This document shows, in pieces, positions 1 through 64,000 of a stretch of 64,000 nucleotides of DNA. The notes below the pieces were generated by a model. That model saw only the letters and a program-made list of their open reading frames with translations. It did not search any database and was not told the origin of the DNA. Source of the DNA: Bacteroidaceae bacterium (lineage in GTDB: Bacteria; Bacteroidota; Bacteroidia; Bacteroidales; Bacteroidaceae); contig JAGCDQ010000077.1 of NCBI GenBank assembly GCA_017651245.1, positions 31,145 to 95,144 of the forward strand, given 5' to 3'. The translations under genes were made by a program, and so were the position numbers. Positions within the stretch are counted from its first letter, which is position 1, and each line of letters opens with the position of its first letter.

Positions 1-1270
1 GCTCCTTGTAGTCCGTGTATTCAAAACGCACACCACACAAGTGCGTTGCCAAAGCAGGGAACACGGCATGCGCCACAGCAGGCTTGTAGATGGCAGGAGT
101 CTTGGAAGTGAGCAGTTCAATCAGTTTGGGCAGTTTTTTGGGCATGGAGGGGATTGAGGTTTGAGGTTGGAGGTTTGGCTCCGCCGAGCTGAAGGTTGAG
201 GTTTGGGCGTTTTCTTCTTTCTCCTCCATGCGCTGGCTTTGGGTGAAGAGTTCCTCCTGAAACCTGCAGAGCTTCTGGCTGGGGTTGTAGTACTTGGCAT
301 AGAAGTCATTCACCAGCTTCTGGATGTTCTCGTCCTGCCAGTTCTGTGGCATCAGTTCAGCCAAGAGACCGTTCACCTCGCCAATGGTGAGCAACTGCAC
401 GGCTCCACTCAGAAACACCTTCACCGTCGTGTGCCTGCCACCCTCATTCAGGAAGTCGCTCCATTTTAGTCCCTTCTCCTTCATCACCCCCTCTGCGATA
501 AAGCGAGTGCGCTCGTTAGGTTTTTCTGAACACGAACCTTCAGCTCGGCGTAGCCAATTGCTCGAATGACACGAATCATTCGTGAGGTTCGTGTTCGTCA
601 TTTCTGTGCTATCTGTGGTATCTGTGTGACATTCCTCCCACGGACAATAGTGTTTCCTTGCCTTCTTCGCCCCTGCAGGCACTTCCTCCAGTCCCTGAGC
701 CTCACGCTCTTTCAGCAGGGCATACTCAGCGGCACTCTCCTTTTGCGTCATAGGCTCCTCAAAGATGGCATCGTCCAGGAACGGGAGATCCTCCTCAGAG
801 CCGCTGGTGGAGAACACCACCCTTTGCAAGTCCTTCGTGTTCGTGTCCATCTCAATCTTCAGGGCGCAGGCCACTCTCACCTGGTTCTCCAAGATGGTCT
901 TGCCCTTCTCACGACGGCACACCAGATGCCAGCCGCCGCTGGGTGACTTCTCCAGCATCAGCAAGCCTATCTCCTCCTTCTTCGAGAGAATCAGCTGCTT
1001 CATCGCCTCCGTCTGTTCCGCGTCGTAGCAGTCGATGTCGTGGAAGAATGTCGAGCTGATATGCTTGCAGCCAGCCAGCACCCCATCCACAGGCCATGCG
1101 TTGTATGCCAGCTGCAGGAGTTGCTCCTTCTCGCCCTGCTTGCCCTTGCGATACGCTGCCAGATGTCTGAGATTATCCTTAGAGTTGCGCAGCGCCATCA
1201 ACTCCTCTCGGTTCTTGACGGGACAGGCAATCTTGTGCCTGTCCGCGTCGTAAGTGATATGACTGATCAT
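1..1270 (-). CDS. BT4734/VirE N-terminal-like protein, partial (C-terminus beyond window)
   Basis: An open frame starts at ATG 1270 and runs off the left edge, so about 423 codons are visible. The N-terminal 200 residues resemble the BT4734-like (VirE_N) domain of Bacteroidetes, with HDID near residue 80 and SPSGGWHLVCR near residue 116. In related proteins this domain precedes a primase/helicase-type region, but that part lies outside the window, so a DNA-replication role is inference. Two linker stretches look like captured intergenic repeat: a Thr/Asn/Ser-rich one (about residues 215-245, bases 535-640) and a Pro/Gln/Ser-rich one (bases 150-210). No frameshift is seen. It is the last gene of a leftward cluster that starts near 2998. 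Confidence 0.6.
   Translation of the reverse strand, partial: MISHITYDADRHKIACPVKNREELMALRNSKDNLRHLAAYRKGKQGEKEQLLQLAYNAWPVDGVLAGCKHISSTFFHDIDCYDAEQTEAMKQLILSKKEEIGLLMLEKSPSGGWHLVCRREKGKTILENQVRVACALKIEMDTNTKDLQRVVFSTSGSEEDLPFLDDAIFEEPMTQKESAAEYALLKEREAQGLEEVPAGAKKARKHYCPWEECHTDTTDSTEMTNTNLTNDSCHSSNWLRRAEGSCSEKPNERTRFIAEGVMKEKGLKWSDFLNEGGRHTTVKVFLSGAVQLLTIGEVNGLLAELMPQNWQDENIQKLVNDFYAKYYNPSQKLCRFQEELFTQSQRMEEKEENAQTSTFSSAEPNLQPQTSIPSMPKKLPKLIELLTSKTPAIYKPAVAHAVFPALATHLCGVRFEYTDYKE
150..206. repeat. Tandem 'gaggttt' repeat inside a coding region
   Basis: Short units of the type gaggttt/ggaggttt repeat here, with a 16-base segment (182-197) that occurs again as an inverted copy at 535-550. The same repeat style is intergenic elsewhere (1756-1791, 63032-63078). 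Here it is read in frame as a Thr/Ser/Gln/Pro-rich linker of the BT4734-like protein. Confidence 0.7.
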
Positions 1271-1283
1271 AGTTAGTATAGCA

Positions 1284-1595
1284 TTAGGCGCATTCTGTCA
1301 TGGCGATTTTCGCCAGTCGGTTCTCATGGTCGAGCGCCTGCAGCTTCTCGAAGTTGAACATGTCGATAGGCAGGCTGGTGAACCGTTTCACCCTCTTCAT
1401 CGACCGCTTCACCCATCCGTAGGGCGTCTTGCACAGCATCACATCCTTCGGACGCTTGTCCTTGTTCCTGTTGTATGCCTTGAAAGACAGACTTCTCGTT
1501 TCTGGGTCCAGATACAGGACACCTTCAATTCTCTTGCCCGTCAGCAGCTGCTCCAGCAACTCGAGGGCGTTCACGATAAAAATATACTTTTTCAT
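1284..1595 (-). CDS. Conserved hypothetical small protein (103 aa)
   Basis: I do not recognise a named domain. The preferred start is ATG 1595 (MKKYIFIVNALELLEQL); a longer frame back to 1694 would translate the tandem repeat at 1644-1698 and is unlikely to be protein. The product is basic (many Lys/Arg in the middle), with no signal peptide or membrane segment. It lies 13 bases upstream of the BT4734/VirE-like gene on the same strand, so the two are probably co-transcribed. Its function is unknown; a DNA-associated role would fit its charge and neighbour but is only inference. Confidence 0.6.
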   Translation of the reverse strand: MKKYIFIVNALELLEQLLTGKRIEGVLYLDPETRSLSFKAYNRNKDKRPKDVMLCKTPYGWVKRSMKRVKRFTSLPIDMFNFEKLQALDHENRLAKIAMTECA

Positions 1596-1643
1596 AATTG
1601 GATTGATTTTAGCGAGATGAAGCTTCTGATTTTGGCGCCAACA

Positions 1644-1698
1644 CCTTGAACTCTTGAACCTTGAACTCTTGAACTCTTGAACTTCTTGAACCATGAAC
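1644..1698. repeat. Tandem repeat of 'cttgaact' type
   Basis: Near-perfect repetition of ttgaac(tc/c) units lies between two leftward genes. It belongs to a set of short tandem repeats scattered through the intergenic spaces of this window. Confidence 0.8.
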
Positions 1699-1755
1699 TC
1701 TCAGTGCTCATATGAATTCCATTCGCTCCAACCCAATTGTTCTTCTTCTTTAATT

Positions 1756-1791
1756 TAAATCTCAAATCTCAAATCTCAAACCTCAAATCTC
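1756..1791. repeat. Tandem repeat of 'tcaaatc' type
   Basis: Seven-base units tcaaatc/tcaaacc repeat about five times. The array overlaps the 3' end of the P5-like gene, supplying its last codons and the TGA stop. Confidence 0.8.
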
Positions 1792-2253
1792 TGCTTGCTT
1801 TGGAAATGCAAGCAAATATCCTTTTCTCACTGTTTCCATGTCGGCATCCGTCACAAACGCATCGCCGTTCTCCACCTTTGCCATTGCCCATACAAATCGG
1901 ATGGCTTCCTCTCGCTGGGTGGCTACCCATGAGTCCACCACGATGTTGCTTGTCTCGTGCAGCCCTGTCAGTTGGCACACCCTGTCCACATAGGCACGGG
2001 TGTTGTTGTGGTCTTGGGGTGGTGCCCATCGGTTGATGATGTCAATCACCGTCCACAGCTGGTGCTTCTGGTTGTAGGTGTTCAGCAGCACGAACGCTGC
2101 CCTGTAGCCACTTTCCATGTCCCAGAAGATGCAGAACTTGCCGTCGTGGCTCCTTTGCCCCTGCCAAGGCTTGTTCACGAACGAGTGTCGGATGTTCAGA
2201 GGGTTGTTGTTCCTGATCCCTCTGGGCAGTTGCTTCGTCATTGCCTTCTTCAT
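1783..2253 (-). CDS. Phage structural protein P5-like / muramidase-like protein
   Basis: The protein has 156 aa from ATG 2253. The N-terminus reads RGIRNNNPLNIR, followed by a W.G....DG.F.IF pattern, a GYRAA segment and RWAPPQDHNNT. This arrangement is typical of proteins annotated as 'structural protein P5' in Bacteroidetes and phages, some of which are linked to peptidoglycan hydrolysis. There is no signal peptide. Its start codon overlaps the stop of the upstream gene (ATGA, 2250-2253), which indicates translational coupling. The last codons come from a tandem repeat, so the C-terminus may have been rewritten. A cell-wall-degrading role is inferred from the family, not from visible catalytic residues. 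Confidence 0.65.
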   Translation of the reverse strand: MKKAMTKQLPRGIRNNNPLNIRHSFVNKPWQGQRSHDGKFCIFWDMESGYRAAFVLLNTYNQKHQLWTVIDIINRWAPPQDHNNTRAYVDRVCQLTGLHETSNIVVDSWVATQREEAIRFVWAMAKVENGDAFVTDADMETVRKGYLLAFPKQAEI

Positions 2254-2558
2254 GATGAGATACGTTTTGAAAGATTGATCAGTTTGATGTTCGTGAACTC
2301 CCTGCCTTTGTACTCGCGAAGCGAGAATGAAATCGTCAGGTCCAGTTCTGCCTGGCTCTCCATCAGTTCTTGGAGTTGCTTCACATAGTCAGGGTTTCCA
2401 CAGGTGTGGTCGCACACCAGAATGTCTTCGCCCGGCTTGCCATCGTTGCGCACGTATGGCACACTCACTGTCACTGGGTAAGTTTCTCTTGCCTCACCCT
2501 CTTTGGTCGTCCAACTGCGTGGCTCGCCAATTGATTTGATAAAACCTGATTTAATCAT
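2250..2558 (-). CDS. Hypothetical small protein (102 aa)
   Basis: It starts at ATG 2558, eleven bases after the preceding leftward gene ends, and overlaps the next gene by four bases. Alternating hydrophobic/polar segments (TYPVTVSVPYV, ELDLTISFSLREY, FTNIKLINL) suggest a compact beta-rich fold, possibly OB-like. That would suit a single-strand DNA-binding role beside a primase-like gene, but this is inference and no family is recognised. There is no signal peptide or membrane segment. Confidence 0.55.
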   Translation of the reverse strand: MIKSGFIKSIGEPRSWTTKEGEARETYPVTVSVPYVRNDGKPGEDILVCDHTCGNPDYVKQLQELMESQAELDLTISFSLREYKGREFTNIKLINLSKRISS

Positions 2559-2569
2559 AATTGTAAGAT

Positions 2570-2938
2570 TTAAAAGTTGTAATAGATATTGCCGTTTTGG
2601 CTAATGTATTCTTCTCTGAGGTCTTCGATGGATAGTCTCTCCTCCTCGCTGATGATGCCCAGTTCGATGCTTTGGGTTTCAGTGCGCCGCCTGAGCATCA
2701 CGAACATGAGAAAATCCTTCTTCTTCACTCTACCTTGACCGCTGCCGGCATAGTCGAAGCTGGGTTCCATCTGCCAGTGGTCACACACATGGAGTTGATC
2801 CACTTCCTCCTTCTTCCCCTGCAAGGCACATGTCCGTGCAGAGGTGCTTGATAAACACTTGTGAATGCAGGATGCACAGCATTTCCTGATTCTGATGCCA
2901 CAACTGTTGGTGGCGAATTGGTTTGGTTTCTTTGCCAT
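2570..2938 (-). CDS. Cysteine-rich hypothetical protein, zinc-ribbon-like N-terminus
   Basis: The protein has 122 aa from ATG 2938. Its N-terminal half has a dense Cys/His pattern: CGIRIRKCCASCIHKC, then CAL and HVCDHW, ending in a WQMEPSFDYAGSGQG segment. This looks like a small metal-binding module of a kind common as hypothetical proteins in Bacteroidales. The C-terminal half is charged and predicted helical. It is the first gene of the leftward cluster, about 55 bases downstream of a TACCTTTG -7 element. The function is unknown. Confidence 0.6.
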   Translation of the reverse strand: MAKKPNQFATNSCGIRIRKCCASCIHKCLSSTSARTCALQGKKEEVDQLHVCDHWQMEPSFDYAGSGQGRVKKKDFLMFVMLRRRTETQSIELGIISEEERLSIEDLREEYISQNGNIYYNF

Positions 2939-2990
2939 ATTTAATCCTTTTTTAAATGTTATTATCGAACCGATTTTCTGTTTGACGATG

Positions 2991-2998
2991 CAAAGGTA
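2991..2998 (-). promoter_or_regulatory. -7 element TACCTTTG for the 2938-to-1 cluster
   Basis: The minus strand reads TACCTTTG, a perfect TAnnTTTG match, about 55 bases before the cysteine-rich gene. No convincing -33 TTTG is seen at the usual spacing. Confidence 0.6.
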
Positions 2999-3025
2999 TG
3001 GGCTTTATTTAGGGTCTAAAGTGAA

Positions 3026-3517
3026 TTAGTTTAGACTCGTTAAAAAATCGTCCATTAGCACCTGAAGTCGCTTCCTTTGTGCAGGATTTATCGCATAATA
3101 GCCCCAATTCTTGAAGATGCTATTTTTCTCCTTAGTGTGTTCAAGAGTCAGATGAAGTCGCAACTGGCTCACACGCTCCACAGGCTGGTAAATGCCCTTT
3201 ACCTGCATATTATAAACAAGCCCTGTCACGAAGTAGCGATTCAACTCACGCTTTTGCTTCATGACCAAACCTTCATAGAAAAGGTCGTCACACACTACCT
3301 TCTCCCAAATCTTCCTGATGTATGGTCGCCATTCGTCTGTAGCATACTCGTCGATGGCTTTCACATAATCCAACGCATCACGTTGGCAATGCGCCAGCAA
3401 GTCGCCTTTCGCCATTCCAGTGTTTTTCTCAGCTATATACAGCTCACCCTTTTGCCAAAGAATCAACACATTTTCAGCAGTAACGCCCTTGGTGGGCACT
3501 TTAATGAATTTCTTCAT
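3026..3517 (-). CDS. Hypothetical protein (163 aa)
   Basis: ATG 3517 (MKKFIKVPTKG) is preferred. A GTG at 3586 would add 23 residues that look like leader sequence. The protein is mixed charge, without signal peptide or membrane segment, with the recognisable stretch AENVLILWQKGELYIAEKN near the N-terminus and a basic C-terminal third. No family is recognised. It is probably its own unit: a -7 element lies at 3753-3760 and a long untranslated leader (3518-3745) with hairpins and a direct repeat separates the two. The next gene leftward starts past another promoter. Confidence 0.5.
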   Translation of the reverse strand: MKKFIKVPTKGVTAENVLILWQKGELYIAEKNTGMAKGDLLAHCQRDALDYVKAIDEYATDEWRPYIRKIWEKVVCDDLFYEGLVMKQKRELNRYFVTGLVYNMQVKGIYQPVERVSQLRLHLTLEHTKEKNSIFKNWGYYAINPAQRKRLQVLMDDFLTSLN

Positions 3518-3713
3518 TTCGTTGAGTTTGTGAGGAGAGAGGTCCAGAATTGGATCCTTTTCACTCGCGAGACTCCTTTCGCTCACTCACCCAACCGGTC
3601 GTTCCTGTTACGACCATTTAAATAATTATTTATATTACCGAGGTTTCTTCCCTTGGGGTTTACTCCCTTGATTTTCGTTGCAAAATTACGACCTCCCTCA
3701 CCCGTCACTTGGA

Positions 3714-3760
3714 TGATAGCGGACAATACCGGTCGATAGCGGAACTTTTTTGCAAAGGTA
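3714..3760 (-). promoter_or_regulatory. Promoter with direct-repeat operator candidate
   Basis: The minus strand carries TACCTTTG at 3760-3753. Just downstream, the 9-mer gatagcgga (plus strand) occurs at 3714-3722 and 3735-3743, exactly 21 bases (two helical turns) apart, with an accggt between. A second -7-like TAATTTTG sits at 3681-3688. This suggests a repressor site overlapping the start of transcription. Confidence 0.45.
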
Positions 3761-3830
3761 GATACTATTTCATTGCACCTTGAAATCTTTTGTACAATAA
3801 AAAAATGAAAAACAACCGATTGTCAATCTT

Positions 3831-3875
3831 CGTCAATGTTCGTCAATCAATATCAAAGAATTTCGTCAATGTTCA
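3831..3875. repeat. Direct repeat 'tcgtcaatgttc'
   Basis: The 12-mer tcgtcaatgttc occurs twice about 31 bases apart in the gene-free stretch 3761-3946, with further degenerate gtcaat copies around it. No gene is seen here. Confidence 0.5.
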
Positions 3876-3886
3876 TCAAAACGGAA

Positions 3887-3920
3887 AGGTGGCAAAACTC
3901 TTTTCTGAGCCTTGCCACCT
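3887..3920 (-). terminator. Hairpin downstream of the 497-aa gene
   Basis: aggtggcaa and ttgccacct form a perfect 9-bp stem. It lies 27 bases past the stop of the leftward gene at 3947. The following T tract on the minus strand is interrupted, so termination is likely but not certain. Confidence 0.5.
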
Positions 3921-3946
3921 GAATATTGAATCGGAGGACTTTTACC

Positions 3947-5440
3947 TCATACTTTTCTCAACTCTTCAAACAACTTGTTACCTAGCACCCTGTCATTTCC
4001 ACTCCATAAAGTATGCTTGGGAGCCATTTTGTTTATTTTATCAGAAAAACCATGAGCAATACGCGGAATTGTCTGCTCATCCACAAAATTCAAAATCCCC
4101 ATACCAATCAATGCCCTAACGAAATCAACATTACTTGCACTTGGCTTAACAATCCCAACTTCTCTACAAACAACTAATAGTATTCCTATTTCCGTATTCT
4201 TTTCTAAATCAATAAACGCTGCCGCTTTGTGCAACTGAGTTTGAGAAATGAGAACAGTGCCGTTTACAGTGATTGATTCTGTAATAATTTTCGTGACAGC
4301 CTTTACACATTTTTCAGGCGTCTCTTTTTTTCTATTTTCATCGTTGTTTAGTGAATTAATAATGGAAGTAGAGCTATTTGACAAGTTAGTCGCTATAGGC
4401 CCGACTAGTTTTAATCTACACACTGGCTCCTCGCAAATTTCAACATGGTCTTCTTCGTAGTCTTGAAGTAGCTCTTGATTTTCTAATTCTAATTTTTGAA
4501 TATTCATTGTGAGTTGGCGACGTAATGCCAATACTTTCATTGCATCTGCTTCCTTTTTCTTTCTAGTCGCTTCGTCGTCGAATTGTTCCCTGCCGCCTAA
4601 ATAGTTTTTTGAATATTGATTACGGATTCTTTCCCTTTTACGCTCTATAAAAGTATAATAGTTATTTCTTTCACTACGTTCATTATAATCAAACAAAATT
4701 CCTCTATGGTTATCGTCGTATTCTTTATGAAGATGATCTAACAAAGTATCAACAACGTACGAAATCATAGAAAAATGTCCAGAAGACGCTGCTGCTTCAT
4801 AGATGGCTTCTACAATTATCATCCGTTCTTTGTTGTTTCTACCAATTGTTATTAAAGCATCTTTAATTCTTTTTTTGTCAAAATCCCTTGTCACTTCCAT
4901 CCAATCTATATGGTAAATCATTTTTTCTGATAGTTCAAAACATTTGCCTGTACGTTCATCTGAATCAATTACTACGGAGCCTGTCATTTTTAGAGAATTC
5001 CGCATAACGTGAAGAGTGTTATAAATAACAGTTTTAATCGTATGGGGGTGAGGGGAATGCAACCTTAAGAGGAAATTCTTACTGGCTTCCCTTATTACTA
5101 TAATGGGGTCCTCGAAAAGATTAAGGCATTCTTGAAAAATAGAATCTAACTGATAACGAACTATCTTTGCTTCATTTGATGGCCAGTTTGCCTTAAGGTA
5201 ATCATAAACAGGGCTTATATCAACGACACCTATTTCAAATATCTCATTTTGACATGCATACTGAGCATATTCTTTAGTTTGTGTCATGGTATTACCATAT
5301 TCGTTTTCGTAAATCTCCGCTCTCGTAGTAACGGGGATTGACAATAAATCCTTCAAGGGCACTCTTTCTAATGCCTTTGCAATAGAACGACACATTACAA
5401 TCGCTCCGCCAAGAATATCTAGTGCATCTTCACTATTCAT
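3947..5440 (-). CDS. Unknown 497-aa protein downstream of a type III R-M pair
   Basis: It starts at ATG 5440 (MNSEDALDILGGAIVMC). I recognise no domain. The N-terminal 280 residues look all-helical, with NHRGILFDYNERSERNNYYTF near residue 245. Residues about 290-340 are strongly charged (RKKKEADAMKVLALRRQL) and probably form a coiled coil. A Ser/Asn-rich linker follows, and a smaller C-terminal module (about 380-497) ends in WSGNDRVLGNKLFEELRKV. The sequence is AT-rich compared with the housekeeping genes. It follows the res gene in the same direction after 111 bases, so it may belong to the same defence operon. There is no transmembrane segment, nuclease motif or NTPase motif. Confidence 0.7.
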   Translation of the reverse strand: MNSEDALDILGGAIVMCRSIAKALERVPLKDLLSIPVTTRAEIYENEYGNTMTQTKEYAQYACQNEIFEIGVVDISPVYDYLKANWPSNEAKIVRYQLDSIFQECLNLFEDPIIVIREASKNFLLRLHSPHPHTIKTVIYNTLHVMRNSLKMTGSVVIDSDERTGKCFELSEKMIYHIDWMEVTRDFDKKRIKDALITIGRNNKERMIIVEAIYEAAASSGHFSMISYVVDTLLDHLHKEYDDNHRGILFDYNERSERNNYYTFIERKRERIRNQYSKNYLGGREQFDDEATRKKKEADAMKVLALRRQLTMNIQKLELENQELLQDYEEDHVEICEEPVCRLKLVGPIATNLSNSSTSIINSLNNDENRKKETPEKCVKAVTKIITESITVNGTVLISQTQLHKAAAFIDLEKNTEIGILLVVCREVGIVKPSASNVDFVRALIGMGILNFVDEQTIPRIAHGFSDKINKMAPKHTLWSGNDRVLGNKLFEELRKV

Positions 5441-5551
5441 AGTTTTTTTTATTAGCCATCGCCATCTTCTCAGACAGCGAGGGGAATGACATATTGAAAA
5501 ATAACAGCGTCAGCTTGAACAAGTGAATGTCTGCTTAAGCGTTAAGAGTGT

Positions 5552-7621
5552 TTAGCCTTCATTAAAAGACGCTCTAAATTGCTGTTTTGTCATCGGCAGC
5601 TCTTCTCCGTCTTTATATCTGAATATCTGCCAATCATCACCCTTCTTGATAGGAATATAGAACAAGTGATTTTTCAACTTTGCGGATGCTGCCTTATAGC
5701 ATTCTTTCAGTTCGTTGATCTTTGCTTCATACTCTTGAGGGTCAAAGCCCACGGCACCATTGCCATTAACACTCTTTACCTCAAAGATATGGATTCTGCC
5801 TCGTTTATCCTTCAAAATAAAATCTGGATATGATTTATGAATGCCAGTACTATAATACTCGTATTTGATTTCAGAGTTATATGGGAAGTTTTTGCCCCAC
5901 AAATATCTTTCGTCATCATCTCCTAACTTAACTACTTCGGCGGCTTCTCTGACAGCTATCTTTGAAGCCAGATAATTCGCCCACTCTCTTTCAGCATCAC
6001 TATCGAATGCAAAAGTAGCACTTGAAGAATCTTTACGGCACCATATCCAGTCTTCAATCTCGTGACGGTTCACACTATCCATATAAGTGGAATTTACAGG
6101 GAACGAAACCTCTTTGTCTTCAACCATACTCTTAGCATAATCACAAACATACGTATCGTATTCACGTTTCACCTTGTCATAGTGTTCCATGAATGTCCAC
6201 CATTGTATATAATCTTCGTTTGCATAATCGAAACACATATCTTGCAAGGCATTATCACCCTGCTTCATCTTCTTATAAAGACTAAATATATCTTGGTAGG
6301 CAACAGGTTTGTTTTGTGTCTTCATGAAAGAATGAATGTTGAAATCCTTTCTCTCCGTTAAATCTGTCAATCTAGTTGTCTTTACGCGGAATTGCTCCTG
6401 TACGTTTACATTCCCCAATTTCCAAAGCCTAACGGGCATGATTTGCTTCATGCTATCGGGCTTAATACCCCAAACCCATGCTGTAGAAGCTAATTCTTGT
6501 GCTTCTTCTGACAGAGATTCGAAATCCGAAAGTCGAGGATTGCGACGTACTCGACCCATTACCTGTTCATCCAATTGCTTACTTTGCGTGTCTCGTACTT
6601 GGAACAGCATGCAAGCTCTTGGAATATCCCAACCCTCAGAAATCACCATTTTGAAAATGATAACGTCTATCGTTGAATTGTCCCCTTTTGCATAGTCTTT
6701 CCACCTTGCTACTGGAAGCTTCTTCTTTACGTCATCGTTAGTATCACATAGTAATTCTTTTGCTTTATCTTCGGCTCCAGTTGTTTTATATGTATTGACT
6801 ATCACCATCCATTTCAAAGCCTGATGCTTATCCAATGCTGGCTTTATTTTGTCATTCCATTCCTCTTCTGCCTTGTCTTTATTTGATATTTGAATAATTA
6901 GGCAGGGATGTACTCCTAACAGATTATTGTATTGTGTCTTGATTTCAAGGAATTTGTCAATGGCATCATCAACAGTGACATTTTCATCTTCTATCAGTTC
7001 AACTCTTTTGATAAGTTTTGCGGCGACAGCATCTTCATCGCTTATCTGTACATCGGGCACTTGACCTCTACTGAGTTTTGGAGTTGCGGAAAAATTGAAT
7101 ATGCGCCCGAAATAAGATCCTGAGATGTCATCAAGATTGTTTGTTGCTTGATGACATTCGTCTTTAATGAGGTATATTCTCTTTCCCTTACCTGTTCCAA
7201 TATAACCATCTGTCATTGTCCGCAAGAAACAGTCAAATGCACCTCTCATCAGAATGCCACCAGCTTTATATAAGTCACGAGGAAGAACATAAACATTATA
7301 ATCTGTTGGGATATACAATTCTTCCTCTCCGCTTATCTCAGTATTAATGAGATAGGGGCTCAACTCAGGGAAAACACCTGACTGAGCACACGAAAGGAAT
7401 GTGTCGTAGTTTTGTTGAGCCAGATTCCCTTTCGAGAGCGTTGATACGAGAAAAACAAGATCTCTTTGTTCTGCAAGAAGGCGATTCATGAAATCTGCCA
7501 TCATACGCGTCTTTCCACTTCCCGTTGGGGCACGAAACGTTAATTCTTTCTTCTGGCCATGCGCTTTACTATATAGTTCGGCAACAGCCTTGTTTTGTAA
7601 ATCTTTAGCGTCTTGTAGCAT
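5552..7621 (-). CDS. Type III restriction enzyme, Res subunit (helicase-endonuclease)
   Basis: ATP-dependent subunit that cleaves DNA after meeting another unmodified type III site. The sequence shows a superfamily 2 helicase: Walker A APTGSGKT at residues 31-38, DECH at 154-157, SATPK at 178-182, and a motif VI-like QVMGRVRRNP near 360. A C-terminal nuclease module has PDF (D600) and E614-V-K616, the PD-ExK signature. At 689 aa it is shorter than most Res proteins (often 900 or more). The mod gene ends 3 bases upstream of its start, so the two are translationally linked. Base use is AT-rich. Confidence in the family is high; the recognition site cannot be read from sequence. Confidence 0.9.
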   Translation of the reverse strand: MLQDAKDLQNKAVAELYSKAHGQKKELTFRAPTGSGKTRMMADFMNRLLAEQRDLVFLVSTLSKGNLAQQNYDTFLSCAQSGVFPELSPYLINTEISGEEELYIPTDYNVYVLPRDLYKAGGILMRGAFDCFLRTMTDGYIGTGKGKRIYLIKDECHQATNNLDDISGSYFGRIFNFSATPKLSRGQVPDVQISDEDAVAAKLIKRVELIEDENVTVDDAIDKFLEIKTQYNNLLGVHPCLIIQISNKDKAEEEWNDKIKPALDKHQALKWMVIVNTYKTTGAEDKAKELLCDTNDDVKKKLPVARWKDYAKGDNSTIDVIIFKMVISEGWDIPRACMLFQVRDTQSKQLDEQVMGRVRRNPRLSDFESLSEEAQELASTAWVWGIKPDSMKQIMPVRLWKLGNVNVQEQFRVKTTRLTDLTERKDFNIHSFMKTQNKPVAYQDIFSLYKKMKQGDNALQDMCFDYANEDYIQWWTFMEHYDKVKREYDTYVCDYAKSMVEDKEVSFPVNSTYMDSVNRHEIEDWIWCRKDSSSATFAFDSDAEREWANYLASKIAVREAAEVVKLGDDDERYLWGKNFPYNSEIKYEYYSTGIHKSYPDFILKDKRGRIHIFEVKSVNGNGAVGFDPQEYEAKINELKECYKAASAKLKNHLFYIPIKKGDDWQIFRYKDGEELPMTKQQFRASFNEG

Positions 7622-7624
7622 AGG

Positions 7625-9187
7625 TTAATCTTCATGTTTAACTGTCATTTGAGTTTGCGAGAAATTACTACAAACCCATTCCACTTTTTCACGGATAGTT
7701 TTGAAACATTCTTTTCCATAAAGTGTTTCATCAATGACATCAAATGGTGTTTTTCCTGCTGATGCACAGGCATTTGACACCTCAGCAATCTCGTAAACAT
7801 CCAATCGACCACCATATGGTTCGTTTTCTTCTGCCCATTTGAAATCCTTGCTACCATCATAACATTCTCCAGTCATGATACGTTTCAGGCGTTTACTCGT
7901 TACGTCATAAGCAATACCATTAGGATTTGATTCATTCTTTTCATTGAGCTGACAAAGAATGAATTCATATTTGTAGTCATCTGTGTTCAAATCTAGAACA
8001 GCGTGCCCTGTGGTGCCTGAGCCAGCAAAAAAATCCAATACTACTCCAACTTTGGCTTTACTGCTGATTTGAATAAGAGGCTTTATTAATTCTATTGGCT
8101 TGGGATTGCTGAAAAGGTTTTTTTCTCCCATTATTGAAGATAATAAATCACTGGCTCCTTGATTGTTACCAAATAAATTTGATGGCCACCAATTTGTTGC
8201 ACATTGACCTTCTTTGTCTCTTTCTGATTTATAATATTTCTTTCTTGGGAGCCCATGCCCCTTATTAGTAAAATAAATTCTTTTATCTTCTAGAAGATTA
8301 TGAAAGGTATCCTCATCTCCCATCCATATTTCTGTAAAAATATCCCCACACGGCGACGTGATGGAATAATAACATCCACCTTGGTCAGACCCCGCTTTCC
8401 AAGGTTTGCTAGCCCAATCACCACGTGGGTCATTATCAGGATTGGAAAATTTTCCTGTAATTGCAATCTTCCCAACACCATATTTTTTTAGATAGTTTGA
8501 ATCGTTAGAATACACCAAAATATGTTCTGCAACAAGACCTATCATTTTCGTCTTATCGTTAGGCTGATTATGCCTTCTTCGCCAATGTATATTACCTTGG
8601 AAGTTCTTTTCTCCAAAGATCTCATCAAACAAGCATTTTATGTAGGCTTGATTTTTATCATCTACGCTACAGAAAATGACACCTTTTTCAGACAACAATT
8701 GTTTTGCTAGTTTTAGACGGAAATAAAGCATGGACAAGAGATTATCTCTTGATATAGAATTCTCATAGTTTGTTTCTGCAAATTCCCCCATACTGTCTTT
8801 TCCATAAGGCGGATCAATATAGATTACATCAATTCCATTCCTATACTGGATTAGTAGATTTTGCAGAGCATCATAGTTATCACCAATGATAAGCTTATGA
8901 ACAGGCTCACCTTCCTTGGCTTTTCCAAAACTAAGAGCTTCGTTTTTCTTGAAATACTTAATAGTATCAGACATTCTAGGCTCTTCCATCCGTTTATCGA
9001 AATGGAAACCTGTTCGTTTGTATGTAGTGCCTAATGCGGCAATAGCCAAAGCTTCGTCATCATTATCAGCGTTGGAGATGAGTTTGCTTAATAGAGCTGC
9101 ATTGCTCGGCTCCAGTATCTTGTCTTCTACTCGTGCTTGTAGTTCCGCAAGCAAACTTTGTTTCGTTTCACTTAATTTCAGTGCCAT
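7625..9187 (-). CDS. Type III DNA methyltransferase, Mod subunit
   Basis: S-adenosylmethionine-dependent adenine N6-methyltransferase that also recognises the target site. It has IGDNYDAL at 101-108, DPPYG at 125-129 and DFFAGSGTTGHAV from 385. The catalytic DPPY before the FxGxGTT motif is the beta-class order. The roughly 200 residues between the motifs hold the putative target recognition region. At 520 aa it is on the short side for Mod. The N-terminal 60 residues are helical, as in other type III Mods. It directly precedes res and follows a run of three short ORFs, all leftward, probably one operon from the promoter at 10.2 kb. Confidence 0.92.
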   Translation of the reverse strand: MALKLSETKQSLLAELQARVEDKILEPSNAALLSKLISNADNDDEALAIAALGTTYKRTGFHFDKRMEEPRMSDTIKYFKKNEALSFGKAKEGEPVHKLIIGDNYDALQNLLIQYRNGIDVIYIDPPYGKDSMGEFAETNYENSISRDNLLSMLYFRLKLAKQLLSEKGVIFCSVDDKNQAYIKCLFDEIFGEKNFQGNIHWRRRHNQPNDKTKMIGLVAEHILVYSNDSNYLKKYGVGKIAITGKFSNPDNDPRGDWASKPWKAGSDQGGCYYSITSPCGDIFTEIWMGDEDTFHNLLEDKRIYFTNKGHGLPRKKYYKSERDKEGQCATNWWPSNLFGNNQGASDLLSSIMGEKNLFSNPKPIELIKPLIQISSKAKVGVVLDFFAGSGTTGHAVLDLNTDDYKYEFILCQLNEKNESNPNGIAYDVTSKRLKRIMTGECYDGSKDFKWAEENEPYGGRLDVYEIAEVSNACASAGKTPFDVIDETLYGKECFKTIREKVEWVCSNFSQTQMTVKHED

Positions 9188-9222
9188 ATATCATATCGTT
9201 TTTTTAAAATCTCAGTTCATCT

Positions 9223-9309
9223 TTAACATCCATTGAATAGAAAGGCAATCAGGAAAAGAATAAAAACCACTTTTATTATTAAATCACCTAATTTTTCGTA
9301 AAAATCCAT
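9223..9309 (-). CDS. Putative 28-aa single-span hydrophobic peptide
   Basis: A short frame from ATG 9309 to TAA encodes a polar N-terminus (MDFYEKLGDLI) and then a hydrophobic stretch (VVFILFLIAFLF) ending NGC. It fits neatly between two genes with 30- and 35-base gaps on the same strand as the R-M operon. The shape recalls small membrane peptides of type I toxins or holins, but could arise by chance in AT-rich DNA. There is no independent proof that it is translated. Confidence 0.4.
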   Translation of the reverse strand: MDFYEKLGDLIIKVVFILFLIAFLFNGC

Positions 9310-9339
9310 ATAACTTACTCCTTTCTAGTCTTCAAACAA

Positions 9340-9747
9340 TTATCTATCTTCCTCCTTCACCCCATCATTGTCCTCCTCTACTAATCTCTTTAATTTCTCC
9401 CTATCTTCTTGCACCAAGTCGTAATTCATCTCTGCTATACGGAAGTAAGTTCTAAATCTGCCGTAATGCATGATAATGCGACGGAATTCCTTGAATCGCT
9501 TCTCCTCTGGCTGCTCTTCCATCAGTTTCATACCCTCCGCCATCCAATATTCGAACTTGTATTGGGCAACTCTTGACTGCCATTTCTTGAATGCCGCAAT
9601 AGCCTTGTCTTTACGTTCGATCTCAGCTTTCAAGTCGTCGTTCTCAGCTTTCAGAATGCCGTTTTCAACCTGAAGAGCATGCTTCTCTTGTATGACATAT
9701 CTTAGCGTTGTCTCTGGGGGCAAACCTTCGTTCATCGTCCTTGGCAT
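9340..9747 (-). CDS. Coiled-coil hypothetical protein (135 aa)
   Basis: It starts at ATG 9747. Residues about 18-55 form an obvious coiled coil (repeated ENGILKAENDDLKAEIERK type heptads), followed by a basic helical region (RVAQYKFEYWMAEGMKLM, RFKEFRRIIMHYGRF) and a very acidic C-terminus. There is no signal peptide. Its C-terminal LVQEDREKLKRLVEED resembles the end of the 68-aa protein encoded just upstream (LVKEEDRKLF). It lies in the leftward run leading into mod and res. The function is unknown; a DNA- or subunit-binding adaptor is one possibility. Confidence 0.6.
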   Translation of the reverse strand: MPRTMNEGLPPETTLRYVIQEKHALQVENGILKAENDDLKAEIERKDKAIAAFKKWQSRVAQYKFEYWMAEGMKLMEEQPEEKRFKEFRRIIMHYGRFRTYFRIAEMNYDLVQEDREKLKRLVEEDNDGVKEEDR

Positions 9748-9761
9748 ATCTCTATTCCTCC

Positions 9762-9968
9762 TTAATCGTAAAACAACTTTCTATCTTCCTCCTTCACTAA
9801 GTCCCATTCTTCCAGAGCTTCCAAAGGGCGTCGGTTCTGCCTGCGTGCCGTCTTGTACTCCTTCGTCAAACCATATTTGGCAGCAATCTGCAAGGCGATG
9901 CGGTCTTGGGAAGTCAATTGCTGACCACCGAACAAGAAGTGCCACATATCAAGGAGTAAATGCTTCAT
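9762..9968 (-). CDS. Hypothetical small protein (68 aa)
   Basis: It starts at ATG 9968 (MKHLLLDMWHFLFGGQQL). The N-terminus is hydrophobic but too short to be a clear membrane span; the rest is basic then acidic (EWDLVKEEDRKLFYD). The gap to the next gene is 14 bases on the same strand. It is the first protein-sized frame after a 220-base leader containing a hairpin. No family is recognised. Confidence 0.5.
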   Translation of the reverse strand: MKHLLLDMWHFLFGGQQLTSQDRIALQIAAKYGLTKEYKTARRQNRRPLEALEEWDLVKEEDRKLFYD

Positions 9969-9987
9969 CTTTCATCAATCGTTAAGG

Positions 9988-10173
9988 TTAGAAATAAAAG
10001 ATATCAGGTATAGACACAACAAAAGCCCTGCCACAATAGGTCATAGACCTATGCAGCAGGGTGGGTGTGGTAATTCCCGATGGAACAGTGTTTATCTTAC
10101 ATTGCGCAATAGGGGGGGGTAATAACTCCCTCAAAATCAATGTGTTATATTGAAAATCGTGTATATTAGACAT
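9988..10173 (-). other. Leader region with 61-codon ORF, possible attenuator
   Basis: The transcript expected from the promoter at 10196-10227 begins about 20 bases before an ATG at 10173 that opens a 61-codon frame ending at 9988. The frame includes Leu-Leu-Pro-Pro-Pro from a C-run and covers the hairpin at 10026-10061. The peptide has no recognisable features. Either it is a leader ORF coupled to attenuation, or the stretch is a structured untranslated leader with a chance frame. Confidence 0.35.
10026..10061 (-). terminator. Attenuator-like hairpin in the leader of the R-M operon
   Basis: The inner stem ATAGGTC/GACCTAT and outer stem CCCTGC/GCAGGG are separated by a small internal loop. 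On the minus strand the hairpin is followed by a T-rich tract (CTTTTGTTGTG). It sits between the promoter at 10.2 kb and the first protein gene, so it could cut off transcription early. Confidence 0.5.
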
Positions 10174-10195
10174 AAATGCTTAGGTTTTGTAGTTG

Positions 10196-10227
10196 CAAAG
10201 ATAAATCAAATTCACAACCCTACCAAA
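10196..10227 (-). promoter_or_regulatory. Promoter of the leftward R-M operon
   Basis: The minus strand reads TTTG (10227-10224), 20 bases, then TATCTTTG (10203-10196). This is an excellent match to the Bacteroidetes -33/-7 pattern and is the only strong leftward promoter seen before mod and res. Confidence 0.65.
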
Positions 10228-10264
10228 TTTTCCTCCAACTTTTTCAATAAATAGTGGTAGGGGT

Positions 10265-10440
10265 GTATACAGTATACAGTATACAGTTTTCTCAGCAGCA
10301 CATCGAAACTTGGGGAAAGAAAATTACATTATCTAGAATATAATATTATATTTTATATAATGTCAATGTATTATACTCTCTTTTCTTGGCTTGACTATAT
10401 ACCTGCTCCCTAAAAAACTGTATAACTGTATACTGTATAC
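10265..10440. repeat. Nested inverted repeat (GTATACA arrays around an AT palindrome)
   Basis: The left arm (10265-10290) has three tandem gtataca units running into gtttt; the right arm (10414-10440) is its reverse complement with one extra base. Between them, 10326-10363 is a near-perfect 38-bp AT palindrome with arms ACATTAT/ATAATGT and centre AATATAATATTATATT. There is no transposase, and no target duplication is seen. It lies between divergent promoters for the R-M operon and the HU-like gene. Confidence 0.8.
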
Positions 10441-10515
10441 AATCAACCCCCAAAAAGGACTAATAATCACCCATAAAAATAATCAAGAATAATTTGAAAA
10501 AAAATCTACAAATGC

Positions 10516-10546
10516 TTGCATATGTCAGAAAAAAGTCGTAACTTTG
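10516..10546 (+). promoter_or_regulatory. Promoter of the HU-like gene
   Basis: TTG at 10516-10518, 20 bases, then TAACTTTG at 10539-10546. It leaves an unusually long 5' leader of about 265 bases before the HU-like start. Confidence 0.65.
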
Positions 10547-10643
10547 TACCAGAAATGAAGAAAGATTATTTTCAACCTTAACCCTAACGATAACCATAAC
10601 GGAAGGGGTAAGGAATACCACGAAAAACAAGCCGGCGGCATCG

Positions 10644-10802
10644 ATGAAAAGAGGCGGCGGCAAAACACGAAAGAGACGACGGCAAAGCCATGGATTGCCG
10701 ACGGCAATTTCAAGACAGGGAATAAGTCCCCTTTCCCGAGGAGAGAAGGAGCTGCAAAGGCACTCCGGAAGCCCAAAGTTGGGGGCAGAAAAATTATCTT
10801 AA
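10644..10802 (+). CDS. Possible 52-aa basic leader peptide
   Basis: An ATG frame inside the long HU-gene leader encodes a very basic N-terminus (MKRGGGKTRKRRRQ) and ends at TAA 10802, sixteen bases before the HU-like start. The leader is much more GC-rich than the DNA upstream of the promoter. Coding is uncertain; the stretch may instead be a structured RNA. Confidence 0.3.
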   Translation: MKRGGGKTRKRRRQSHGLPTAISRQGISPLSRGEKELQRHSGSPKLGAEKLS

Positions 10803-10818
10803 AATAAATCTAATTATC

Positions 10819-11451
10819 ATGAGCAAGATTATCTATCGAAAGATTCGCACCGCCCCTGGTGTGAAGCAGTACCTGGACGAGCAGAAGACCCAGGTGAACC
10901 CTCAGTTCGAGGCAAGCGCAAGCTACTACGCACAGTCTGTGGCGCTCGAGACCATGAGCCTGCGCGACATGGCAAAGCACATCACCTCACACGGCTCTCC
11001 CTTCACTGTGGACGTGGTGATCGGCGTGCTGGAGGCATTCCGCTCCTGCCTCATCGAGCAGCTGCTGGAGTCGAAGAAGGTGAAGGTGCAGGGACTCGGC
11101 ACGTTCTACGTGACCATCGCCAACAAGGACGGCGGCATCAAGAACCTCGACGACTTCAACATCAACACCCTCGCCACGGGTCTGCGACTCCGCTTCCTGC
11201 CTGAGGGCGCGACCGAGGAGAGCATCTCCAGCAAGGACTTCCTCCGAAAAGCAAGCTTCGTGGACGTGGCTACCCTCACCAAGGCGAAGACCGTGGAGGA
11301 CGAGGAGACCGACGAGAACGAGGTGTCTGGTGGTGGCAACGATAACGGTAACGTTAACGATAACACTGGCGGCAACACTGGCGGTAACACGGGTGGCAAC
11401 ACTGGTGGCAACAACGGTGGTGGCGACGATCAGGGAGATGGAACCTTTTAA
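10819..11451 (+). CDS. HU-like (HU-HIG type) DNA-binding protein
   Basis: The protein has 210 aa from ATG 10819. Residues about 1-125 match the HU/IHF-like fold of the Bacteroidetes HU-HIG group: RDMAKHITSHGSPFTVDVV, then LESKKVKVQGLGTFYVTI. After a charged segment the C-terminus is a low-complexity tail of GGNT repeats (about 175-205). Codon use is GC-rich compared with the R-M genes. It is followed by the smalltalk gene, an association common in Bacteroidales. It probably binds DNA as a dimer; its targets are unknown. The repeat tail may vary in length between strains. Confidence 0.85.
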   Translation: MSKIIYRKIRTAPGVKQYLDEQKTQVNPQFEASASYYAQSVALETMSLRDMAKHITSHGSPFTVDVVIGVLEAFRSCLIEQLLESKKVKVQGLGTFYVTIANKDGGIKNLDDFNINTLATGLRLRFLPEGATEESISSKDFLRKASFVDVATLTKAKTVEDEETDENEVSGGGNDNGNVNDNTGGNTGGNTGGNTGGNNGGGDDQGDGTF

Positions 11452-11482
11452 AGGTTAAAGGTTAAGGGTTAAAGGTTAAAGA
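11449..11482. repeat. Tandem 'ggttaaa' repeat
   Basis: Units of aaaggtta/agggtta repeat between the HU-like stop and the smalltalk start. This is the same family as 57388-57420. Confidence 0.75.
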
Positions 11483-11484
11483 CC

Positions 11485-11589
11485 ATGGAAAAGAAGCGTT
11501 GGATTGAGTTGGCAGTGAAGATTGCAGTAGCCGCACTCACAGCATTCCTGACCGCATTGGGAACCACCAGTTGCATGAGACTCCTTTGA
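11485..11589 (+). CDS. Smalltalk family protein
   Basis: A 34-codon gene from ATG 11485 to TGA 11589. It has a basic start (MEKKRWIEL), a hydrophobic alanine-rich helix (VKIAVAALTAFLTALG) and the end TTSCMRLL. This matches the tiny 'smalltalk' proteins of Bacteroidales, which have a Lys-rich start, one helix and a TSC motif near the C-terminus, and which usually follow an HU-like gene. The cysteine sits after the helix rather than in a typical lipobox. Function is unknown in the whole family. It is followed by a strong terminator. Confidence 0.85.
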   Translation: MEKKRWIELAVKIAVAALTAFLTALGTTSCMRLL

Positions 11590-11646
11590 GAATGAGGAAT
11601 TAGGAATGAGGAATTAAGGGTTCAAGAAGTTCAAGGGTTCAGATAA

Positions 11647-11681
11647 ACAGCCCACGCAACGAGCGATGTTGCGTGGGCTGT
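11647..11681. terminator. Bidirectional terminator after smalltalk
   Basis: acagcccacgcaac and gttgcgtgggctgt form a perfect 14-bp stem with a 7-base loop. It sits between the rightward smalltalk gene and the leftward BspA-like gene and can serve both. Confidence 0.8.
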
Positions 11682-11702
11682 TCTATGTTGTGTAAGGCGG
11701 TG

Positions 11703-14700
11703 TTACTTAATCATGAACAATTTGCCTTGGTGGATGTACACACCTTTCTGGGTGGGTTTGCTGTCGAGGCGAACGCCACTGAGGGTGTACCAACTGTCAT
11801 CTCTTACCTCTTCCTTCTCAGCTATTACATCTTCGATGGCGGTTGCATTGGCTTCTTCAAGCTTCAGAGGAATCATGTCGTGACCCAGCGCCTTCCACGC
11901 CTCGAAGTCAGACTTCTTCACTCGTAAGAATCCATCATTATCATGAATTCCACTGCTTTCAGTAATTGGGTAGAATCCACGCACTGCACCTGAGCCTTCA
12001 AGCAGGAGGTTGATCCCGTCATTTGTAAAGTTTTCAGGATTAGTATAATTTCCCATGAGCATGTTGCCTTCTACCTTATTGGCTCCAACAGTCACTTTGG
12101 CGTTGTAGGTGCCAGTTTCGCCCATCAGCAAGTATCCTTCATCGCCTGCCAGTTCCGTCACAGACTTGAGGATGAGTGTGCCAGTGGCGGGGTCGAATCT
12201 GACGATGGCATACGCCTTGAGTCCTTCGCAGGCTGAGAGGCCGAGGTCAGCCCCATTGCGGTAGGCTATAACACCTTCTGATTCATCTGTGATGTCAATG
12301 CTGACATCGGATGAGAGGATTTCATAACCATATTCCGAAATATGGGATTCATAAGCCGTGCTGTAGTCTGCCACACTGGAGGCAGGTACGAAGATATTGG
12401 TAACGAGATATTCTTTGCTGCCATAATTCTGAAGGAACGCTTGGTTCAAATCTACACCAGCACCTTTGATGAGGGCATAGCCATAATAGCCAAGGCTTTC
12501 GTAATTATAGAAGGCTTTCTCAGGCAATTGGGTGACACCTTCCTCCACCACAACACGTCTCATGTCGTTTTTGAAGTCTTTCCAAGGCTCGCCAGTCACG
12601 TTGCCGCTGATGGTGAGGACGCGGCTGTCTCGGTCGTAGTTCCAGCCTTCACCACTGGTGGCAGCCACATAGAGGTCGGCATAGTGCTCCGAAATGGCTG
12701 TGTTCTTGGCTTCGTCGGCAAAGTAATCTTTGATAATCACTTTCACATAATATTTACCAGCTTCAGTCACTTTTTCCAGGTCAGGATCCTGGTTTTCCTT
12801 CCGATAGTAGAACGTACCTCTAGGAAATAGTTTGCAATCGTATGTGCAATCAATGCCATTGATGGTTGCCTTGGCATCTTCTATCCAGTAATTCGGTTCT
12901 CCTAACATGGAGATGTCACCTGTATAGTGGTCGGTATCCCATTTCAGCGATCCTCCGCTGTAGTACTCTGTCATCGATTCTCCGCTGAAGTCCACTTTCA
13001 GCGTGCCTTCGCTCAGATAGAAGCCCTCCACCTTGACGTTGAAAGCCTTGAGCATTTCCTCGAGGGATGCTTTTAGGTGGTTAGACACATAATAGGTCTC
13101 ACCCACGTTGGCAACGCTGTAGCCGTCATCCGATGTTTTGATAGGAATGGATTCCCAATCTAAACATATCACTGTCTTCAGTTTGGAACATCCCTGCAGA
13201 GCACCTTCGCCGAGACTATAGACCGAAGGCGCCAACGTGACGCTCTCCAAGTTCTTGAGTCCGTAGAAGGCATAGTCACCGATGGATCCGACGCCATCTT
13301 CCGCCACGATGTGCTCGATGCCATCTTCAACACCCAGACGCATGACACCCTCTGCTGTTGTCCAAGTGCGCCAGGGGGCAGGTTTAGCAGATGAGTCTGG
13401 GTCATACTCTTTGGCGAAGTTATCTGTTCCTGTATATTCACCGCTGAATGTCAGTGTCTTGGTGTCTGCGTCGTAAGACCAGTGACAATTGCCATAATTG
13501 AGGGAACCCTCCGTCGATACTTCCTCATCGCTGAAACACATGGTAATGGGCGTTGTGGCTCCCTCATAGTCTTCATTCGCAAGTTTCAGGTATGCCTGAC
13601 CTTCCATATTTTTGGATTCTGTGAATTTCTTGAATTCGGTGCCGTCGAGGTACAGGTAAATGTCATTAGTGTCCCCTGTCGGGTCAACGTCATCGTCACC
13701 TTTCTCCAGCAGATTATTTCTCCAAGTTCCTTTAATACTTTTTTCGATGGCGTATGTTGCGCCTGGCGTACCTTTCAGCACCAAGCCCTGACCATCCTTC
13801 GTTTTCATCACACGCTCCATGACCACTTTTCCTGTGGCAGGGATGAACTCAGAAGCGATGTAGGCTTTTAGTCCTTCAGTATGGGAGAAATCAAGTCCAT
13901 AGTCGTTCCACCACCCCAAGTTGCTGCTGAAGGTCATGACACCCGATGCTGGAAGCGTGACGGAAAACTCGATTGCAATGAAATCAGAGAAGGAATTGTC
14001 CAACCAGGAAGCATAGGTGGTTTTGTAACTTGCCAGCATGCTGCTGGGCACGTGGATGTTATAATCCAAATTGTCTTTCTCGACACCTCCATCTACATAT
14101 TTAATGCTAAACGCACCATTCAAGTCCACCACAGCAGTGCTGCGCATGAAGACTTGACGAAGAATCTCGTATGCATCGTTGTCAGTAAAGGCATTGGCAG
14201 GCATTTTTGTGACATCCTTCTCAACGATGACATTTTCGATGAAACCAGCGAACGACATCCAAGGCTCTCCTGTCACATTGCCACTGATGATCAAGGTCTG
14301 CTTGCCATAATCGAATGCCCAACCTTCGCCACTGGTGGGAGAGCTGAGCACCGTGAAAGGTTCGGAAATGACGTTTCTATTGGCTTCGTCAGCAAACACA
14401 CTATTGACACTAACATTGTAGCGGTAATCACCCGTTTCTGTCACGTCAGCGTAATTCATGAGTTTCGTTGTGCCTTCTTTCAGCACACCCTGGTAATATG
14501 GATCTGATAGTTCTGCACCATTCTTGACGGTGTAGTTCTTCCCATTGATGGTGACGGTGTGGTCGCCATTGAGCGTCAATGTGCAATATGAGTGGTAATT
14601 ATCACTCTTCTGTACATCCAACAACTCACGAGTTGCCACTTTGGGGGTTGCCTTGAAGCCATTTCCTGTCAGCAGGAAGCCCTCAAATTTGGTGTCAGAA

Positions 14701-15290
14701 AAATTATAATTGTAGTCATACACTTGTTGTTTGATGACATAGACGGTGAGCAAATTGCTGTCGTCAAAGGCCTCTGTGAGACCACTAATTTGGGAGGGAC
14801 AGAGACAGACCACCGATGTCATCTTAGGGTCATTCTGCATAGCACCTTCCCAGACTTTAGAGACAGAGGAAGCCAGCGTGACGTCCTCCAGGTTGGCAAG
14901 ACCATAGAAAGCATATTCTCCAATTACCGTGACGCCATCCTCCACCACGATGTGCTGAATCAGCTCGTCGGGACCATTGTTCAACTGACCATTATGGTCG
15001 GTGTACTTGCGCCAGGGGGCAGGTTTATGTTCGCTGCGGCCCCATTCACTATATTCCACATAGTCATAGGTTTCATAATAATCACGAACCGCAGGTTCAC
15101 TGTCTCCGCCTTCAGGACTGATGGTCAGTGTCTTGGTGGTCTCATCGAACGACCAGGCAGTACCGGCGCCATCGGTGCCATAGCCACATTTGCCCGATGT
15201 AACCAGTGGTGTTTTTGCCCACATGCATACAGAGGTGAGCACGGCAAGCAGTGTCATGAGCACTCTTGCCTCAATCTTTGTTTTCATCAT
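11703..15290 (-). CDS. Large secreted BspA-like leucine-rich-repeat surface protein
   Basis: About 1195 aa. ATG 15290 is preferred (a longer frame begins at 15311). A signal peptide (ARVLMTLLAVLTSVCMWA) is followed by two homologous halves starting near residues 42 and 606. Each has W.(F/Y)D..TKTLT.S, a PAPWR block, a BspA-type LRR_5 unit (IGEYAFYGLANLEDVTL and IGDYAFYGLKNLESVTL) and later an SGEGW...ISGNVTGEPW module. The C-terminus ends YTLSGVRLDSKPTQKGVYIH...FMIK, the usual sorting-type tail of Prevotella surface proteins. BspA-type repeats often mediate adhesion; the ligand is unknown. It is the last gene of a leftward trio ending at the terminator at 11647. Confidence 0.85.
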   Translation of the reverse strand: MMKTKIEARVLMTLLAVLTSVCMWAKTPLVTSGKCGYGTDGAGTAWSFDETTKTLTISPEGGDSEPAVRDYYETYDYVEYSEWGRSEHKPAPWRKYTDHNGQLNNGPDELIQHIVVEDGVTVIGEYAFYGLANLEDVTLASSVSKVWEGAMQNDPKMTSVVCLCPSQISGLTEAFDDSNLLTVYVIKQQVYDYNYNFSDTKFEGFLLTGNGFKATPKVATRELLDVQKSDNYHSYCTLTLNGDHTVTINGKNYTVKNGAELSDPYYQGVLKEGTTKLMNYADVTETGDYRYNVSVNSVFADEANRNVISEPFTVLSSPTSGEGWAFDYGKQTLIISGNVTGEPWMSFAGFIENVIVEKDVTKMPANAFTDNDAYEILRQVFMRSTAVVDLNGAFSIKYVDGGVEKDNLDYNIHVPSSMLASYKTTYASWLDNSFSDFIAIEFSVTLPASGVMTFSSNLGWWNDYGLDFSHTEGLKAYIASEFIPATGKVVMERVMKTKDGQGLVLKGTPGATYAIEKSIKGTWRNNLLEKGDDDVDPTGDTNDIYLYLDGTEFKKFTESKNMEGQAYLKLANEDYEGATTPITMCFSDEEVSTEGSLNYGNCHWSYDADTKTLTFSGEYTGTDNFAKEYDPDSSAKPAPWRTWTTAEGVMRLGVEDGIEHIVAEDGVGSIGDYAFYGLKNLESVTLAPSVYSLGEGALQGCSKLKTVICLDWESIPIKTSDDGYSVANVGETYYVSNHLKASLEEMLKAFNVKVEGFYLSEGTLKVDFSGESMTEYYSGGSLKWDTDHYTGDISMLGEPNYWIEDAKATINGIDCTYDCKLFPRGTFYYRKENQDPDLEKVTEAGKYYVKVIIKDYFADEAKNTAISEHYADLYVAATSGEGWNYDRDSRVLTISGNVTGEPWKDFKNDMRRVVVEEGVTQLPEKAFYNYESLGYYGYALIKGAGVDLNQAFLQNYGSKEYLVTNIFVPASSVADYSTAYESHISEYGYEILSSDVSIDITDESEGVIAYRNGADLGLSACEGLKAYAIVRFDPATGTLILKSVTELAGDEGYLLMGETGTYNAKVTVGANKVEGNMLMGNYTNPENFTNDGINLLLEGSGAVRGFYPITESSGIHDNDGFLRVKKSDFEAWKALGHDMIPLKLEEANATAIEDVIAEKEEVRDDSWYTLSGVRLDSKPTQKGVYIHQGKLFMIK

Positions 15291-15326
15291 TTGTTTTGTT
15301 TGTAATAACAATAGTAAATAATTTAT

Positions 15327-15527
15327 TTATGGTAATAACATGTTTCCTAAACCGAAAGAATTTGTGGTGTCAATGAGGAAATCTGGTTCGTCATCTTCAA
15401 TCGGACGGGAACTTGCTGTGCCACCACTTGTCCAATCTGTTGATTCAAGAACGGAGCCCGTCTGGAGCGTAGCTTCCACTTGTATGTTGTAAACCTCAGT
15501 TTCTGGAGTCATATATTGCTTTTTCAT
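15327..15527 (-). CDS. Small protein (66 aa) with KKxYMTPETEV start
   Basis: It starts at ATG 15527. The N-terminal KKQYMTPETEVYNIQ followed by TLQTGSVLES is a pattern often seen in short Bacteroidales ORFs next to surface-protein genes. The rest is acidic and ends FGLGNMLLP. There is no classical signal peptide. It lies between two large secreted-protein genes (gaps about 37-45 bases), so all three are probably co-transcribed. The conserved head and variable tail recall exported or processed peptides, but no maturation gene is nearby. The function is unknown. Confidence 0.65.
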   Translation of the reverse strand: MKKQYMTPETEVYNIQVEATLQTGSVLESTDWTSGGTASSRPIEDDEPDFLIDTTNSFGLGNMLLP

Positions 15528-15571
15528 TTTTCTGTTACATTTAATAATTCATGTTTAATTCGTGTTATGTT

Positions 15572-17737
15572 TTACTTAATCACGACTTTTTTTCCATTCA
15601 CAATATAGATGCCTTTCTGTGGATTGAGTACTGGACGGCCTTGCAGGTCGTAGTAAACGTTATCGGCGTTGGCCTCAGCCTCCATGTCCTTGATGCTCGT
15701 CGTCTCATCGTCCCAGTCAACGTCCACGATGTTGGCGTATGAATGTTCACTGGTATCTGCTGTCATATAGGCACGGAATGGCTTGACATCCACAGAATTG
15801 TCAACGACACGCACAAACTGGTCGTTGATGAAGCAGTAATAGCTGGAACCTGAATTGGATTCTATCAGCGTTTTCTGGAAACATCCCTTGAATGTCATTC
15901 CTTGGATGGTGTATTCAGGAGAAGAAGTTGCTGCCTCCACCTTGACTGACTCAAGATCGATGAATCGTATATCGGCAGGCTCAAACATATAGGGGACGTT
16001 GGCTTCCGTCTCAGTGACTTTCTGCATGTGAACCTTGCCGTCACTCTCATCCCCTGCCCCACCATCAATCATCTCATGGAAGGTGCCCAGCGATGCTGCT
16101 GTTGTTGCGTCGAGTGCGAAAGGCAAAATGATGGAGCACTTCTTTCCGATCTCTCCACTGAAGTCACGTTTCAGTTCGATTTCCTTTGCCTTGAAATCCT
16201 TTGTGACCTCGAAAGGATTGTCTTCCAACAGTTCTGCATTCCCACAAACGCCGCCAATCACCACATTCTGCTGACCTTCCTTCACCTTATTGCCAGCAGG
16301 AAGATAGATGAATGCTGAGTAAGGAAGACGGTTCCAAGGATATTCATCGCGGTCAACCGTCAAGCCTGTGATGCTGGTTTCTGACAAGTCCATGCACGTA
16401 ACATCCAGACCCTCAAACGCATCATCAGCAATGGCTGTCACATCGCTATCCACCACCTTCCCTATCTTATAATTAGAAGCGTAGTCTCCGTCAACGACAT
16501 TTGGCGCAACCATATCGCTCTTCGTGAGCGTCTTGGGTGTCAAAGGAGGCTCTGGCTCACTACTAATGCTGGTTGCGATGGCTCCCAAACCACGAATCTG
16601 CGTGGTCGTCGGCGTCGTCTTTCCATAGGTACCTTGAGAAATATAATCACTAGAAGGATTCACAGTACTATAGACCAACACATACGTTTCGTTTTGTACA
16701 TCGTAAGGAATCTCCACTGTCGTGAATTCAGTCTTACCTTTGATTGCTACAGGCTCCTCAATTCCCACCATTACATGCAGCTCACCTTTCGTGCCTGTAT
16801 TGACATCAAGAACGACCTTGCCTTCACCTGCAGGCAACAGGTAACAAAGTCCATGAAAAAAAGTCTTAAAATCCTCTGAGACAGGTGTTATATCACCATC
16901 ATAAAGCATTTGTGCAACCCCTTCGACGGATCCGTCAGACATCTGAGAGTTCAAGTCAAGCACATTGGAAGAACCAACAACTTCGTATCCGTCATCATTA
17001 TGTGGCAAGACATAGAGAATCTTATTGATGGTGCTGCCTTGCCCAAATGCATCTATCACTTGGAAAGGGCTCTTACCTGAAAGATTGTTGTCAATATAAT
17101 CTTTTATCTCTTTACCTAAGCCAGTTCCCTCACCATTTATCTGTTCAGTGTTCTGTTTGTTGACGATCGGAGGGATTGGAACTGAGAGATTAATCTTATG
17201 ATCATCTGTGTACTGAATTGCTGTCAGATGATTTTTGTATGCGACGGAAGAGAAGTGTTCATAGATATTCATATCTTCAGGATGTTCCCAGTCTTCCACT
17301 TCATAAGTTAATTCCAAAGTGCCAGGTTGACAATCTTCTGATGAACCGTCACCTGTAGCGAAAGTAAGAGGCAATTTGGATCCGCCACCATAGATGATGC
17401 CATTCCTATCGTTATTTAAGATTGTGTTAGAACCTTTCAGATAGATGACTAATTCTGAGATTTCATGCTGATCAGCAATCGTGATGCTCGTCAGGCTGGC
17501 ATTATTCAGTATCAGCGTCTTGACACCATCGAACTGAACAGTCTCTTCACCTTCAGAATCATTCAAAACATTGGTACGGGTCACACTGGTAACAGGATAA
17601 GAACCAGAGGGGGCCGTAATGGTGATACCGTAATTCGTCTGCCCCCACGTTTTTATCGGCAGGAGCATAGCCAATGACACGAAAAGCATCTGGAGCCTTC
17701 GCGTCAGGTTTAGTTGATTAAGCAATCTTTCTCTCAT
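15572..17737 (-). CDS. Secreted surface protein with C-terminal sorting-type tail
   Basis: About 721 aa from ATG 17737 (MRERLLNQLNL); a longer frame from 17788 starts near the promoter and is less likely. A signal peptide (LQMLFVSLAMLLPIKTWGQ) precedes beta-rich sequence with no strong family signature. One segment, AIADDAFEGLDVTCMDLSET, resembles a BspA-type repeat. The C-terminus YYDLQGRPVLNPQKGIYIVNG..VVIK is the same tail type as in the BspA-like protein. It is the first gene of the leftward trio, with a good promoter at 17796-17827. It is probably cell-surface or secreted; its substrate or ligand is unknown. Confidence 0.75.
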   Translation of the reverse strand: MRERLLNQLNLTRRLQMLFVSLAMLLPIKTWGQTNYGITITAPSGSYPVTSVTRTNVLNDSEGEETVQFDGVKTLILNNASLTSITIADQHEISELVIYLKGSNTILNNDRNGIIYGGGSKLPLTFATGDGSSEDCQPGTLELTYEVEDWEHPEDMNIYEHFSSVAYKNHLTAIQYTDDHKINLSVPIPPIVNKQNTEQINGEGTGLGKEIKDYIDNNLSGKSPFQVIDAFGQGSTINKILYVLPHNDDGYEVVGSSNVLDLNSQMSDGSVEGVAQMLYDGDITPVSEDFKTFFHGLCYLLPAGEGKVVLDVNTGTKGELHVMVGIEEPVAIKGKTEFTTVEIPYDVQNETYVLVYSTVNPSSDYISQGTYGKTTPTTTQIRGLGAIATSISSEPEPPLTPKTLTKSDMVAPNVVDGDYASNYKIGKVVDSDVTAIADDAFEGLDVTCMDLSETSITGLTVDRDEYPWNRLPYSAFIYLPAGNKVKEGQQNVVIGGVCGNAELLEDNPFEVTKDFKAKEIELKRDFSGEIGKKCSIILPFALDATTAASLGTFHEMIDGGAGDESDGKVHMQKVTETEANVPYMFEPADIRFIDLESVKVEAATSSPEYTIQGMTFKGCFQKTLIESNSGSSYYCFINDQFVRVVDNSVDVKPFRAYMTADTSEHSYANIVDVDWDDETTSIKDMEAEANADNVYYDLQGRPVLNPQKGIYIVNGKKVVIK

Positions 17738-17795
17738 GTTGTTTATTGTTATTGATTTCCAATCTAGGTTTGTAGTAAAAAACAGCATTCAACGA

Positions 17796-17827
17796 CAAAG
17801 GTACGGAGAAGAGATAGAATAACCAAA
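17796..17827 (-). promoter_or_regulatory. Promoter of the surface-protein trio
   Basis: The minus strand reads TTTG (17827-17824), 20 bases, then TACCTTTG (17803-17796). It diverges from the lon promoter about 90 bases away. Confidence 0.7.
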
Positions 17828-17887
17828 TCTTTCATCGTTTTATGAATGTTTTACAATATAAATAATGTAGAAGTGAAAAATTTTTCG

Positions 17888-17895
17888 TACCTTTG
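17888..17895 (+). promoter_or_regulatory. -7 element of lon
   Basis: TACCTTTG lies 56 bases before the lon ATG. No clear -33 TTTG is seen, and no heat-shock-type operator (CIRCE) is visible. Confidence 0.55.
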
Positions 17896-17950
17896 CACCC
17901 GTTTTAATAGAGGAATTTGATTAAGAGAAAAACAAAGAAGGAGATTGAAA

Positions 17951-20368
17951 ATGGATTTCAATTTTGATGAGATAATTGACGAAGGGCCAGTGGAAGGCAA
18001 AATCAGTTTTATCACAAGCTTAGACAACCCCATCAAGGGGAACATTGAGCAGGAGGTGTCGCCAGAGAACTTCATCCCCGTGCTACCTTTGCGTGGTGTG
18101 ATGCTGTTCCCTGAAACGATGGTGCCAATTTCGATCGGCAGGGATTCGTCGCTGAAGTTACTGAAAGAAGCGCAGAAGAAGGACATGACAATTGCTGTGT
18201 TCACGCAGGTGGATGATTCCACCGATGAACCTGACTACGACCAACTCTATCATACAGGTGTGATTGGCAAGGTGCAGAAGATCATCAAGCTGCCTGATGG
18301 TGGCCGTACTGCCCTACTCCAAGGCTACTCTCGTGTGCGGCTGATTGAGTTGGGTTGGAATGGAAGCTACAATATTGGTCGTGTGGACAGCTATCCTGAG
18401 ACAGAGCCAGCACGAGGCAATCGTGAATACATGGCAGTGGTGGATGCTTGTCGTGAGACCGCCATCAAACTGATGCGAACCAACGAGCAATCCATTGGTT
18501 CGGCTTTTGCGCTGAACAACATCACGGATCGCACGCTGATCATCAACTTCATCTGCTGCAACCTTAACATCAGCAACAAGGAACGTATCGTGTTGCTGGA
18601 GGAGAACAACCTCTTCGACCGTGCTTACCGTCTGTTGGGCATCTTGCAGCGTGAGTATCAGTATGTGACTTTGAAGATGGATCTCCAGATGCGCACTCGT
18701 GAAGAGCTGGACAAGCAGCACAAGGAGTATTTCCTGCGTCAGGAAATGGAGACCATTCAGGAGCAGTTAGGTGAGAATGGTGCCGATGAAATCGCCCAAA
18801 TGCGTGAACAGGGAAAGAAGAAGAAATGGAACGAGGCGACAGCCAAAGTGTTTGAAGACACCTTGGACAAGATGTCGCACATGAGCAACCACACGCCTGA
18901 CTATCAAACGGAATATGCATGGGCACAGACGATGCTCGAACTGCCTTGGGGCGAAACGACGAAGGACAACCTCAACCTGAGCAATGCTGAAAAGGTGCTG
19001 AACAAAGACCACTATGGCATGGAGAAGGTGAAGGAACGCATCATCGAGCATTTGGCTGTGCTGAAGATGAGAGGCGACTTCAAGAGTCCTATCCTCTGTC
19101 TGTATGGTCCTCCTGGAGTCGGCAAGACTTCGCTGGGCAAGAGCATTGCCAGGGCGATGAAGAGGAAGTATGTGAGAATGTCGTTGGGTGGCTTGCATGA
19201 CGAGGCAGAGATTCGTGGTCATCGTCGCACTTATGTGGGTGCGATGGCTGGACAAATCATCAAGAACATCAAGAAGGCTGGCAGCAGCAACCCTGTGTTT
19301 ATCCTCGATGAAATCGACAAAGTGACACAGCAAACCAATCATGGTGACCCTGCTTCAGCGCTGCTCGAAGTGCTCGACCCAGAACAGAATGTGGCATTCC
19401 ACGACAACTATCTTGATACAGATTATGACCTGTCGAAGGTAATGTTCATCGCAACAGCCAACAATATCTCCACTATCCCTGCCCCACTTCTCGACCGTAT
19501 GGAGTTGATTGAGGTGAGCGGCTATCTGACAGAGGAGAAGATTGAGATTGCCAAGCGTCACTTGGTGCCCAAGGAACTCGACAATCTGGGCATGAAGGAC
19601 AGCGGCGTGAAGATTTCCAAACGTGCCATCGAAAAGATCATTGAGGATTACACTCGTGAATCTGGTGTGCGTGAACTGGACAAGAAAATCAACAAGGTGC
19701 TCCGCAAGGTGACCCTCAAATACGCCAAGGAAGGTGTGTTGCCGGAGGGTGAACTGAAAGTGGAGGACGTGAAGGAATATCTGGGCACAGAGCCATTCAG
19801 CCGCGACAAGTATCAGGGGAATGACTACTATGGTGTAGTGACTGGCTTAGCTTGGACCAGCGTGGGTGGCGAGATTCTCTTCATCGAGACCTCCATCAAC
19901 AATGGCAAGGGTGAAAAACTCGGCTTGACGGGTAACTTGGGCGATGTGATGAAGGAATCAGCCACGATTGCCTTGCAGTATCTGAAAGAACACTGTGACA
20001 TCATCGGCATCCAACCCGACTATTTCGAGAATCACAACATTCACATTCACGTGCCAGAAGGGGCAACCCCCAAGGATGGTCCATCAGCTGGTATCACCAT
20101 CGCCACTTCGTTAGCAAGTGCCATCACGAAGCGCAAGGTGAGAAAGAACATTGCGATGACTGGTGAGATCACCCTGAGAGGAAAGGTGCTGCCTGTGGGT
20201 GGTATCAAGGAAAAGATTCTGGCAGCCAAGCGTGCCGGCATCACAGACATCCTCATCTGCCACGAGAACAAGAAGAACATTGAGGACATTCCAGCCAAGT
20301 ATGTGAAGGGCGTGACCTTCCACTATGTGGAGAATGTGAAGGATGTATTAGATTTTGCGCTGCTATAA
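17951..20368 (+). CDS. lon: Lon ATP-dependent protease
   Basis: The protein has 805 aa from ATG 17951. It degrades damaged and regulatory proteins in the cytoplasm as a hexamer. Visible parts: an N-terminal substrate-binding domain (FIPVLPLRGVMLFPETMVP, about 41-245), a coiled middle, an AAA+ module with Walker A GPPGVGKTS from residue 386 and Walker B FILDEIDK, then the protease domain with catalytic Ser in KDGPSAG (about S712) and Lys in GGIKEKIL (about K755). Length and motifs are those of a complete LonA. The tgt gene follows after 20 bases on the same strand. Confidence 0.97.
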   Translation: MDFNFDEIIDEGPVEGKISFITSLDNPIKGNIEQEVSPENFIPVLPLRGVMLFPETMVPISIGRDSSLKLLKEAQKKDMTIAVFTQVDDSTDEPDYDQLYHTGVIGKVQKIIKLPDGGRTALLQGYSRVRLIELGWNGSYNIGRVDSYPETEPARGNREYMAVVDACRETAIKLMRTNEQSIGSAFALNNITDRTLIINFICCNLNISNKERIVLLEENNLFDRAYRLLGILQREYQYVTLKMDLQMRTREELDKQHKEYFLRQEMETIQEQLGENGADEIAQMREQGKKKKWNEATAKVFEDTLDKMSHMSNHTPDYQTEYAWAQTMLELPWGETTKDNLNLSNAEKVLNKDHYGMEKVKERIIEHLAVLKMRGDFKSPILCLYGPPGVGKTSLGKSIARAMKRKYVRMSLGGLHDEAEIRGHRRTYVGAMAGQIIKNIKKAGSSNPVFILDEIDKVTQQTNHGDPASALLEVLDPEQNVAFHDNYLDTDYDLSKVMFIATANNISTIPAPLLDRMELIEVSGYLTEEKIEIAKRHLVPKELDNLGMKDSGVKISKRAIEKIIEDYTRESGVRELDKKINKVLRKVTLKYAKEGVLPEGELKVEDVKEYLGTEPFSRDKYQGNDYYGVVTGLAWTSVGGEILFIETSINNGKGEKLGLTGNLGDVMKESATIALQYLKEHCDIIGIQPDYFENHNIHIHVPEGATPKDGPSAGITIATSLASAITKRKVRKNIAMTGEITLRGKVLPVGGIKEKILAAKRAGITDILICHENKKNIEDIPAKYVKGVTFHYVENVKDVLDFALL

Positions 20369-20388
20369 ACTAGAAGAACAAGAGATTA

Positions 20389-21519
20389 ATGACATTCCAA
20401 CTACAATACAACGACTCGAAAACCAACGCGCGTGCTGGTCTCATCCATACGGATCATGGAGACATCCAGACACCTATCTTCATGCCTGTGGGCACACAAG
20501 CCTCTGTGAAAGCGGTGCATCTGCATGAACTGAAGGATGACATCAAGGCGCAGATCATCTTGGGCAACACCTACCATCTTTATTTGCGTCCAGGACTGGA
20601 AGTGCTGGAGAAGGCAGGAGGCTTGCACAAGTTCAATGGCTTTGACCGTCCGATGCTGACCGATAGCGGCGGTTTTCAGGTGTTCTCTTTGGCAGGCATC
20701 CGCAAAATAAAGGAGGAAGGCGTGGAGTTTCGTAGTCACATTGATGGCAGCAAGCATGTTTTCACCCCAGAGAAGGTGATGGACATCGAACGCTCGATTG
20801 GTGCCGACATTGTGATGGCATTCGACGAATGTCCTCCAGGCACCAGCGATTACGAATACTCAAAGAAGTCGTTGGAACTGACAGAACGTTGGCTCGACCG
20901 TTGCATCAAGCGATTCAACGAGACAGAACCCAAGTATGGTTATCAGCAAAGCCTCTTCCCTATCGTGCAAGGTTGCACTTACAAGGACTTGAGAGAACGT
21001 GCAGCAGAGAATGTGGCATCGAAAGGGGCTGATGGCAATGCCATTGGTGGTTTGGCGGTGGGAGAACCCACGGATGTGATGTATGAGATGATAGAGGTGG
21101 TGAATGCCATTCTGCCCAAAGACAAGCCCCGTTACCTGATGGGTGTGGGCACTCCTATCAACCTGTTGGAAGCCATCGAGCGAGGTGTGGATATGTTTGA
21201 CTGTGTAATGCCGACAAGAAACGGACGCAATGCCCAGATTTTCACGAAGCATGGCACCATCAACCTGCGTAATCAAAAGTGGGACTTTGACTTCTCGCCT
21301 CTCGACCCCGAAGGAACATCCTACGTGGACACAGCCTACACGAAGGCATACGTGCACCATCTCTTCAAAGCACAGGAAATACTCGCTTTGCAAATTGCTT
21401 CTATCCACAATCTGGCATTCTATTTGTGGCTGGTGGGTGAAGCACGTCAACACATCATCGCTGGCGACTTCAGCGTATGGAAAGCGAAGATGGTGGAGGA
21501 ATTGGGACGAAGAATCTAA
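20389..21519 (+). CDS. tgt: tRNA-guanine transglycosylase lacking zinc cysteines
   Basis: Exchanges guanine 34 of tRNAs with GUN anticodons for a queuine precursor. It has 376 aa, with DSGGFQVFSL at 92-101, GGLAVGEP at 220-227 and the nucleophile region FDCVMPTRN with D271. In the classical enzyme three cysteines (CxCxxC) and a histidine bind zinc. Here the matching segment is DPEGTSYVDT, with G309, S311 and D314 in place of cysteine, while the histidine of SIHN (H340) remains. The enzyme therefore probably folds without this zinc, possibly a lineage variant. It lies between lon and an LptG-like gene. Confidence 0.93.
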   Translation: MTFQLQYNDSKTNARAGLIHTDHGDIQTPIFMPVGTQASVKAVHLHELKDDIKAQIILGNTYHLYLRPGLEVLEKAGGLHKFNGFDRPMLTDSGGFQVFSLAGIRKIKEEGVEFRSHIDGSKHVFTPEKVMDIERSIGADIVMAFDECPPGTSDYEYSKKSLELTERWLDRCIKRFNETEPKYGYQQSLFPIVQGCTYKDLRERAAENVASKGADGNAIGGLAVGEPTDVMYEMIEVVNAILPKDKPRYLMGVGTPINLLEAIERGVDMFDCVMPTRNGRNAQIFTKHGTINLRNQKWDFDFSPLDPEGTSYVDTAYTKAYVHHLFKAQEILALQIASIHNLAFYLWLVGEARQHIIAGDFSVWKAKMVEELGRRI

Positions 21520-21557
21520 GGTAATACATTATATATACATAAGAAGAAGGTAAAAAG

Positions 21558-22817
21558 GTGGTTCTATTTGAAGAAGTAAACGGAAAGCTGGTTCCTAAAG
21601 GTAGCAAGGAAGACATCAAGGCGTACCTTGACTACAAGAAAGGACAGGCAAAGAAGAGCCGACATCGCTCCCTACGTTCGAGAGCGAGAAGTGGTTCCGC
21701 TGCCTTCAGGTGGCTGACTGACCACTTGCCTTTCTCCCGTCTTGACCGCTACATCATCGGCAAGTTCCTTGGCACTTACTTCTTCTCTATCATTCTGATT
21801 ATCAGTATCGCTGTCGTATTCGACTTCAACGAGAACATTGACAAGTTCCTGCAACACGATGCGCCGATGGAGGAAATCATGTTCGACTATTACCTGAACT
21901 TTATCCCCTTCTATTCCAACCTGTTCAGCCAGCTGTTTGTCTTCATCGCCGTTATCTTCTTCACCACCAAACTGGCAGACAACTCAGAAATCATTGCGAT
22001 GCTTTCTACAGGCACCAGTTTCGCAAGAATCGTGCGCCCTTACATGATATCGGCTGCCATCATCGCCTTGCTCAATTTTGGATTGGGCTCGTATGTCATT
22101 CCGAAAGGTAATGTGAAACGTGTGAAATTTGAGAACAAATACAAGAACAGAGGACGACAAGACTTCAGTGCGAATGTGCAGCTGGAGGTGGACAGCGGTG
22201 TGATTGCCTATTTCGGACGCTACGAGGAAAGTATGAAAATGGGCTTTGACTTCACCCTCGACAAGTTTGAGGACAAGAAGTTGGTCAAGCACCTCCAAGC
22301 CCTGACCATCCAATATGACACCCTCTCCTACGAGCCTTATCATTGGATCATCACGGGTTATCAGACACGCGACTTGCAAGGTATGCGAGAGGTCATTCAG
22401 ACGGGCAGCAAGCTTGACACCATCATCCCTATACAGCCTCAAGACCTGATGGCATCACGTGATATGGAAATGACGCTCACAACCCCTGAACTGAGCACCT
22501 ACATAGACCGTCAGAAGGAACGAGGGTTTGCCAACATCCAACAGTTTGAAGTGGAATACTGGAAACGTGGTGCGACTTCCTTCGCCACCTTCATCCTGAC
22601 CCTCATTGGCGTGTCCATATCGGCACGAAAACGCAAGAATGGCATGGGTATTGCCTTGGGTATCGGTTTGGCGTTGACCCTCACCTACATCATGTTCCAG
22701 ACGGTGACATCGAGTATGGCAATCAATGCCAATTTCCCTGCTGCCATCGCGGTTTGGATTCCTAATTTCGTGTTTGCGCTCATCGCCTTGTATTATTACA
22801 AGAAAGCACCGAGATAG
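21558..22817 (+). CDS. LptG/LptF-family lipopolysaccharide export permease
   Basis: Inner-membrane part of the Lpt machine that lifts LPS out of the membrane. The conserved start LDRYIIGKFLGTYFFSIILI appears near residue 61, followed by further helices, a periplasmic beta-jellyroll-like middle and three C-terminal helices (ATFILTLIGVSISARKRKNG, then LTYIMFQTV). That is the YjgP/YjgQ layout. The first 60 residues form a basic extension, and the only start giving the full frame is GTG 21558; translation could also begin further in. An LptC gene lies 4.4 kb downstream. I cannot say whether it is LptF or LptG. Confidence 0.85.
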   Translation: MVLFEEVNGKLVPKGSKEDIKAYLDYKKGQAKKSRHRSLRSRARSGSAAFRWLTDHLPFSRLDRYIIGKFLGTYFFSIILIISIAVVFDFNENIDKFLQHDAPMEEIMFDYYLNFIPFYSNLFSQLFVFIAVIFFTTKLADNSEIIAMLSTGTSFARIVRPYMISAAIIALLNFGLGSYVIPKGNVKRVKFENKYKNRGRQDFSANVQLEVDSGVIAYFGRYEESMKMGFDFTLDKFEDKKLVKHLQALTIQYDTLSYEPYHWIITGYQTRDLQGMREVIQTGSKLDTIIPIQPQDLMASRDMEMTLTTPELSTYIDRQKERGFANIQQFEVEYWKRGATSFATFILTLIGVSISARKRKNGMGIALGIGLALTLTYIMFQTVTSSMAINANFPAAIAVWIPNFVFALIALYYYKKAPR

Positions 22818-22856
22818 TTGAGAGTTTAGAGTTTAGAGATTATTGAAAAAAGAAAT

Positions 22857-24128
22857 ATGTATTTTGACGAATTAGACATATCGGACGACTTACTTGACGC
22901 TCTCGATGCGATGAACTTCGAAGAGTGCACCCCCATACAAGAGCAAGCCATCCCCAAAATTCTGAAGGGACACGACTTGATGGGCATTGCCCAGACGGGA
23001 ACGGGAAAGACGGCTGCCTATCTGTTGCCTGTGCTCGATGAACTGAGTCATGGGAACTACCCACAAGACTCTGTCAACTGTATCATTATGGCACCCACTC
23101 GTGAGTTGGCACAGCAGATTGACCAACAGGTGGAGGGCTTCGCCTACTACCTCGATGGCGTGTCATCTGTAGCTGTGTATGGTGGCAATGATGGAATCCG
23201 CTTTGAGCAGGAACGCAGAGGTCTGGAATTAGGTGCCGATATCATCATCGCCACGCCAGGACGACTCATCAGCCACTTGAATGGTGGACATATAGACTTG
23301 AAGAAAGTGTCGTTCTTCATCCTCGATGAAGCTGACCGCATGCTGGACATGGGTTTCTATGACGACATCATGAAGATTGCTTCTTTCTTGTCGGAGAAAC
23401 GCCAAACCATTATGTTCTCTGCCACGATGCCTGACAATATCCAAAAACTGGCTCAAAACATCCTGCACAACCCTGTGGAGGTGAAGATCGCTGTGTCGAA
23501 ACCAGCTGAAAAGATTCAGCAGACAGCCTATCTCTGCTATGACGGCATGAAGGACAGACTCGTGGAGAAAGTGCTGAGTGACGACACCCTTGACCGTGTC
23601 ATTCTCTTTGCCTCTTCCAAGCAGAAAGTGAAGGAGTTAAATATCACGTTGAAAAGGAAAGGTTTCAATGTAGGTGCGATGCATAGTGACTTGGTGCAAA
23701 GGGAACGTGAGGAAATCATGTTGGCATTCAAGAACAGACGTATCAGCGTGCTCATCGCCACTGACATTGTGAGTCGAGGAATCGATATTGACGATATCCA
23801 AATGGTCATCAACTACGATGTGCCACGCGATCCTGAGGACTATGTGCATCGCATTGGACGTACGGCTCGTGCCAACAGAGAAGGACAAGCCATTACGATG
23901 GTGACGCCCAAAGATTGGCAATACCTCCTCAAAATCGAACGTCTCATCGAGAAAGAGATTCCCAAACCCGACCTTCCTGAAGGATGTGGTGAGAAACCTG
24001 AAATGAGTACAGGAAAGAGACGTCACACACCAGGCAGACATGGAGGAAAGGGTCGCTACAATAAACGTAGTCATGGAGGAAAACGCAATGGGAAACCTCA
24101 AAACAACCCCTCAAACAATGCTCATTAG
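22857..24128 (+). CDS. DEAD-box ATP-dependent RNA helicase
   Basis: The protein has 423 aa from ATG 22857. All core motifs are present in order: Q motif (CTPIQEQAIP), AQTGTGKT, PTRELA, TPGR, DEADRMLDMGF, SATMP, and HRIGRTAR. The C-terminal tail (about 375-423) is Arg/Gly/Lys/His-rich (HTPGRHGGKGRYNKRSHGG) and probably binds RNA. The overall form is RhlE-like. Likely jobs are ribosome assembly, RNA decay or cold adaptation. A 'gagtttaga' repeat lies just upstream (22820-22840). Confidence 0.93.
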   Translation: MYFDELDISDDLLDALDAMNFEECTPIQEQAIPKILKGHDLMGIAQTGTGKTAAYLLPVLDELSHGNYPQDSVNCIIMAPTRELAQQIDQQVEGFAYYLDGVSSVAVYGGNDGIRFEQERRGLELGADIIIATPGRLISHLNGGHIDLKKVSFFILDEADRMLDMGFYDDIMKIASFLSEKRQTIMFSATMPDNIQKLAQNILHNPVEVKIAVSKPAEKIQQTAYLCYDGMKDRLVEKVLSDDTLDRVILFASSKQKVKELNITLKRKGFNVGAMHSDLVQREREEIMLAFKNRRISVLIATDIVSRGIDIDDIQMVINYDVPRDPEDYVHRIGRTARANREGQAITMVTPKDWQYLLKIERLIEKEIPKPDLPEGCGEKPEMSTGKRRHTPGRHGGKGRYNKRSHGGKRNGKPQNNPSNNAH

Positions 24129-24204
24129 TAGGCAATCAGCACCACAATCGGGGTCTTTCAACTTTTTTAACTCGCATAAAGAACAAGAACTCCACAAAAA
24201 GGAT

Positions 24205-24212
24205 TAATTTTG
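24205..24212 (+). promoter_or_regulatory. -7 element TAATTTTG
   Basis: A perfect TAnnTTTG 34 bases before the ATG of the outer-membrane protein gene. Confidence 0.5.
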
Positions 24213-24246
24213 CACTCGAAAACAATTGTTTATCACCAAAAGTATA

Positions 24247-25593
24247 ATGAATAAGATAACACTTGCCATCATCGTCGCATCATGTGCGCTTGCAGCCCAT
24301 GCACAAAACGGCATCAACACCCCCTACTCCCGTTATGGATTCGGCATCCAGTCGGAACGTGCAATGGGATTTAATAAAGGTATGGGTGGCATCGCACAGG
24401 GATTCCGCAATGGACGAGAAATCAATATAGCCAATCCAGCCTCCTATTCAGCAGTTGACTCGCTCACTGCCCTATTCGATATAGGTATCTCCCTGCAAAA
24501 CAGCAATCACAAGATGGGTGGCTTGCGGCAAAATATCCGAAACAGCAGTTTTGACTACTTTGCGTTCCAATTCCGTGCCTTTAAGAATGTCGGTATGACC
24601 GTCGGACTCATGCCGCTCACTAACATCAAATATAATTTCACCTCGTCTGGTGAAACGTTGGAAGGAACGGAGAACGTGAGCTCGTCCTACAGCTTTAATG
24701 GTGATGGAGGTCTGCGTGAGGTGTTCTTTGGTACAGGATGGCGCCCCTTCCGCCCTATCGCTATCGGTTTTAATGCTCGCTACATCTGGGGCGATTACAC
24801 ACATAACGCCATGATGTTGCTCAGCGAAAGTTCTGCTTTCAACCTTTCGCGCACTTATACAGGTGAAGTCGGCACCTATAGCTGGCAAGCCGGTTTACAA
24901 TTCATTCAGCCACTCAATAAGAAAGACAAGGTTGTCCTGGGTGTCACCTACACCTATGGTCACAAATTGGGCAGTGAGGCAACTCGAACCACTCAAACCC
25001 TTAACAGTTCCACCATTGAGGAGGCGACCAGTGACACTATTAAGAATGCGTTCCAATTGCCACACGTAGTCTCAGCTGGTGTGACGTTCTATCATGCCAA
25101 CACCCTTCGTGTCGGTGCTGATTTTGAATTACAGAAATGGTCTGAATGCCGATTTCCCAATCAGCAGACAGGTGCTTCGGACGATATGCTTTATTCCTCT
25201 ACGAAGGGACAACTCAACGACCGCACCAAGATTGCCGCTGGTCTTGACTGGACTCCCAATCCTTATGGAGCTAAGTTCTTGAACAGATGCACATATAAGT
25301 TGGGAGGATACTACGCTCAGACTTATGCTAAAGCAGACCCCACGGGCACCATCACTGAGAAACCCTACGAGTTTGGTTTGTCCGCAGGTGTCACGCTCCC
25401 CATTGCCAACAAGAACACTTCATGGAACAATACTGCCCCACGCATTAACATAGCGTTGCAATGGGCACACACCAATATTCCATACCTCAATGCATCAACC
25501 ATGCAGAAAGGCACCCTCAATGAGGACTATCTCCGTTTCTGCCTTGGTATTACATTCAATGAGCGTTGGTTCTACAAATTGAAAGTAAAATAA
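24247..25593 (+). CDS. Outer-membrane beta-barrel protein, FadL/PorV-like
   Basis: About 448 aa. The start chosen is ATG 24247, which gives a clean signal peptide (MNKITLAIIVASCALAAHAQ); the longer frame begins at a TTG inside the promoter region. The mature part has alternating short hydrophobic strands, aromatic girdles and the N-terminal YSRYGFGIQSERAMGFNKGMGG stretch in two parts (YSRYGFG, GMGGIAQG) typical of Bacteroidetes barrels related to FadL/PorV. The C-terminus ends in an aromatic-rich strand (ERWFYKLKVK). Its substrate is unknown. A TPR protein and LptC follow on the same strand, as is usual for this cluster in Bacteroidales. Confidence 0.7.
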   Translation: MNKITLAIIVASCALAAHAQNGINTPYSRYGFGIQSERAMGFNKGMGGIAQGFRNGREINIANPASYSAVDSLTALFDIGISLQNSNHKMGGLRQNIRNSSFDYFAFQFRAFKNVGMTVGLMPLTNIKYNFTSSGETLEGTENVSSSYSFNGDGGLREVFFGTGWRPFRPIAIGFNARYIWGDYTHNAMMLLSESSAFNLSRTYTGEVGTYSWQAGLQFIQPLNKKDKVVLGVTYTYGHKLGSEATRTTQTLNSSTIEEATSDTIKNAFQLPHVVSAGVTFYHANTLRVGADFELQKWSECRFPNQQTGASDDMLYSSTKGQLNDRTKIAAGLDWTPNPYGAKFLNRCTYKLGGYYAQTYAKADPTGTITEKPYEFGLSAGVTLPIANKNTSWNNTAPRINIALQWAHTNIPYLNASTMQKGTLNEDYLRFCLGITFNERWFYKLKVK

Positions 25594-25683
25594 CAACGAG
25601 CGAAAGAGGCGTTTCAGTATCTCAAATAGACTTTTCCCTACAAATAAAAAGGAAAAAACCGCCTGAGTCTGAATTTCATTCGC

Positions 25684-25691
25684 TAACTTTG
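25684..25691 (+). promoter_or_regulatory. -7 element TAACTTTG
   Basis: A perfect TAnnTTTG 53 bases before the TPR-protein ATG. Confidence 0.5.
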
Positions 25692-25744
25692 CACCGTCGA
25701 ACAATAAAACTCAAGAATTCAAAAACTTAAAACAATAGAAGATT

Positions 25745-27187
25745 ATGAAAAAGATTTTATTTGCTTGCACCCTTGCAATGATTGCATTGGCTGCATCTGC
25801 ACAAAACCTCAAAGGTACAGCAGTGAATGACCGTATCGGTCATGGGCAGGATTCCATCGATGTACTTGGTAGCCTCTCACTCTATCAGGAGGCCTACAAG
25901 CGCAAGAGTTACGTTGAAGCCATCGAACCATGGACGTTCGTGTTTGAGAAGGCACCACTTTCTCAGGTCCGCATCTATAAGGAGGGTGCTTGGATTTTCG
26001 AGCAACTTATCCAGCAAGAGACTGATGCTGCCAAGAAGAAAGAGTACTTCGACACACTGATGAAAATCTACGACCAGCGTCTGAAGTACATGGACGCACT
26101 CAACTCTTTCTCTTCTGAGAAGGACCAGTCTTCCAAGGGAGGTATTCTCTGTCGCAAAGCGTATGACTCTTACTTCTTCAACCCTACCCCAAACGTGGAG
26201 AGCTCTTATGCGATGTTCAAGGAGGGTATCAACGACACAGGAAACGATACTGAAGGCTTTGTTCTCTATGGTTTCATGCAGCTGAGTGATGCACGTTACA
26301 AGGCAAACAATGAGAAATATCGTGAGGACTACATCAACGACTATCTCCTTGTGACTGACATCTGTGGCAGATTGCTGGAACAGGCGAATGAGTATGAGAC
26401 TCAGGTGATTCCAGCTGACCCCAACTCTGAAGACTCAACCAAATGGGTGGAGCAAGTCATTTTGGATCCAACAGCAGAAAAGATCATTGCCAACTACCAG
26501 CCTCCATTCGATCAGGCAGAAGAGTTGTTCGTGAACTCTGGAGCAGCTGACTGTGACGCACTCGACAAGATCTATCGTCCTAAAGTGGAAGCGAACAAGA
26601 CGGACAACAACTATCTGACTGGTGTGTTGAAAGTCCTCTCAAGCTTCGACTGCGACAAGAGCGACCTGTATGACATTGCAGCAGACTACTCTTATCAGAT
26701 CAACAAGACTCCACAAGCTGCCATCGGTAAGGCTTCCAAGTGTCTGAAGGCTAATGACACCAATGGTGCCATCAAGTACTTCGATGAGGCTATTTCTTTG
26801 TTGGATGACAATGCAAGCAAAGCTAAATATGCTTACATCGTTGCAGCACTCCTTTACAAGAAGGGCAATACAAGTGGTTGTCTCAATTATATCAACAAGA
26901 CATTGCAGTACAACCCATCCAATGGTGGTGCATATCTGCTGAAGGCCAGCATCGTGGCACGTAGTGGTAGCCGCAAGGACATTATGTCAACTGCTCCTTA
27001 CTGTCTCGCTATCGACATCTGCAACAAGGCAAAGGCTGTTGACCCATCTTGTGCAGGTAGAGCAAACCGCGCTATCGCTAACTATACAGCGAACCTCTAT
27101 CCAAAGTCTGAAGGCTTCATGGCTGGTATCAAGGCCGGTACCCCTGCTTCGACTTCTTATGGTTCCACTACCATCCGCTTCCGCTAA
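25745..27187 (+). CDS. Exported tetratricopeptide-repeat protein
   Basis: The protein has 480 aa from ATG 25745, with a clear signal peptide (MKKILFACTLAMIALAASAQ). Helical-repeat sequence follows; the clearest TPR-like units are near residues 330-410 (AIGKASKCLKANDTNGAIKY and YINKTLQYNPSNGGAYLLKA). It is probably periplasmic or outer-membrane-associated, acting as a scaffold. It sits between the barrel protein and LptC, a conserved Bacteroidales order, suggesting envelope biogenesis. The partner is not known. Confidence 0.75.
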   Translation: MKKILFACTLAMIALAASAQNLKGTAVNDRIGHGQDSIDVLGSLSLYQEAYKRKSYVEAIEPWTFVFEKAPLSQVRIYKEGAWIFEQLIQQETDAAKKKEYFDTLMKIYDQRLKYMDALNSFSSEKDQSSKGGILCRKAYDSYFFNPTPNVESSYAMFKEGINDTGNDTEGFVLYGFMQLSDARYKANNEKYREDYINDYLLVTDICGRLLEQANEYETQVIPADPNSEDSTKWVEQVILDPTAEKIIANYQPPFDQAEELFVNSGAADCDALDKIYRPKVEANKTDNNYLTGVLKVLSSFDCDKSDLYDIAADYSYQINKTPQAAIGKASKCLKANDTNGAIKYFDEAISLLDDNASKAKYAYIVAALLYKKGNTSGCLNYINKTLQYNPSNGGAYLLKASIVARSGSRKDIMSTAPYCLAIDICNKAKAVDPSCAGRANRAIANYTANLYPKSEGFMAGIKAGTPASTSYGSTTIRFR

Positions 27188-27239
27188 GAAGCTAATGTGC
27201 TGGGCGATTTCCGCCACACGGACATGTAACATTTGATCA

Positions 27240-27869
27240 GTGAAAAGGTTAACACATACCATTACCGTTGCAGCAGTCATCATGGCTGCTGCAACGCTAT
27301 TGTTCCCATCGTGCAGCGACAGTTCTGAGAAAGTCGGTCCTGACATTGGTGAGCGTGATTCCTTGCCCACCCTCAAAAGCATTGGAGTCAGCACCCTCAT
27401 CAGTGACTCGGGTATCATCCGCTACAAAATCATCTCAGAAGATTGGTACATCTACGACAAAAAAGAGCCACAATATTGGTCTTTCGAGAAAGGACTTTTC
27501 ATCGAACGCTACAACACGTCTTTCCAGGTGGATGCATTCATCTCGTGCGACACGGCTTATTTCTATAACCAGCAGGAACTATGGGAACTTCGTGGACGTG
27601 TGTTTGTCAGGAACCTAAAAAACGAAACATTCAAAACTTCTTTGCTGTTTTGGGACCAACGTGCCCATCGCATTTATTCGTCTGCCTATATGGAAATTGA
27701 CGGAGAAACGCGTAAACTCTCTGGCTACAACTTCAGCAGTAACGAGCAGATGACTGATTACATCATTCATTCCTCCAAGGGACAATTCCCGTTAGAAGAC
27801 CACAGCCCTACACCACAACCTGACCCAATCATCATGGCTGAACAAAACAACACAGAAGAACCCAACTAA
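27240..27869 (+). CDS. lptC: LptC, LPS export bridge protein
   Basis: The start is GTG 27240, with no ATG nearby; 209 aa. A basic N-terminus and hydrophobic segment lead to LFPSCSDS, a plausible lipobox. The beta-jellyroll body (GVSTLISDSGIIRYKIISED, then YFYNQQELWELRGRVFVRN and SAYMEIDGETRKLSGYNFSS) matches the LptC/OstA-like fold that carries LPS from LptFG toward LptA. The C-terminus is a Pro/Asn/Glu tail. It is followed by a strong terminator, so the transcript likely ends here. Confidence 0.85.
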   Translation: MKRLTHTITVAAVIMAAATLLFPSCSDSSEKVGPDIGERDSLPTLKSIGVSTLISDSGIIRYKIISEDWYIYDKKEPQYWSFEKGLFIERYNTSFQVDAFISCDTAYFYNQQELWELRGRVFVRNLKNETFKTSLLFWDQRAHRIYSSAYMEIDGETRKLSGYNFSSNEQMTDYIIHSSKGQFPLEDHSPTPQPDPIIMAEQNNTEEPN

Positions 27870-27893
27870 CTCATAAGAAATACAATAAAAAGG

Positions 27894-27934
27894 GTGAACG
27901 ATTCGTTTATAAGAATGGTTCACTTTTTTGTTTT
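27894..27934 (+). terminator. Rho-independent terminator after lptC
   Basis: gtgaacgattc and gaatggttcac form an 11-position stem with one mismatch, followed by ttttttgtttt. It lies 24 bases past the lptC stop and just before the ATG of the next gene. Confidence 0.8.
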
Positions 27935-27941
27935 AGAATAT

Positions 27942-29372
27942 ATGAGAAGACAAACATATAGGATGATGTTGGGGGCAATGGCGGCATTGTTCTCTGTTGT
28001 TTCGTTCATTTCGTGCAGTGATGATGAACAAATGACTGCTGACAGAAATGCCCAACTGAGTTTCAGCCAAGACACGGTTTCTTTTGACACTGTGTTTGCA
28101 GGCATTACATCACCAACAGAACGTGTGAGGGTATTTAACAAGAACAGCAAGGGATTACGCATCGCCAATGTGAAATTGGAATCGGGTGGCACCTCTGGAT
28201 TCATGATGAATGTAGATGGTCAGAATGGTACTTCCATCAACAATGTGCAGGTCCTGAAGAAAGACAGCGTTTTCCTTTTCATCAAAGTGAATGTACCCAC
28301 AAGTTCATCGATGGAACCGACAGAAATCACAGATGCTGTAATCTTTACACTCGAAAGTGGTGTGCAGCAGAAAGTGGTGCTGAAGGCTTCTGGACAGAAC
28401 ATGACAGCATGGACGGGACAAGTTGTGCAAGAAGATATGGTGATGAGTGCCAATGAGTTGCCGTATGTCATCTACGATAGTTTGGTGGTGGCAAAAAACG
28501 CCAAGCTGCGCATCACAGAGGGAACGACTCTCTATTTCCATAATGGCGCCAGTTTAATTGTGCATGGTTCGCTCCAGATAGAAGGAACTCAAGAAAAGCC
28601 TGTCACCTTGCGTGGCGATCGTCTGGACAAGATGTTTGATTATCTACCCTATGACCGTTTGGAGAACCAATGGGGAGGCATTTATCTGTTCCCTACTTGT
28701 CAAGAATGCAACATTAACTATGCAGATATCCATAGTGGCAATTATGGCATTGTGTGCGATGAAATCGATGGGAAAGTGAATATTTCCAATTCTGTTATCC
28801 ATAATGTGGCAGGTTATGGTTTGTACCTGAAGGATTGCGACGCACTGGTGACGAACACCCAAATATCGAACTCAAAGTTTGACTGCGTTGGCGTGTATGG
28901 CGGAAAGGCTGATTTCTACCATTGCACGATGGCACAATTCTATCCATGGAAAGCTGATCGTGGAAATGCCCTCTATGTGAGCAACTACATTGGTGATGAG
29001 GAACATTTGACGCAAGCCATCAATTTCTACAATTGCTTTGTGACAGGATATGCAGACGATGAGGTATATGGAAATCCTGGCAACAAGCCTCTCAATCTTA
29101 ATTTCTACAACTGTGTACTCCTGACAGACGTAAGTGATGCCACCTATTTCCACGATTGCATCGAAGAATCGAAGGATTCTTCTACTTACAAAGACAAAAA
29201 CTTCAAGACCTTCGACACGCATGCGTACATCTATGATTTCCGTCTTGATTCTGCCAGTGTAGCACGAGGTAAAGCCTCTACGGCCTACTCTTCCCTCAAT
29301 CCTACTGACCGATGGGGCGTGGCACGAGGCGAGAAACCTGATGCTGGATGCTATCAATTCCAAGAGAAATAA
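27942..29372 (+). CDS. Beta-helix surface lipoprotein
   Basis: About 476 aa from ATG 27942; an upstream GTG frame would include the terminator hairpin and is rejected. The signal is MRRQTYRMMLGAMAALF...FISC, a lipobox with Cys near residue 25. The body starts with an Ig-like segment (AGITSPTERVRVFNKNSKGL), then a right-handed parallel beta-helix (NISNSVIHNVAGYGLYLKDC, repeated turns of N-x-x-I type). The C-terminus has LNPTDRWGVARGEKPDAGCY, common in Bacteroidetes right-handed beta-helix lipoproteins. Ligand or enzyme activity is unknown. Confidence 0.75.
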   Translation: MRRQTYRMMLGAMAALFSVVSFISCSDDEQMTADRNAQLSFSQDTVSFDTVFAGITSPTERVRVFNKNSKGLRIANVKLESGGTSGFMMNVDGQNGTSINNVQVLKKDSVFLFIKVNVPTSSSMEPTEITDAVIFTLESGVQQKVVLKASGQNMTAWTGQVVQEDMVMSANELPYVIYDSLVVAKNAKLRITEGTTLYFHNGASLIVHGSLQIEGTQEKPVTLRGDRLDKMFDYLPYDRLENQWGGIYLFPTCQECNINYADIHSGNYGIVCDEIDGKVNISNSVIHNVAGYGLYLKDCDALVTNTQISNSKFDCVGVYGGKADFYHCTMAQFYPWKADRGNALYVSNYIGDEEHLTQAINFYNCFVTGYADDEVYGNPGNKPLNLNFYNCVLLTDVSDATYFHDCIEESKDSSTYKDKNFKTFDTHAYIYDFRLDSASVARGKASTAYSSLNPTDRWGVARGEKPDAGCYQFQEK

Positions 29373-29400
29373 CGAAGTTGGATAATTACTTCATATACAA

Positions 29401-29440
29401 AGTGCAAGTCTATTCAAAATGAGTGTCTTGCACTTTTTTG
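29401..29440 (+). terminator. Terminator after the beta-helix lipoprotein gene
   Basis: agtgcaag and cttgcact form an 8-bp stem with an 18-base loop, followed by a T run. Confidence 0.7.
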
Positions 29441-29788
29441 TTGGAGTAAATATATAAAAGATTCATTTCGTAAGTTATTCGATGAAATCGTAAAAAAATA
29501 AAGTGGATACTCCTGCCAGAACTTGGTCTCGGAGTATCCACGCCTTCTAATTGATAAAGTGAGAAAAAATGTATCATTCAGATCACCAATACGTTGCTCA
29601 CGCAGCCTTTTCGTGCTGAATGTATGCCCCATGGTTCTCTCGAACGGAAGGCATAATCATCTGAAAATAATATCTATTTCATTCAATCATTAAAAAGAAT
29701 TACATTTTTCTTTCCATTAAAATTCGATAACGTTTAATTCATTCAATTCTTACATATATCTCGTGTCGAGTTTTTTCTTACATTCAAA
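29441..29788. other. Gene-free AT-rich stretch with strong secondary structure
   Basis: No convincing gene is seen. gtggatactcc (29503-29513) and ggagtatccac (29531-29541) form an 11-bp stem with a further CCA/TGG pairing in the loop. tatgcc/ggcata pair at about 29624-29654, and 'cattcag'/'ctgaatg' at about 29575 and 29612. It may be a small RNA or the remains of a mobile element. Confidence 0.4.
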
Positions 29789-31342
29789 TTAGAAAGGAGC
29801 ATTACCTGGCATGGAAGAAACGTCCAATCCATCGAAGGAATCGTCGTTCATGCCACCCAGATTGAGTTTTGAAGGAGTTGGCTTGATCGTTCCATCATCA
29901 GTCGGCATCGGAGGAAAATCGTCGTCCAGATTGAGGAATCGTGCGAACTCACTACGGAAGCGCAGACGAACATCTCCTACAGCACCATTACGATGCTTGG
30001 CAATAATAATCTCAGCCACACCCTTTGTGTCGTTGCCATATTGGTCCTTCATAATCTTATAATACTCAGGACGATGGATGAAACAAACCATGTCGGCATC
30101 CTGCTCAATGGCTCCTGATTCACGAAGGTCACTAAGTTGAGGACGCTTACTATCTGGACTATCAGGATTGCTGCTTGAACGCTGCTCTACTGAACGATTC
30201 AACTGAGACAACGCTATGATAGGGATATTCAATTCCTTTGCCAAACCCTTCAACGAACGGGAGATAGTCGAGACTTCTTCCTGTCGAGAGTTGTACGACA
30301 TGCCCGATGCATTCATCAACTGGAGGTAGTCGATGATAATCATCTTCACGCCAAAGTCACGCACCAAGCGACGGGCTTTCGTGCGAAGCTCAAATACAGA
30401 GAGCGATGGCGTGTCATCCACATAAAGAGGTGCACCAAAAAGATCTCGCATCCTGGTGTCAAGTTGCTGCCACTCGTACTTTGCCAACTGACCGCTCTTG
30501 ATTTTCTCACCAGAAATCTCGCAGACATTCACCAACAGACGATTCACCAACTGCACATTGGACATTTCAAGGGAGAACATCGCAATGGGGATTTGACGAT
30601 CAACTGCCATATTGCGAGCCATTGACAACACAAATGCCGTCTTACCCATTGCTGGTCGTGCGGCAATGATGATGAGGTCGGAATTTTGCCAACCAGATGT
30701 CATTGCATCCAACTTGTCAAAGCCTGAAGCAAGTCCAGAAAGGCCGTCTGTTCGAGCTGCCGCCTTTTGCAGGAGTGCGTATGCCTCGTTGATGACAGGG
30801 TCAATTTGTGTGAAATCTTTCTTCAAATTGGATTTTGAGAGTTCAAACAACTGGCCTTCTGCCTGCTGCATCAGCACTTCGATGTCTTGTCCTTCATCAA
30901 AAGCCTGTTTCTGAATACTGCTTGTATAAGATATAAGATCACGCGCTAATGCCTTTTGAGCCACTATGCGCGCATGATATTCCAAATGTGCAGCAGAAAG
31001 CATGGAACGGGAAAGTTCTGCCACATATGCTGCCCCACCTGCATTTTCCAAATCACCACTCTTCTGCAACTGCTCTGTGACAGTCAACAGGTCAATGGGA
31101 GAGTTGGTTGCTGCCAACGACTGAATAGCTTGGAAAATTGCCTGATGCTTGGAGTCATAAAAAGAATGAGGCTTCAAAAAGTCAGATACCGTACCAAACG
31201 CATCTTGCTCAATAATGCACGCACCCAAGACTGCCTTCTCAAACTCTACGGCTTGAGGTTGCAATCTGCCTAACTGCGCAAGCTGATCTTGTTCATTGCT
31301 GCGTACAGTCTTTCTACGAGATGTGGGTCTTTGTTCTGGCAT
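29789..31342 (-). CDS. dnaB: Replicative DNA helicase DnaB
   Basis: The protein has 517 aa from ATG 31342 (MPEQRPTSRRK); a GTG frame from 31375 is longer but reaches toward the promoter. It is the hexameric 5'-3' helicase of the replication fork. An N-terminal DnaB domain (QPQAVEFEKAVLGACI, about 28-130) is followed by a RecA-like ATPase with Walker A ARPAMGKT at 228-235, MIIIDYLQLM (Walker B) and a C-terminal HRNGAVGDVRLRF arginine-finger region. No intein is present. The last 50 residues are Asp/Pro/Asn-rich. It is transcribed away from the nqr operon, from a region with DnaA-box-like sites. Confidence 0.96.
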   Translation of the reverse strand: MPEQRPTSRRKTVRSNEQDQLAQLGRLQPQAVEFEKAVLGACIIEQDAFGTVSDFLKPHSFYDSKHQAIFQAIQSLAATNSPIDLLTVTEQLQKSGDLENAGGAAYVAELSRSMLSAAHLEYHARIVAQKALARDLISYTSSIQKQAFDEGQDIEVLMQQAEGQLFELSKSNLKKDFTQIDPVINEAYALLQKAAARTDGLSGLASGFDKLDAMTSGWQNSDLIIIAARPAMGKTAFVLSMARNMAVDRQIPIAMFSLEMSNVQLVNRLLVNVCEISGEKIKSGQLAKYEWQQLDTRMRDLFGAPLYVDDTPSLSVFELRTKARRLVRDFGVKMIIIDYLQLMNASGMSYNSRQEEVSTISRSLKGLAKELNIPIIALSQLNRSVEQRSSSNPDSPDSKRPQLSDLRESGAIEQDADMVCFIHRPEYYKIMKDQYGNDTKGVAEIIIAKHRNGAVGDVRLRFRSEFARFLNLDDDFPPMPTDDGTIKPTPSKLNLGGMNDDSFDGLDVSSMPGNAPF

Positions 31343-31404
31343 TTTATTGGTTTTGGAATGTGCCGTTTTCAGCACATCATGGGCATCTCCACTTTATCGG
31401 GTTG

Positions 31405-31436
31405 CAAATTTAGTAAGAATTTTTAATACAAACAAA
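31405..31436 (-). promoter_or_regulatory. dnaB promoter
   Basis: The minus strand reads TTTG (31436-31433), 20 bases, then TAAATTTG (31412-31405), about 63 bases before the dnaB start. Confidence 0.6.
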
Positions 31437-31451
31437 CACAAAATGCGAAAG

Positions 31452-31496
31452 TTATCAACACTTTTATGAAATAACTGTTGATAACTCTGTGGACAA
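31452..31496. promoter_or_regulatory. Cluster of three DnaA-box-like 9-mers
   Basis: TTATCAACA (31452-31460, plus), TTATCAACA (31484-31476, minus) and TTGTCCACA (31496-31488, minus) each differ by one base from TTATCCACA. They lie just upstream of the dnaB promoter, with AT-rich DNA alongside. They may be DnaA control sites for dnaB or part of an origin. Confidence 0.5.
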
Positions 31497-31740
31497 ATCG
31501 ATTTCATCGGTTAACTTATCCCTTAAAAGAGAAAGGTGAAAAAAAGTTAAATTTTTCATCCGCTATTGTCACCCCATCGCCCAACGAGTGTTTTTCTTTC
31601 AGGATGTATGGTGTATGATTGATTTATGGGGAGTCTCATGATTGATTTCTCCCACCCTGTCCAATCCCACCATTGGTGCTTTTTTCATTTATTTTTAATA
31701 AATAAGTGTTCGGAAATTTCGGCAATCCATTTAAAAGTAG

Positions 31741-31748
31741 TACCTTTG
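31741..31748 (+). promoter_or_regulatory. -7 element of the nqr operon
   Basis: TACCTTTG lies 72 bases before nqrA. It is the only -7 element seen ahead of the six-gene run. Confidence 0.6.
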
Positions 31749-31819
31749 TGCCGTTTTTAGAATAACGAGTCGACACACAAGGTAAGAGAGAAATAAATCA
31801 TAGTTAATATTAACAAATT

Positions 31820-33163
31820 ATGGCGAATGTAATTAAAATTACGAAAGGCTTGAACATCAACCTCAAAGGTAAGGCTGCTGCTCAGGTTTCTGCCGTTCCT
31901 GCATCGAAAGTCTATGGACTGGTTCCCGATGCATTCTGGGGTATGAAGCCAAAAGTGGTTGTTAAGGAAGGGGATGAAGTGAAAGCTGGTGATGCGTTGT
32001 TTGTCAACAAGCAGCATCCAGAAGTAAAGTTCGTCTCTCCAGTTGCGGGCAAGGTGACGCTCGTGGAGAGAGGCGACCGTCGTAAAGTTTTGAGCGTTCA
32101 GGTAGAAGCTGCTGCGCAACAGGCGTATGTTGACTTCGGGAAGAAGGACGTGAAGTCGCTGAATGGTGAGCAGGTGAAGGCTGCCCTCCTCGAAAGCGGA
32201 CTTTTCGGATTCTTCATTCAGCGCCCTTATGCCGTTGTTGCTGACCCCAACGATGCGCCTAAGGGTATTTTTGTGTCTGCCATTGCAGACATGCCGCTCG
32301 CCGCTGACATCGACGTAGTGTTGAAAGGCAATGAAGCCGATTTCCAGACAGGTATCTCTGCGCTTTCCAAGCTGGCAAAGGTGTATCTGGGTGTAAAGCC
32401 TGGTAGTGCGCTTGCCAACACGCAAGATGCAGAAGTGACCGCATTCAGCGGTAAGTGCCCTGCAGGAAACGTGGGTGTTCAGATCAACCACGTCAATCCT
32501 ATCAACAAGGGCGAGGTGGTTTGGACTATCGGTGCTGAAGAAGTCGTGTTCATCGGACGACTCTTCAACAAGGGCATTGTTGATCTCACCCGCACGATTG
32601 CTGTGGCTGGTTCTGAAATCAAGGAGCCTCAGTACAAGCAAGTGCTCATTGGTGCCAAGATTGGTGACATTGTGGCAGGCAACTTGAACACAGACAAGAA
32701 AGTGCGTCTCATCGATGGCAACCCACTCACGGGTATGCAAACCAACGAGGATGCATTCATTCTTGCCCATTCCACCGAGGTAACTGCTATTCCTGAAGGT
32801 GACGAAGCCAACGAGCTTTTCGGTTGGATTGCTCCACGCTTCAAGAACTTCTCCGTCAGCCGTTCTTACTTCTCTTGGCTGTTGCCTAAGAGTAAGGAAT
32901 ATGTGCTCGACGCACGTGTGAAGGGTGGTCACCGTCACATGATTTTCAGTGGTGAATACGAATCCGTGTTCCCTATGGACATCTATCCAGAACAACTCGT
33001 GAAAGCCATCATCGCTGGTGACATCGACCGCATGGAAGCCCTCGGCATCTATGAGGTGGCACCAGAAGACTTCGCTGTGGCTGAGTTTGTGGATAGCTCT
33101 AAAGTTGAACTCCAGCGCATTGTTCGGGAAGGTCTCGACATGCTGCGTAAAGAAAACGAATAA
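31820..33163 (+). CDS. nqrA: Na+-translocating NADH:quinone reductase subunit A
   Basis: The protein has 447 aa from ATG 31820. NqrA is the cytoplasmic-side subunit of the six-part NQR sodium pump, implicated in quinone binding. The N-terminus MANVIKITKGLNINLKGKA and the segment KVVVKEGDEVKAGDALFVNK (barrel-sandwich-like) are characteristic. The body GNVGVQINHVNP and the C-terminal VFPMDIYPEQLVKAIIAGD match the family. There is no membrane segment. First gene of nqrABCDEF; nqrB follows after 5 bases. Confidence 0.97.
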   Translation: MANVIKITKGLNINLKGKAAAQVSAVPASKVYGLVPDAFWGMKPKVVVKEGDEVKAGDALFVNKQHPEVKFVSPVAGKVTLVERGDRRKVLSVQVEAAAQQAYVDFGKKDVKSLNGEQVKAALLESGLFGFFIQRPYAVVADPNDAPKGIFVSAIADMPLAADIDVVLKGNEADFQTGISALSKLAKVYLGVKPGSALANTQDAEVTAFSGKCPAGNVGVQINHVNPINKGEVVWTIGAEEVVFIGRLFNKGIVDLTRTIAVAGSEIKEPQYKQVLIGAKIGDIVAGNLNTDKKVRLIDGNPLTGMQTNEDAFILAHSTEVTAIPEGDEANELFGWIAPRFKNFSVSRSYFSWLLPKSKEYVLDARVKGGHRHMIFSGEYESVFPMDIYPEQLVKAIIAGDIDRMEALGIYEVAPEDFAVAEFVDSSKVELQRIVREGLDMLRKENE

Positions 33164-33168
33164 GCATT

Positions 33169-34344
33169 ATGGGACTTAAGAAAATTCTTGACAACTTGAA
33201 GCCTACCTTCTCAGAAGGAGGTAAGCTCAGCGCTTTCGGCTCTCTTTTTGATGCAGCGGAGACATTCTTCTTTGTGCCCAACGAGACAGCCAAGGTGCGT
33301 GGCGCACAGATTCACGACGCCATCGACTCCAAGCGCTCTATCTTCTTTGTGGTGATTGCGCTGATTCCAGCCATCCTCTTCGGTATGTTCAACATCGGTT
33401 ATCAGCACGCACTCGTTACAGGTGGTTGCACTCCCGATGCTTGCCCATGTGCAGATGTCTGGGGCAACTTCCTCTACGGACTTGCCGTGATGCTTCCTAA
33501 GATTGTGGTGAGCTATGCCGTAGGTCTCGGCATCGAGATTATTGTGGCTCAGTGGAAGAAGGAAGAAGTTCACGAGGGATTCTTCGTGACGGGTATCCTC
33601 ATTCCACTCATCGTTCCTGTGAACTGCCCACTTTGGATCATCGCTGTGGCAACTGCTTTTGCTGTGATTTTTGCAAAGGAAGTGTTTGGTGGTACGGGTA
33701 TGAACATTTTCAACCCAGCCCTCGTCACTCGTGCATTCCTCTTCTTCGCTTATCCATCCATGATGTCAGGTGACAAGGTTTGGGTGAACGAGAAATATCT
33801 GGACAGCATCAATGGTCCTCTGAGCGTGGATGCAGTTTCTGCTGCCACTCCTCTTGGTCAGTTGGCTGCAGGCGACCCTGTGACTGCCACTCCTATGCAG
33901 ACCATCATCGGTACAATCCCTGGTTCCATCGGTGAAACCTCTGTGATTGCCATCCTGATTGGTGCGGTCATCCTCATCTGGGCGAACATCGCAAGCTGGA
34001 AGATTATCCTTTCCACATTTGCAGGCGGTGCCCTGATGGCTTACTTGCTCCGTTACGATGGTGCACAGAACTTCGAATGGTGGGAGCAGCTCACTGTCGG
34101 CGGTTTCTGCTTCGGTGCCGTGTTCATGACAACTGACCCTGTCACCAGTCCTCGTACAGAAGGTGGTAAGTGGATCTTCGGATTCCTCATCGGTGCCATG
34201 GCCATCATCATCCGCGTGCTCAACCCTGGTTTCCCAGAAGGTATGATGCTCGCTATCTTGCTGATGAACGTGTTTGCTCCCTTGTTCGACTATTTCTTCG
34301 TACAGGCTAATATTAACAAGCGCGCTAAGCGTGCCAAAAAGTAA
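33169..34344 (+). CDS. nqrB: Na+-translocating NADH:quinone reductase subunit B
   Basis: The protein has 391 aa from ATG 33169. It is a polytopic membrane subunit carrying riboflavin and covalent FMN. Many hydrophobic helices are visible (IFFVVIALIPAILFGMFNIG, FFVTGILIPLIVPVNCPL, AILIGAVILIWANIASW). VSAATPLGQL near residue 225 holds the candidate FMN-attachment threonine (S-A-A-T). The family relates to RnfD, but the NqrA and NqrF neighbours make this NQR. Its last two stop bases run into a strong Shine-Dalgarno sequence for nqrC. Confidence 0.96.
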   Translation: MGLKKILDNLKPTFSEGGKLSAFGSLFDAAETFFFVPNETAKVRGAQIHDAIDSKRSIFFVVIALIPAILFGMFNIGYQHALVTGGCTPDACPCADVWGNFLYGLAVMLPKIVVSYAVGLGIEIIVAQWKKEEVHEGFFVTGILIPLIVPVNCPLWIIAVATAFAVIFAKEVFGGTGMNIFNPALVTRAFLFFAYPSMMSGDKVWVNEKYLDSINGPLSVDAVSAATPLGQLAAGDPVTATPMQTIIGTIPGSIGETSVIAILIGAVILIWANIASWKIILSTFAGGALMAYLLRYDGAQNFEWWEQLTVGGFCFGAVFMTTDPVTSPRTEGGKWIFGFLIGAMAIIIRVLNPGFPEGMMLAILLMNVFAPLFDYFFVQANINKRAKRAKK

Positions 34345-34350
34345 AGGAGG
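34344..34350 (+). promoter_or_regulatory. Strong Shine-Dalgarno of nqrC
   Basis: AAGGAGG starts on the last base of the nqrB stop and lies 9 bases before the nqrC ATG. Such a site is rare in this lineage. Confidence 0.6.
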
Positions 34351-34359
34351 ACACAAGAA

Positions 34360-34989
34360 ATGGCAAAAATGAATACAAATGGCAATGCATATACTATTAT
34401 TTATGCATCCGTGATGGTCATCATCGTGGCATTCCTCCTCGCTTTCGTGGCTTCGGCTCTGAAACCGACACAGGACGCCAACGTGGCTCTCGACACGAAG
34501 AAGCAGATTCTTTCCTCTCTGAACATCCGCGACCTTGCCGATGCTGAGGCAGAAGCAAAATATACTGAGGTCATCACCAGCGGCGAACTCAACAGCCCCA
34601 CCCTCACAGCCAATGTGGATGGTGAGGAGAAGCTCATCGTTGCCGTGAAGGGTGCAGGACTTTGGGGTCCACTTTGGGGATGGGTTTCCATCAACAAGGA
34701 CGGTGAGACCGTGTATGGCACGTTCTTCAACCACGAGTCTGAGACTGCTGGTCTGGGTGCCCGCATCAAGGAGCAGTGGTTCCAGGATTTGTTCAAAGGC
34801 AAGAAGATTTATCAGGATGGCAAGGTTGCCCTGGGTGTTTACAAGCAGGGCAAGGCTCCAGCCACACTTCCTACAGAGAATTATGTAGATGCTGTGACAG
34901 GTGCGACCCTTACTTCCAATGGTGTTAACGACATGATTCAGAAGTGCCTCTCTGACAATCAGGGCGCGATTGAAGCATTTAAAAATTAA
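34360..34989 (+). CDS. nqrC: Na+-translocating NADH:quinone reductase subunit C
   Basis: The protein has 209 aa from ATG 34360. One N-terminal transmembrane helix (YTIIYASVMVIIVAFLLAF) anchors a periplasmic FMN-binding domain. GPLWGWVSINKDGETVYG and GLGARIKEQWFQDLFKGK are typical NqrC/RnfG blocks. Covalent FMN is expected on the threonine of VTGATLTSN (about residue 185). It is between nqrB and nqrD in the operon. Confidence 0.96.
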   Translation: MAKMNTNGNAYTIIYASVMVIIVAFLLAFVASALKPTQDANVALDTKKQILSSLNIRDLADAEAEAKYTEVITSGELNSPTLTANVDGEEKLIVAVKGAGLWGPLWGWVSINKDGETVYGTFFNHESETAGLGARIKEQWFQDLFKGKKIYQDGKVALGVYKQGKAPATLPTENYVDAVTGATLTSNGVNDMIQKCLSDNQGAIEAFKN

Positions 34990-34994
34990 GGAGG
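34988..34994 (+). promoter_or_regulatory. Strong Shine-Dalgarno of nqrD
   Basis: AAGGAGG overlaps the nqrC stop codon and lies 9 bases before the nqrD ATG, the same arrangement as ahead of nqrC. Confidence 0.6.
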
Positions 34995-35003
34995 ACAAAG
35001 AAT

Positions 35004-35636
35004 ATGAGTTTATTTTCTAAAGAGAATGGCGAAGTTTTCATGGGTCCGCTCAACTTGAACAACCCAATTGCAGTTCAGGTCCTCGGTATTTGTTCGGCTC
35101 TGGCTGTCACTTCGCAGTTGAAGCCTGCTATCGTGATGGGACTCTCTGTGACCGTCATCACAGCATTCGCAAACGTGATTATTTCCTTGCTGCGCAAGAC
35201 TATTCCGAACCGCATCCGCATCATCGTTCAGCTGGTGGTCGTTGCCGCTCTCGTGACGATTGTGAGCAACATCCTCAAGGCATACGTCTATGATGTGAGC
35301 GTTCAGCTTTCAGTTTACGTAGGTTTGATCATCACCAACTGTATCCTCATGGGACGTCTCGAGGCATTTGCCATGCAGAACGGTCCTTGGGAGAGTTTCC
35401 TCGATGGAATCGGCAATGGTCTCGGTTATGCAATCGTGCTCGTCGTCGTGGGTTTCGTCCGTGAGCTTCTCGGATTCGGCACCCTGTTCGACTTCCAGAT
35501 CATCCCCGACTGTGCTTACGTCGAGAACGGTGGTCTGTACCTCAACAACGGTATGATGACCATGCCAGCCATGGCGCTCATCATCGTTGCTTGCGTCATC
35601 TGGGCACATCGTGCTTATAATAAAGAAATAGAATAA
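35004..35636 (+). CDS. nqrD: Na+-translocating NADH:quinone reductase subunit D
   Basis: The protein has 210 aa from ATG 35004, with about six membrane helices. It shows the NqrD/RnfE pattern: FMGPLNLNNPIAVQVLGICS, NRIRIIVQLVVVAALVTIV, YVGLIITNCILMGRLEAFAM, and GFVRELLGFGTLFDFQII. Paralogue of NqrE, with which it forms the channel-like core binding an iron centre. Cysteines lie in GICSAL and TNCILMG. nqrE follows after 33 bases. Confidence 0.96.
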   Translation: MSLFSKENGEVFMGPLNLNNPIAVQVLGICSALAVTSQLKPAIVMGLSVTVITAFANVIISLLRKTIPNRIRIIVQLVVVAALVTIVSNILKAYVYDVSVQLSVYVGLIITNCILMGRLEAFAMQNGPWESFLDGIGNGLGYAIVLVVVGFVRELLGFGTLFDFQIIPDCAYVENGGLYLNNGMMTMPAMALIIVACVIWAHRAYNKEIE

Positions 35637-35669
35637 GTGTAACATACCTAATCAACAAAAGACAGAATT

Positions 35670-36299
35670 ATGGAACATTTCATTAGTTTGTTCGTTCGCT
35701 CCATTTTCGTGGACAACATGATTTTCGCTTTCTTCTTGGGTATGTGCTCTTATCTCGCAGTATCCAAGACAGTGAAGACATCGTTCGGACTCGGTGTGGC
35801 AGTCACCTTCGTGCTCCTCATCACCGTTCCTGTCGATTATTTGCTCCAGACGAAGGTGCTCGCCAATGGCGCTTTGGCCGAAGGCGTTGACCTGACCTTC
35901 CTTGCATTCATCCTCTTCATTGCAGTCATCGCCGGCATGGTGCAGCTCGTCGAGATGGTGGTGGAACGCTTCTCCCCTTCCCTCTACGCTGCGCTGGGTA
36001 TCTTCCTGCCGCTGATTGCCGTGAACTGTGCCATCATGGGTGCATCGCTCTTCATGCAGCAGCGCATCCTGCTCGATCCTGAGACCTCCACTCAAGCTAT
36101 CTCTGGCGTGGGCGACTGTGTGGCATACGCACTCGGTTCAGGTATCGGCTGGACACTCGCAATCGTAGGTTTGGCTGCCATCCGTGAGAAGATGGCTTAC
36201 TCTGATGTGCCAAAGCCCCTCCAGGGACTCGGCATCACATTCATCACCGTAGGTCTCATGGCAATGGCATTCATGTGTTTCTCTGGTCTCAAAATCTAA
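35670..36299 (+). CDS. nqrE: Na+-translocating NADH:quinone reductase subunit E
   Basis: The protein has 209 aa from ATG 35670, with about six membrane helices. [20 protein letters not shown] at the start, then [26 protein letters not shown] and [19 protein letters not shown] are diagnostic of NqrE/RnfA. The cysteines in LGMCSYL and VNCAIMG are the expected iron ligands together with those of NqrD. nqrF follows after 17 bases. Confidence 0.96.
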
Positions 36300-36316
36300 A
36301 AGAAAGGACATAGCAA

Positions 36317-37603
36317 ATGGATATGACATTTATATTATATAGTATAGGAGTGTTCTTGGTGATCGTGCTCGTGCTCGTCATCATCCTCCTTGTTGCTAAG
36401 AAGTACCTTTCTCCAAGCGGTAATGTCACCATTACCATCAACGGAAAGGATAAGCTCGAAGTGGAACAAGGCTCCAGCCTGCTCTCCACCCTCGCAGCTC
36501 ACGACGTTTACCTTCCCTCAGCCTGCGGCGGCAAGGGCTCTTGCGGACAGTGCAAGTGCCAGGTGGTAGCCGGCGGCGGCGAGATTCTCGACTCAGAGAA
36601 GGGACACTTCACCCGCAAGCAGATCAAGTCAGGCTATCGTCTCGGCTGCCAGTGCAAGGTGAAGGGCGACCTCGAAATCAAGGTGGACGACTCAGTGATG
36701 GGCGTAAAGGAATGGGAATGCACCGTGATTGGCAACAAGAACGTGGCAACCTTCATCAAGGAATACAAAGTGGCCCTGCCTCCAGGCGAGCACATGGACT
36801 TCGAGCCAGGTTCCTACGCACAGATCAAGATTCCACCCTTCTTCATCGACTACGACAAGGACATCGACAAGAGCCTCATTGGCGACACCTACCTCCCTGC
36901 ATGGGAGAAGTTCGGACTCTTCCCACTCAAGTGCGTCAACGAGACCCCGACCATCCGTGCATACTCCATGGCGAACTATCCCGACGAAGGCGACATCATC
37001 ACCCTCAACGTCCGCATCGCCACACCTCCATTCAAGCCAAAGGACCAGGGTCCGGGCTTCATGGACGTGAACCCAGGTATCGCATCCTCTTACATCTTCT
37101 CGCTCAAGCCGGGCGACAAGGTCATCATGTCAGGACCTTACGGAGAGTTCCGTCCACAGTACGGCACAGGTCGTGAGATGATATGGGTCGGCGGTGGCGC
37201 CGGCATGGCTCCGCTCCGTGCACAGATCATGCACATGCTCAAGGGCAACGGCATCGCACCCGAAGACCGTCAGCGCCCAATGCACTACTTCTACGGAGCA
37301 CGTGCCCTCGAGGAGATTCCATTCCTCGACGACTTCCTCGCCCTCGACAAGGAGTTCGAGAACTTCCACTTCCACCTCGCCCTCGACCGTCCCGATCCGA
37401 AGGCAGACGAGGCAGGCATCAAGTACACGCCAGGATTCGTGGCACCAGTGATGGGCGACACCTATCTCAAGCAGCATGAGAATCCAGAAGACTGCGAGTA
37501 CTACCTCTGCGGTCCTCCAATGATGGCAAAGACCGTGCTCGACCTGCTCCACTCCCTCGGCGTCGAAGACGACATGATCCGATTCGACAATTTTGGTGGA
37601 TGA
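36317..37603 (+). CDS. nqrF: Na+-translocating NADH:quinone reductase subunit F
   Basis: The protein has 428 aa from ATG 36317. It takes electrons from NADH and passes them into the pump. An N-terminal membrane helix (ILYSIGVFLVIVLVLVIILL) precedes a 2Fe-2S ferredoxin domain with C70, C76, C79 and C111, an FAD-binding domain with RAYSMANYPDE, and an NADH-binding domain with GGGAGMAPLRAQI. The C-terminus DMIRFDNFGG is typical. Codon use is GC-richer than in the genes around it. A hairpin with T-rich arms follows the stop. Last gene of the operon. Confidence 0.97.
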   Translation: MDMTFILYSIGVFLVIVLVLVIILLVAKKYLSPSGNVTITINGKDKLEVEQGSSLLSTLAAHDVYLPSACGGKGSCGQCKCQVVAGGGEILDSEKGHFTRKQIKSGYRLGCQCKVKGDLEIKVDDSVMGVKEWECTVIGNKNVATFIKEYKVALPPGEHMDFEPGSYAQIKIPPFFIDYDKDIDKSLIGDTYLPAWEKFGLFPLKCVNETPTIRAYSMANYPDEGDIITLNVRIATPPFKPKDQGPGFMDVNPGIASSYIFSLKPGDKVIMSGPYGEFRPQYGTGREMIWVGGGAGMAPLRAQIMHMLKGNGIAPEDRQRPMHYFYGARALEEIPFLDDFLALDKEFENFHFHLALDRPDPKADEAGIKYTPGFVAPVMGDTYLKQHENPEDCEYYLCGPPMMAKTVLDLLHSLGVEDDMIRFDNFGG

Positions 37604-37607
37604 CGTA

Positions 37608-37640
37608 GGAGAAAAAGGTTAATAATCTTTTTCTTCTCGA
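37608..37640 (+). terminator. Weak hairpin after nqrF
   Basis: agaaaaag and ctttttct pair in an A/T-rich stem just past the nqrF stop. Confidence 0.45.
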
Positions 37641-37743
37641 CAGGGGATGGTAGTAGCTTTCTGGGAGGCAAGGACACGAAGCCGAAGCAGAAAGCGAACG
37701 AACATCGGTGGGAGACTATCGGTGGAAAAGAACATATACACGC

Positions 37744-37780
37744 AAAAAGGAAGGACGTATCCCAACGCCCTTCCTTTTTT
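37744..37780. terminator. Bidirectional terminator between nqrF and the HU-like gene
   Basis: aaggaagg(a)cgt and acg(c)ccttcctt pair, with an A tract on the left and a T tract on the right, so it works in both directions for the two converging genes. Confidence 0.7.
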
Positions 37781-37812
37781 TCATTCACTCATTCTTTCAT
37801 ACTTGCATTCCC

Positions 37813-38436
37813 TCATTTCCTCAACACATACACCTTCGCCGAATAACTACCCTCCGACGTGATGCCCGTCGCCACGTCCCTCGCCCACTTCCGCAGCTCC
37901 AGCGAAGCCGCCGTCCGCGACAGCCCCACCAACCGGTAATAGTCACCCAGCCGCATCACCGTGTGCTCACGCAAAAACCTCCTTGCCTTCTCCAGCCGCT
38001 GCTCCTCCGTATATTTCGATTTCCGAATCCGCGACACCGCCCCCTTCTCCAACTTGCACCTCAAGTCCAACTTCTTCACCAACCCCTTGTCCGCCCTGAA
38101 ACTCACACCCGTCACATGCAGGCTCCTCGCATTCCGCTTCGGTCCCTCACCGTCCAGAGCCTCCGTCTCAGCATCCTCCCTCAGCCCAATCTTCGGCGTC
38201 AGCGTCCCCAGTCCGTCAATGTGCACGCTGAATCCCCTCGTCATGTTCCTCACCATCCCCTCCACCAGCGTCGTCACCACACCCTTCATCTCCGCCTCCG
38301 AAAACGTCGTGCCCCGAGCACACTCACGAGCCAGTTCCTCCAGCCCCACCGTCCCGTTCGACTTCAACCTATAACACACCTGCTTCACGCCACTCTGGCG
38401 CATATCTGCCATTTCCTTTTTGATGTACTTTGCCAT
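37813..38436 (-). CDS. HU-like DNA-binding protein with a C-terminal helix-turn-helix region
   Basis: The protein has 207 aa from ATG 38436. Residues about 1-125 have the HU/IHF-like pattern of the Bacteroidetes HU group (VGLEELARECARGTTFSEAE, then FSVHIDGLGTLTPKIG). The C-terminal part is basic with a likely winged-helix or helix-turn-helix (EKARRFLREHTVMRLGDYYR, then LVGLSRTAASLELRKWARD). The strand is strongly GC- and arginine-biased. Its promoter (38514-38545) is flanked upstream by a 21-bp repeat array. It probably binds DNA; its targets are unknown. Confidence 0.8.
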   Translation of the reverse strand: MAKYIKKEMADMRQSGVKQVCYRLKSNGTVGLEELARECARGTTFSEAEMKGVVTTLVEGMVRNMTRGFSVHIDGLGTLTPKIGLREDAETEALDGEGPKRNARSLHVTGVSFRADKGLVKKLDLRCKLEKGAVSRIRKSKYTEEQRLEKARRFLREHTVMRLGDYYRLVGLSRTAASLELRKWARDVATGITSEGSYSAKVYVLRK

Positions 38437-38513
38437 ACTCCCTAATGAATTTTATTGTTGGTACTGATGAATCAAATAGTTGATACTGATGATTTTTTTC
38501 ATCCATACCGCTG

Positions 38514-38545
38514 CAAAGTTACAATCTACCAAGCTAATTTCCAAA
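38514..38545 (-). promoter_or_regulatory. Promoter of the second HU-like gene
   Basis: The minus strand reads TTTG (38545-38542), 20 bases, then TAACTTTG (38521-38514). The repeat array at 38566-38649 begins 20 bases upstream of the -33 box. Confidence 0.7.
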
Positions 38546-38565
38546 TTCTCCACGATGAATTTTAT

Positions 38566-38649
38566 ATTCCAAAACGTAGAATAAATATTCCAAGTCACAG
38601 AATATTCATTCCAAGTCTTAGAATATATATTCAAAGACTTGGAATAAAG
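38566..38649. repeat. Four-unit 21-bp repeat array upstream of the HU-like gene
   Basis: Units start at 38566, 38587, 38608 and 38629 with an exact 21-base period. Units 2 and 3 share attccaagtc..agaatat; the fourth is rearranged so that attccaagtctt (38608) and aagacttggaat (38634) form a 12-bp inverted repeat. The two-helical-turn period suggests protein binding on one face of the DNA. Confidence 0.8.
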
Positions 38650-38795
38650 AATTGAATTAGATGAGAGAAAGAATTATCCGTGGTGAACAGAAAAATTCTT
38701 AATGGAGAAAAGAAAAATTGACCATGACAACACAAATCATTGATACCAATCCCCCTCTGCCCACTCCCCTCCATCTTCATTTTTTCTCCCATTTC

Positions 38796-38827
38796 TTTGT
38801 CTATTCCAATCCTTTTCCGTAATTTTG
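38796..38827 (+). promoter_or_regulatory. Promoter of the 222-aa gene
   Basis: TTTG at 38796-38799, 20 bases, then TAATTTTG at 38820-38827, 35 bases before the ATG at 38862. Confidence 0.65.
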
Positions 38828-38861
38828 CCCTCGCATTCCACAAGTTCTAAATCGAAAAACA

Positions 38862-39530
38862 ATGGCGGAAAATCGTTTCTTTATCCCCTTCAAGGGAATG
38901 GAGTATGAGAAAGGTATCTGCGGGAAGAAGGTCTTTGTCGTTGGTGCCAGTTTCTATTGTAATAAATACGATTGCAAGTTTTTCAGCGATTGCACCAGCC
39001 CCGAGAAGAAGGATTCGAGTGCCTACAACACGAACTGCCCTGCATATGCGGAGACGGGAGCAGAATTGAGGAATGAACCGTCATATGCCATTGATGAATA
39101 CTATCCAGCCTATCAGAGATTCGCCAAGATGATGTGCCAGTTTGTGGATGATGAGGTGGAAGACGTATGGCAGCGGATGGCATTTACGAACTATGTGCAG
39201 TTCTTTGTGCCGACTGTTAACACATATAAAGACTATTTGAGTGAGCGGGATTTCGAGGCATTCAAGGAGAGTATTGTGGAGCTACAGCCTGATGTCGTGA
39301 TTTCATGGGGCATGGTGACGATAGATGATGTGAGAGAAGGGAATCCATACGTCATTGACAGAGAAAAACTTCCAGACTCCGAGTGGTATATCTGCCACCT
39401 TGCCGTGCCAGGGGTTGAACACCCCATCACCCTTGTCTGCTGCTTCCATCCATCATCTCGTGACTGGAATCAGGACTACAAGAAATGCTCGAAATATCTG
39501 AAGAAAGCATTAACCCTTAAAACTAAGTGA
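38862..39530 (+). CDS. Possible uracil-DNA-glycosylase-fold protein
   Basis: The protein has 222 aa from ATG 38862. KVFVVGASFYCNKYDCKFFS near the N-terminus looks like a first Rossmann-like strand and loop; QPDVVISWGMVTIDD follows in the middle; and LVCCFHPSSRDWNQDY near the C-terminus resembles the HPS motif of the uracil-DNA glycosylase superfamily. Six cysteines in the first 70 residues (CNKYDC, CTSPEK, NCPAY) could bind a metal or cluster. There is no signal peptide. The assignment is inference from motif shape; an unrelated nucleotide-binding protein is possible. A small membrane-protein gene follows after one base. Confidence 0.5.
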   Translation: MAENRFFIPFKGMEYEKGICGKKVFVVGASFYCNKYDCKFFSDCTSPEKKDSSAYNTNCPAYAETGAELRNEPSYAIDEYYPAYQRFAKMMCQFVDDEVEDVWQRMAFTNYVQFFVPTVNTYKDYLSERDFEAFKESIVELQPDVVISWGMVTIDDVREGNPYVIDREKLPDSEWYICHLAVPGVEHPITLVCCFHPSSRDWNQDYKKCSKYLKKALTLKTK

Positions 39531-39531
39531 T

Positions 39532-39921
39532 ATGAAAACATTTATCAGCTGGCTACTCGCCAACATCCAGCCTTTATCCGTGATTGGCTTTATAGTCCTT
39601 ATCTTGGAATATGCGTCGTTCCATGATGCAGATTTTTCTAGTAGCGAAAGAACGCACAAAATGATTACGGCGTTGAGCGTCGTGCAAATACCTGTTGCGC
39701 TGGTGTTCGCAATTTGGGCTGCCAAGTTCACATACCAGAACTTTGACGAAGTATGGTCGCGCAGAATGAGCTGGAACAACAGCAATGTTGACAAGATGAA
39801 CTCCAGATTCAATTACACCTCCAAAGTCTTTTTCCATTCCCTGCTGGCAGGTGTGGGCATCACTGGCATCCTCTTTTTCATAGGATGGCTGATTATGAGA
39901 ATTATTGAAATCAATGTTTAA
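39532..39921 (+). CDS. Small membrane protein (129 aa)
   Basis: It starts at ATG 39532, one base after the stop of the preceding gene, so translation is probably coupled. There are three likely membrane helices (PLSVIGFIVLILEYASF, ALSVVQIPVALVFAIWAA, LAGVGITGILFFIGWLIM), with a charged loop (SRRMSWNNSNVDKMNSRFN) between the second and third. No family is recognised. A perfect terminator follows. Confidence 0.6.
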   Translation: MKTFISWLLANIQPLSVIGFIVLILEYASFHDADFSSSERTHKMITALSVVQIPVALVFAIWAAKFTYQNFDEVWSRRMSWNNSNVDKMNSRFNYTSKVFFHSLLAGVGITGILFFIGWLIMRIIEINV

Positions 39922-39943
39922 ATATAGTAATATGATATCACTC

Positions 39944-39980
39944 AATCGGCTCAGACACTTGTACGTCTGAGCCGATTCTT
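39944..39980 (+). terminator. Terminator after the small membrane protein
   Basis: aatcggctcagac and gtctgagccgatt form a perfect 13-bp stem with an 8-base loop, followed by a T-rich tail. It may also serve the leftward kduI gene. Confidence 0.8.
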
Positions 39981-40075
39981 ATTCTTATTTGAGCCGATTT
40001 CATCAACCGAGTTTCGTTTCTCTGTCAAGGGATGATTTCTGCTATTCGATGGCAATCCACTTCAATATATATATC

Positions 40076-41050
40076 TTACTGAAGGTCTGTAACCTTGATG
40101 ACATCCTTATCGTTGTAATCAAGATTTTCACCAGCCATACCCCAAATGAAAGTGTAATAGTAAGTGGCAGAGGCGGCGTGGATAGACCATTCGGGCGACA
40201 TGATAGCCTGCTCGTTGTGGAGCCAAACCACACGACTCTCTTGTGGTTCGCCCATGATGTGGCTAATGGTCTGACCTTCGGGCAGGTTGAAGTAGTAGTA
40301 TGCCTCGATACGGCGACCATGCGTGTGGGGTGGCATCGTGTTCCACACACTACCCTCTTGCAACTGCGTCAATCCCATCTGCAACTGGCAGGGACCTTCC
40401 TCGAGAGAGGTGTTGACAATCAGCTGATAGATGGTGCGCTGATTCGACTCTGCCAGCGTGCCCAGTGGACCTGTGACAGTAGCCTTCAACGACTGAATCT
40501 TCCCATTCTTGCGACCATCCAGCGTCACCCATTGTGTCTTGTAGTGCTGATGAGCGGTGGCAGAATTGATATAGAATTTAGCAGGTTTGTTGGGGTCTTT
40601 GGAACGGAAGATGACTTCCTGATTAGACTCGATGCTCTTCCCGTTCTTGTCCTTTCCAAGATTTCCACGTCCGATGTACAATGCCTCCTTGGCACCCAAC
40701 GGATACTCCACGCCATCCACAATCACCACACCATCGCCAGCCGTGTTGACAATGCCGATTTCACGGTTGTAGAGGAAATAAGGTGCACGAAGTTCAGGGA
40801 ATGCCTCCAACTTCAAGTCCTTGGTGACAGGCATCGCACCACCAAAGATGAAACGGTCATAATGGGAGTAAGTGAGGTTGATTTCATTGGGCACCATCAC
40901 CTTCTCCATCACAAAGCGGTCACGAAGCGTCTGGGTGTCGTAGTGCTTCACATCGGCAGGATGACAAGCGGTCTGGAAACTTACCTTCATCTGTGCGGAA
41001 GCACTCATTGATACAGCCACGAATGCTGCAAGTAAAAGATTTTTCTTCAT
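40076..41050 (-). CDS. KduI-type uronate isomerase with a signal peptide
   Basis: The protein has 324 aa from ATG 41050. KduI converts 5-keto-4-deoxyuronate to 2,5-diketo-3-deoxygluconate in pectin and glycosaminoglycan breakdown. Family blocks are plain: [49 protein letters not shown] and [10 protein letters not shown]. The metal ligands H-x-H, E and the later H are all present. Unusually, the protein begins [20 protein letters not shown], a clean type I signal peptide, whereas KduI is normally cytoplasmic. It follows the PTS IIC gene by 33 bases and has no promoter of its own, so the two are co-transcribed. Confidence 0.88.
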
Positions 41051-41083
41051 ATGATTAAGTTAGTCAATTAGTATAGTCTTTGG

Positions 41084-42436
41084 TTATTGATTCTTATTGA
41101 TGCGTTGGCGGTTCCAAAGCACCATCGCAATGGTGATGAGCGTCAAAATGCCAGCACCCACCCACTCAAGGTATGCCAAGCATTTGTAGATGACCCATCC
41201 GAAGAGGCTGGAAGCAAAGTCGAGTGCACCTGCCTCGAAACCCTCTGGTATTTTAGCGGCATCGTTCTGTGTGGCAGCATACACTTCATGGGCAGCTTGT
41301 GTGAAAGCAGGAGCCATGTCGGTGACAAAATAGAGTCCCACCACCAAAGCGACAAAGCCAATGATGAGGCTCTTCACCACATTCCCCTTGGTGTATGGCA
41401 AGATGAGGGGGAACAGATAGAACATTCCTGCCAATGATGCCAACGGAAGGAACTGATTGCCTGGCACCAGTACAGCCACCGCCAAGATGACGGGGATGAG
41501 GATGACGGAGCAAACCAATGTGGTGGGATGCCCTATGACCAATGCTGGCGACATACCGATATAGATTTCCTTGCCCTTGAACTTTTTCTTCACCACTTCC
41601 TGCGTCTTCTCTGCAATGGGCTTCAAACCATCAATAAAGAGGCTGGTGATGCGTGGTATCAGTTCCATGACAGCCCCCATCGTCACACCCAATGCCAAGA
41701 TCATCTTGATGTCCAATTGAGCGGCAACGCCAATCAGAACACCCACAATGACACCCAGCACTAATGGTTCGCCCAACACGCCAAACTTCTTCTTCAATCC
41801 TTCGGCATCCACATCCAGTTTGGAAAAGCCCGGAATCAGGTCAAGCCCTTTGTTGATCAGTACGGCAAAGGGTGTGAAACTCTGGCAGAATGGCTGAGGA
41901 ATGGAGATGCCCGGCAGGTCGTAGTGTGCCTGAAACTTCTTGGCGGTCAGGTCTGCCATCACCAGCGTGATGATGTAGCAAACAATGGCTGCGAAATAGC
42001 CCCATGCCAACGACTGACCCGTCACGAAATACACCACGGCACCAATGAAGGCGAAGTGCCAGTAGTTCCACAAGTCAATGTTTACCGTGCGTGTACATTT
42101 AGTAATAAGTAATAGGAAATTGACACCCAAAAGTATTGGAATAATCAATGCTCCAACTGCCGTGTTGTATGCCACAGCGGCAGCAGCAGGCCACCCCATG
42201 TCAAAGACTTTCAAAGCCAGTGAATAAAGGTCGGAAATATTCTCCAGAGGAGAGGTGAAATTGTCTGTAAGAAGTTTGGTCACCACATTGAGTCCTACGA
42301 AGCCGACACCCACATACAGCCCACTCTTCAGCGCCTTGCCAAACTTCATCCCAATGCATAAACCAATTATCGTAAATAGGATAGGCATCATTACGGCCGC
42401 GCCAAGGCCGATAATGTAAGCAAACACTTGTTCCAT
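41084..42436 (-). CDS. PTS system galactitol-family IIC permease
   Basis: The protein has 450 aa from ATG 42436. It has about ten or more membrane helices and the EIIC-Gat (PF03611-type) layout: MPILFTIIGLCIGMKFGKAL, NYWHFAFIGAVVYFVTGQS, MGAVMELIPRITSLFIDGL and GHPTTLVCSVILIPV. PTS permeases are rare in Bacteroidetes, and no IIA, IIB, HPr or EI gene is visible in the window. It is first in a two-gene operon with a KduI-type isomerase, so it likely moves an uronate or related sugar, perhaps without phosphorylation. That mechanism is inference. Confidence 0.88.
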   Translation of the reverse strand: MEQVFAYIIGLGAAVMMPILFTIIGLCIGMKFGKALKSGLYVGVGFVGLNVVTKLLTDNFTSPLENISDLYSLALKVFDMGWPAAAAVAYNTAVGALIIPILLGVNFLLLITKCTRTVNIDLWNYWHFAFIGAVVYFVTGQSLAWGYFAAIVCYIITLVMADLTAKKFQAHYDLPGISIPQPFCQSFTPFAVLINKGLDLIPGFSKLDVDAEGLKKKFGVLGEPLVLGVIVGVLIGVAAQLDIKMILALGVTMGAVMELIPRITSLFIDGLKPIAEKTQEVVKKKFKGKEIYIGMSPALVIGHPTTLVCSVILIPVILAVAVLVPGNQFLPLASLAGMFYLFPLILPYTKGNVVKSLIIGFVALVVGLYFVTDMAPAFTQAAHEVYAATQNDAAKIPEGFEAGALDFASSLFGWVIYKCLAYLEWVGAGILTLITIAMVLWNRQRINKNQ

Positions 42437-42461
42437 AAATTAGTTAGTTGTAATTCGGGCA

Positions 42462-42492
42462 CAAAAGTAGACAAATTTTTCCTATTTAACAA
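42462..42492 (-). promoter_or_regulatory. Promoter of the PTS IIC-kduI operon
   Basis: The minus strand reads TTG (42492-42490), 20 bases, then TACTTTTG (42469-42462), 26 bases before the start. Confidence 0.65.
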
Positions 42493-42533
42493 AAAAGCAA
42501 GAGAGTTTTCATAATGATGTGAAAAAAAATGAC

Positions 42534-42541
42534 TATATTTG
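42534..42541 (+). promoter_or_regulatory. -7 element of the oad operon
   Basis: TATATTTG lies 43 bases before the oadG ATG, diverging from the PTS IIC promoter. Confidence 0.6.
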
Positions 42542-42583
42542 CACCGTTTTTAATGTAGAAAGATTTAATAATTATCGTTTTAT

Positions 42584-42853
42584 ATGATTACAAATGACAT
42601 TTACGGAGCTTTGCAGCTCCTTGTTGTCGGTATGCTCACGGTGTTCGCTGTGCTCCTCATCGTGATTTATCTCGGCAAGTTGCTCATCTGGGCTGTGAAC
42701 AAGTGGGCGCCAGAAGAGACAGTGGCAAAGAAGGTGGCTCCTGCTGCCAAGGCTATTGCAAGCATCGATGCAAACACAAAGGCAATCATTGACGCCACGA
42801 TCAGTCAGATTACTGGTGGCAAGGGACGTGCCGCTAAGATTGAGAAATTGTAG
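42584..42853 (+). CDS. oadG: Oxaloacetate decarboxylase gamma subunit-like
   Basis: The protein has 89 aa from ATG 42584. One membrane helix (LQLLVVGMLTVFAVLLIVIY) is followed by an Ala/Lys-rich stretch and a short conserved tail (ATISQITGGKGRAAKI). Size, topology and position directly ahead of the carboxyltransferase fit the OadG/MmdD assembly subunit of sodium-pumping decarboxylases. First gene of the operon; the next starts 27 bases later. Confidence 0.88.
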   Translation: MITNDIYGALQLLVVGMLTVFAVLLIVIYLGKLLIWAVNKWAPEETVAKKVAPAAKAIASIDANTKAIIDATISQITGGKGRAAKIEKL

Positions 42854-42879
42854 AATAAAAAATAAAGAATATAAAGAAT

Positions 42880-44721
42880 ATGGCAAAAGAAGTAAAATTC
42901 TCGTTGGTCTTCCGCGACATGTGGCAGAGTGCTGGTAAGTATCAGCCTCGTGTGGATCAACTCGTAAAAGTGGCTCCTGCCATCATCAAGATGGGATGTT
43001 TCGACCGTGTGGAAACTAATGGTGGTGGTTTCGAGCAGGTGAACCTTCTCTATGGTGAGAACCCTAACAAATCTGTGCGTGAATGGACAAAGCCTTTCCA
43101 TGAGGCTGGCATCCAGACCCACATGCTTGACCGTGCGCTGAATGCATTGCGCATGAGCCCAGTGCCAAAGGATGTTCGCAAGCTTTTCTACAAGGTGAAG
43201 AAGGCTCAGGGCACTGACATCACTCGTATTTTCTGCGGATTGAACGACCCACGCAACGTGATTCCTTCTATCCAGTATGCAAAAGAAGCTGGCATGATTG
43301 CCCAGGCTTCTCTCTGCATCACATACTCTCCTATCCACACCGTTGACTACTACGTGAACCTCGCCAAGAAGTTCATCGAGGCAGGTGCTGACGAAATCTG
43401 CTTGAAGGATATGGCAGGTATCGGTCGTCCTGTATCACTCGGCAAGATCGTGGAGGGTATCAAGAACGTGAAGAAGGACATCGTGATCCAGTATCACTCT
43501 CACGCTGGTCCTGGCTTCAACATGGCTTCCATCCTCGAAGTCTGCAACGCAGGTTGTGACTACATCGACACTGGTATGTCTCCACTCTCTTGGGGTACTG
43601 GTCACGCTGACATCATCGCCGTTCAGGAGATGTTGAAGGACGCAGGCTTCAAGGTGAAGGAAATCAATATGGCAGCATATATGGATGTCCGCACGCAGAT
43701 TCAGGAGATGTGCGACGACTTCCTCGGCTACTACATCCCAGACCTCAACCACATCAACAACTCACTCCTCGTGAAGCCAGGTCTTCCAGGCGGTATGATG
43801 GGTTCTTTGATGACTGACCTCGAGGACAACCTCAAGTCACTCAACAAGTGGAAGGTGAAGAATGGTCAGCCAGAGTTGACTACTGACGACCTCCTCATCA
43901 AGCTCTTCGACGAGGTGGCTTACGTTTGGCCTAAGGTGGGTTATCCTTGCCTCGTGACCCCATTCTCTCAGTATGTGAAGAACCTCGCTCTGATGAACGT
44001 GATGCAGATGGAGAAAGGCAAGCAGCGTTGGAGCATGATTGCCGACACTATCTGGGACATGATTCTCGGCAAGGCAGGTCAGTTGCCTGGTCCTGTAGCT
44101 CCTGAACTCGTTGAGATGGCAAAAGAACAGGGTCGTGAATTCGAGACACAAGATCCACAGTCATACTTCCCTGACAAGCTCGATGAATTCCGTGAGGAAA
44201 TGAAGCAGAACGGTTGGGAACTTGGTGAAGACGATGAGGAACTCTTCGAACTCGCTATGCACCCAGAGCAGTATCGTGCTTACAAGAGCGGCAAGGCTAA
44301 GGCTGACTTCGAGGCGGACCTCGCTAAGCGCAAGGCTGCCAAGAACGCTCCTGCAGCAGGTGCTGAAGGTCCTAAGAGCGTGACTGTTCAGGTGAATGGT
44401 GTGAACTACAAGGTGGAGATTGCTTATGGCGATGCCACTCCTGCCGCTCCAGCAGCAGGTGCAGCACCAGCAGCTGCTCCAGCTGGTGAAGGTGAAGACA
44501 TCGTGGCTCCACTGGAAGGTAAGTTCTACCTCGTGAAGGACAACTCTGAGACTCCTGTGAAGGTGGGCGACACTGTACAGGCTGGTGACACACTTGGCTA
44601 CATCGAGGCTATGAAGACCTTCAACGCCATCCGTGCCGACAAGGCTGGTACCATCACCGCTATCCTCGTCAACTCAGGCGACTCAGTAGAAGAAGATGAC
44701 CCAATCATGAAAATGGCTTAA
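42880..44721 (+). CDS. oadA: Oxaloacetate decarboxylase alpha subunit (carboxyltransferase-biotin fusion)
   Basis: The protein has 613 aa from ATG 42880. It moves the carboxyl group of oxaloacetate (or pyruvate-type substrates) to biotin. A DRE-TIM-type barrel fills residues 1-300 (FSLVFRDMWQSAG, DEICLKDMAGIG, IQYHSHAGPG with the metal-binding H-x-H), and a conserved carboxylase domain follows to about 470. An Ala/Pro linker (about 525-545) leads to a biotinyl domain with EAMKTFNA, where Lys carries biotin; the usual AMKM is AMKT here. It combines OadA and biotin carrier in one chain, unlike MmdA systems. Confidence 0.93.
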   Translation: MAKEVKFSLVFRDMWQSAGKYQPRVDQLVKVAPAIIKMGCFDRVETNGGGFEQVNLLYGENPNKSVREWTKPFHEAGIQTHMLDRALNALRMSPVPKDVRKLFYKVKKAQGTDITRIFCGLNDPRNVIPSIQYAKEAGMIAQASLCITYSPIHTVDYYVNLAKKFIEAGADEICLKDMAGIGRPVSLGKIVEGIKNVKKDIVIQYHSHAGPGFNMASILEVCNAGCDYIDTGMSPLSWGTGHADIIAVQEMLKDAGFKVKEINMAAYMDVRTQIQEMCDDFLGYYIPDLNHINNSLLVKPGLPGGMMGSLMTDLEDNLKSLNKWKVKNGQPELTTDDLLIKLFDEVAYVWPKVGYPCLVTPFSQYVKNLALMNVMQMEKGKQRWSMIADTIWDMILGKAGQLPGPVAPELVEMAKEQGREFETQDPQSYFPDKLDEFREEMKQNGWELGEDDEELFELAMHPEQYRAYKSGKAKADFEADLAKRKAAKNAPAAGAEGPKSVTVQVNGVNYKVEIAYGDATPAAPAAGAAPAAAPAGEGEDIVAPLEGKFYLVKDNSETPVKVGDTVQAGDTLGYIEAMKTFNAIRADKAGTITAILVNSGDSVEEDDPIMKMA

Positions 44722-44724
44722 CAA

Positions 44725-45987
44725 ATGGAAGAAATATTCAATAACATATACCAGATGACGGCGTTCAGCGACATTATCGTCGCCAATGGTACATACCTCG
44801 TTATGTATTTGCTTGCCTTCGTGCTTTTGTACCTCGGCATTGTCAAGCACTTCGAGCCACTGCTCCTCATTCCTATCGCCTTTGGTGTGTTGATTGCCAA
44901 CTTCCCAGGCGGTGACATGGGTGTGTATCAGGCAGACGAAGCAGGACGCATTGTCAATGCAGAAGGCAAAGTGCTGGCAGAGAACATTTGGGAGATGTCG
45001 CTTCCCCAGATTGCTCATGACCTCGGCTTGATGAACTTCCTCTACTACATGCTCATCAAGACAGGCTTCCTCCCTCCAGTAATCTTCATGGGTGTGGGTG
45101 CATTGACTGACTTCGGTCCTATGCTTCGCAACCTTCGCCTCTCTATCTTTGGTGCAGCTGCACAGATGGGTATTTTCGCAGTGCTCATCATCGCTGTGGC
45201 ATCAGGTCAGTTCAACATCAAGGAAGCTGCTTCACTTGGTATCATCGGTGGTGCTGACGGTCCTACCGCCATCTTCACAACCATCAAGTTGGCTCCTCAC
45301 CTCTTGGCTCCTATCGCCATCGCGGCATACTCTTACATGGCACTCGTGCCTGTGATTATTCCATTGGTGGTGAAGATGCTTTGCACAGAGAAGGAACTGA
45401 AGATTAACATGAAGGAGCAGGACAAGCTCTTCCCTTCTGGTCAGAAGATGAAGAACGAGAAGGTCATCAAGATTATCTTCCCTATCGCTGTGACCACCAT
45501 CGTTGCATTGCTCGTTCCATCAGCAGTATCGCTGATTGGTATGCTCATGTTTGGTAACCTTCTGAAGGAGATTGGTTCTGACACCAGCCGTTTGTTCGAC
45601 ACCATCTCTAACTCCATCATGAACACCGCAACCGTATTCCTCGGTCTCTGCGTAGGTGCAACCATGACCGTTCAGGCATTCCTCAACTGGACAACCATCG
45701 GTATCGTCGTTGGTGGTTTCTTCGCATTCGGTCTTTCAATTGCATCTGGTATCTGCATGGTGAAGATTTCCAACCTCTTCTCCAAGAAGAAGATCAACCC
45801 GCTCATTGGTGCAACAGGTCTTTCAGCCGTTCCTATGGCATCTCGTGTCTGCAACGAGATTTCCACCAAGTACGACCCCAAGAACCACGTGCTCAACTAC
45901 TGCATGTCTTCCAACGTGTCAGGTGTGATTGGTTCTGCCGTTGCAGCAGGTGTGCTTATCTCTTTCCTGCAGAACATGACTCTGTAA
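44725..45987 (+). CDS. oadB: Oxaloacetate decarboxylase beta subunit, Na+ pump
   Basis: The protein has 420 aa from ATG 44725, three bases after the oadA stop. It is a membrane carboxybiotin decarboxylase that exports sodium ions. Typical OadB/MmdB features are FLYYMLIKTGFLPPVIFMGV, GALTDFGPML, GIIGGADGPTAIF (re-entrant region with the sodium-binding Asp) and AVPMASRVCNEI. About nine membrane helices are visible. A terminator follows within 25 bases. The operon is complete as G-A-B. Confidence 0.94.
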   Translation: MEEIFNNIYQMTAFSDIIVANGTYLVMYLLAFVLLYLGIVKHFEPLLLIPIAFGVLIANFPGGDMGVYQADEAGRIVNAEGKVLAENIWEMSLPQIAHDLGLMNFLYYMLIKTGFLPPVIFMGVGALTDFGPMLRNLRLSIFGAAAQMGIFAVLIIAVASGQFNIKEAASLGIIGGADGPTAIFTTIKLAPHLLAPIAIAAYSYMALVPVIIPLVVKMLCTEKELKINMKEQDKLFPSGQKMKNEKVIKIIFPIAVTTIVALLVPSAVSLIGMLMFGNLLKEIGSDTSRLFDTISNSIMNTATVFLGLCVGATMTVQAFLNWTTIGIVVGGFFAFGLSIASGICMVKISNLFSKKKINPLIGATGLSAVPMASRVCNEISTKYDPKNHVLNYCMSSNVSGVIGSAVAAGVLISFLQNMTL

Positions 45988-46011
45988 AAGACACACATTA
46001 TATATATAAGA

Positions 46012-46046
46012 ATGGACAACTGAACACATCGGTTGTCCATTTTTTA
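46012..46046 (+). terminator. Terminator of the oad operon
   Basis: atggacaac and gttgtccat form a perfect 9-bp stem with an 11-base loop, followed by a T6 run. Confidence 0.8.
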
Positions 46047-46098
46047 TGGGCTCATGTTCTTTTTTCCTCTTTCCTTGTGCCCGTTCAAGTTTATTTCG

Positions 46099-46106
46099 TA
46101 CATTTG
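46099..46106 (+). promoter_or_regulatory. -7 element TACATTTG
   Basis: Lies 31 bases before the ATG at 46137; a TTG sits 21 bases upstream. Confidence 0.55.
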
Positions 46107-46136
46107 CAACTGAATTTCATTAATACTATTCCTATC

Positions 46137-46964
46137 ATGAGAAAGAACTTTTACAGAGTGCTTATGGCAGCAGGGCTGCTGATGGGCATGAACACTGTGG
46201 CGAATGCACAGTTAAACGGATTGATTAACAGAGGCAAGGCGGCGCTTAAAAATGAAGTTAAGAACGAGGTGAAGAAGGAGGCCAAGAAGGAAGTGAAAGA
46301 ACAGGCCTTGAACACACTCACCAAGAATGCGGGCAAGGAGGGGTCGTTCACGGCGAACGGTCACACCTACACGCAGAGGGGCACCCTGAACATCAAGACC
46401 TACATCCCTGCCGCTACGGGTATGGTGACGTTCACCAATGTTCCCACGAATTATGCGGAGTTCGAGAAGGTCTATACAGAGTTCCTGGGACAGACGCCTT
46501 ATGGAACGGCTGCAATGATGCCGATGGCAATGGCAATTTATGGTCGCGACCGTGCTGAAGGTGAGAAGTGCATCCGACTCATCAATTACCCTTCCAACGT
46601 GAACTCCGTGCTCTCGCAGCTGAAGGAGAAGTTTGGTACTTCGCAGTATGCGCCTGAGAATGATTCTTACCACCAGCCCTACTTGCCAGCTGCCGTGCTG
46701 GAAGGTGCAACGCCTGAGAATGGCTATTCGCCAAAATCTCCCTACACGGTGAATATGCGTGCCAGTGTGAACAAGCATCAGGATATGCAGATGTATGACG
46801 GTCGTGTGATGTACATCTATATGATGGGAAAAGGCTGGGACACGGAGCAGCGCAGTGTGGAAATCATCCAGGTGAATGAGGGTGAACTCTTCAAGGTATT
46901 CAACTGTCCTTCCCTCTACACGCAGTGCAAGAGAATCAAGGGCACTTGGGGAGGACTGAAATAA
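46137..46964 (+). CDS. Secreted protein of unknown function (275 aa)
   Basis: ATG 46137 is chosen because the longer frame from 46077 runs across the promoter. A signal peptide (YRVLMAAGLLMGMNTVANAQ) is followed by a Lys/Glu-rich helix (residues about 35-60, KNEVKNEVKKEAKKEVKEQA) and then a beta-rich domain with Tyr/Pro-rich motifs (YHQPYLPAAVLEGATPENGY, VMYIYMMGKGWDTEQRSVEI). It is probably periplasmic or surface-exposed. I recognise the general type from other Bacteroidales but not a function. A second secreted protein follows on the same strand after a short repeat. Confidence 0.65.
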   Translation: MRKNFYRVLMAAGLLMGMNTVANAQLNGLINRGKAALKNEVKNEVKKEAKKEVKEQALNTLTKNAGKEGSFTANGHTYTQRGTLNIKTYIPAATGMVTFTNVPTNYAEFEKVYTEFLGQTPYGTAAMMPMAMAIYGRDRAEGEKCIRLINYPSNVNSVLSQLKEKFGTSQYAPENDSYHQPYLPAAVLEGATPENGYSPKSPYTVNMRASVNKHQDMQMYDGRVMYIYMMGKGWDTEQRSVEIIQVNEGELFKVFNCPSLYTQCKRIKGTWGGLK

Positions 46965-46997
46965 AGTTGAAAGTTGAAAGACAAAAACCACTATGAT

Positions 46998-47618
46998 ATG
47001 AAACGCCTATTTACTGTTATGCTGCTCACCTTGTCGTGGGTACTCATATGGGCTGACTCTCCCCTCACGTCCACTGATTTTGCCAAGAGCTACAAACACC
47101 ATGCCATGGTGCAGAAGGCGATGCAACTGTCTGACGACAGCGATGTAGACATTCCCGTCTCGATGCTCAATTTCCTGGCTGACAAGAAGTCTCCCATCGA
47201 TGTGCGTCTGGCTGTGGTCAATGCTATCGGATGGAATTTCAACGGAAAGACTTTGGGACAGCAACTCTATGACTATCTGTCAACCCGCCACAAGGCGAAG
47301 ACAGTTGACAAGCTCGCCAAGAAGCTGGATGCCGGCACTCTCGCCGTCTATGCCTACGCCCTGGCTCTGAGCGATTACTTCGACGTGAAAGAGGCGCAGG
47401 ACTTGGCTCACAAAGCTGTGAAAAAAAACAAGACTAAGAGTTTCTCAGTGGCATTCATTGCTTCGCTCATCGACGCTCAGGTGTACCTCGACAGCGATTG
47501 GGGACAGGTGTACAAGGTGGTGAACAATGTCCTCCACGATGGCTCTCTCCACCTCGACATGCGTCAGGAAGCCATCGACAACGTGATGGAATACATCGGC
47601 ATATACAAAGAATACTAA
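46998..47618 (+). CDS. Secreted helical protein of unknown function (206 aa)
   Basis: ATG 46998 gives a signal peptide (MKRLFTVMLLTLSWVLIWA). The rest is alpha-helical with possible HEAT-like pairs ([33 protein letters not shown]). Lys-rich loops are common (DKLAKKLDAGTL, KAVKKNKTKSFS). It is probably co-transcribed with the gene before it. Its TAA (47616-47618) overlaps the TAG (47617-47615) of the convergent MBL-fold gene. The function is unknown. Confidence 0.6.
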   Translation: MKRLFTVMLLTLSWVLIWADSPLTSTDFAKSYKHHAMVQKAMQLSDDSDVDIPVSMLNFLADKKSPIDVRLAVVNAIGWNFNGKTLGQQLYDYLSTRHKAKTVDKLAKKLDAGTLAVYAYALALSDYFDVKEAQDLAHKAVKKNKTKSFSVAFIASLIDAQVYLDSDWGQVYKVVNNVLHDGSLHLDMRQEAIDNVMEYIGIYKEY

Positions 47619-48379
47619 AACGAAATCACCTCGCCGTCGTAGGCAAGATGGATACCAGCAGGAAGGGACTTCTCTTCCTGCTGATGTTTTTGAATGTGGT
47701 GACTCATATGGACAAGCCACGCTTCCTTCACAGCTAAATTCTGGGCAAATGCAATGGCATCCTCCATGCTCTGATGGCTGGGATGCTCCTTGTGGCGAAG
47801 ACCATTCACAATCATGTAGTCGATACCCTGTAGGTAATCCAATTCCGTATCGGGAATGGTTTTCATGTCAGTGATGTAGGCAAAGTTTTCAATGCGGAAA
47901 CCGACGATGGGAAGTTTTCCATGCATTACACGGATGGGAAGGATTTCCACATCATCAAGAACAATAGGTACATGAGGCTCCATCTCAACAAGGTTGAGGG
48001 TGGGAACTCCCGGATAACGTATCTCTTTCGGCGTGAAGCAATACGGGATGCGCTCCATCAAGTGGTCAGCACAAAACTTCTCGGCATAAACATTCACATC
48101 GCCGAAGATACTGTAGGGACGCAAATCGTCCAATCCACCCACATGGTCATAGTGCTCGTGGGTAATGAGCACGGCATCAAAAGGTTTGAAGTCGATGCGC
48201 AACATCTGTTCGCGGAAGTCAGGACTGCAATCAAAAAGGATGCGCTTGCCCCTCACTTCCAAAAGGCTCGAACAGCGCAGTCGCTTGTCCTTTGGATCGG
48301 TGGAGGTACACACCTCACAGGTGCACCCAATCTGAGGTACGCCACATGAAGTCCCACTACCAAGTATCGTGATTATCAT
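47615..48379 (-). CDS. MBL-fold metallo-hydrolase, PhnP-like
   Basis: The protein has 254 aa; ATG 48379 is preferred because the longer frame back to 48448 overlaps murB. It has [18 protein letters not shown] at the start, a zinc site [16 protein letters not shown] (H-x-H-x-D-H), [18 protein letters not shown] and a late HMSHHIQKH. The fold matches metallo-beta-lactamase phosphodiesterases of the PhnP type, which cleave cyclic phosphates; the exact substrate is not proven. N-terminal cysteines may bind a structural zinc. Its ATG overlaps the murB stop by four bases. Confidence 0.85.
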
Positions 48380-49374
48380 ATCAAGTTCACCTCTGGATGG
48401 ATTTCTATGCCAAATTTTTCGTATACATCCTTGCAGACCGTTTCGCAAAGCGTGATAATCTCGTTGGAAGTGGCACCACCAAGATTCACCAGCACCAAAG
48501 CCTGCTTGTCGTGCACACCAGCCCTACCCAGCGACTTTCCTTTCCATCCACATTGGTCTATCATCCACCCTGCAGGAATCTTCACGCCACCTTCCACTTC
48601 GTAGAAAGGCATCTGCGGATAGTCCTTTTGAATGGACAGGAATTTTTCACGGCTCACCACAGGATTCATGAAGAAACTGCCTGCGTTGCCCTGCACTTTC
48701 GGGTCTGGCAATTTAGCATTGCGGATATCAATAATCGCTTGACGCACATCCCCGATGGTCACGTCTTCCTTCTCGCCCAACATGGCTTTGACATTGCCAT
48801 ATTCCAACCTCAACTGAGGCTTTTTCTGCAAACGATAAGTCACAAACGTGATGACATACTTGCCCTTCAGCTGCTTCTTAAAGATGCTCTGACGATAGGC
48901 ATAATCGCACTCCAGTGTGCCAAAGACACGCTTCTGACCATTAGACAACTCCACGGTCTCCACCAGCACAATCACATCCTTTGCCTCCACACCGTAAGCA
49001 CCGATGTTCTGCACGGCACTCGCCCCCACTTCACCAGGAATCAACGAAAGATTCTCCACACCTCCGAAACCATGTTCTACAGCCCAAGCCACAAAGTCAT
49101 CCCACACCTCACCAGCACCTACACGCACCAACACCTCATCATCATTTTCTTCGACGATTTCAATGCCATGGATGGCACTATGCAACACCGTTCCGGCATA
49201 ATCTCCCTTAAAGAGCAGATTGCTGCCGCCCCCCATGTGAAGCACCTCGCCCATTAAGGTTGGAATCATAGTCTTGAGTTCCTCCTCGCTGTCATACTCC
49301 ACATAGCGCTTGGCCTTTATATCCATTCCAAACGTGTTGTGAGTCAGCAAGCTATAATCCTTGTATTCTTTCAT
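48376..49374 (-). CDS. murB: UDP-N-acetylenolpyruvoylglucosamine reductase
   Basis: The protein has 332 aa from ATG 49374. It makes UDP-MurNAc from UDP-GlcNAc-enolpyruvate, an early peptidoglycan step, using FAD and NADPH. Visible are [30 protein letters not shown] (FAD site), [13 protein letters not shown] with the catalytic Ser and EIHPEVNLI with the catalytic Glu near the C-terminus. Length suits the E. coli-like type I MurB. Its start overlaps the stop of the DUF4348-type gene (TGATG), and its stop overlaps the PhnP-like gene, so all three are one tight operon. Confidence 0.96.
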
Positions 49375-50216
49375 CAGTATTCAATTTCCTTCAGTTTCCA
49401 GCCACCATCTTCTTTGTTGAACTTGAACTTCATCTGCATACCATTGCTGATTCCCTGCAAGAGCAGCGTCTTTTTATTCTGGCTAATACATGCCTGACCA
49501 TAATCGACGTTGACGAGTTCATGTGTTGGCAATGGAAGGCTGTTCTTCATTTCAAACCATTCGTCAGCCGTCAGATGCTCCTCTTGCGGCTCTTCCTCGC
49601 CATCATCAGAAGTGAGAATCACTTTTATGGGGTCTGCCAACGACTCGCGCTGATAGATGCTGTCTGAAATAAAGTGTGCATAGAAATCCAAGAAATGTCC
49701 ATTCGGAATATCCTCTCTCTTCTTTTTGTCAATCTCCGTCAACATCCATTTCCCATTCACACGGTTGAAGTGAAACTTCTCCACCTCATTGTTCCTCAAT
49801 CCAATCCATTCCACTCCAACATGCTGCATGGACGTGTCTTTCGACAAGGCATAATCCTGCTCACGCTCATAGAGCACGGCAAGTACCTCTTGGTTCTTGA
49901 AATGGTCAAATCGCGTCCATTCTTCCTTGGTGAGACGTTCGTTGTCTTCACCTTCCTTATAAGGTAACGGGTATGCAATTCTTTGCCCCTGGAAATGGGA
50001 ATCGTCAATAAAATTGTAGAAAAAGTCGTCAAACAATTCGTCCACGGCTGCTGGCGGTTCTTCCTCCTGAAACAGATGAAGTGTGTCGCCAACAAATGCC
50101 TCAATGGAGTCTTCTTCGAGATCATCCTCCACATCGAAAGCATTCGACATCTTCTTGTCCTTGCATGACACAAGAAGACCCACAATCGCAGCTGCTATCA
50201 CTAAACCTTTTCTCAT
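49374..50216 (-). CDS. DUF4348-like lipoprotein
   Basis: About 280 aa from ATG 50216; a longer frame from 50315 crosses the promoter. A signal with lipobox ([15 protein letters not shown]) is followed by an acidic linker and a globular part with [37 protein letters not shown] and [10 protein letters not shown]. This layout matches DUF4348 lipoproteins of Bacteroidales. It is probably outer- or inner-membrane-anchored facing the periplasm. First gene of the operon with murB and the PhnP-like gene. The function is unknown. Confidence 0.75.
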
Positions 50217-50244
50217 ATTTTTCGCAAAATTCGCAAAAACGCTA

Positions 50245-50252
50245 CAAAGGTA
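50245..50252 (-). promoter_or_regulatory. -7 element of the DUF4348-murB operon
   Basis: The minus strand reads TACCTTTG, 29 bases before the ATG at 50216. It diverges from the pheS promoter 24 bases away. Confidence 0.6.
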
Positions 50253-50275
50253 AAGAATAATTAGGAAAAAATCAC

Positions 50276-50283
50276 TATCTTTG
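50276..50283 (+). promoter_or_regulatory. -7 element of pheS
   Basis: TATCTTTG lies 37 bases before the ATG at 50320. No T-box or leader-peptide signal is visible in the short leader. Confidence 0.6.
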
Positions 50284-50319
50284 CAGCGATTTTCAAGAAA
50301 TGAAACAAAAAACAACGAT

Positions 50320-51339
50320 ATGTTAGAGAAAATTCAAAGTTTACTTCAAGAGGTTGAAGGTCTTGAGGCACATTCTGCCGAAGAGATAGAACAACTTCGT
50401 ATCAAATATTTAAGCAAGAAGGGGGCTATCACCGCACTAATGGCAGACTTCCGCAATGTGCCTGCCGAACAGAAGAAGGAGATAGGTATCAAAATCAATG
50501 AACTGAAGAACAAGGCACAGGAGAAAATCAATGCACTCCGTGATAACTTCGCCGTACAGGAGACAGAAGTGAATCACCTTGACATCACTCGTACCGCCTA
50601 CCCTATTGGACTTGGCACCCGCCATCCCCTCACCCTCGTGAAGAACGAAATCATTGATATTTTCTCTCGTCTGGGTTTCTCACTCGCAGAAGGTCCTGAA
50701 GTGGAAGACGACTGGCACGTGTTCTCATCCATGAACTTTGCCGACGACCATCCCGCACGCGACATGCAGGATACTTTCTTTGTGGAGGCACATCCCGACA
50801 TTATCTTGCGTACCCACACCAGTTCCGTACAGGCACGTGTGATGGAAAAGCAGCAGCCACCAATCCGTGTGCTCTGTCCTGGTCGCGTCTATCGTAACGA
50901 AGCCATCTCTGCCCGTGCCCACTGTTTTTTCCATCAGGTGGAAGGCCTCTACGTCGATGAGCAGGTCAGCTTCACCGACCTCAAGCAAGTGCTTCTGCTC
51001 TTTGCCAAGGAAATGTTTGGCGAGGACACCCAGATTCGTCTCCGTCCTTCCTACTTCCCCTTCACGGAGCCAAGTGCCGAAATGGATGTTTCATGTACCC
51101 TCTGCAAGGGCAAGGGCTGCAGCATGTGCAAAGGTTCTGGTTGGCTCGAAATTCTTGGATGCGGTATGGTTCACCCCAACGTGCTCGAAGCCAATGGTAT
51201 CGACTCCACCAAGTATAAGGGCTATGCCTTCGGAATGGGTATCGAGCGTATTGCTAACCTCAAATACCAAGTCAAGGACCTTCGTCTCTTCTCAGAGAAC
51301 GATGTCCGCTTCCTAAAAGAATTCGAAGCTGCCAACTAA
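50320..51339 (+). CDS. pheS: Phenylalanyl-tRNA synthetase alpha subunit
   Basis: The protein has 339 aa from ATG 50320; the longer frame from 50281 includes the -7 element. It charges tRNA-Phe together with PheT, which is not in the window. An N-terminal coiled coil (about 1-85) leads to the class II core with HPARDMQDTFF, RTHTSSVQARVM and the active-site PSYFPFTEPSAEMDV. Between motif 2 and GWLEILGCGMVHP is a small insertion, CTLCKGKGCSMCKGSG, with four cysteines arranged C-x2-C-x4-C-x2-C, a likely zinc knuckle. Motif 3 is GMGIERIANL. It ends at a strong terminator. Confidence 0.96.
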   Translation: MLEKIQSLLQEVEGLEAHSAEEIEQLRIKYLSKKGAITALMADFRNVPAEQKKEIGIKINELKNKAQEKINALRDNFAVQETEVNHLDITRTAYPIGLGTRHPLTLVKNEIIDIFSRLGFSLAEGPEVEDDWHVFSSMNFADDHPARDMQDTFFVEAHPDIILRTHTSSVQARVMEKQQPPIRVLCPGRVYRNEAISARAHCFFHQVEGLYVDEQVSFTDLKQVLLLFAKEMFGEDTQIRLRPSYFPFTEPSAEMDVSCTLCKGKGCSMCKGSGWLEILGCGMVHPNVLEANGIDSTKYKGYAFGMGIERIANLKYQVKDLRLFSENDVRFLKEFEAAN

Positions 51340-51354
51340 ACAACTTTACATACA

Positions 51355-51398
51355 AAACAGAGGTGCATCCGATTGACATATCAGATGCACCTCTGTTT
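51355..51398. terminator. Bidirectional terminator after pheS
   Basis: aaacagaggtgcatc and gatgcacctctgttt form a perfect 15-bp stem with a 14-base loop, between the converging pheS and glucosaminidase genes. Confidence 0.85.
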
Positions 51399-51430
51399 CT
51401 ATTCTCAACCTGAACCTTAACCTCTCAACT

Positions 51431-52342
51431 TTATCGCACTTTCAGCAAATCACCAGCCACAGGAATATAGCTGTCATCCTTAAAGTTCATCTTGTAGAGC
51501 GCGTCGATACGGATGCCATAGAACTGGCAGATGCTGTACATCGATTCACCCTGCTTCACCTTGTGCCAATAGTCTTTGTATTGGGTGTCAGCTTTCTTCG
51601 CTTTCTTGTCAAGAAAGATGTTCATTTCAGGTTGTGGAGCAAAATCTTCATCCACCTCGTTGAACTTAAGCAACTTCTTCTTTGGCACCTTCAGCTCTTT
51701 TGCAAGTGCATCCCATGTGTCGCCAGATCGGGCTGTCACACATTGAATTCCATTCACCATCCTTACAGAGTGTCTAGCAGGAGCCACATATTCAGGCACT
51801 GGCTCTGTCTTCTTGCGTTTTCTCAATCCAATGCGGTCTTCATCATAATCATCCAACTCATACGTCTCGATGATGGTGATAAGCCTTTCTGCATACGTAG
51901 GCGAAGTGGCATAACCACATGCCTTCAATCCGCGAGCCCAAGCCTTGTAGTCCTGCGGATTCAGGTCGAAGAGTCGCTTATATCGGTCTTTCAACAAAAA
52001 CTGCGAATGGTCCTCGTAGCTCTCCTCAACATTCTTATATTTACGGAAGCGCTCATTCTTATGGTCATCATCACGCGTCACATACGGACCACTCCAGCCC
52101 GTACCCACCTTGATGCCAAAGTGGTTGTTGGCTTGTTTGGCGAGATAGCTCGTGCCCGCTCCACTCTCGAGCAGGGCTTGTGCAAGCGTGATACTAGCAG
52201 GAATCTTGTAGCGATGCATCTGTTCGATAGCTGCATCCTTGTATTGGCCCACATATTGCTGATACACACTATTCCGTTGTGCGAACGTGATGGACGGCAA
52301 TGCCATGCCCAGCGCCATCAGAAAAAGTCTCAAATATCTCAT
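51431..52342 (-). CDS. Secreted glucosaminidase (GH73-type) with LysM repeats
   Basis: The protein has 303 aa from ATG 52342. A signal peptide (MRYLRLFLMALGMALPSITFAQ) precedes a GH73/FlgJ-type domain with IPASITLAQALLESGAGTS (catalytic Glu in LLESGAG), NNHFGIK and KACGYATSPTYAERL. Two LysM-like domains follow: CVTARSGDTWDALAKELKV and HKVKQGESMYSICQFYGI. It cleaves peptidoglycan in the periplasm or outside; likely an autolysin for growth or division. A good promoter is at 52371-52401. Confidence 0.93.
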   Translation of the reverse strand: MRYLRLFLMALGMALPSITFAQRNSVYQQYVGQYKDAAIEQMHRYKIPASITLAQALLESGAGTSYLAKQANNHFGIKVGTGWSGPYVTRDDDHKNERFRKYKNVEESYEDHSQFLLKDRYKRLFDLNPQDYKAWARGLKACGYATSPTYAERLITIIETYELDDYDEDRIGLRKRKKTEPVPEYVAPARHSVRMVNGIQCVTARSGDTWDALAKELKVPKKKLLKFNEVDEDFAPQPEMNIFLDKKAKKADTQYKDYWHKVKQGESMYSICQFYGIRIDALYKMNFKDDSYIPVAGDLLKVR

Positions 52343-52370
52343 TAGAAAGCGATTAGTAATGTTTCGGTTG

Positions 52371-52401
52371 CAAAGTTAACACAATTTCATGAATTATCAA
52401 A
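52371..52401 (-). promoter_or_regulatory. Promoter of the glucosaminidase gene
   Basis: The minus strand reads TTTG (52401-52398), 19 bases, then TAACTTTG (52378-52371). Confidence 0.65.
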
Positions 52402-52430
52402 AGAAAAAAAGAAAATATTTAAGGTGAATC

Positions 52431-55400
52431 TCAGGAGTGTTTTCTTTGGCAATAGTCAATCAAGTTGGCATATATAACATTATTGCGAAGGAGTTTTTCG
52501 TAGCCAAGCATAAAGAATTGTTTTCGTGCGCGGGTGATGGCGACGTTGAGTTTGCGGTCAACGCTCCCCGATTCGGTTTCTGTCAGATTGGATAAGATGT
52601 CAAGTTCGTATCGTTGAGTGATGGTGGTGCCGTAGATGATGATGTCGCGCTGGGAACCTTGGTAGCGTTCAACGGTATCAATGACCAGGTTGGCTGCCAC
52701 ATCGGGAAGATGCTTGGCTATCTCCACCCGCACGAGGGCAATCTGCCTGCGGAAGGGAACGATGATGCCCAACTGCTGTTGTGGGTCGAAGGGAAGGTGG
52801 TTCTTTTCGTGAAGGGAAACGATGCCCTTGACAAGCTGGGCAATCATGCGTGCCTCCAACACATTTGCTTTGGGCATTCGGTCTTCCATCGAGGGACGAG
52901 GCACGTTAATGAAAGCGCAACGATGGGTGGCAATCAATTCTTCGACAGGATTGCCTGCATCCTCGAGACGATAAGGAAGCGGTTCTTGCTGATGAGGGAG
53001 TCCGACAGGAAGCAGTCGCCCATCATAGAAAGCATCGGATGCAAAGGCTGCGATGTCGGGATGCATGCGTCCCTGATGGTCGAGCATCGCCACCACATCG
53101 GCATTGTCACGATTCTGCCCATAGAGGCGTTCGAAGAGGGAATTACGACAGTTGGTCAATCCAATGGCATGCAGCAAGGGGGAGGCAACAGCAGACTTCT
53201 CCTCGTTCTGTACCACGACAGCAGGGAGTTGCTTGTGGTCGCCAATCATGATGAGCTTGTCAATAGACGAAGAAGTGAAAATGCCCAGAATCTGAGGTTC
53301 GAGAATTTGGGATGCCTCATCAAAGATGGCGACTTGGAAGTGTTTGAGACGAAGGAGGGAGGTGTGGCTGTTCATGGAGGCAACGGTGCTGACAAAGATG
53401 GAAGTGTCGCCAATGCGTTGCATCACCTGCTGACGATTGGTGAGCGTGGAGATGGCATTACCAAGAAGGTGCTCACGATAAGCAGGGGCACAAGAGAGTT
53501 CTCGTCCCAGTCGGATGTAGTAGGGTTGAGGGTCAAGGGTTGACAGCATCTGGCAGATTTCATCGACCGCACGATTGGTGTAGGCAAGCAAGAGAACGTT
53601 GTGGTGCTGTTCCAACTGTTCCTCCACCATGCGCTTAAGTGCCACAGAAGTCTTTCCCGTACCAGGAGGCCCCATCAGAAGGAAAAGGTCATCTTGTGTG
53701 GGTGTGCGCTGACAAAGCAACAAGTCACGACGACGAGGGTCGCAGGTGAGCAGAGAGAACAAGCCGCTGTAAAGGCTGCGGAAGTTAGCATCCACATGGT
53801 CGTGCTCAATGGCATAGAGATCCTCCCTGCTGAAGAGCTGCTTGTTGCGTTGGGCATTCTTCTGTTGCAGCCAGATTCGGTCAGCATCATAGGCCTCCAC
53901 ATTGCAACGGAACACTTGTTGGGTGATGGCGGAATCCGTATCGGAATTACGTTTATACAAAATAACGGCATCACCGATACGGAAGTTGGGCAGGCTCTCA
54001 TTGGCATCGGAACGTTCGAGGCAAACTGCTTCCACCCCTTCCTTCATCCGAAGGTCAGCAAGGCGCAGGTTGAGGAAGATGTCACCATTCTCCATCTTGG
54101 TGTTGACATCGGCATTCCAAAGGGAAGAAAGGGCACGAGTGGAGTCGGGACGCGCGTCGCACATCTTGCTCTCTGCCTGTTCCCGTTCGATGAACTGAAG
54201 GAAGGCATAGAAGTACTCAGCCGTCAGTTCGTCCATCGCATGCAAGGCATCCGTGATGGGCTTGATTTCTGGCAGACACCACATCGTCCAGAACTTATCG
54301 TTACAATCCTGATTCTGCCTCAGTTTTTCTGGCGTGAGTTTAGGCACCCACACACGCGCTTCTCCTTCAAGCAGTCCCCGTTCGAGTGCCACGATGTTGT
54401 TGCGAATGTTCATGGCACGCAGCACCATTTCTTGATAACTGCGTTGTTCCTGCAGGCGTGGGTATTTGGAATAAAGCAGATTGCCCATCACGTCGGTCTG
54501 CTTCACACCTGTGTTGTAATAGAGGATTTCCTTGTAGAGCAACATCTGCATCAAGTGTTCTTCCTTTGCCCGATTGCGGAACTCGTCCCATTTGCCCGAC
54601 TTTAATTCAATCAAGAACTTCTTGCCTTCGTCGTCAAGGTCGATAAGGCAGTCCATTCGTCCCTGCAAGCCCAACGCCTCGCAGAAAAAAGAGGGTTCGA
54701 TGTGGATATCCACCTTCCCTTCGTGCATATAAGGCTGCTGCTCCAGTTCCCTGACCACTTGCTGAATGTTGTCAAACTGCTTCCGGGTTTCTTCAAAGAA
54801 CTTGGCATCGATTTCTGGACAGGCACAAATGTCTATCGCCCTATCAGCAAACACCTTGTGCATGGAATCGAGATAGGAAGCCTCAGGAATATTGAGGATG
54901 TCATCAAGAAACTGATTGGCAAAATCGCCCAGCAAAGTGTGAACCGTACTCTCTGAAGGCTTAAATTTGGCGATGAAATAGTTGAACGCAGACTCCCCCC
55001 ACCCTTTGATGCAGCTGGTCACACTGGTGGTGTCGAGCAGGAAATCTGGTTCCACAATAATATATATAGGATGATAGACGCCATCATGATCTATCGTGAA
55101 AGAGAGGGCGTTGAACTGCATGCCTGGCTTCAGCAACTGTGCTGCTTTCAAAGTATGTGGGTTGGCGGTGATGTCCACACGGAAAGGTGTGTCGGAAGGA
55201 ATCTCTCGTGAAAAAGCATAGATATATGGCTCCTCCACCCGTTCTACCACGAATCGTACACGCTTTTGGCGAGCCATCCGTTCCATTCGATCCTTCGAAA
55301 TCGGCAATGCCTCCACATCGGGCAGTTTTCCCTTGAAAGCGACAGGAATAGGCGTATTGGTGAAATGTGCCAAAGCCTCCACCAACACTCGCATATCGAC

Positions 55401-55667
55401 CAGGAAGGTGTGTTCATCCACCTCCATGCCCAAACAAGAAACCTGACGAGCACGCCAACGGAACGTATCAATCGCATATAGCGGATAGTTCGTCAGTCGG
55501 CATACTGCCTGCAGGCGAGAAAAGAAATCGTTGTATTCGGCTGGCAGACCTTCCGTCTTCTCGATGCACACCCGATGCAGCGTATCATAGAAATACCGAT
55601 ACTTCCACTTAAGTGTCTGCTCTGAAAAGAAGACTTCCTGGATGTCCTGCCAAACGCCGTCCATCAT
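52431..55667 (-). CDS. Dna2-like nuclease-helicase (superfamily 1)
   Basis: The protein has 1078 aa; two adjacent ATGs (55667, 55664) are possible starts. Residues about 330-365 carry a PD-(D/E)xK nuclease: GRMDCLID (D339) and IELKSGK (E354, K356), as in Dna2/RecB-type domains. The C-terminal half is an SF1 helicase of the Upf1/Dna2 group: Walker [11 protein letters not shown] at 665-674, then [41 protein letters not shown]-type motif V and [15 protein letters not shown]. It probably processes DNA ends or RNA-DNA flaps. It starts within the stop codon of pyrD (same strand). Confidence 0.88.
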
Positions 55668-56575
55668 GCATTCAGCTGTCCGATGATATCAGCAACAGAG
55701 TTGCAACCATGCTGGTCAAGCCATTCGTTGATGCCATTCGCCACTTTCACTGTCACAGCAGGGTCAATGAAATTCGCTGTACCAATCTCGATGGCTGATG
55801 CACCAGCGAGGAAGAACTCAATCGCGTCGTGCGCATCCATGATACCGCCCAAACCGATGACTGGAATAGTGACTGCTTTTGCCACCTGCCACACACAACG
55901 AACGGCAACTGGTTTCACAGCAGGACCAGACATACCACCTGTGGCGATACTCAATACAGGCTTCCGCTTCTCGATGTCTATCACCATACCCATCAATGTG
56001 TTGATGAGTGAGACCGCATCGGCACCAGCATCCTGTACGGCCAGTGCTATATCAGTAATAGAGGTAACATTAGGAGAAAGTTTGACAATCAAGGTTTTAT
56101 CATAAGCCTTACGAACAGCCTTCACCACAGAAGAAGCACCTTCAGGAGTGACGCCAAACGCCATACCTCCCTGCTTCACATTGGGACAGGAAATGTTCAG
56201 TTCGATGGCTGGAACATTCTCCAATTCATTCACGCGGGCAGCACATTCTGCATAGTCTTCAGGAGAGGAACCACTCACGTTCACAATCATATTAGTGCGG
56301 ATGTCCTTAATCTCAGGATAGATGTGCCTGCAGAAATAATCAACACCTTTGTTCTGCAAACCCACACAATTCAGCATGCCGCTGGCGGTCTCCACCATAC
56401 GTGGGTAGTCATTGCCCTCACGAGAATTGAGGGTCGTACCCTTCACGATGATACCACCAATATCTTCCAAGTTCACAAAGTCAGCAAATTCAACTCCATA
56501 GCCGAATGTGCCGGATGCCGTCATCACTGGATTCTTCATCGTGAGACCAGCAATTTTTGTCGTCAAATCTGCCAT
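55664..56575 (-). CDS. pyrD: Dihydroorotate dehydrogenase B, catalytic subunit
   Basis: The protein has 303 aa from ATG 56575. It oxidises dihydroorotate to orotate in pyrimidine synthesis, with FMN. Visible are [22 protein letters not shown]-type [37 protein letters not shown] with the catalytic-loop cysteine (class 1B), [26 protein letters not shown] and [20 protein letters not shown]. The partner PyrK is encoded directly upstream, 3 bases away, which confirms the class 1B heterotetramer. The Dna2-like gene begins in its stop codon. Confidence 0.96.
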
Positions 56576-56578
56576 ATC

Positions 56579-57355
56579 CTACACCTCCCAAGTTAAATCA
56601 TTGATATCAAACACAGGACCTTCCTTGCACACGCAAACGTTACCCTTGACGGTCTTTTCCACACAACACAGACAAGCACCCAAGCCACACGCCATCATGT
56701 TTTCGAGGCTCACCTCACAAGGGGTGTTCGTCGCTTTCGCATATCTTGCCACACTCACCATCATCGGCTTAGGACCACAAACGGAGATGCGATCGAACTT
56801 CTCCTTTGTTAATATTGAGTGCTGGGTCACAAAACCTTTCTCTCCCTCCGAACCATCTTCTGTGGTCACATAGACAGGAGCGATGGCTTTGAAGAGTTCC
56901 TGTTCCAGCAGGTCGCTCTTGCTTCTGGCACCTAACAGGAACACAGGATCTGCCCCACTCTCCTTCAGGTATTTGCCATAATCGAGCAAAGGAGCCACAC
57001 CTACACCTCCACCCACGAGCAGCACCTTCTCACCTTTCTTTTGAACAGGAGAGAAACCATTGCCCAAAGGGAATACGAGATTGAGTGTGTCGCCAGCTTT
57101 CAGCGTAGCCAGCTGATGCGTGCCTTCGCCCACTTTCTTGATAAGCAGCCACAACTCGTTCTTCTCCCGATCCACATAATTGATGGAAATAGGACGACGG
57201 AGGAAGGTCTTAGGACTCCCCTCCACCTTCACTTCCACGAACTGACCAGGTAACGTCTCAGGTAGAGTTTTCTTGTCTGTCAGTTTCAGCAAAACATACA
57301 ACTCATGAGGGAACGCCACCTCCCTTATCGTCAAATCTTTTACGTATTTCTTCAT
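56579..57355 (-). CDS. pyrK: Dihydroorotate dehydrogenase electron-transfer subunit
   Basis: The protein has 258 aa from ATG 57355. It passes electrons from PyrD to NAD+ using FAD and a 2Fe-2S cluster. FAD-binding RRPISINYVDREKNELWLLI, the NAD-site VLLVGGGVGVAPLLDYG and the cluster motif MACGLGACLCCVEK followed by CVCKEGP are all present. Length is normal. It is first in a pyrK-pyrD-dna2-like run; no clear -7 element is visible, but a 'gttaaag' type repeat lies upstream (57388-57420). Confidence 0.95.
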   Translation of the reverse strand: MKKYVKDLTIREVAFPHELYVLLKLTDKKTLPETLPGQFVEVKVEGSPKTFLRRPISINYVDREKNELWLLIKKVGEGTHQLATLKAGDTLNLVFPLGNGFSPVQKKGEKVLLVGGGVGVAPLLDYGKYLKESGADPVFLLGARSKSDLLEQELFKAIAPVYVTTEDGSEGEKGFVTQHSILTKEKFDRISVCGPKPMMVSVARYAKATNTPCEVSLENMMACGLGACLCCVEKTVKGNVCVCKEGPVFDINDLTWEV

Positions 57356-57387
57356 TATCTATAATCGCTAAATTCGCCAACCGAAAA

Positions 57388-57420
57388 TCTTTAACTTATA
57401 ACCTTTAACCCTTAACCTAT
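57388..57420. repeat. Tandem 'ttaaccc' type repeat
   Basis: Units of taaccttt/taaccctt repeat between the endonuclease stop and the pyrK start. This is the same family as 11449-11482. Confidence 0.7.
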
Positions 57421-58379
57421 TATAGTCCCCACGCCGCAGGGTTGCATTCTTTCTCCAACTGCTTCTCCTGCTTGTCGTCCAACTGGAAGAAGAAGTCCAT
57501 ATCAGTTTCCTTCTCCACCTTGTCCACAGAAACAGCATAGTCGCGCATATCACCGCCACAGGCTCTGTTTGGGAAGATGAAGCCGATGGCCTTAGGCACA
57601 CGACCCATGGTCAGCACTACTTTAAAGAAACGGTCAGGAACGGCAATCTTGAGATTTTTCCTTTGACCAATGGTTTGGGGATTGGAGTTATCGAAGATAG
57701 GACCACAACAAATGTAAACTGTCCCATAGTTCTTTGCCCAAGAACGACATTGTATTTCAAGGTCATTCCAAAGACCGACATTCAGATTGTGGTTCTGAGG
57801 ACAGATATTCGTCATGCCAAACGATTCATCCATCGCCTTTGTGGTGTTCTTGTTATCACCAGCAGGACACATGTGTCCACGATCATATCCAGACCCATTA
57901 TAATCGAAGGTCTCCACTCTAGTCTTCTCATTCATTACTGGGTCACCATGAAAGTTATCCGAACGCTGCACCTTACCATTCGCCCTATCGGATGTTAGAC
58001 TCCAACATACATAATTAGGACAGAGCTTGCTCACGTCATACGAGATGATGAACTGAGACTTAAACAACAGAAATTCTGGCTGTCCTTTCAATGCATCCGG
58101 CTGTTCCAGATTTTCGTAGGGAGTGACGGCAAGTTCTGCTTCCCGTTCCGACTCTGTTTCATAATAGCCATCAGCAGCATCTTGAGCTGCCGCGGCCTCC
58201 ATTTCTTGTGCAGCATAAGCTGCATTCCGTTCTGCGCTGCTGGCTGATACACCTGCTCCATTCACTTCTGACGGAAGTCTATCGCCTTTACATGCCCACA
58301 ATTGATTGAGACCTGCCACAAGCCCAATCAGCATGAGACAAGTTAATAAGATTGATAACGGTTTTTTGATTGATTTCAT
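57420..58379 (-). CDS. DNA/RNA non-specific endonuclease, exported
   Basis: The protein has 319 aa from ATG 58379. A hydrophobic N-terminus (PLSILLTCLMLIGLVAGLNQ) ends in LWAC, a likely lipobox, followed by an Ala/Glu-rich linker (about 45-85). The catalytic domain has YDRGHMCPAGD (the DRGH motif with catalytic His), NICPQNHNLNVGLWNDLE (the metal-binding Asn) and YICCGPIFD. It belongs to the NUC1/Serratia nuclease family and probably acts in the periplasm or outside the cell for nucleotide scavenging or DNA clearance. Confidence 0.9.
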   Translation of the reverse strand: MKSIKKPLSILLTCLMLIGLVAGLNQLWACKGDRLPSEVNGAGVSASSAERNAAYAAQEMEAAAAQDAADGYYETESEREAELAVTPYENLEQPDALKGQPEFLLFKSQFIISYDVSKLCPNYVCWSLTSDRANGKVQRSDNFHGDPVMNEKTRVETFDYNGSGYDRGHMCPAGDNKNTTKAMDESFGMTNICPQNHNLNVGLWNDLEIQCRSWAKNYGTVYICCGPIFDNSNPQTIGQRKNLKIAVPDRFFKVVLTMGRVPKAIGFIFPNRACGGDMRDYAVSVDKVEKETDMDFFFQLDDKQEKQLEKECNPAAWGL

Positions 58380-58459
58380 CTATTTCTTGAAATTTTTAAT
58401 CTCTGCATCTAGCATTATCGTGATTTTCATTGCAAATTTAAGAAGAAAATGGAGAAAAG

Positions 58460-58492
58460 TTGCTTTTATAACAAAAAAAAGTAGTACCTTTG
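58460..58492 (+). promoter_or_regulatory. Promoter of tRNA-Thr
   Basis: TTG at 58460-58462, 22 bases, then TACCTTTG at 58485-58492, 43 bases before the tRNA. Confidence 0.6.
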
Positions 58493-58535
58493 TATCGCTT
58501 TTAACAAAAGGCACAGTCTTTTTGCTATTTGCCTT

Positions 58536-58611
<76 letters not shown>

Positions 58612-58618
58612 ATAAAGG

Positions 58619-58647
58619 AAGTGTGCCAACGGCGCACTTTTTTGTTT
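58619..58647 (+). terminator. Terminator after tRNA-Thr
   Basis: aagtgtgcc and ggcgcactt pair (one G-T) around a 3-base loop, followed by ttttttg. Confidence 0.75.
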
Positions 58648-58675
58648 TATTCATCCATAACCTATCTCAAACAAT

Positions 58676-59251
58676 TTGAACAATCCGTCCATAGAGAAAA
58701 TCATTTTGGGTGTTGACCCTGGCACAAATGTCATGGGTTATGGTATATTGAGGGTAAAAGGCAACAAAGCGGAATTGATGGCAATGGGCGTCATCGAACT
58801 CAAGAAGTACGCCAGCCACTATCTCCGTCTGGGCAAGATTTTCGAGCGCATCACCAGTATCATCGACACCTACAAGCCTGACGAGATGGCGATTGAAGCC
58901 CCTTTCTTCGGCAAGAACGTGCAGTCGATGCTCAAACTCGGACGTGCTCAGGGAGTCGCCATTACTGCCGCCATCATGCGAGACATTCCCATCACGGAAT
59001 ACGAACCACGAAAAATCAAGATGGCCATCACAGGCAACGGTTCTGCTGCCAAAGAGCAAGTGGCAGGAATGCTTCAACGCATGCTCCACATCTCTAAAGA
59101 GGATATGGACGTGCAACTGGATGCCACTGACGCCTTGGGTGCTGCCTATTGCCATTTCATCCAAATGGGCAAGCCTGAAGTGGAACACAAATTCAAATCT
59201 TGGAAAGACTTTATCAGCAAAAACGCCGATAAGGTCGTGAAGCACGAATAA
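58676..59251 (+). CDS. ruvC: Crossover junction endodeoxyribonuclease RuvC
   Basis: The protein has 191 aa. The start is TTG 58676, since an in-frame stop lies upstream and no ATG fits before the catalytic domain. It resolves Holliday junctions with Ruv[15 protein letters not shown] (first catalytic Asp, D14), [11 protein letters not shown] (catalytic Glu), [20 protein letters not shown] and [13 protein letters not shown] (last two catalytic Asp) are all present. The gene stands alone after the tRNA and ends at a hairpin (59257-59293). Confidence 0.95.
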
Positions 59252-59256
59252 AAAAT

Positions 59257-59293
59257 CTGACTCACTCCACCTAAATGAAATGAGTCAGTTTTA
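59257..59293 (+). terminator. Terminator after ruvC
   Basis: ctgactca and tgagtcag pair in a perfect 8-bp stem, then tttta. Confidence 0.65.
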
Positions 59294-59317
59294 TGTTTCG
59301 GAACCGTCCGCTGTTTC

Positions 59318-59752
59318 TTACAAAGAAGCTGTAGCGGCGTATTTTGCCATCACTCGCTGGTAATATCCCTCTGTGCGAGCCTTACGGGTCATGCACTTCA
59401 AATCACCAGAATTCCAAAGGCGAATGGCGCGTTCCATGTTTCCGTCAGGATTGTAGAACTCCTGATAGTCGATGAACATGTCGATGCTCTTTTGTTTGTC
59501 ATAACGGTCAGCGTAAGTGTACTTCTTGTATCCAACGATACGATTGCACTCGCGCACAAGAATCTCGGAAATCTGCAGATAACCGACGTAGAGTCCATTC
59601 TTCGATACTACATTAGGCTGTCCCTGGCTCTCCACCATCGCGATGGCATGAATGACAGCGCCCCATTTCTTCTGAAGGTCCACCTTCGGAGCAGTTTGTG
59701 CAACTGTAGTCAGTGAAATGGTCATCAAGATTAACAAAAAGATTTTTTTCAT
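59318..59752 (-). CDS. Small secreted lytic-transglycosylase-like protein
   Basis: The protein has 144 aa from ATG 59752. A signal peptide (MKKIFLLILMTISLTTVAQ) precedes an SLT-like core: IHAIAMVESQGQPNVVSKNG with a candidate catalytic Glu (E in VESQG), LYVGYLQI, and AIRLWNSGDLKCMTRKARTE. The family is peptidoglycan-lytic; the length is minimal, about one domain. A -7 element lies at 59832-59839. Role in the cell (recycling, or remains of a phage lysin) is open. Confidence 0.75.
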   Translation of the reverse strand: MKKIFLLILMTISLTTVAQTAPKVDLQKKWGAVIHAIAMVESQGQPNVVSKNGLYVGYLQISEILVRECNRIVGYKKYTYADRYDKQKSIDMFIDYQEFYNPDGNMERAIRLWNSGDLKCMTRKARTEGYYQRVMAKYAATASL

Positions 59753-59831
59753 ACACTGTTTTTAATAAAATCTTACATATATTCGTTTTTTGTCCTCACC
59801 GTCAACAGTCACTACTGATGTGAAAACGGTA

Positions 59832-59839
59832 CAAAGTTA
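59832..59839 (-). promoter_or_regulatory. -7 element of the transglycosylase-like gene
   Basis: The minus strand reads TAACTTTG, about 80 bases before the ATG. Confidence 0.5.
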
Positions 59840-59928
59840 GGGCTTTTCTTTCTACTGACCAAACTTTTCATGCATTTTAGCACTTTTTTAAAAGAAAGAG
59901 CGGATTGCATTAAGTATTTTTAACAAGT

Positions 59929-59951
59929 AAGGGGCTTCTGAAGAGCCCCTT
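59929..59951 (-). terminator. Terminator after lepA
   Basis: aaggggct and agcccctt form an 8-bp stem with a 7-base loop just past the lepA stop; a T-rich stretch follows on the minus strand. Confidence 0.65.
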
Positions 59952-59958
59952 GCATATT

Positions 59959-61767
59959 TCAATCGTCATCCAATTTTAGCACCGCCAAGAATGCTTTTTG
60001 TGGCACACTCACATTGCCAATTTGCTTCATGCGCTTCTTGCCTCGCTTCTGTTTTTCCAACAGTTTACGCTTACGAGAAACGTCACCACCATAGCACTTG
60101 GCAAGCACATCCTTGCGCACCTGCTTCACCGTTTCTCGTGCCACAATCTTGCCACCAATCGCTGCCTGAATGGCGATGTCGAACTGCTGACGAGGCAGCA
60201 AATCCTTCAGTCGTTCACACATACGGCGTCCCAATGTGACAGCATTGTCTACATGAGTCAACGTCGAGAGAGCATCTACAGATTCACCATTCAAGAGGAT
60301 GTCGAGCTTCACCAGCTTGCTCTCTCGGAACCCTGCTGGATGATAGTCGAACGAAGCATATCCACGAGAGACACTCTTCAGCTTGTCGTAGAAGTCAATC
60401 ACAATCTCACCCAGCGGCATGAGGAATTGAATCTCCACACGGTTGCCCGCAATGAAGTCCTGCTTCACCAGTTCTGCACGCTTGCTCAGACACAGCGTCA
60501 TGATAGGACCTATATAGTTGGCAGTCGTGATGACCGTTGCATGAATGTAGGGTTCTTCCACATGATCTATCAGCGTCGGGTCAGGCATGCCACTTGGGTT
60601 GTGCACCTCTTGTGCCTCTCCATGCTTATCATAAATCATATAGCTTACATTGGGCACCGTCGTGATCACATCCATATCGAACTCGCGGTCCAGTCGTTCC
60701 TGCACAATCTCCATGTGCAACAAGCCCAAGAATCCACAACGGAAGCCAAAGCCCAACGCTGCCGAACTCTCGTGTTGGAACGTCAGCGAGGCATCGTTCA
60801 GTTGCAGTTTCTCCAACGATGTGCGCAAGTTCTCGTAGTCTTCTGTCTCAATAGGGTAGATACCCGCGAACACCATCGGTTTCACCTCTTGGAAACCCTT
60901 AATGGCTTCTGTGGTAGGATTACTGAGCGACGTGATGGTGTCGCCCACCTTCACCTCTGTGGCATTTTTGATACCTGTGACAATATAACCTACATCGCCA
61001 GTCCTTAGCTCTTTCTTCGGCACCATATCCATTTTCAACGTGCCGATTTCCTCTGCCAGATATTCTTTCTTCGTGTTGATGAAACGCACCTTCTCACCTG
61101 GGCGCATCACTCCGTTGATAATCTTGAAATAAGCAATCACACCTCGATAGGAATTGAAAACAGAATCGAAGATGAGTGCCTGCAACGGCGCATCCTCCTC
61201 TCCCACAGGATGAGGCACACGCTCCACCACCGCATTAAGGATGTCCTCCACACCTTCGCCCGTCTTGCCACTAGCATAGATGATGTCCTCCAAATCACAT
61301 CCAATCAGGTCGATGATTTCGTCAGCTACCTCTTCGGGCATCGCATTGGGCATGTCAATCTTATTGATGACGGGGATGATTTCCAAATCGTGGTCAATCG
61401 CCATATAAAGGTTACTGATGGTCTGTGCCTGCACACCTTGTGTGGCATCTACCACCAACAACGCTCCCTCGCAAGCAGCGATGGAACGGCTCACTTCATA
61501 GGAAAAATCGACGTGTCCAGGGGTGTCAATAAGATTGAGCACAAACTTCTGTCCCTTGAACTCCTCCTTCTCCCCATCATACACGTGCTCCATCTGGATG
61601 GCGTGACTCTTGATCGTGATGCCACGCTCCTGCTCCAAGTCCATATCATCAAGCATCTGACCTTGGGTGATCTTGATGGTCTTGGTTTTCTCCAAGAGTC
61701 GGTCAGCCAACGTCGATTTGCCGTGATCAATATGTGCAATGATACAAAAATTCCTGATATTCTTCAT
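59959..61767 (-). CDS. lepA: Elongation factor 4 (LepA)
   Basis: The protein has 602 aa from ATG 61767 ([19 protein letters not shown]), the canonical start; a longer frame back to 61848 overlaps the upstream gene. It is a ribosome-binding GTPase that can back-translocate or assist initiation. AHIDHGKST (G1), [12 protein letters not shown] (G2), [12 protein letters not shown] (G3) and NKIDMPNA (G4) are seen, with domain II, EF-G-like domains and the LepA-specific C-terminus ([20 protein letters not shown]). Length is standard. It is preceded, 10 bases upstream, by a small lipoprotein gene sharing its promoter. Confidence 0.97.
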
Positions 61768-61777
61768 ATTCATCACA

Positions 61778-62032
61778 TCACTCCTCACCTTGCTCAGCAC
61801 CTTTCTGAAGGTCTGAACCCTCAACAGCCTGCAATTCCTCTGGCACAATCGCTAAAGAATCCACTAAGTCCTCGCTGACAGAATCAATCGAATCCACCAA
61901 TTCGTCTGCCGAATAATGACGATCTGGCATAGGACCATAGCATGATGCCAACGTGATGGGCGCAGTAAAGCCCAATAAGGTGAGCGACACTGTGCACACC
62001 TTGCTCACACATTTGTAAAAGTTCTTTTTCAT
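61778..62032 (-). CDS. Small lipoprotein-like protein (84 aa)
   Basis: ATG 62032 gives [20 protein letters not shown], then TLASC, a plausible lipobox (Cys about 31), followed by [20 protein letters not shown] and an acidic tail (Glu/Asp-rich). It is probably a small membrane-anchored acidic protein. It has a good promoter (62067-62097) and sits directly before lepA. No family name is certain; CYGPMP-type heads occur in other short Bacteroidales lipoproteins. The function is unknown. Confidence 0.6.
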
Positions 62033-62066
62033 AATCACAAAACTGATGATTGAGCGGATATTTTTG

Positions 62067-62097
62067 CAAAGGTAAGACAATTTAACGTCAACACAAA
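62067..62097 (-). promoter_or_regulatory. Promoter of the lipoprotein-lepA unit
   Basis: The minus strand reads TTTG (62097-62094), 19 bases, then TACCTTTG (62074-62067). Confidence 0.65.
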
Positions 62098-62110
62098 ACA
62101 AATGAACAAA

Positions 62111-62146
62111 AAAATGCGTTGCTCAATGATTGGAGCAACGCATTTT
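62111..62146. terminator. Terminator after the winged-helix gene
   Basis: aaaatgcgttgctc and gagcaacgcatttt form a perfect 14-bp stem with an 8-base loop. A-tract and T-tract flanks allow termination in both directions; the leftward winged-helix gene (62185) reads into it. Confidence 0.8.
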
Positions 62147-62184
62147 TATAGTTTGTAGCACTATTACTTGAGAGCTCTATGCGA

Positions 62185-62397
62185 TTACTTCAAAGAGTAA
62201 GCGTATGGATCCTTCTCGTCACCAGTTTCAACAGCGTTGACTTTGTCCTCGCGGAGTAACCAGCCAAGACCGAGGTTGAAATCCTTCTCTGCAAGCTTAG
62301 TAGCCTTTTTGATCTGCTTGAATGTCTGTGCAGCCTCAGCACCTGCAAGTGCGTTCCAAATGAGACCAGCAATGTTTCCTGCTTTTTCCTGTAACAT
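62185..62397 (-). CDS. Small winged-helix protein (DUF2582-like)
   Basis: The protein has 70 aa from ATG 62397. The sequence IAGLIWNALAGAEAAQTFKQ, then IKKATKLAEKDFNLGLGWLLRED and a short strand (PYAYSL) fits the winged helix-turn-helix family once called DUF2582, common in Bacteroidetes. It is probably DNA-binding. It stands alone, with a promoter at 62480-62487 and a strong terminator. Regulon unknown. Confidence 0.8.
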   Translation of the reverse strand: MLQEKAGNIAGLIWNALAGAEAAQTFKQIKKATKLAEKDFNLGLGWLLREDKVNAVETGDEKDPYAYSLK

Positions 62398-62479
62398 AAT
62401 CTTTAACCTTACCTTTAATAGTTTAACTTAGTTTAGAGTTTGAAAAGAAACCGATTAAAGTTTTCTCTCAAATCCGATG

Positions 62480-62487
62480 CAAAGTTA
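62480..62487 (-). promoter_or_regulatory. -7 element of the winged-helix gene
   Basis: The minus strand reads TAACTTTG, 83 bases before the ATG. Confidence 0.55.
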
Positions 62488-62612
62488 CGACCTTTTAGTA
62501 AAAAAGCAAAACTATAGCAACAAAAATGAAGAAAAAATGACTAAAAAAGAATAAATATTGAAAAAAAGAAGAGTTGGAGGTCATTTTTACTGTGTGCGCA
62601 CACAATAAGACT

Positions 62613-63020
62613 TCATTGATAGTCTTTGGGAGTGAAATGATACTCGACGATTTTATCTCCCGTAGCAGCATCATGATAGATGTACGTGAACTCAACCTTT
62701 TCCTCCTTGTACTTGGTCAAAATGACAGAATTTCGAAGGTCGTTCAGATTCATGTCTGCCAATTCACCCAGGTTATCCATCAGAATCTTTCGTGATTCAT
62801 CATCCAGCGACAGCGAATAGTACAGCATCAAATCCCCCATCCTATCCTCTTTCTTCACAAACACGAGGCTGTCCATCGTTGTGACGGCATCCATCCTCTG
62901 AGGACAATACGTCTGAGTGTATTCTCTGGCTTCACGCTCAAAGAAGTCTGCCTTCTTCTCCTGACACGACGTCAGCACCAAGACAACGAACAATAATATA
63001 AAAGAGATACGCGCGTACAT
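62613..63020 (-). CDS. Small lipoprotein (135 aa)
   Basis: ATG 63020 begins MYARISFILLFVVLVLTSC, a signal with lipobox LTSC (Cys at residue 19). The mature part is mixed alpha/beta with acidic stretches (EREAREYTQTYCPQRMD, YSLSLDDESRKILMDNLGEL) and a second cysteine. It is probably periplasmic, membrane-anchored. No named family is recognised. A tandem repeat separates it from the next gene upstream on the same strand. Confidence 0.7.
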   Translation of the reverse strand: MYARISFILLFVVLVLTSCQEKKADFFEREAREYTQTYCPQRMDAVTTMDSLVFVKKEDRMGDLMLYYSLSLDDESRKILMDNLGELADMNLNDLRNSVILTKYKEEKVEFTYIYHDAATGDKIVEYHFTPKDYQ

Positions 63021-63031
63021 AATTATATATT

Positions 63032-63078
63032 GGGTTTGAGGGTTGAGGTTTGAGATTGGAGGTTTGAGGGTTGAGGTT
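63032..63078. repeat. Tandem 'gaggttt' repeat
   Basis: Units of gaggttt/gagggtt repeat about six times and run up to the TAA of the TSCPD gene. This is the same family as 150-206 and 1756-1791. Confidence 0.8.
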
Positions 63079-63331
63079 ATTTTGCCAATACCTGTTTGAG
63101 GGCACGAGCCAACTGATCAGGACAGCTGGTGGGTTTGGGACCACAAGTGATGCCTTCAAATTTCTTGATGACATCCTCTGCCTTCATGCCACGCACCAAC
63201 TGCGAGATTCCAACGGTATTGCCTGGACAACCTCCATAGAAATGAACGGAGTTGATGATGCCAGTAGCATCATCAACATCCAGTTCTATCGCTTTAGAGC
63301 AAGTGCCCTGCGTTTCGTAAACAGTCTTCAT
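63077..63331 (-). CDS. TSCPD-domain protein
   Basis: The protein has 84 aa from ATG 63331. VHFYGGCPGNTVGISQLVRG and GITCGPKPTSCPDQLARALK with the namesake TSCPD motif identify the short TIGR03905-type family. Conserved cysteines (in TQGTCSK, GGCPGN, TCGP and TSCPD) suggest metal binding; the domain also occurs at the end of ribonucleotide reductases. It directly follows the yebC gene (2-base gap) on the same strand. The function of the stand-alone form is unknown. Confidence 0.9.
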   Translation of the reverse strand: MKTVYETQGTCSKAIELDVDDATGIINSVHFYGGCPGNTVGISQLVRGMKAEDVIKKFEGITCGPKPTSCPDQLARALKQVLAK

Positions 63332-63333
63332 GC

Positions 63334-64000
63334 TTACTTCATGTTGGTATAGACGTTCTGCACGTCATCGAACTCTTCCAGACGCTCCACCATCTTCTCA
63401 ATGGTCTCACGCTGCTCGTCGTTCACCTCTTTCAGGTCATTTGGCACGTAAGTGAACTCAGCACCTGTGATTTCATAACCGTTGTCCTCGAGGTACTTCT
63501 GAATCTGCGCAAAAGACTTGGGGTCACCATAGATGGTGATGGTCGTCTCGTCCTTCTCCTCATCATATTCCTCATCATACTCATCGTTCACGCCAAACTC
63601 GATGGCTTCCAAGATGAACTCGTCCATATCCATGTCGTCCTTCTTCTTGAAAGTGAACTGGCTGTAGTGGTCGAAAAGGAAAGAGAGAGAACCTGTCGTA
63701 CCCATGTTGCCGCTGAACTTGTTGAACACAGAACGAACGTCAGCCACAGTACGAGTGGTGTTGTCAGTCAGCGTGTCCACAAACACAGCCACGCCGTGAG
63801 GACCATATCCTTCGTATGTCACGCTCTTCCAAGCAGACTTGTCCTTGCCAATCGCATTCTTGATGGCGCGGTCGATATTGTCCTTAGGCATGTTCTCGTG
63901 ACGACAAGTCGCGATGACAGCACGAAGGTGTGCGTTGTTGTCTGGGTCTGGACCACCTTCAGCCACAGCGATGGCAATCTGCTTGCCAAGGCGAGTGAAA
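63334..64000 (-). CDS. YebC/PmpR-family protein, partial (start beyond window)
   Basis: The reading frame is open to the right edge; the visible 222 codons begin in the conserved FTRLGKQIAIAVAEGGPDP region, so only the first 20 or so residues are missing. An internal ATG at 63966 is not the start. Blocks NNAHLRAVIATCRHENMPKD, YEGYGPHGVAVFVDTLTDNT and an acidic C-terminal half (VNDEYDEEYDEEKDETTITI) are those of YebC, linked to transcriptional control and to relief of ribosome stalling in recent work on related proteins. Confidence 0.93.
   Translation of the reverse strand, partial: FTRLGKQIAIAVAEGGPDPDNNAHLRAVIATCRHENMPKDNIDRAIKNAIGKDKSAWKSVTYEGYGPHGVAVFVDTLTDNTTRTVADVRSVFNKFSGNMGTTGSLSFLFDHYSQFTFKKKDDMDMDEFILEAIEFGVNDEYDEEYDEEKDETTITIYGDPKSFAQIQKYLEDNGYEITGAEFTYVPNDLKEVNDEQRETIEKMVERLEEFDDVQNVYTNMK

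Follow-up and report, generated by a model that had tools for sequence, protein, structure and literature searches.

A homopolymer-bearing leader ORF and a conserved 68-aa gene precede a type III mod-res pair: a candidate phase-variable control region in Bacteroidaceae

Analysis of a 64-kb stretch of DNA from a Bacteroidaceae bacterium, the whole of which is called the window here, revealed a complete type III restriction-modification (R-M) pair preceded on the same strand by a leader ORF with a C8 homopolymer tract and by a conserved gene for a protein of 68 aa. The explanation that we prefer, and to which we give not quite an even chance, is that the mod-res pair was horizontally acquired and is controlled by a phase-variable leader together with the small 68-aa protein; slippage, switching and the function of the 68-aa protein are what we infer from the sequence. 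A wider proposal, which we hold only tentatively, is that a portable module consisting of a promoter, a poly-C leader ORF, an optional attenuator hairpin and a member of the new 68-aa family makes several R-M types of Bacteroidaceae and their phages phase-variable by one common leader switch, and not by repeats in the R-M genes.

The mod-res pair and its putative transcription unit

An earlier note on this DNA had described a promoter, a hairpin leader and, in this order, ORFs of 68, 135 and 28 aa, mod, res and an ORF of 497 aa. All ORFs were recovered with these positions and sizes on the minus strand (Table 1). The hairpin is present, and the promoter region contains a motif which we take to be of the Bacteroidales type.

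Table 1. Features of the mod-res locus (positions in the window)
Feature	Position	Strand	Remarks
Putative promoter, Bacteroidales-type (TTTG ... TATCTTTG)	10196..10227	-	TTTG at 10227, TATCTTTG at 10203-10196
Leader ORF, 61 aa	9988..10173	-	ends 19 bp 5' of the 68-aa gene at the present C8
C8 homopolymer tract, within leader ORF	10112..10119	-	sole C/G run of at least 7 in the window
Leader hairpin, terminator-like, then CTTTT	10026..10061	-	within leader ORF, 3' of the C8 tract
Conserved small protein gene, 68 aa, precedes the R-M genes	9762..9968	-	recurs at related loci
135-aa protein, possibly coiled-coil	9340..9747	-	no relatives found in 44 other genomes of the genus
28-aa hydrophobic peptide ORF	9223..9309	-	
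mod, type III beta-class DNA methyltransferase, 520 aa	7625..9187	-	DPPY at residue 125, FAGSG at 387
res, type III restriction subunit, 689 aa	5552..7621	-	GSGKT at residue 34, DECH at 154, PD...EVK at 599
497-aa unrecognised protein, probably a co-transcribed passenger	3947..5440	-	
Terminator-like hairpin (intrinsic type) with 14 pairs, 3' of the final gene (497-aa)	3887..3920	-	

Mod and Res are encoded by adjacent genes, and their methyltransferase, helicase and PD-(D/E)XK motifs, the last represented by PDFILKDKRGRIHIFEVK, are all intact. PADLOC assigned them to MTase_III (2.8e-72) and REase_III (5.7e-24). Both proteins had been called short, but their sizes are normal in the subfamily: 540-562 aa for Mod and 676-696 aa for Res among the four closest relatives. 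Searches of plasmids, phages and viral contigs yielded distant relatives of Res or none. The locus shares the adjacent mod and res genes with intact motifs with the type III systems that include the solved Mod relatives Mbo45V and EcoP15I, and these motifs are the ones given for type III systems in PMC8259958. It differs from a typical type III system in the compact subfamily, in the leader ORF and the 68-, 135- and 28-aa ORFs on the 5' side and in the 497-aa ORF on the 3' side.

The cassette is AT-rich: between 3501 and 11000 the GC content per 1-kb window is 0.35-0.41, compared with 0.48-0.54 over positions 1-3000 and 0.47-0.53 over 10501-14500. A promoter or terminator isolating the 497-aa gene from res, which had been named as a possible argument against a joint unit, was looked for in the gap of 111 bases (5441-5551): no terminator was called there, and neither a TAnnTTTG nor a TTTG motif was found. 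Because of this gap and of the strong terminator-like hairpin 3' of the 497-aa gene, a single transcript running through this gene is plausible. An Rfam search of positions 1-12000 gave no match at the gathering score.

The leader ORF and its C8 tract in the window

The C8 tract and the leader ORF around it had been missed in the earlier note. In silico, the length of the tract alters the translated product. With C8 the leader ORF ends at 9988, crosses the hairpin and nearly reaches the start of the 68-aa gene; with C7 it ends at 10092 and with C9 at 10097, which is 31-36 nt 5' of the hairpin. The stretch around the hairpin has a folding energy of -25.2 kcal/mol (z -4.25 vs 200 shuffles). The sequence TACCCCCCCC occurs at three sites in the 2.83-Mb genome of the organism, one of them at this locus; neither of the other two precedes an R-M or 68-aa gene within the 10 kb inspected around it.

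These features suggest a switch in which mod-res would be expressed from one promoter via the translated leader. At C8 the ribosomes would cross the hairpin and stop just short of the 68-aa gene, and the operon would be ON. If slipped-strand mispairing added or removed a single C, translation would end ahead of the hairpin, at the distance given above; the untranslated hairpin could then fold, and transcription of the 68-aa gene, mod, res and the 497-aa gene would be reduced (OFF). Eight residues are a short tract for slippage.

Recurrence of the 68-aa gene next to R-M systems

The 68-aa gene was found at 19 distinct, not mutually independent loci in Bacteroidales genomes or in contigs filed as viral. 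At 14 of them R-M genes follow on the same strand within 2.3 kb; eight of these systems are type I, three type IIG/ISP, two type III and one C5 type II. Repeat copies of a locus (L073-L075, L079, L093, L097 and one of L098/L099), recognised by equal-sized contigs or near-identical neighbouring ORFs, were dropped before counting. Also dropped were L091 (36 residues, E 3.6e-9), near which no R-M genes were seen, and the weak phage matches L102-L104; with these four added, the count is 14/23. Most N6_Mtase matches in the genus lack a 68-aa gene in their vicinity. Hydrophobic ORFs were observed in 8 of the 14 R-M operons, a count from which we draw no conclusion.

The 68-aa protein is under purifying selection. 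In the 36-codon core, dN/dS was about 0.03-0.22 for 13 close pairs with defined dS (it was undefined for three more), and the differences at the three codon positions were 0.31/0.21/0.58. The sole Pfam match was Bse634I (E 0.019, 14.8 bits vs a cut-off of 27), no match was obtained in NCBIfam, PADLOC or PHROGs, and no relatives were found in plasmid or phage records. We regard the protein as a new small family and a candidate in R-M control. Since the partner R-M enzymes are too different for a shared subunit, it most likely acts on the expression or establishment of the operon. The earlier note had also raised an added control layer, and this part of it appears likely because leader and 68-aa gene recur before many R-M systems.

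The recurrence can be read in another way: the 68-aa gene and the leader might mark a cargo slot of Bacteroidaceae phages or mobile elements, with R-M systems as the commonest cargo and the 68-aa protein without a role in control. Many loci lie near genes like the primase-like and lysin-like genes of the window or in contigs filed as viral, and at L098/L099 the 68-aa core stands beside phage genes read by eye as holin/lysin; the weak core matches of L102-L104 come from phage contigs lacking R-M genes. L069 and L070 share a backbone and carry different cargo, L088 and L101 hold a helicase gene for which PADLOC gave type IV/PbeA-like matches, and L072 holds a multigene set that is not R-M. The 68-aa gene is also retained at L078, where the R-M genes were lost. 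We had considered L078 as an empty integration site and rejected this, as remnants of a methylase start and of an S-gene end identify a deletion scar. Against a mere cargo slot, the contexts are several and different, yet the 68-aa gene and R-M stay on one strand, the former 5' of the latter; the 68-aa protein is under the selection described above, and the lone multigene locus without R-M (L072) has a truncated copy of 51 aa. At four of the 14 R-M-bearing loci only a methyltransferase was recognised, and several loci have one to three further ORFs separating the 68-aa gene from the R-M genes; these two observations slightly weaken the switchable leader as an explanation and raise the cargo slot, which we nevertheless consider unlikely.

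Tracts and leaders at the other loci

Homopolymer tracts exceed the background at the 68-aa loci. Eight of the 19 loci have a C/G run of at least 8 upstream; for control genes the figure is 2 of 312 (Fisher p 1e-9). The enrichment persisted once the two loci that had first drawn attention to it, those of the window and L092, were left out (6/17, p 2e-7). At 10 of the 19 loci a run of at least 7 is absent; all tract lengths were taken from draft assemblies. The architecture of the nine tract-bearing loci is partly constant, with 28-35 nt between the TAnnTTTG or -10 motif and the leader ATG at seven of them and 48-55 nt between the leader ATG and the tract at six.

Changes of tract length have different consequences at these loci. 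At their present length the leaders of L068, L070 and L092 either come to within 13 nt of the placed 68-aa start or run slightly past it, and those of L072 and L095 would reach it given one extra G. At L080, L089 and L090 none of the lengths tried (one less, present, one more) brings the leader ORF to the 68-aa start. At L092 the C7 ORF ends beyond the hairpin, and only C9 fits the switch model. Of the 18 leaders compared, 3 gave a match to the hairpin, with like ones at L068 and L072; in addition, a similar element was seen by eye at L092.

The tract might instead act through the peptide, with Pro-Pro-Pro stalling the ribosomes and causing attenuation without DNA slippage. The window, L070, L080, L089 and L090 indeed encode leader peptides of the similar form N-x-L...L-(x)-PPP, and in the window the hairpin follows 3' of the tract. 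In L068 and L092, however, a different frame of the tract is translated (TPP), the tracts of L072 and L095 consist of G, and a pure C run is retained in place of mixed proline codons, so that stalling by itself appears improbable.

When viral contigs were scanned for the pattern, starting from the leader, 22 matches were obtained, which we read as chance or unrelated. None has the 68-aa core nearby; six contain a promoter-like motif, and these six lack a downstream same-strand ORF of more than 118 aa.

Comparison with known control systems

In the known cases of phase-variable R-M systems the repeats generally lie within the R-M ORFs. The leader proposed here has in common with phasevarions a translated homopolymer, the length of which sets the extent of translation; it differs in that the tract belongs to a separate leader ORF and not to mod or hsd, and in that it precedes type I, II, IIG and III systems. 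Slipped-strand switching is described for type I and III systems (PMC12707154, PMC11868660), and AG repeats in mod are described in PMC3498834. For Bacteroides, the passages considered name invertases, and one of them also attributes control of RM systems in Bacteroides strains to phase-variable genes.

With the operons of C (controller) proteins, which are helix-turn-helix regulators of type II systems (PMC3874152), the locus shares a small gene that precedes the R-M genes in the same orientation. Unlike C proteins, the 68-aa protein accompanies several R-M types, and by sequence families no helix-turn-helix family was found for it in Pfam, NCBIfam, PADLOC or PHROGs.

If the switchable leader is correct, it would be a repeat-driven R-M switch in Bacteroidaceae, while the review passages at hand name other genera for repeats and invertases for Bacteroides; a single control module would serve unrelated restriction systems, and there would be a sequence marker by which switchable R-M operons could be recognised.

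The 497-, 135- and 28-aa ORFs

The earlier note had suggested that the 497-aa and 135-aa proteins could be partners in an expanded type III system. The genes for 497, 135 and 68 aa are absent from all four closest mod-res loci (ORFs of at least 50 aa compared). For the 497-aa protein no family above cut-off was obtained in Pfam, NCBIfam, PADLOC, PHROGs or PDB sequences, and plasmids, phages and viral contigs gave no match. A single relative was found in 200 other genomes of the family (C-terminal 118 residues, 35%) and none in 392 other genomes of the order. This relative is located away from mod-res, directly upstream of a putative VirE/primase-like gene. Support for a coiled coil in the 135-aa protein comes from weak Pfam matches below cut-off. 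The 28-aa peptide had no relatives among the ORFs of at least 60 aa at the loci. Both larger proteins are most likely passengers of the cassette.

A type III variant with the 497-aa or 135-aa protein as added effector is very improbable: the genes are on the same strand, the 497-aa gene shares the uninterrupted gap and the final hairpin with res, and unrecognised ORFs of 410-551 aa also close R-M cassettes behind the 68-aa gene at L069, L070, L076, L090 and L095, but the closest mod-res loci lack both genes, both proteins are nearly without relatives, and the 497-aa protein has no significant similarity to the trailing ORFs of L069, L070, L076 and L090. A shared RteC/DUF6043-like C-terminal domain in the trailing ORFs was considered and found no support: the matches were weak, among them DUF6043 at E 0.12 on the G073 relative, and further comparisons yielded no significant similarity. 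Among the compared trailing ORFs, the only related pairs were 505 with 476 and 497 with 277.

The type III pair

All ORFs named in the earlier note were present at their positions, within a cassette that is AT-rich relative to the flanking DNA. Mod matched N6_N4_Mtase (3.5e-34), PADLOC MTase_III (2.8e-72) and solved Mod chains, the best being Mbo45V. Res matched ResIII (9.6e-15) and PADLOC REase_III (5.7e-24) but no sequence in the PDB, and the catalytic motifs searched for in Mod and Res were found. A search of 393 genomes of the order revealed four close relatives of Res (50-60% identity) in four other genera; in the genus only weak matches were obtained (6 of 44 other genomes). The four relatives all belong to plain mod-res pairs with a Mod of 540-562 aa and a Res of 676-696 aa, and none of these loci, compared for ORFs of at least 50 aa and hence above the size of the 28-aa peptide, carries a 497-, 135- or 68-aa gene. 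Judged by these four loci, the sizes of Mod and Res, previously read as short and as a possible sign of a variant, are therefore ordinary for this subfamily, and the extra genes, proposed as an expansion of the type III system, are not general to it. What stands out is thus the control region and not the R-M pair, which is an ordinary one.

The earlier note asked whether the 497-aa protein keeps company with mod and res. Apart from the four mod-res loci lacking it, a single relative, with the C-terminal part in common, was detected in 200 other genomes of the family, and none in 392 other genomes of the order. The gene for this relative immediately precedes a homologue of the 790-aa gene found left of the window, which speaks against such a companionship. 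For the 135-aa protein no relatives were found in 44 other genomes of the genus. A promoter or terminator isolating the 497-aa gene from res was looked for and not found: because no terminator was called between the two genes, the gap contains neither a TAnnTTTG nor a TTTG motif, and a terminator-like hairpin of 14 pairs follows the 497-aa gene, this gene is probably co-transcribed with the upstream cassette genes. ORFs of 410-551 aa without recognised family also follow R-M genes at five of the compared loci; among four of these ORFs (L069, L070, L076, L090) only those of L070 and L076 were alike (26%).

The 790-aa gene, which we take to be VirE/primase-like, matched no Pfam family and has relatives, often several per genome, in 37 of the 45 genomes of the genus, counting the own one. 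Together with a lysin-like gene and small ORFs it forms a recurring group.

Occurrence of the 68-aa gene and its association with R-M systems

Relatives of the 68-aa gene were detected in 5 of 44 other genomes of the genus, in 10 of 399 genomes of the family (own and one borderline included), at 8 loci from the genome collection, of which four were on contigs already counted, and at 12 loci of viral contigs (two scans). None were found in 383 other genomes of the order sample or in plasmid and phage records (two tblastn searches with relatives as queries). After merging of copies and setting aside of weak hits, 19 distinct loci remained. The conserved core, DRIAxxIAxxxGxxxEYKxAR...PxEALEDWD, is under purifying selection. 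On a phage contig, tandem small ORFs, one weakly like this core (38%), hint at a wider phage family.

At 14 of the 19 loci the 68-aa gene is followed by R-M genes of various types, compared with a base rate for a random gene of well under 1% by our arithmetic. In all 14 cases the 68-aa gene and the first R-M gene share a strand and are adjacent or up to 2.3 kb apart, with zero to three ORFs in between. Of these 14 loci, 10 have a recognised restriction subunit or IIG fusion and four (L071, L080, L092 and L095) only a recognised methyltransferase, the sequence of L080 ending soon after; the methyltransferase gene of L089 looks interrupted. The association is one-way: the 68-aa gene predicts R-M genes, and few N6_Mtase matches sit behind a 68-aa gene. 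Such matches occur in 33 of the 45 genomes of the genus, at about two per genome; of those listed, three (genomes G014, G597 and G197) follow a 68-aa gene within 4 kb. The multigene set of L072, which includes a 1051-aa protein without PADLOC match, is possibly an unnamed defence system. By eye, 4 of the 19 loci have a GIY-YIG/T5orf172-like gene in the interval from the 68-aa gene to the R-M genes.

Features of the window and of compared loci (L-numbers; positions follow the colon)
Feature	Position or loci	Remark
Promoter	window:10227-10196	upstream of leader ATG
Leader ATG	window:10173
C8 tract	window:10119-10112
Hairpin	window:10061-10026
Leader stop	window:9988	68-aa ATG at 9968
Lysin-like gene	window:1783-2253	phrog endolysin 1.2e-38
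Recurring group with 790-aa gene	window:1-3586 plus at most about 1.1 kb left of the window	L020:10042-12414
Type III downstream	window, L096
Type IIG or ISP downstream	L068, L069, L077
Type I downstream	L070, L071, L076, L080, L089, L090, L094, L095
C5 type II methyltransferase downstream	L092
R-M deletion scar	L078:10162-10325	methylase start and S gene end left; 68-aa gene intact
Helicase gene, type IV/PbeA-like PADLOC matches	L088, L101	L101: after opposite-strand ORF
Multigene set	L072:3038-14728	behind truncated 68-aa copy; weak tubulin-like hit, 0.00077 (below cut-off)
Phage genes downstream	L098/L099
GIY-YIG/T5orf172-like genes (by eye)	L071:10775-11629, L076:2717-3346, L094:10706-11380, L096:9371-10210
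Trailing ORFs, 410-551 aa	L069:4851-6083, L070:5203-6720, L076:9423-10853, L090:7284-8804, L095:6457-8112
Tandem small ORFs	L103:4741-5110	phage contig

The leader and its C/G tract

Runs of at least 7 C/G are enriched upstream of the 68-aa gene and occur within 700 bp at 9 of the 19 loci. Runs of at least 8 are found in 8 of 19 leaders versus 2 of 312 control genes (in L068 and L117), a control made stricter because L116 and L117 were fetched for holding such a run. Of the 14 runs of at least 7 in 527 kb, nine belong to the leaders, which make up 13 kb (binomial p 7e-12), and 6 of 17 leaders have runs of at least 8 when the window and L092 are omitted (p 2e-7). These p-values are optimistic, since the 19 loci are related to one another and it was the window and L092 that suggested the idea. 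At most tract-bearing loci the promoter-leader geometry is constant.

In silico, the 61-aa leader of the window spans the hairpin with C8 and stops 19 bp before the 68-aa start; with C6, C7, C9 or C10 the leader ORF stops short of the hairpin, at 10097 or 10092. Read-through by frame fits six of the nine loci with a tract but does not explain the other three: besides the window, the leaders of L068, L070 and L092 at their present tract length end close to the 68-aa start or slightly beyond it and those of L072 and L095 would reach it with one more G, whereas L080, L089 and L090 gave no read-through at any of three lengths tried. The hairpin part of this model is based on the window, L068 and L072, and in part on L092, where the C7 frame passes beyond the hairpin. 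From these sequences we infer that the region may act by switching and attenuation, and that the 68-aa protein may have a role in it.

Alternatively, the Pro-Pro-Pro leader possibly stalls ribosomes. The pattern N-x-L...L-(x)-PPP is common to the leader peptides at five loci (window, L070, L080, L089 and L090), even though the R-M systems behind them are of type III or type I and more than one genus is represented.

It is established that repeats can drive phase variation in R-M systems of types I and III (PMC12707154, PMC11868660) and that C proteins control type II systems (PMC3874152). For P. gingivalis and P. intermedia, type I systems that are phase-variable have been reported, the passages on them giving no mechanism (PMC5690328). 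A repeat-bearing leader together with a small protein, common to R-M types in Bacteroidales, was not reported in the literature searched, which lay largely outside subscription papers.

A short lipoprotein-like ORF was noticed by eye between the leader and the 68-aa gene at seven loci (L068, L069, L070, L072, L076, L092 and L095) and none was seen in the window; at several of the seven it is in frame with the leader ORF.
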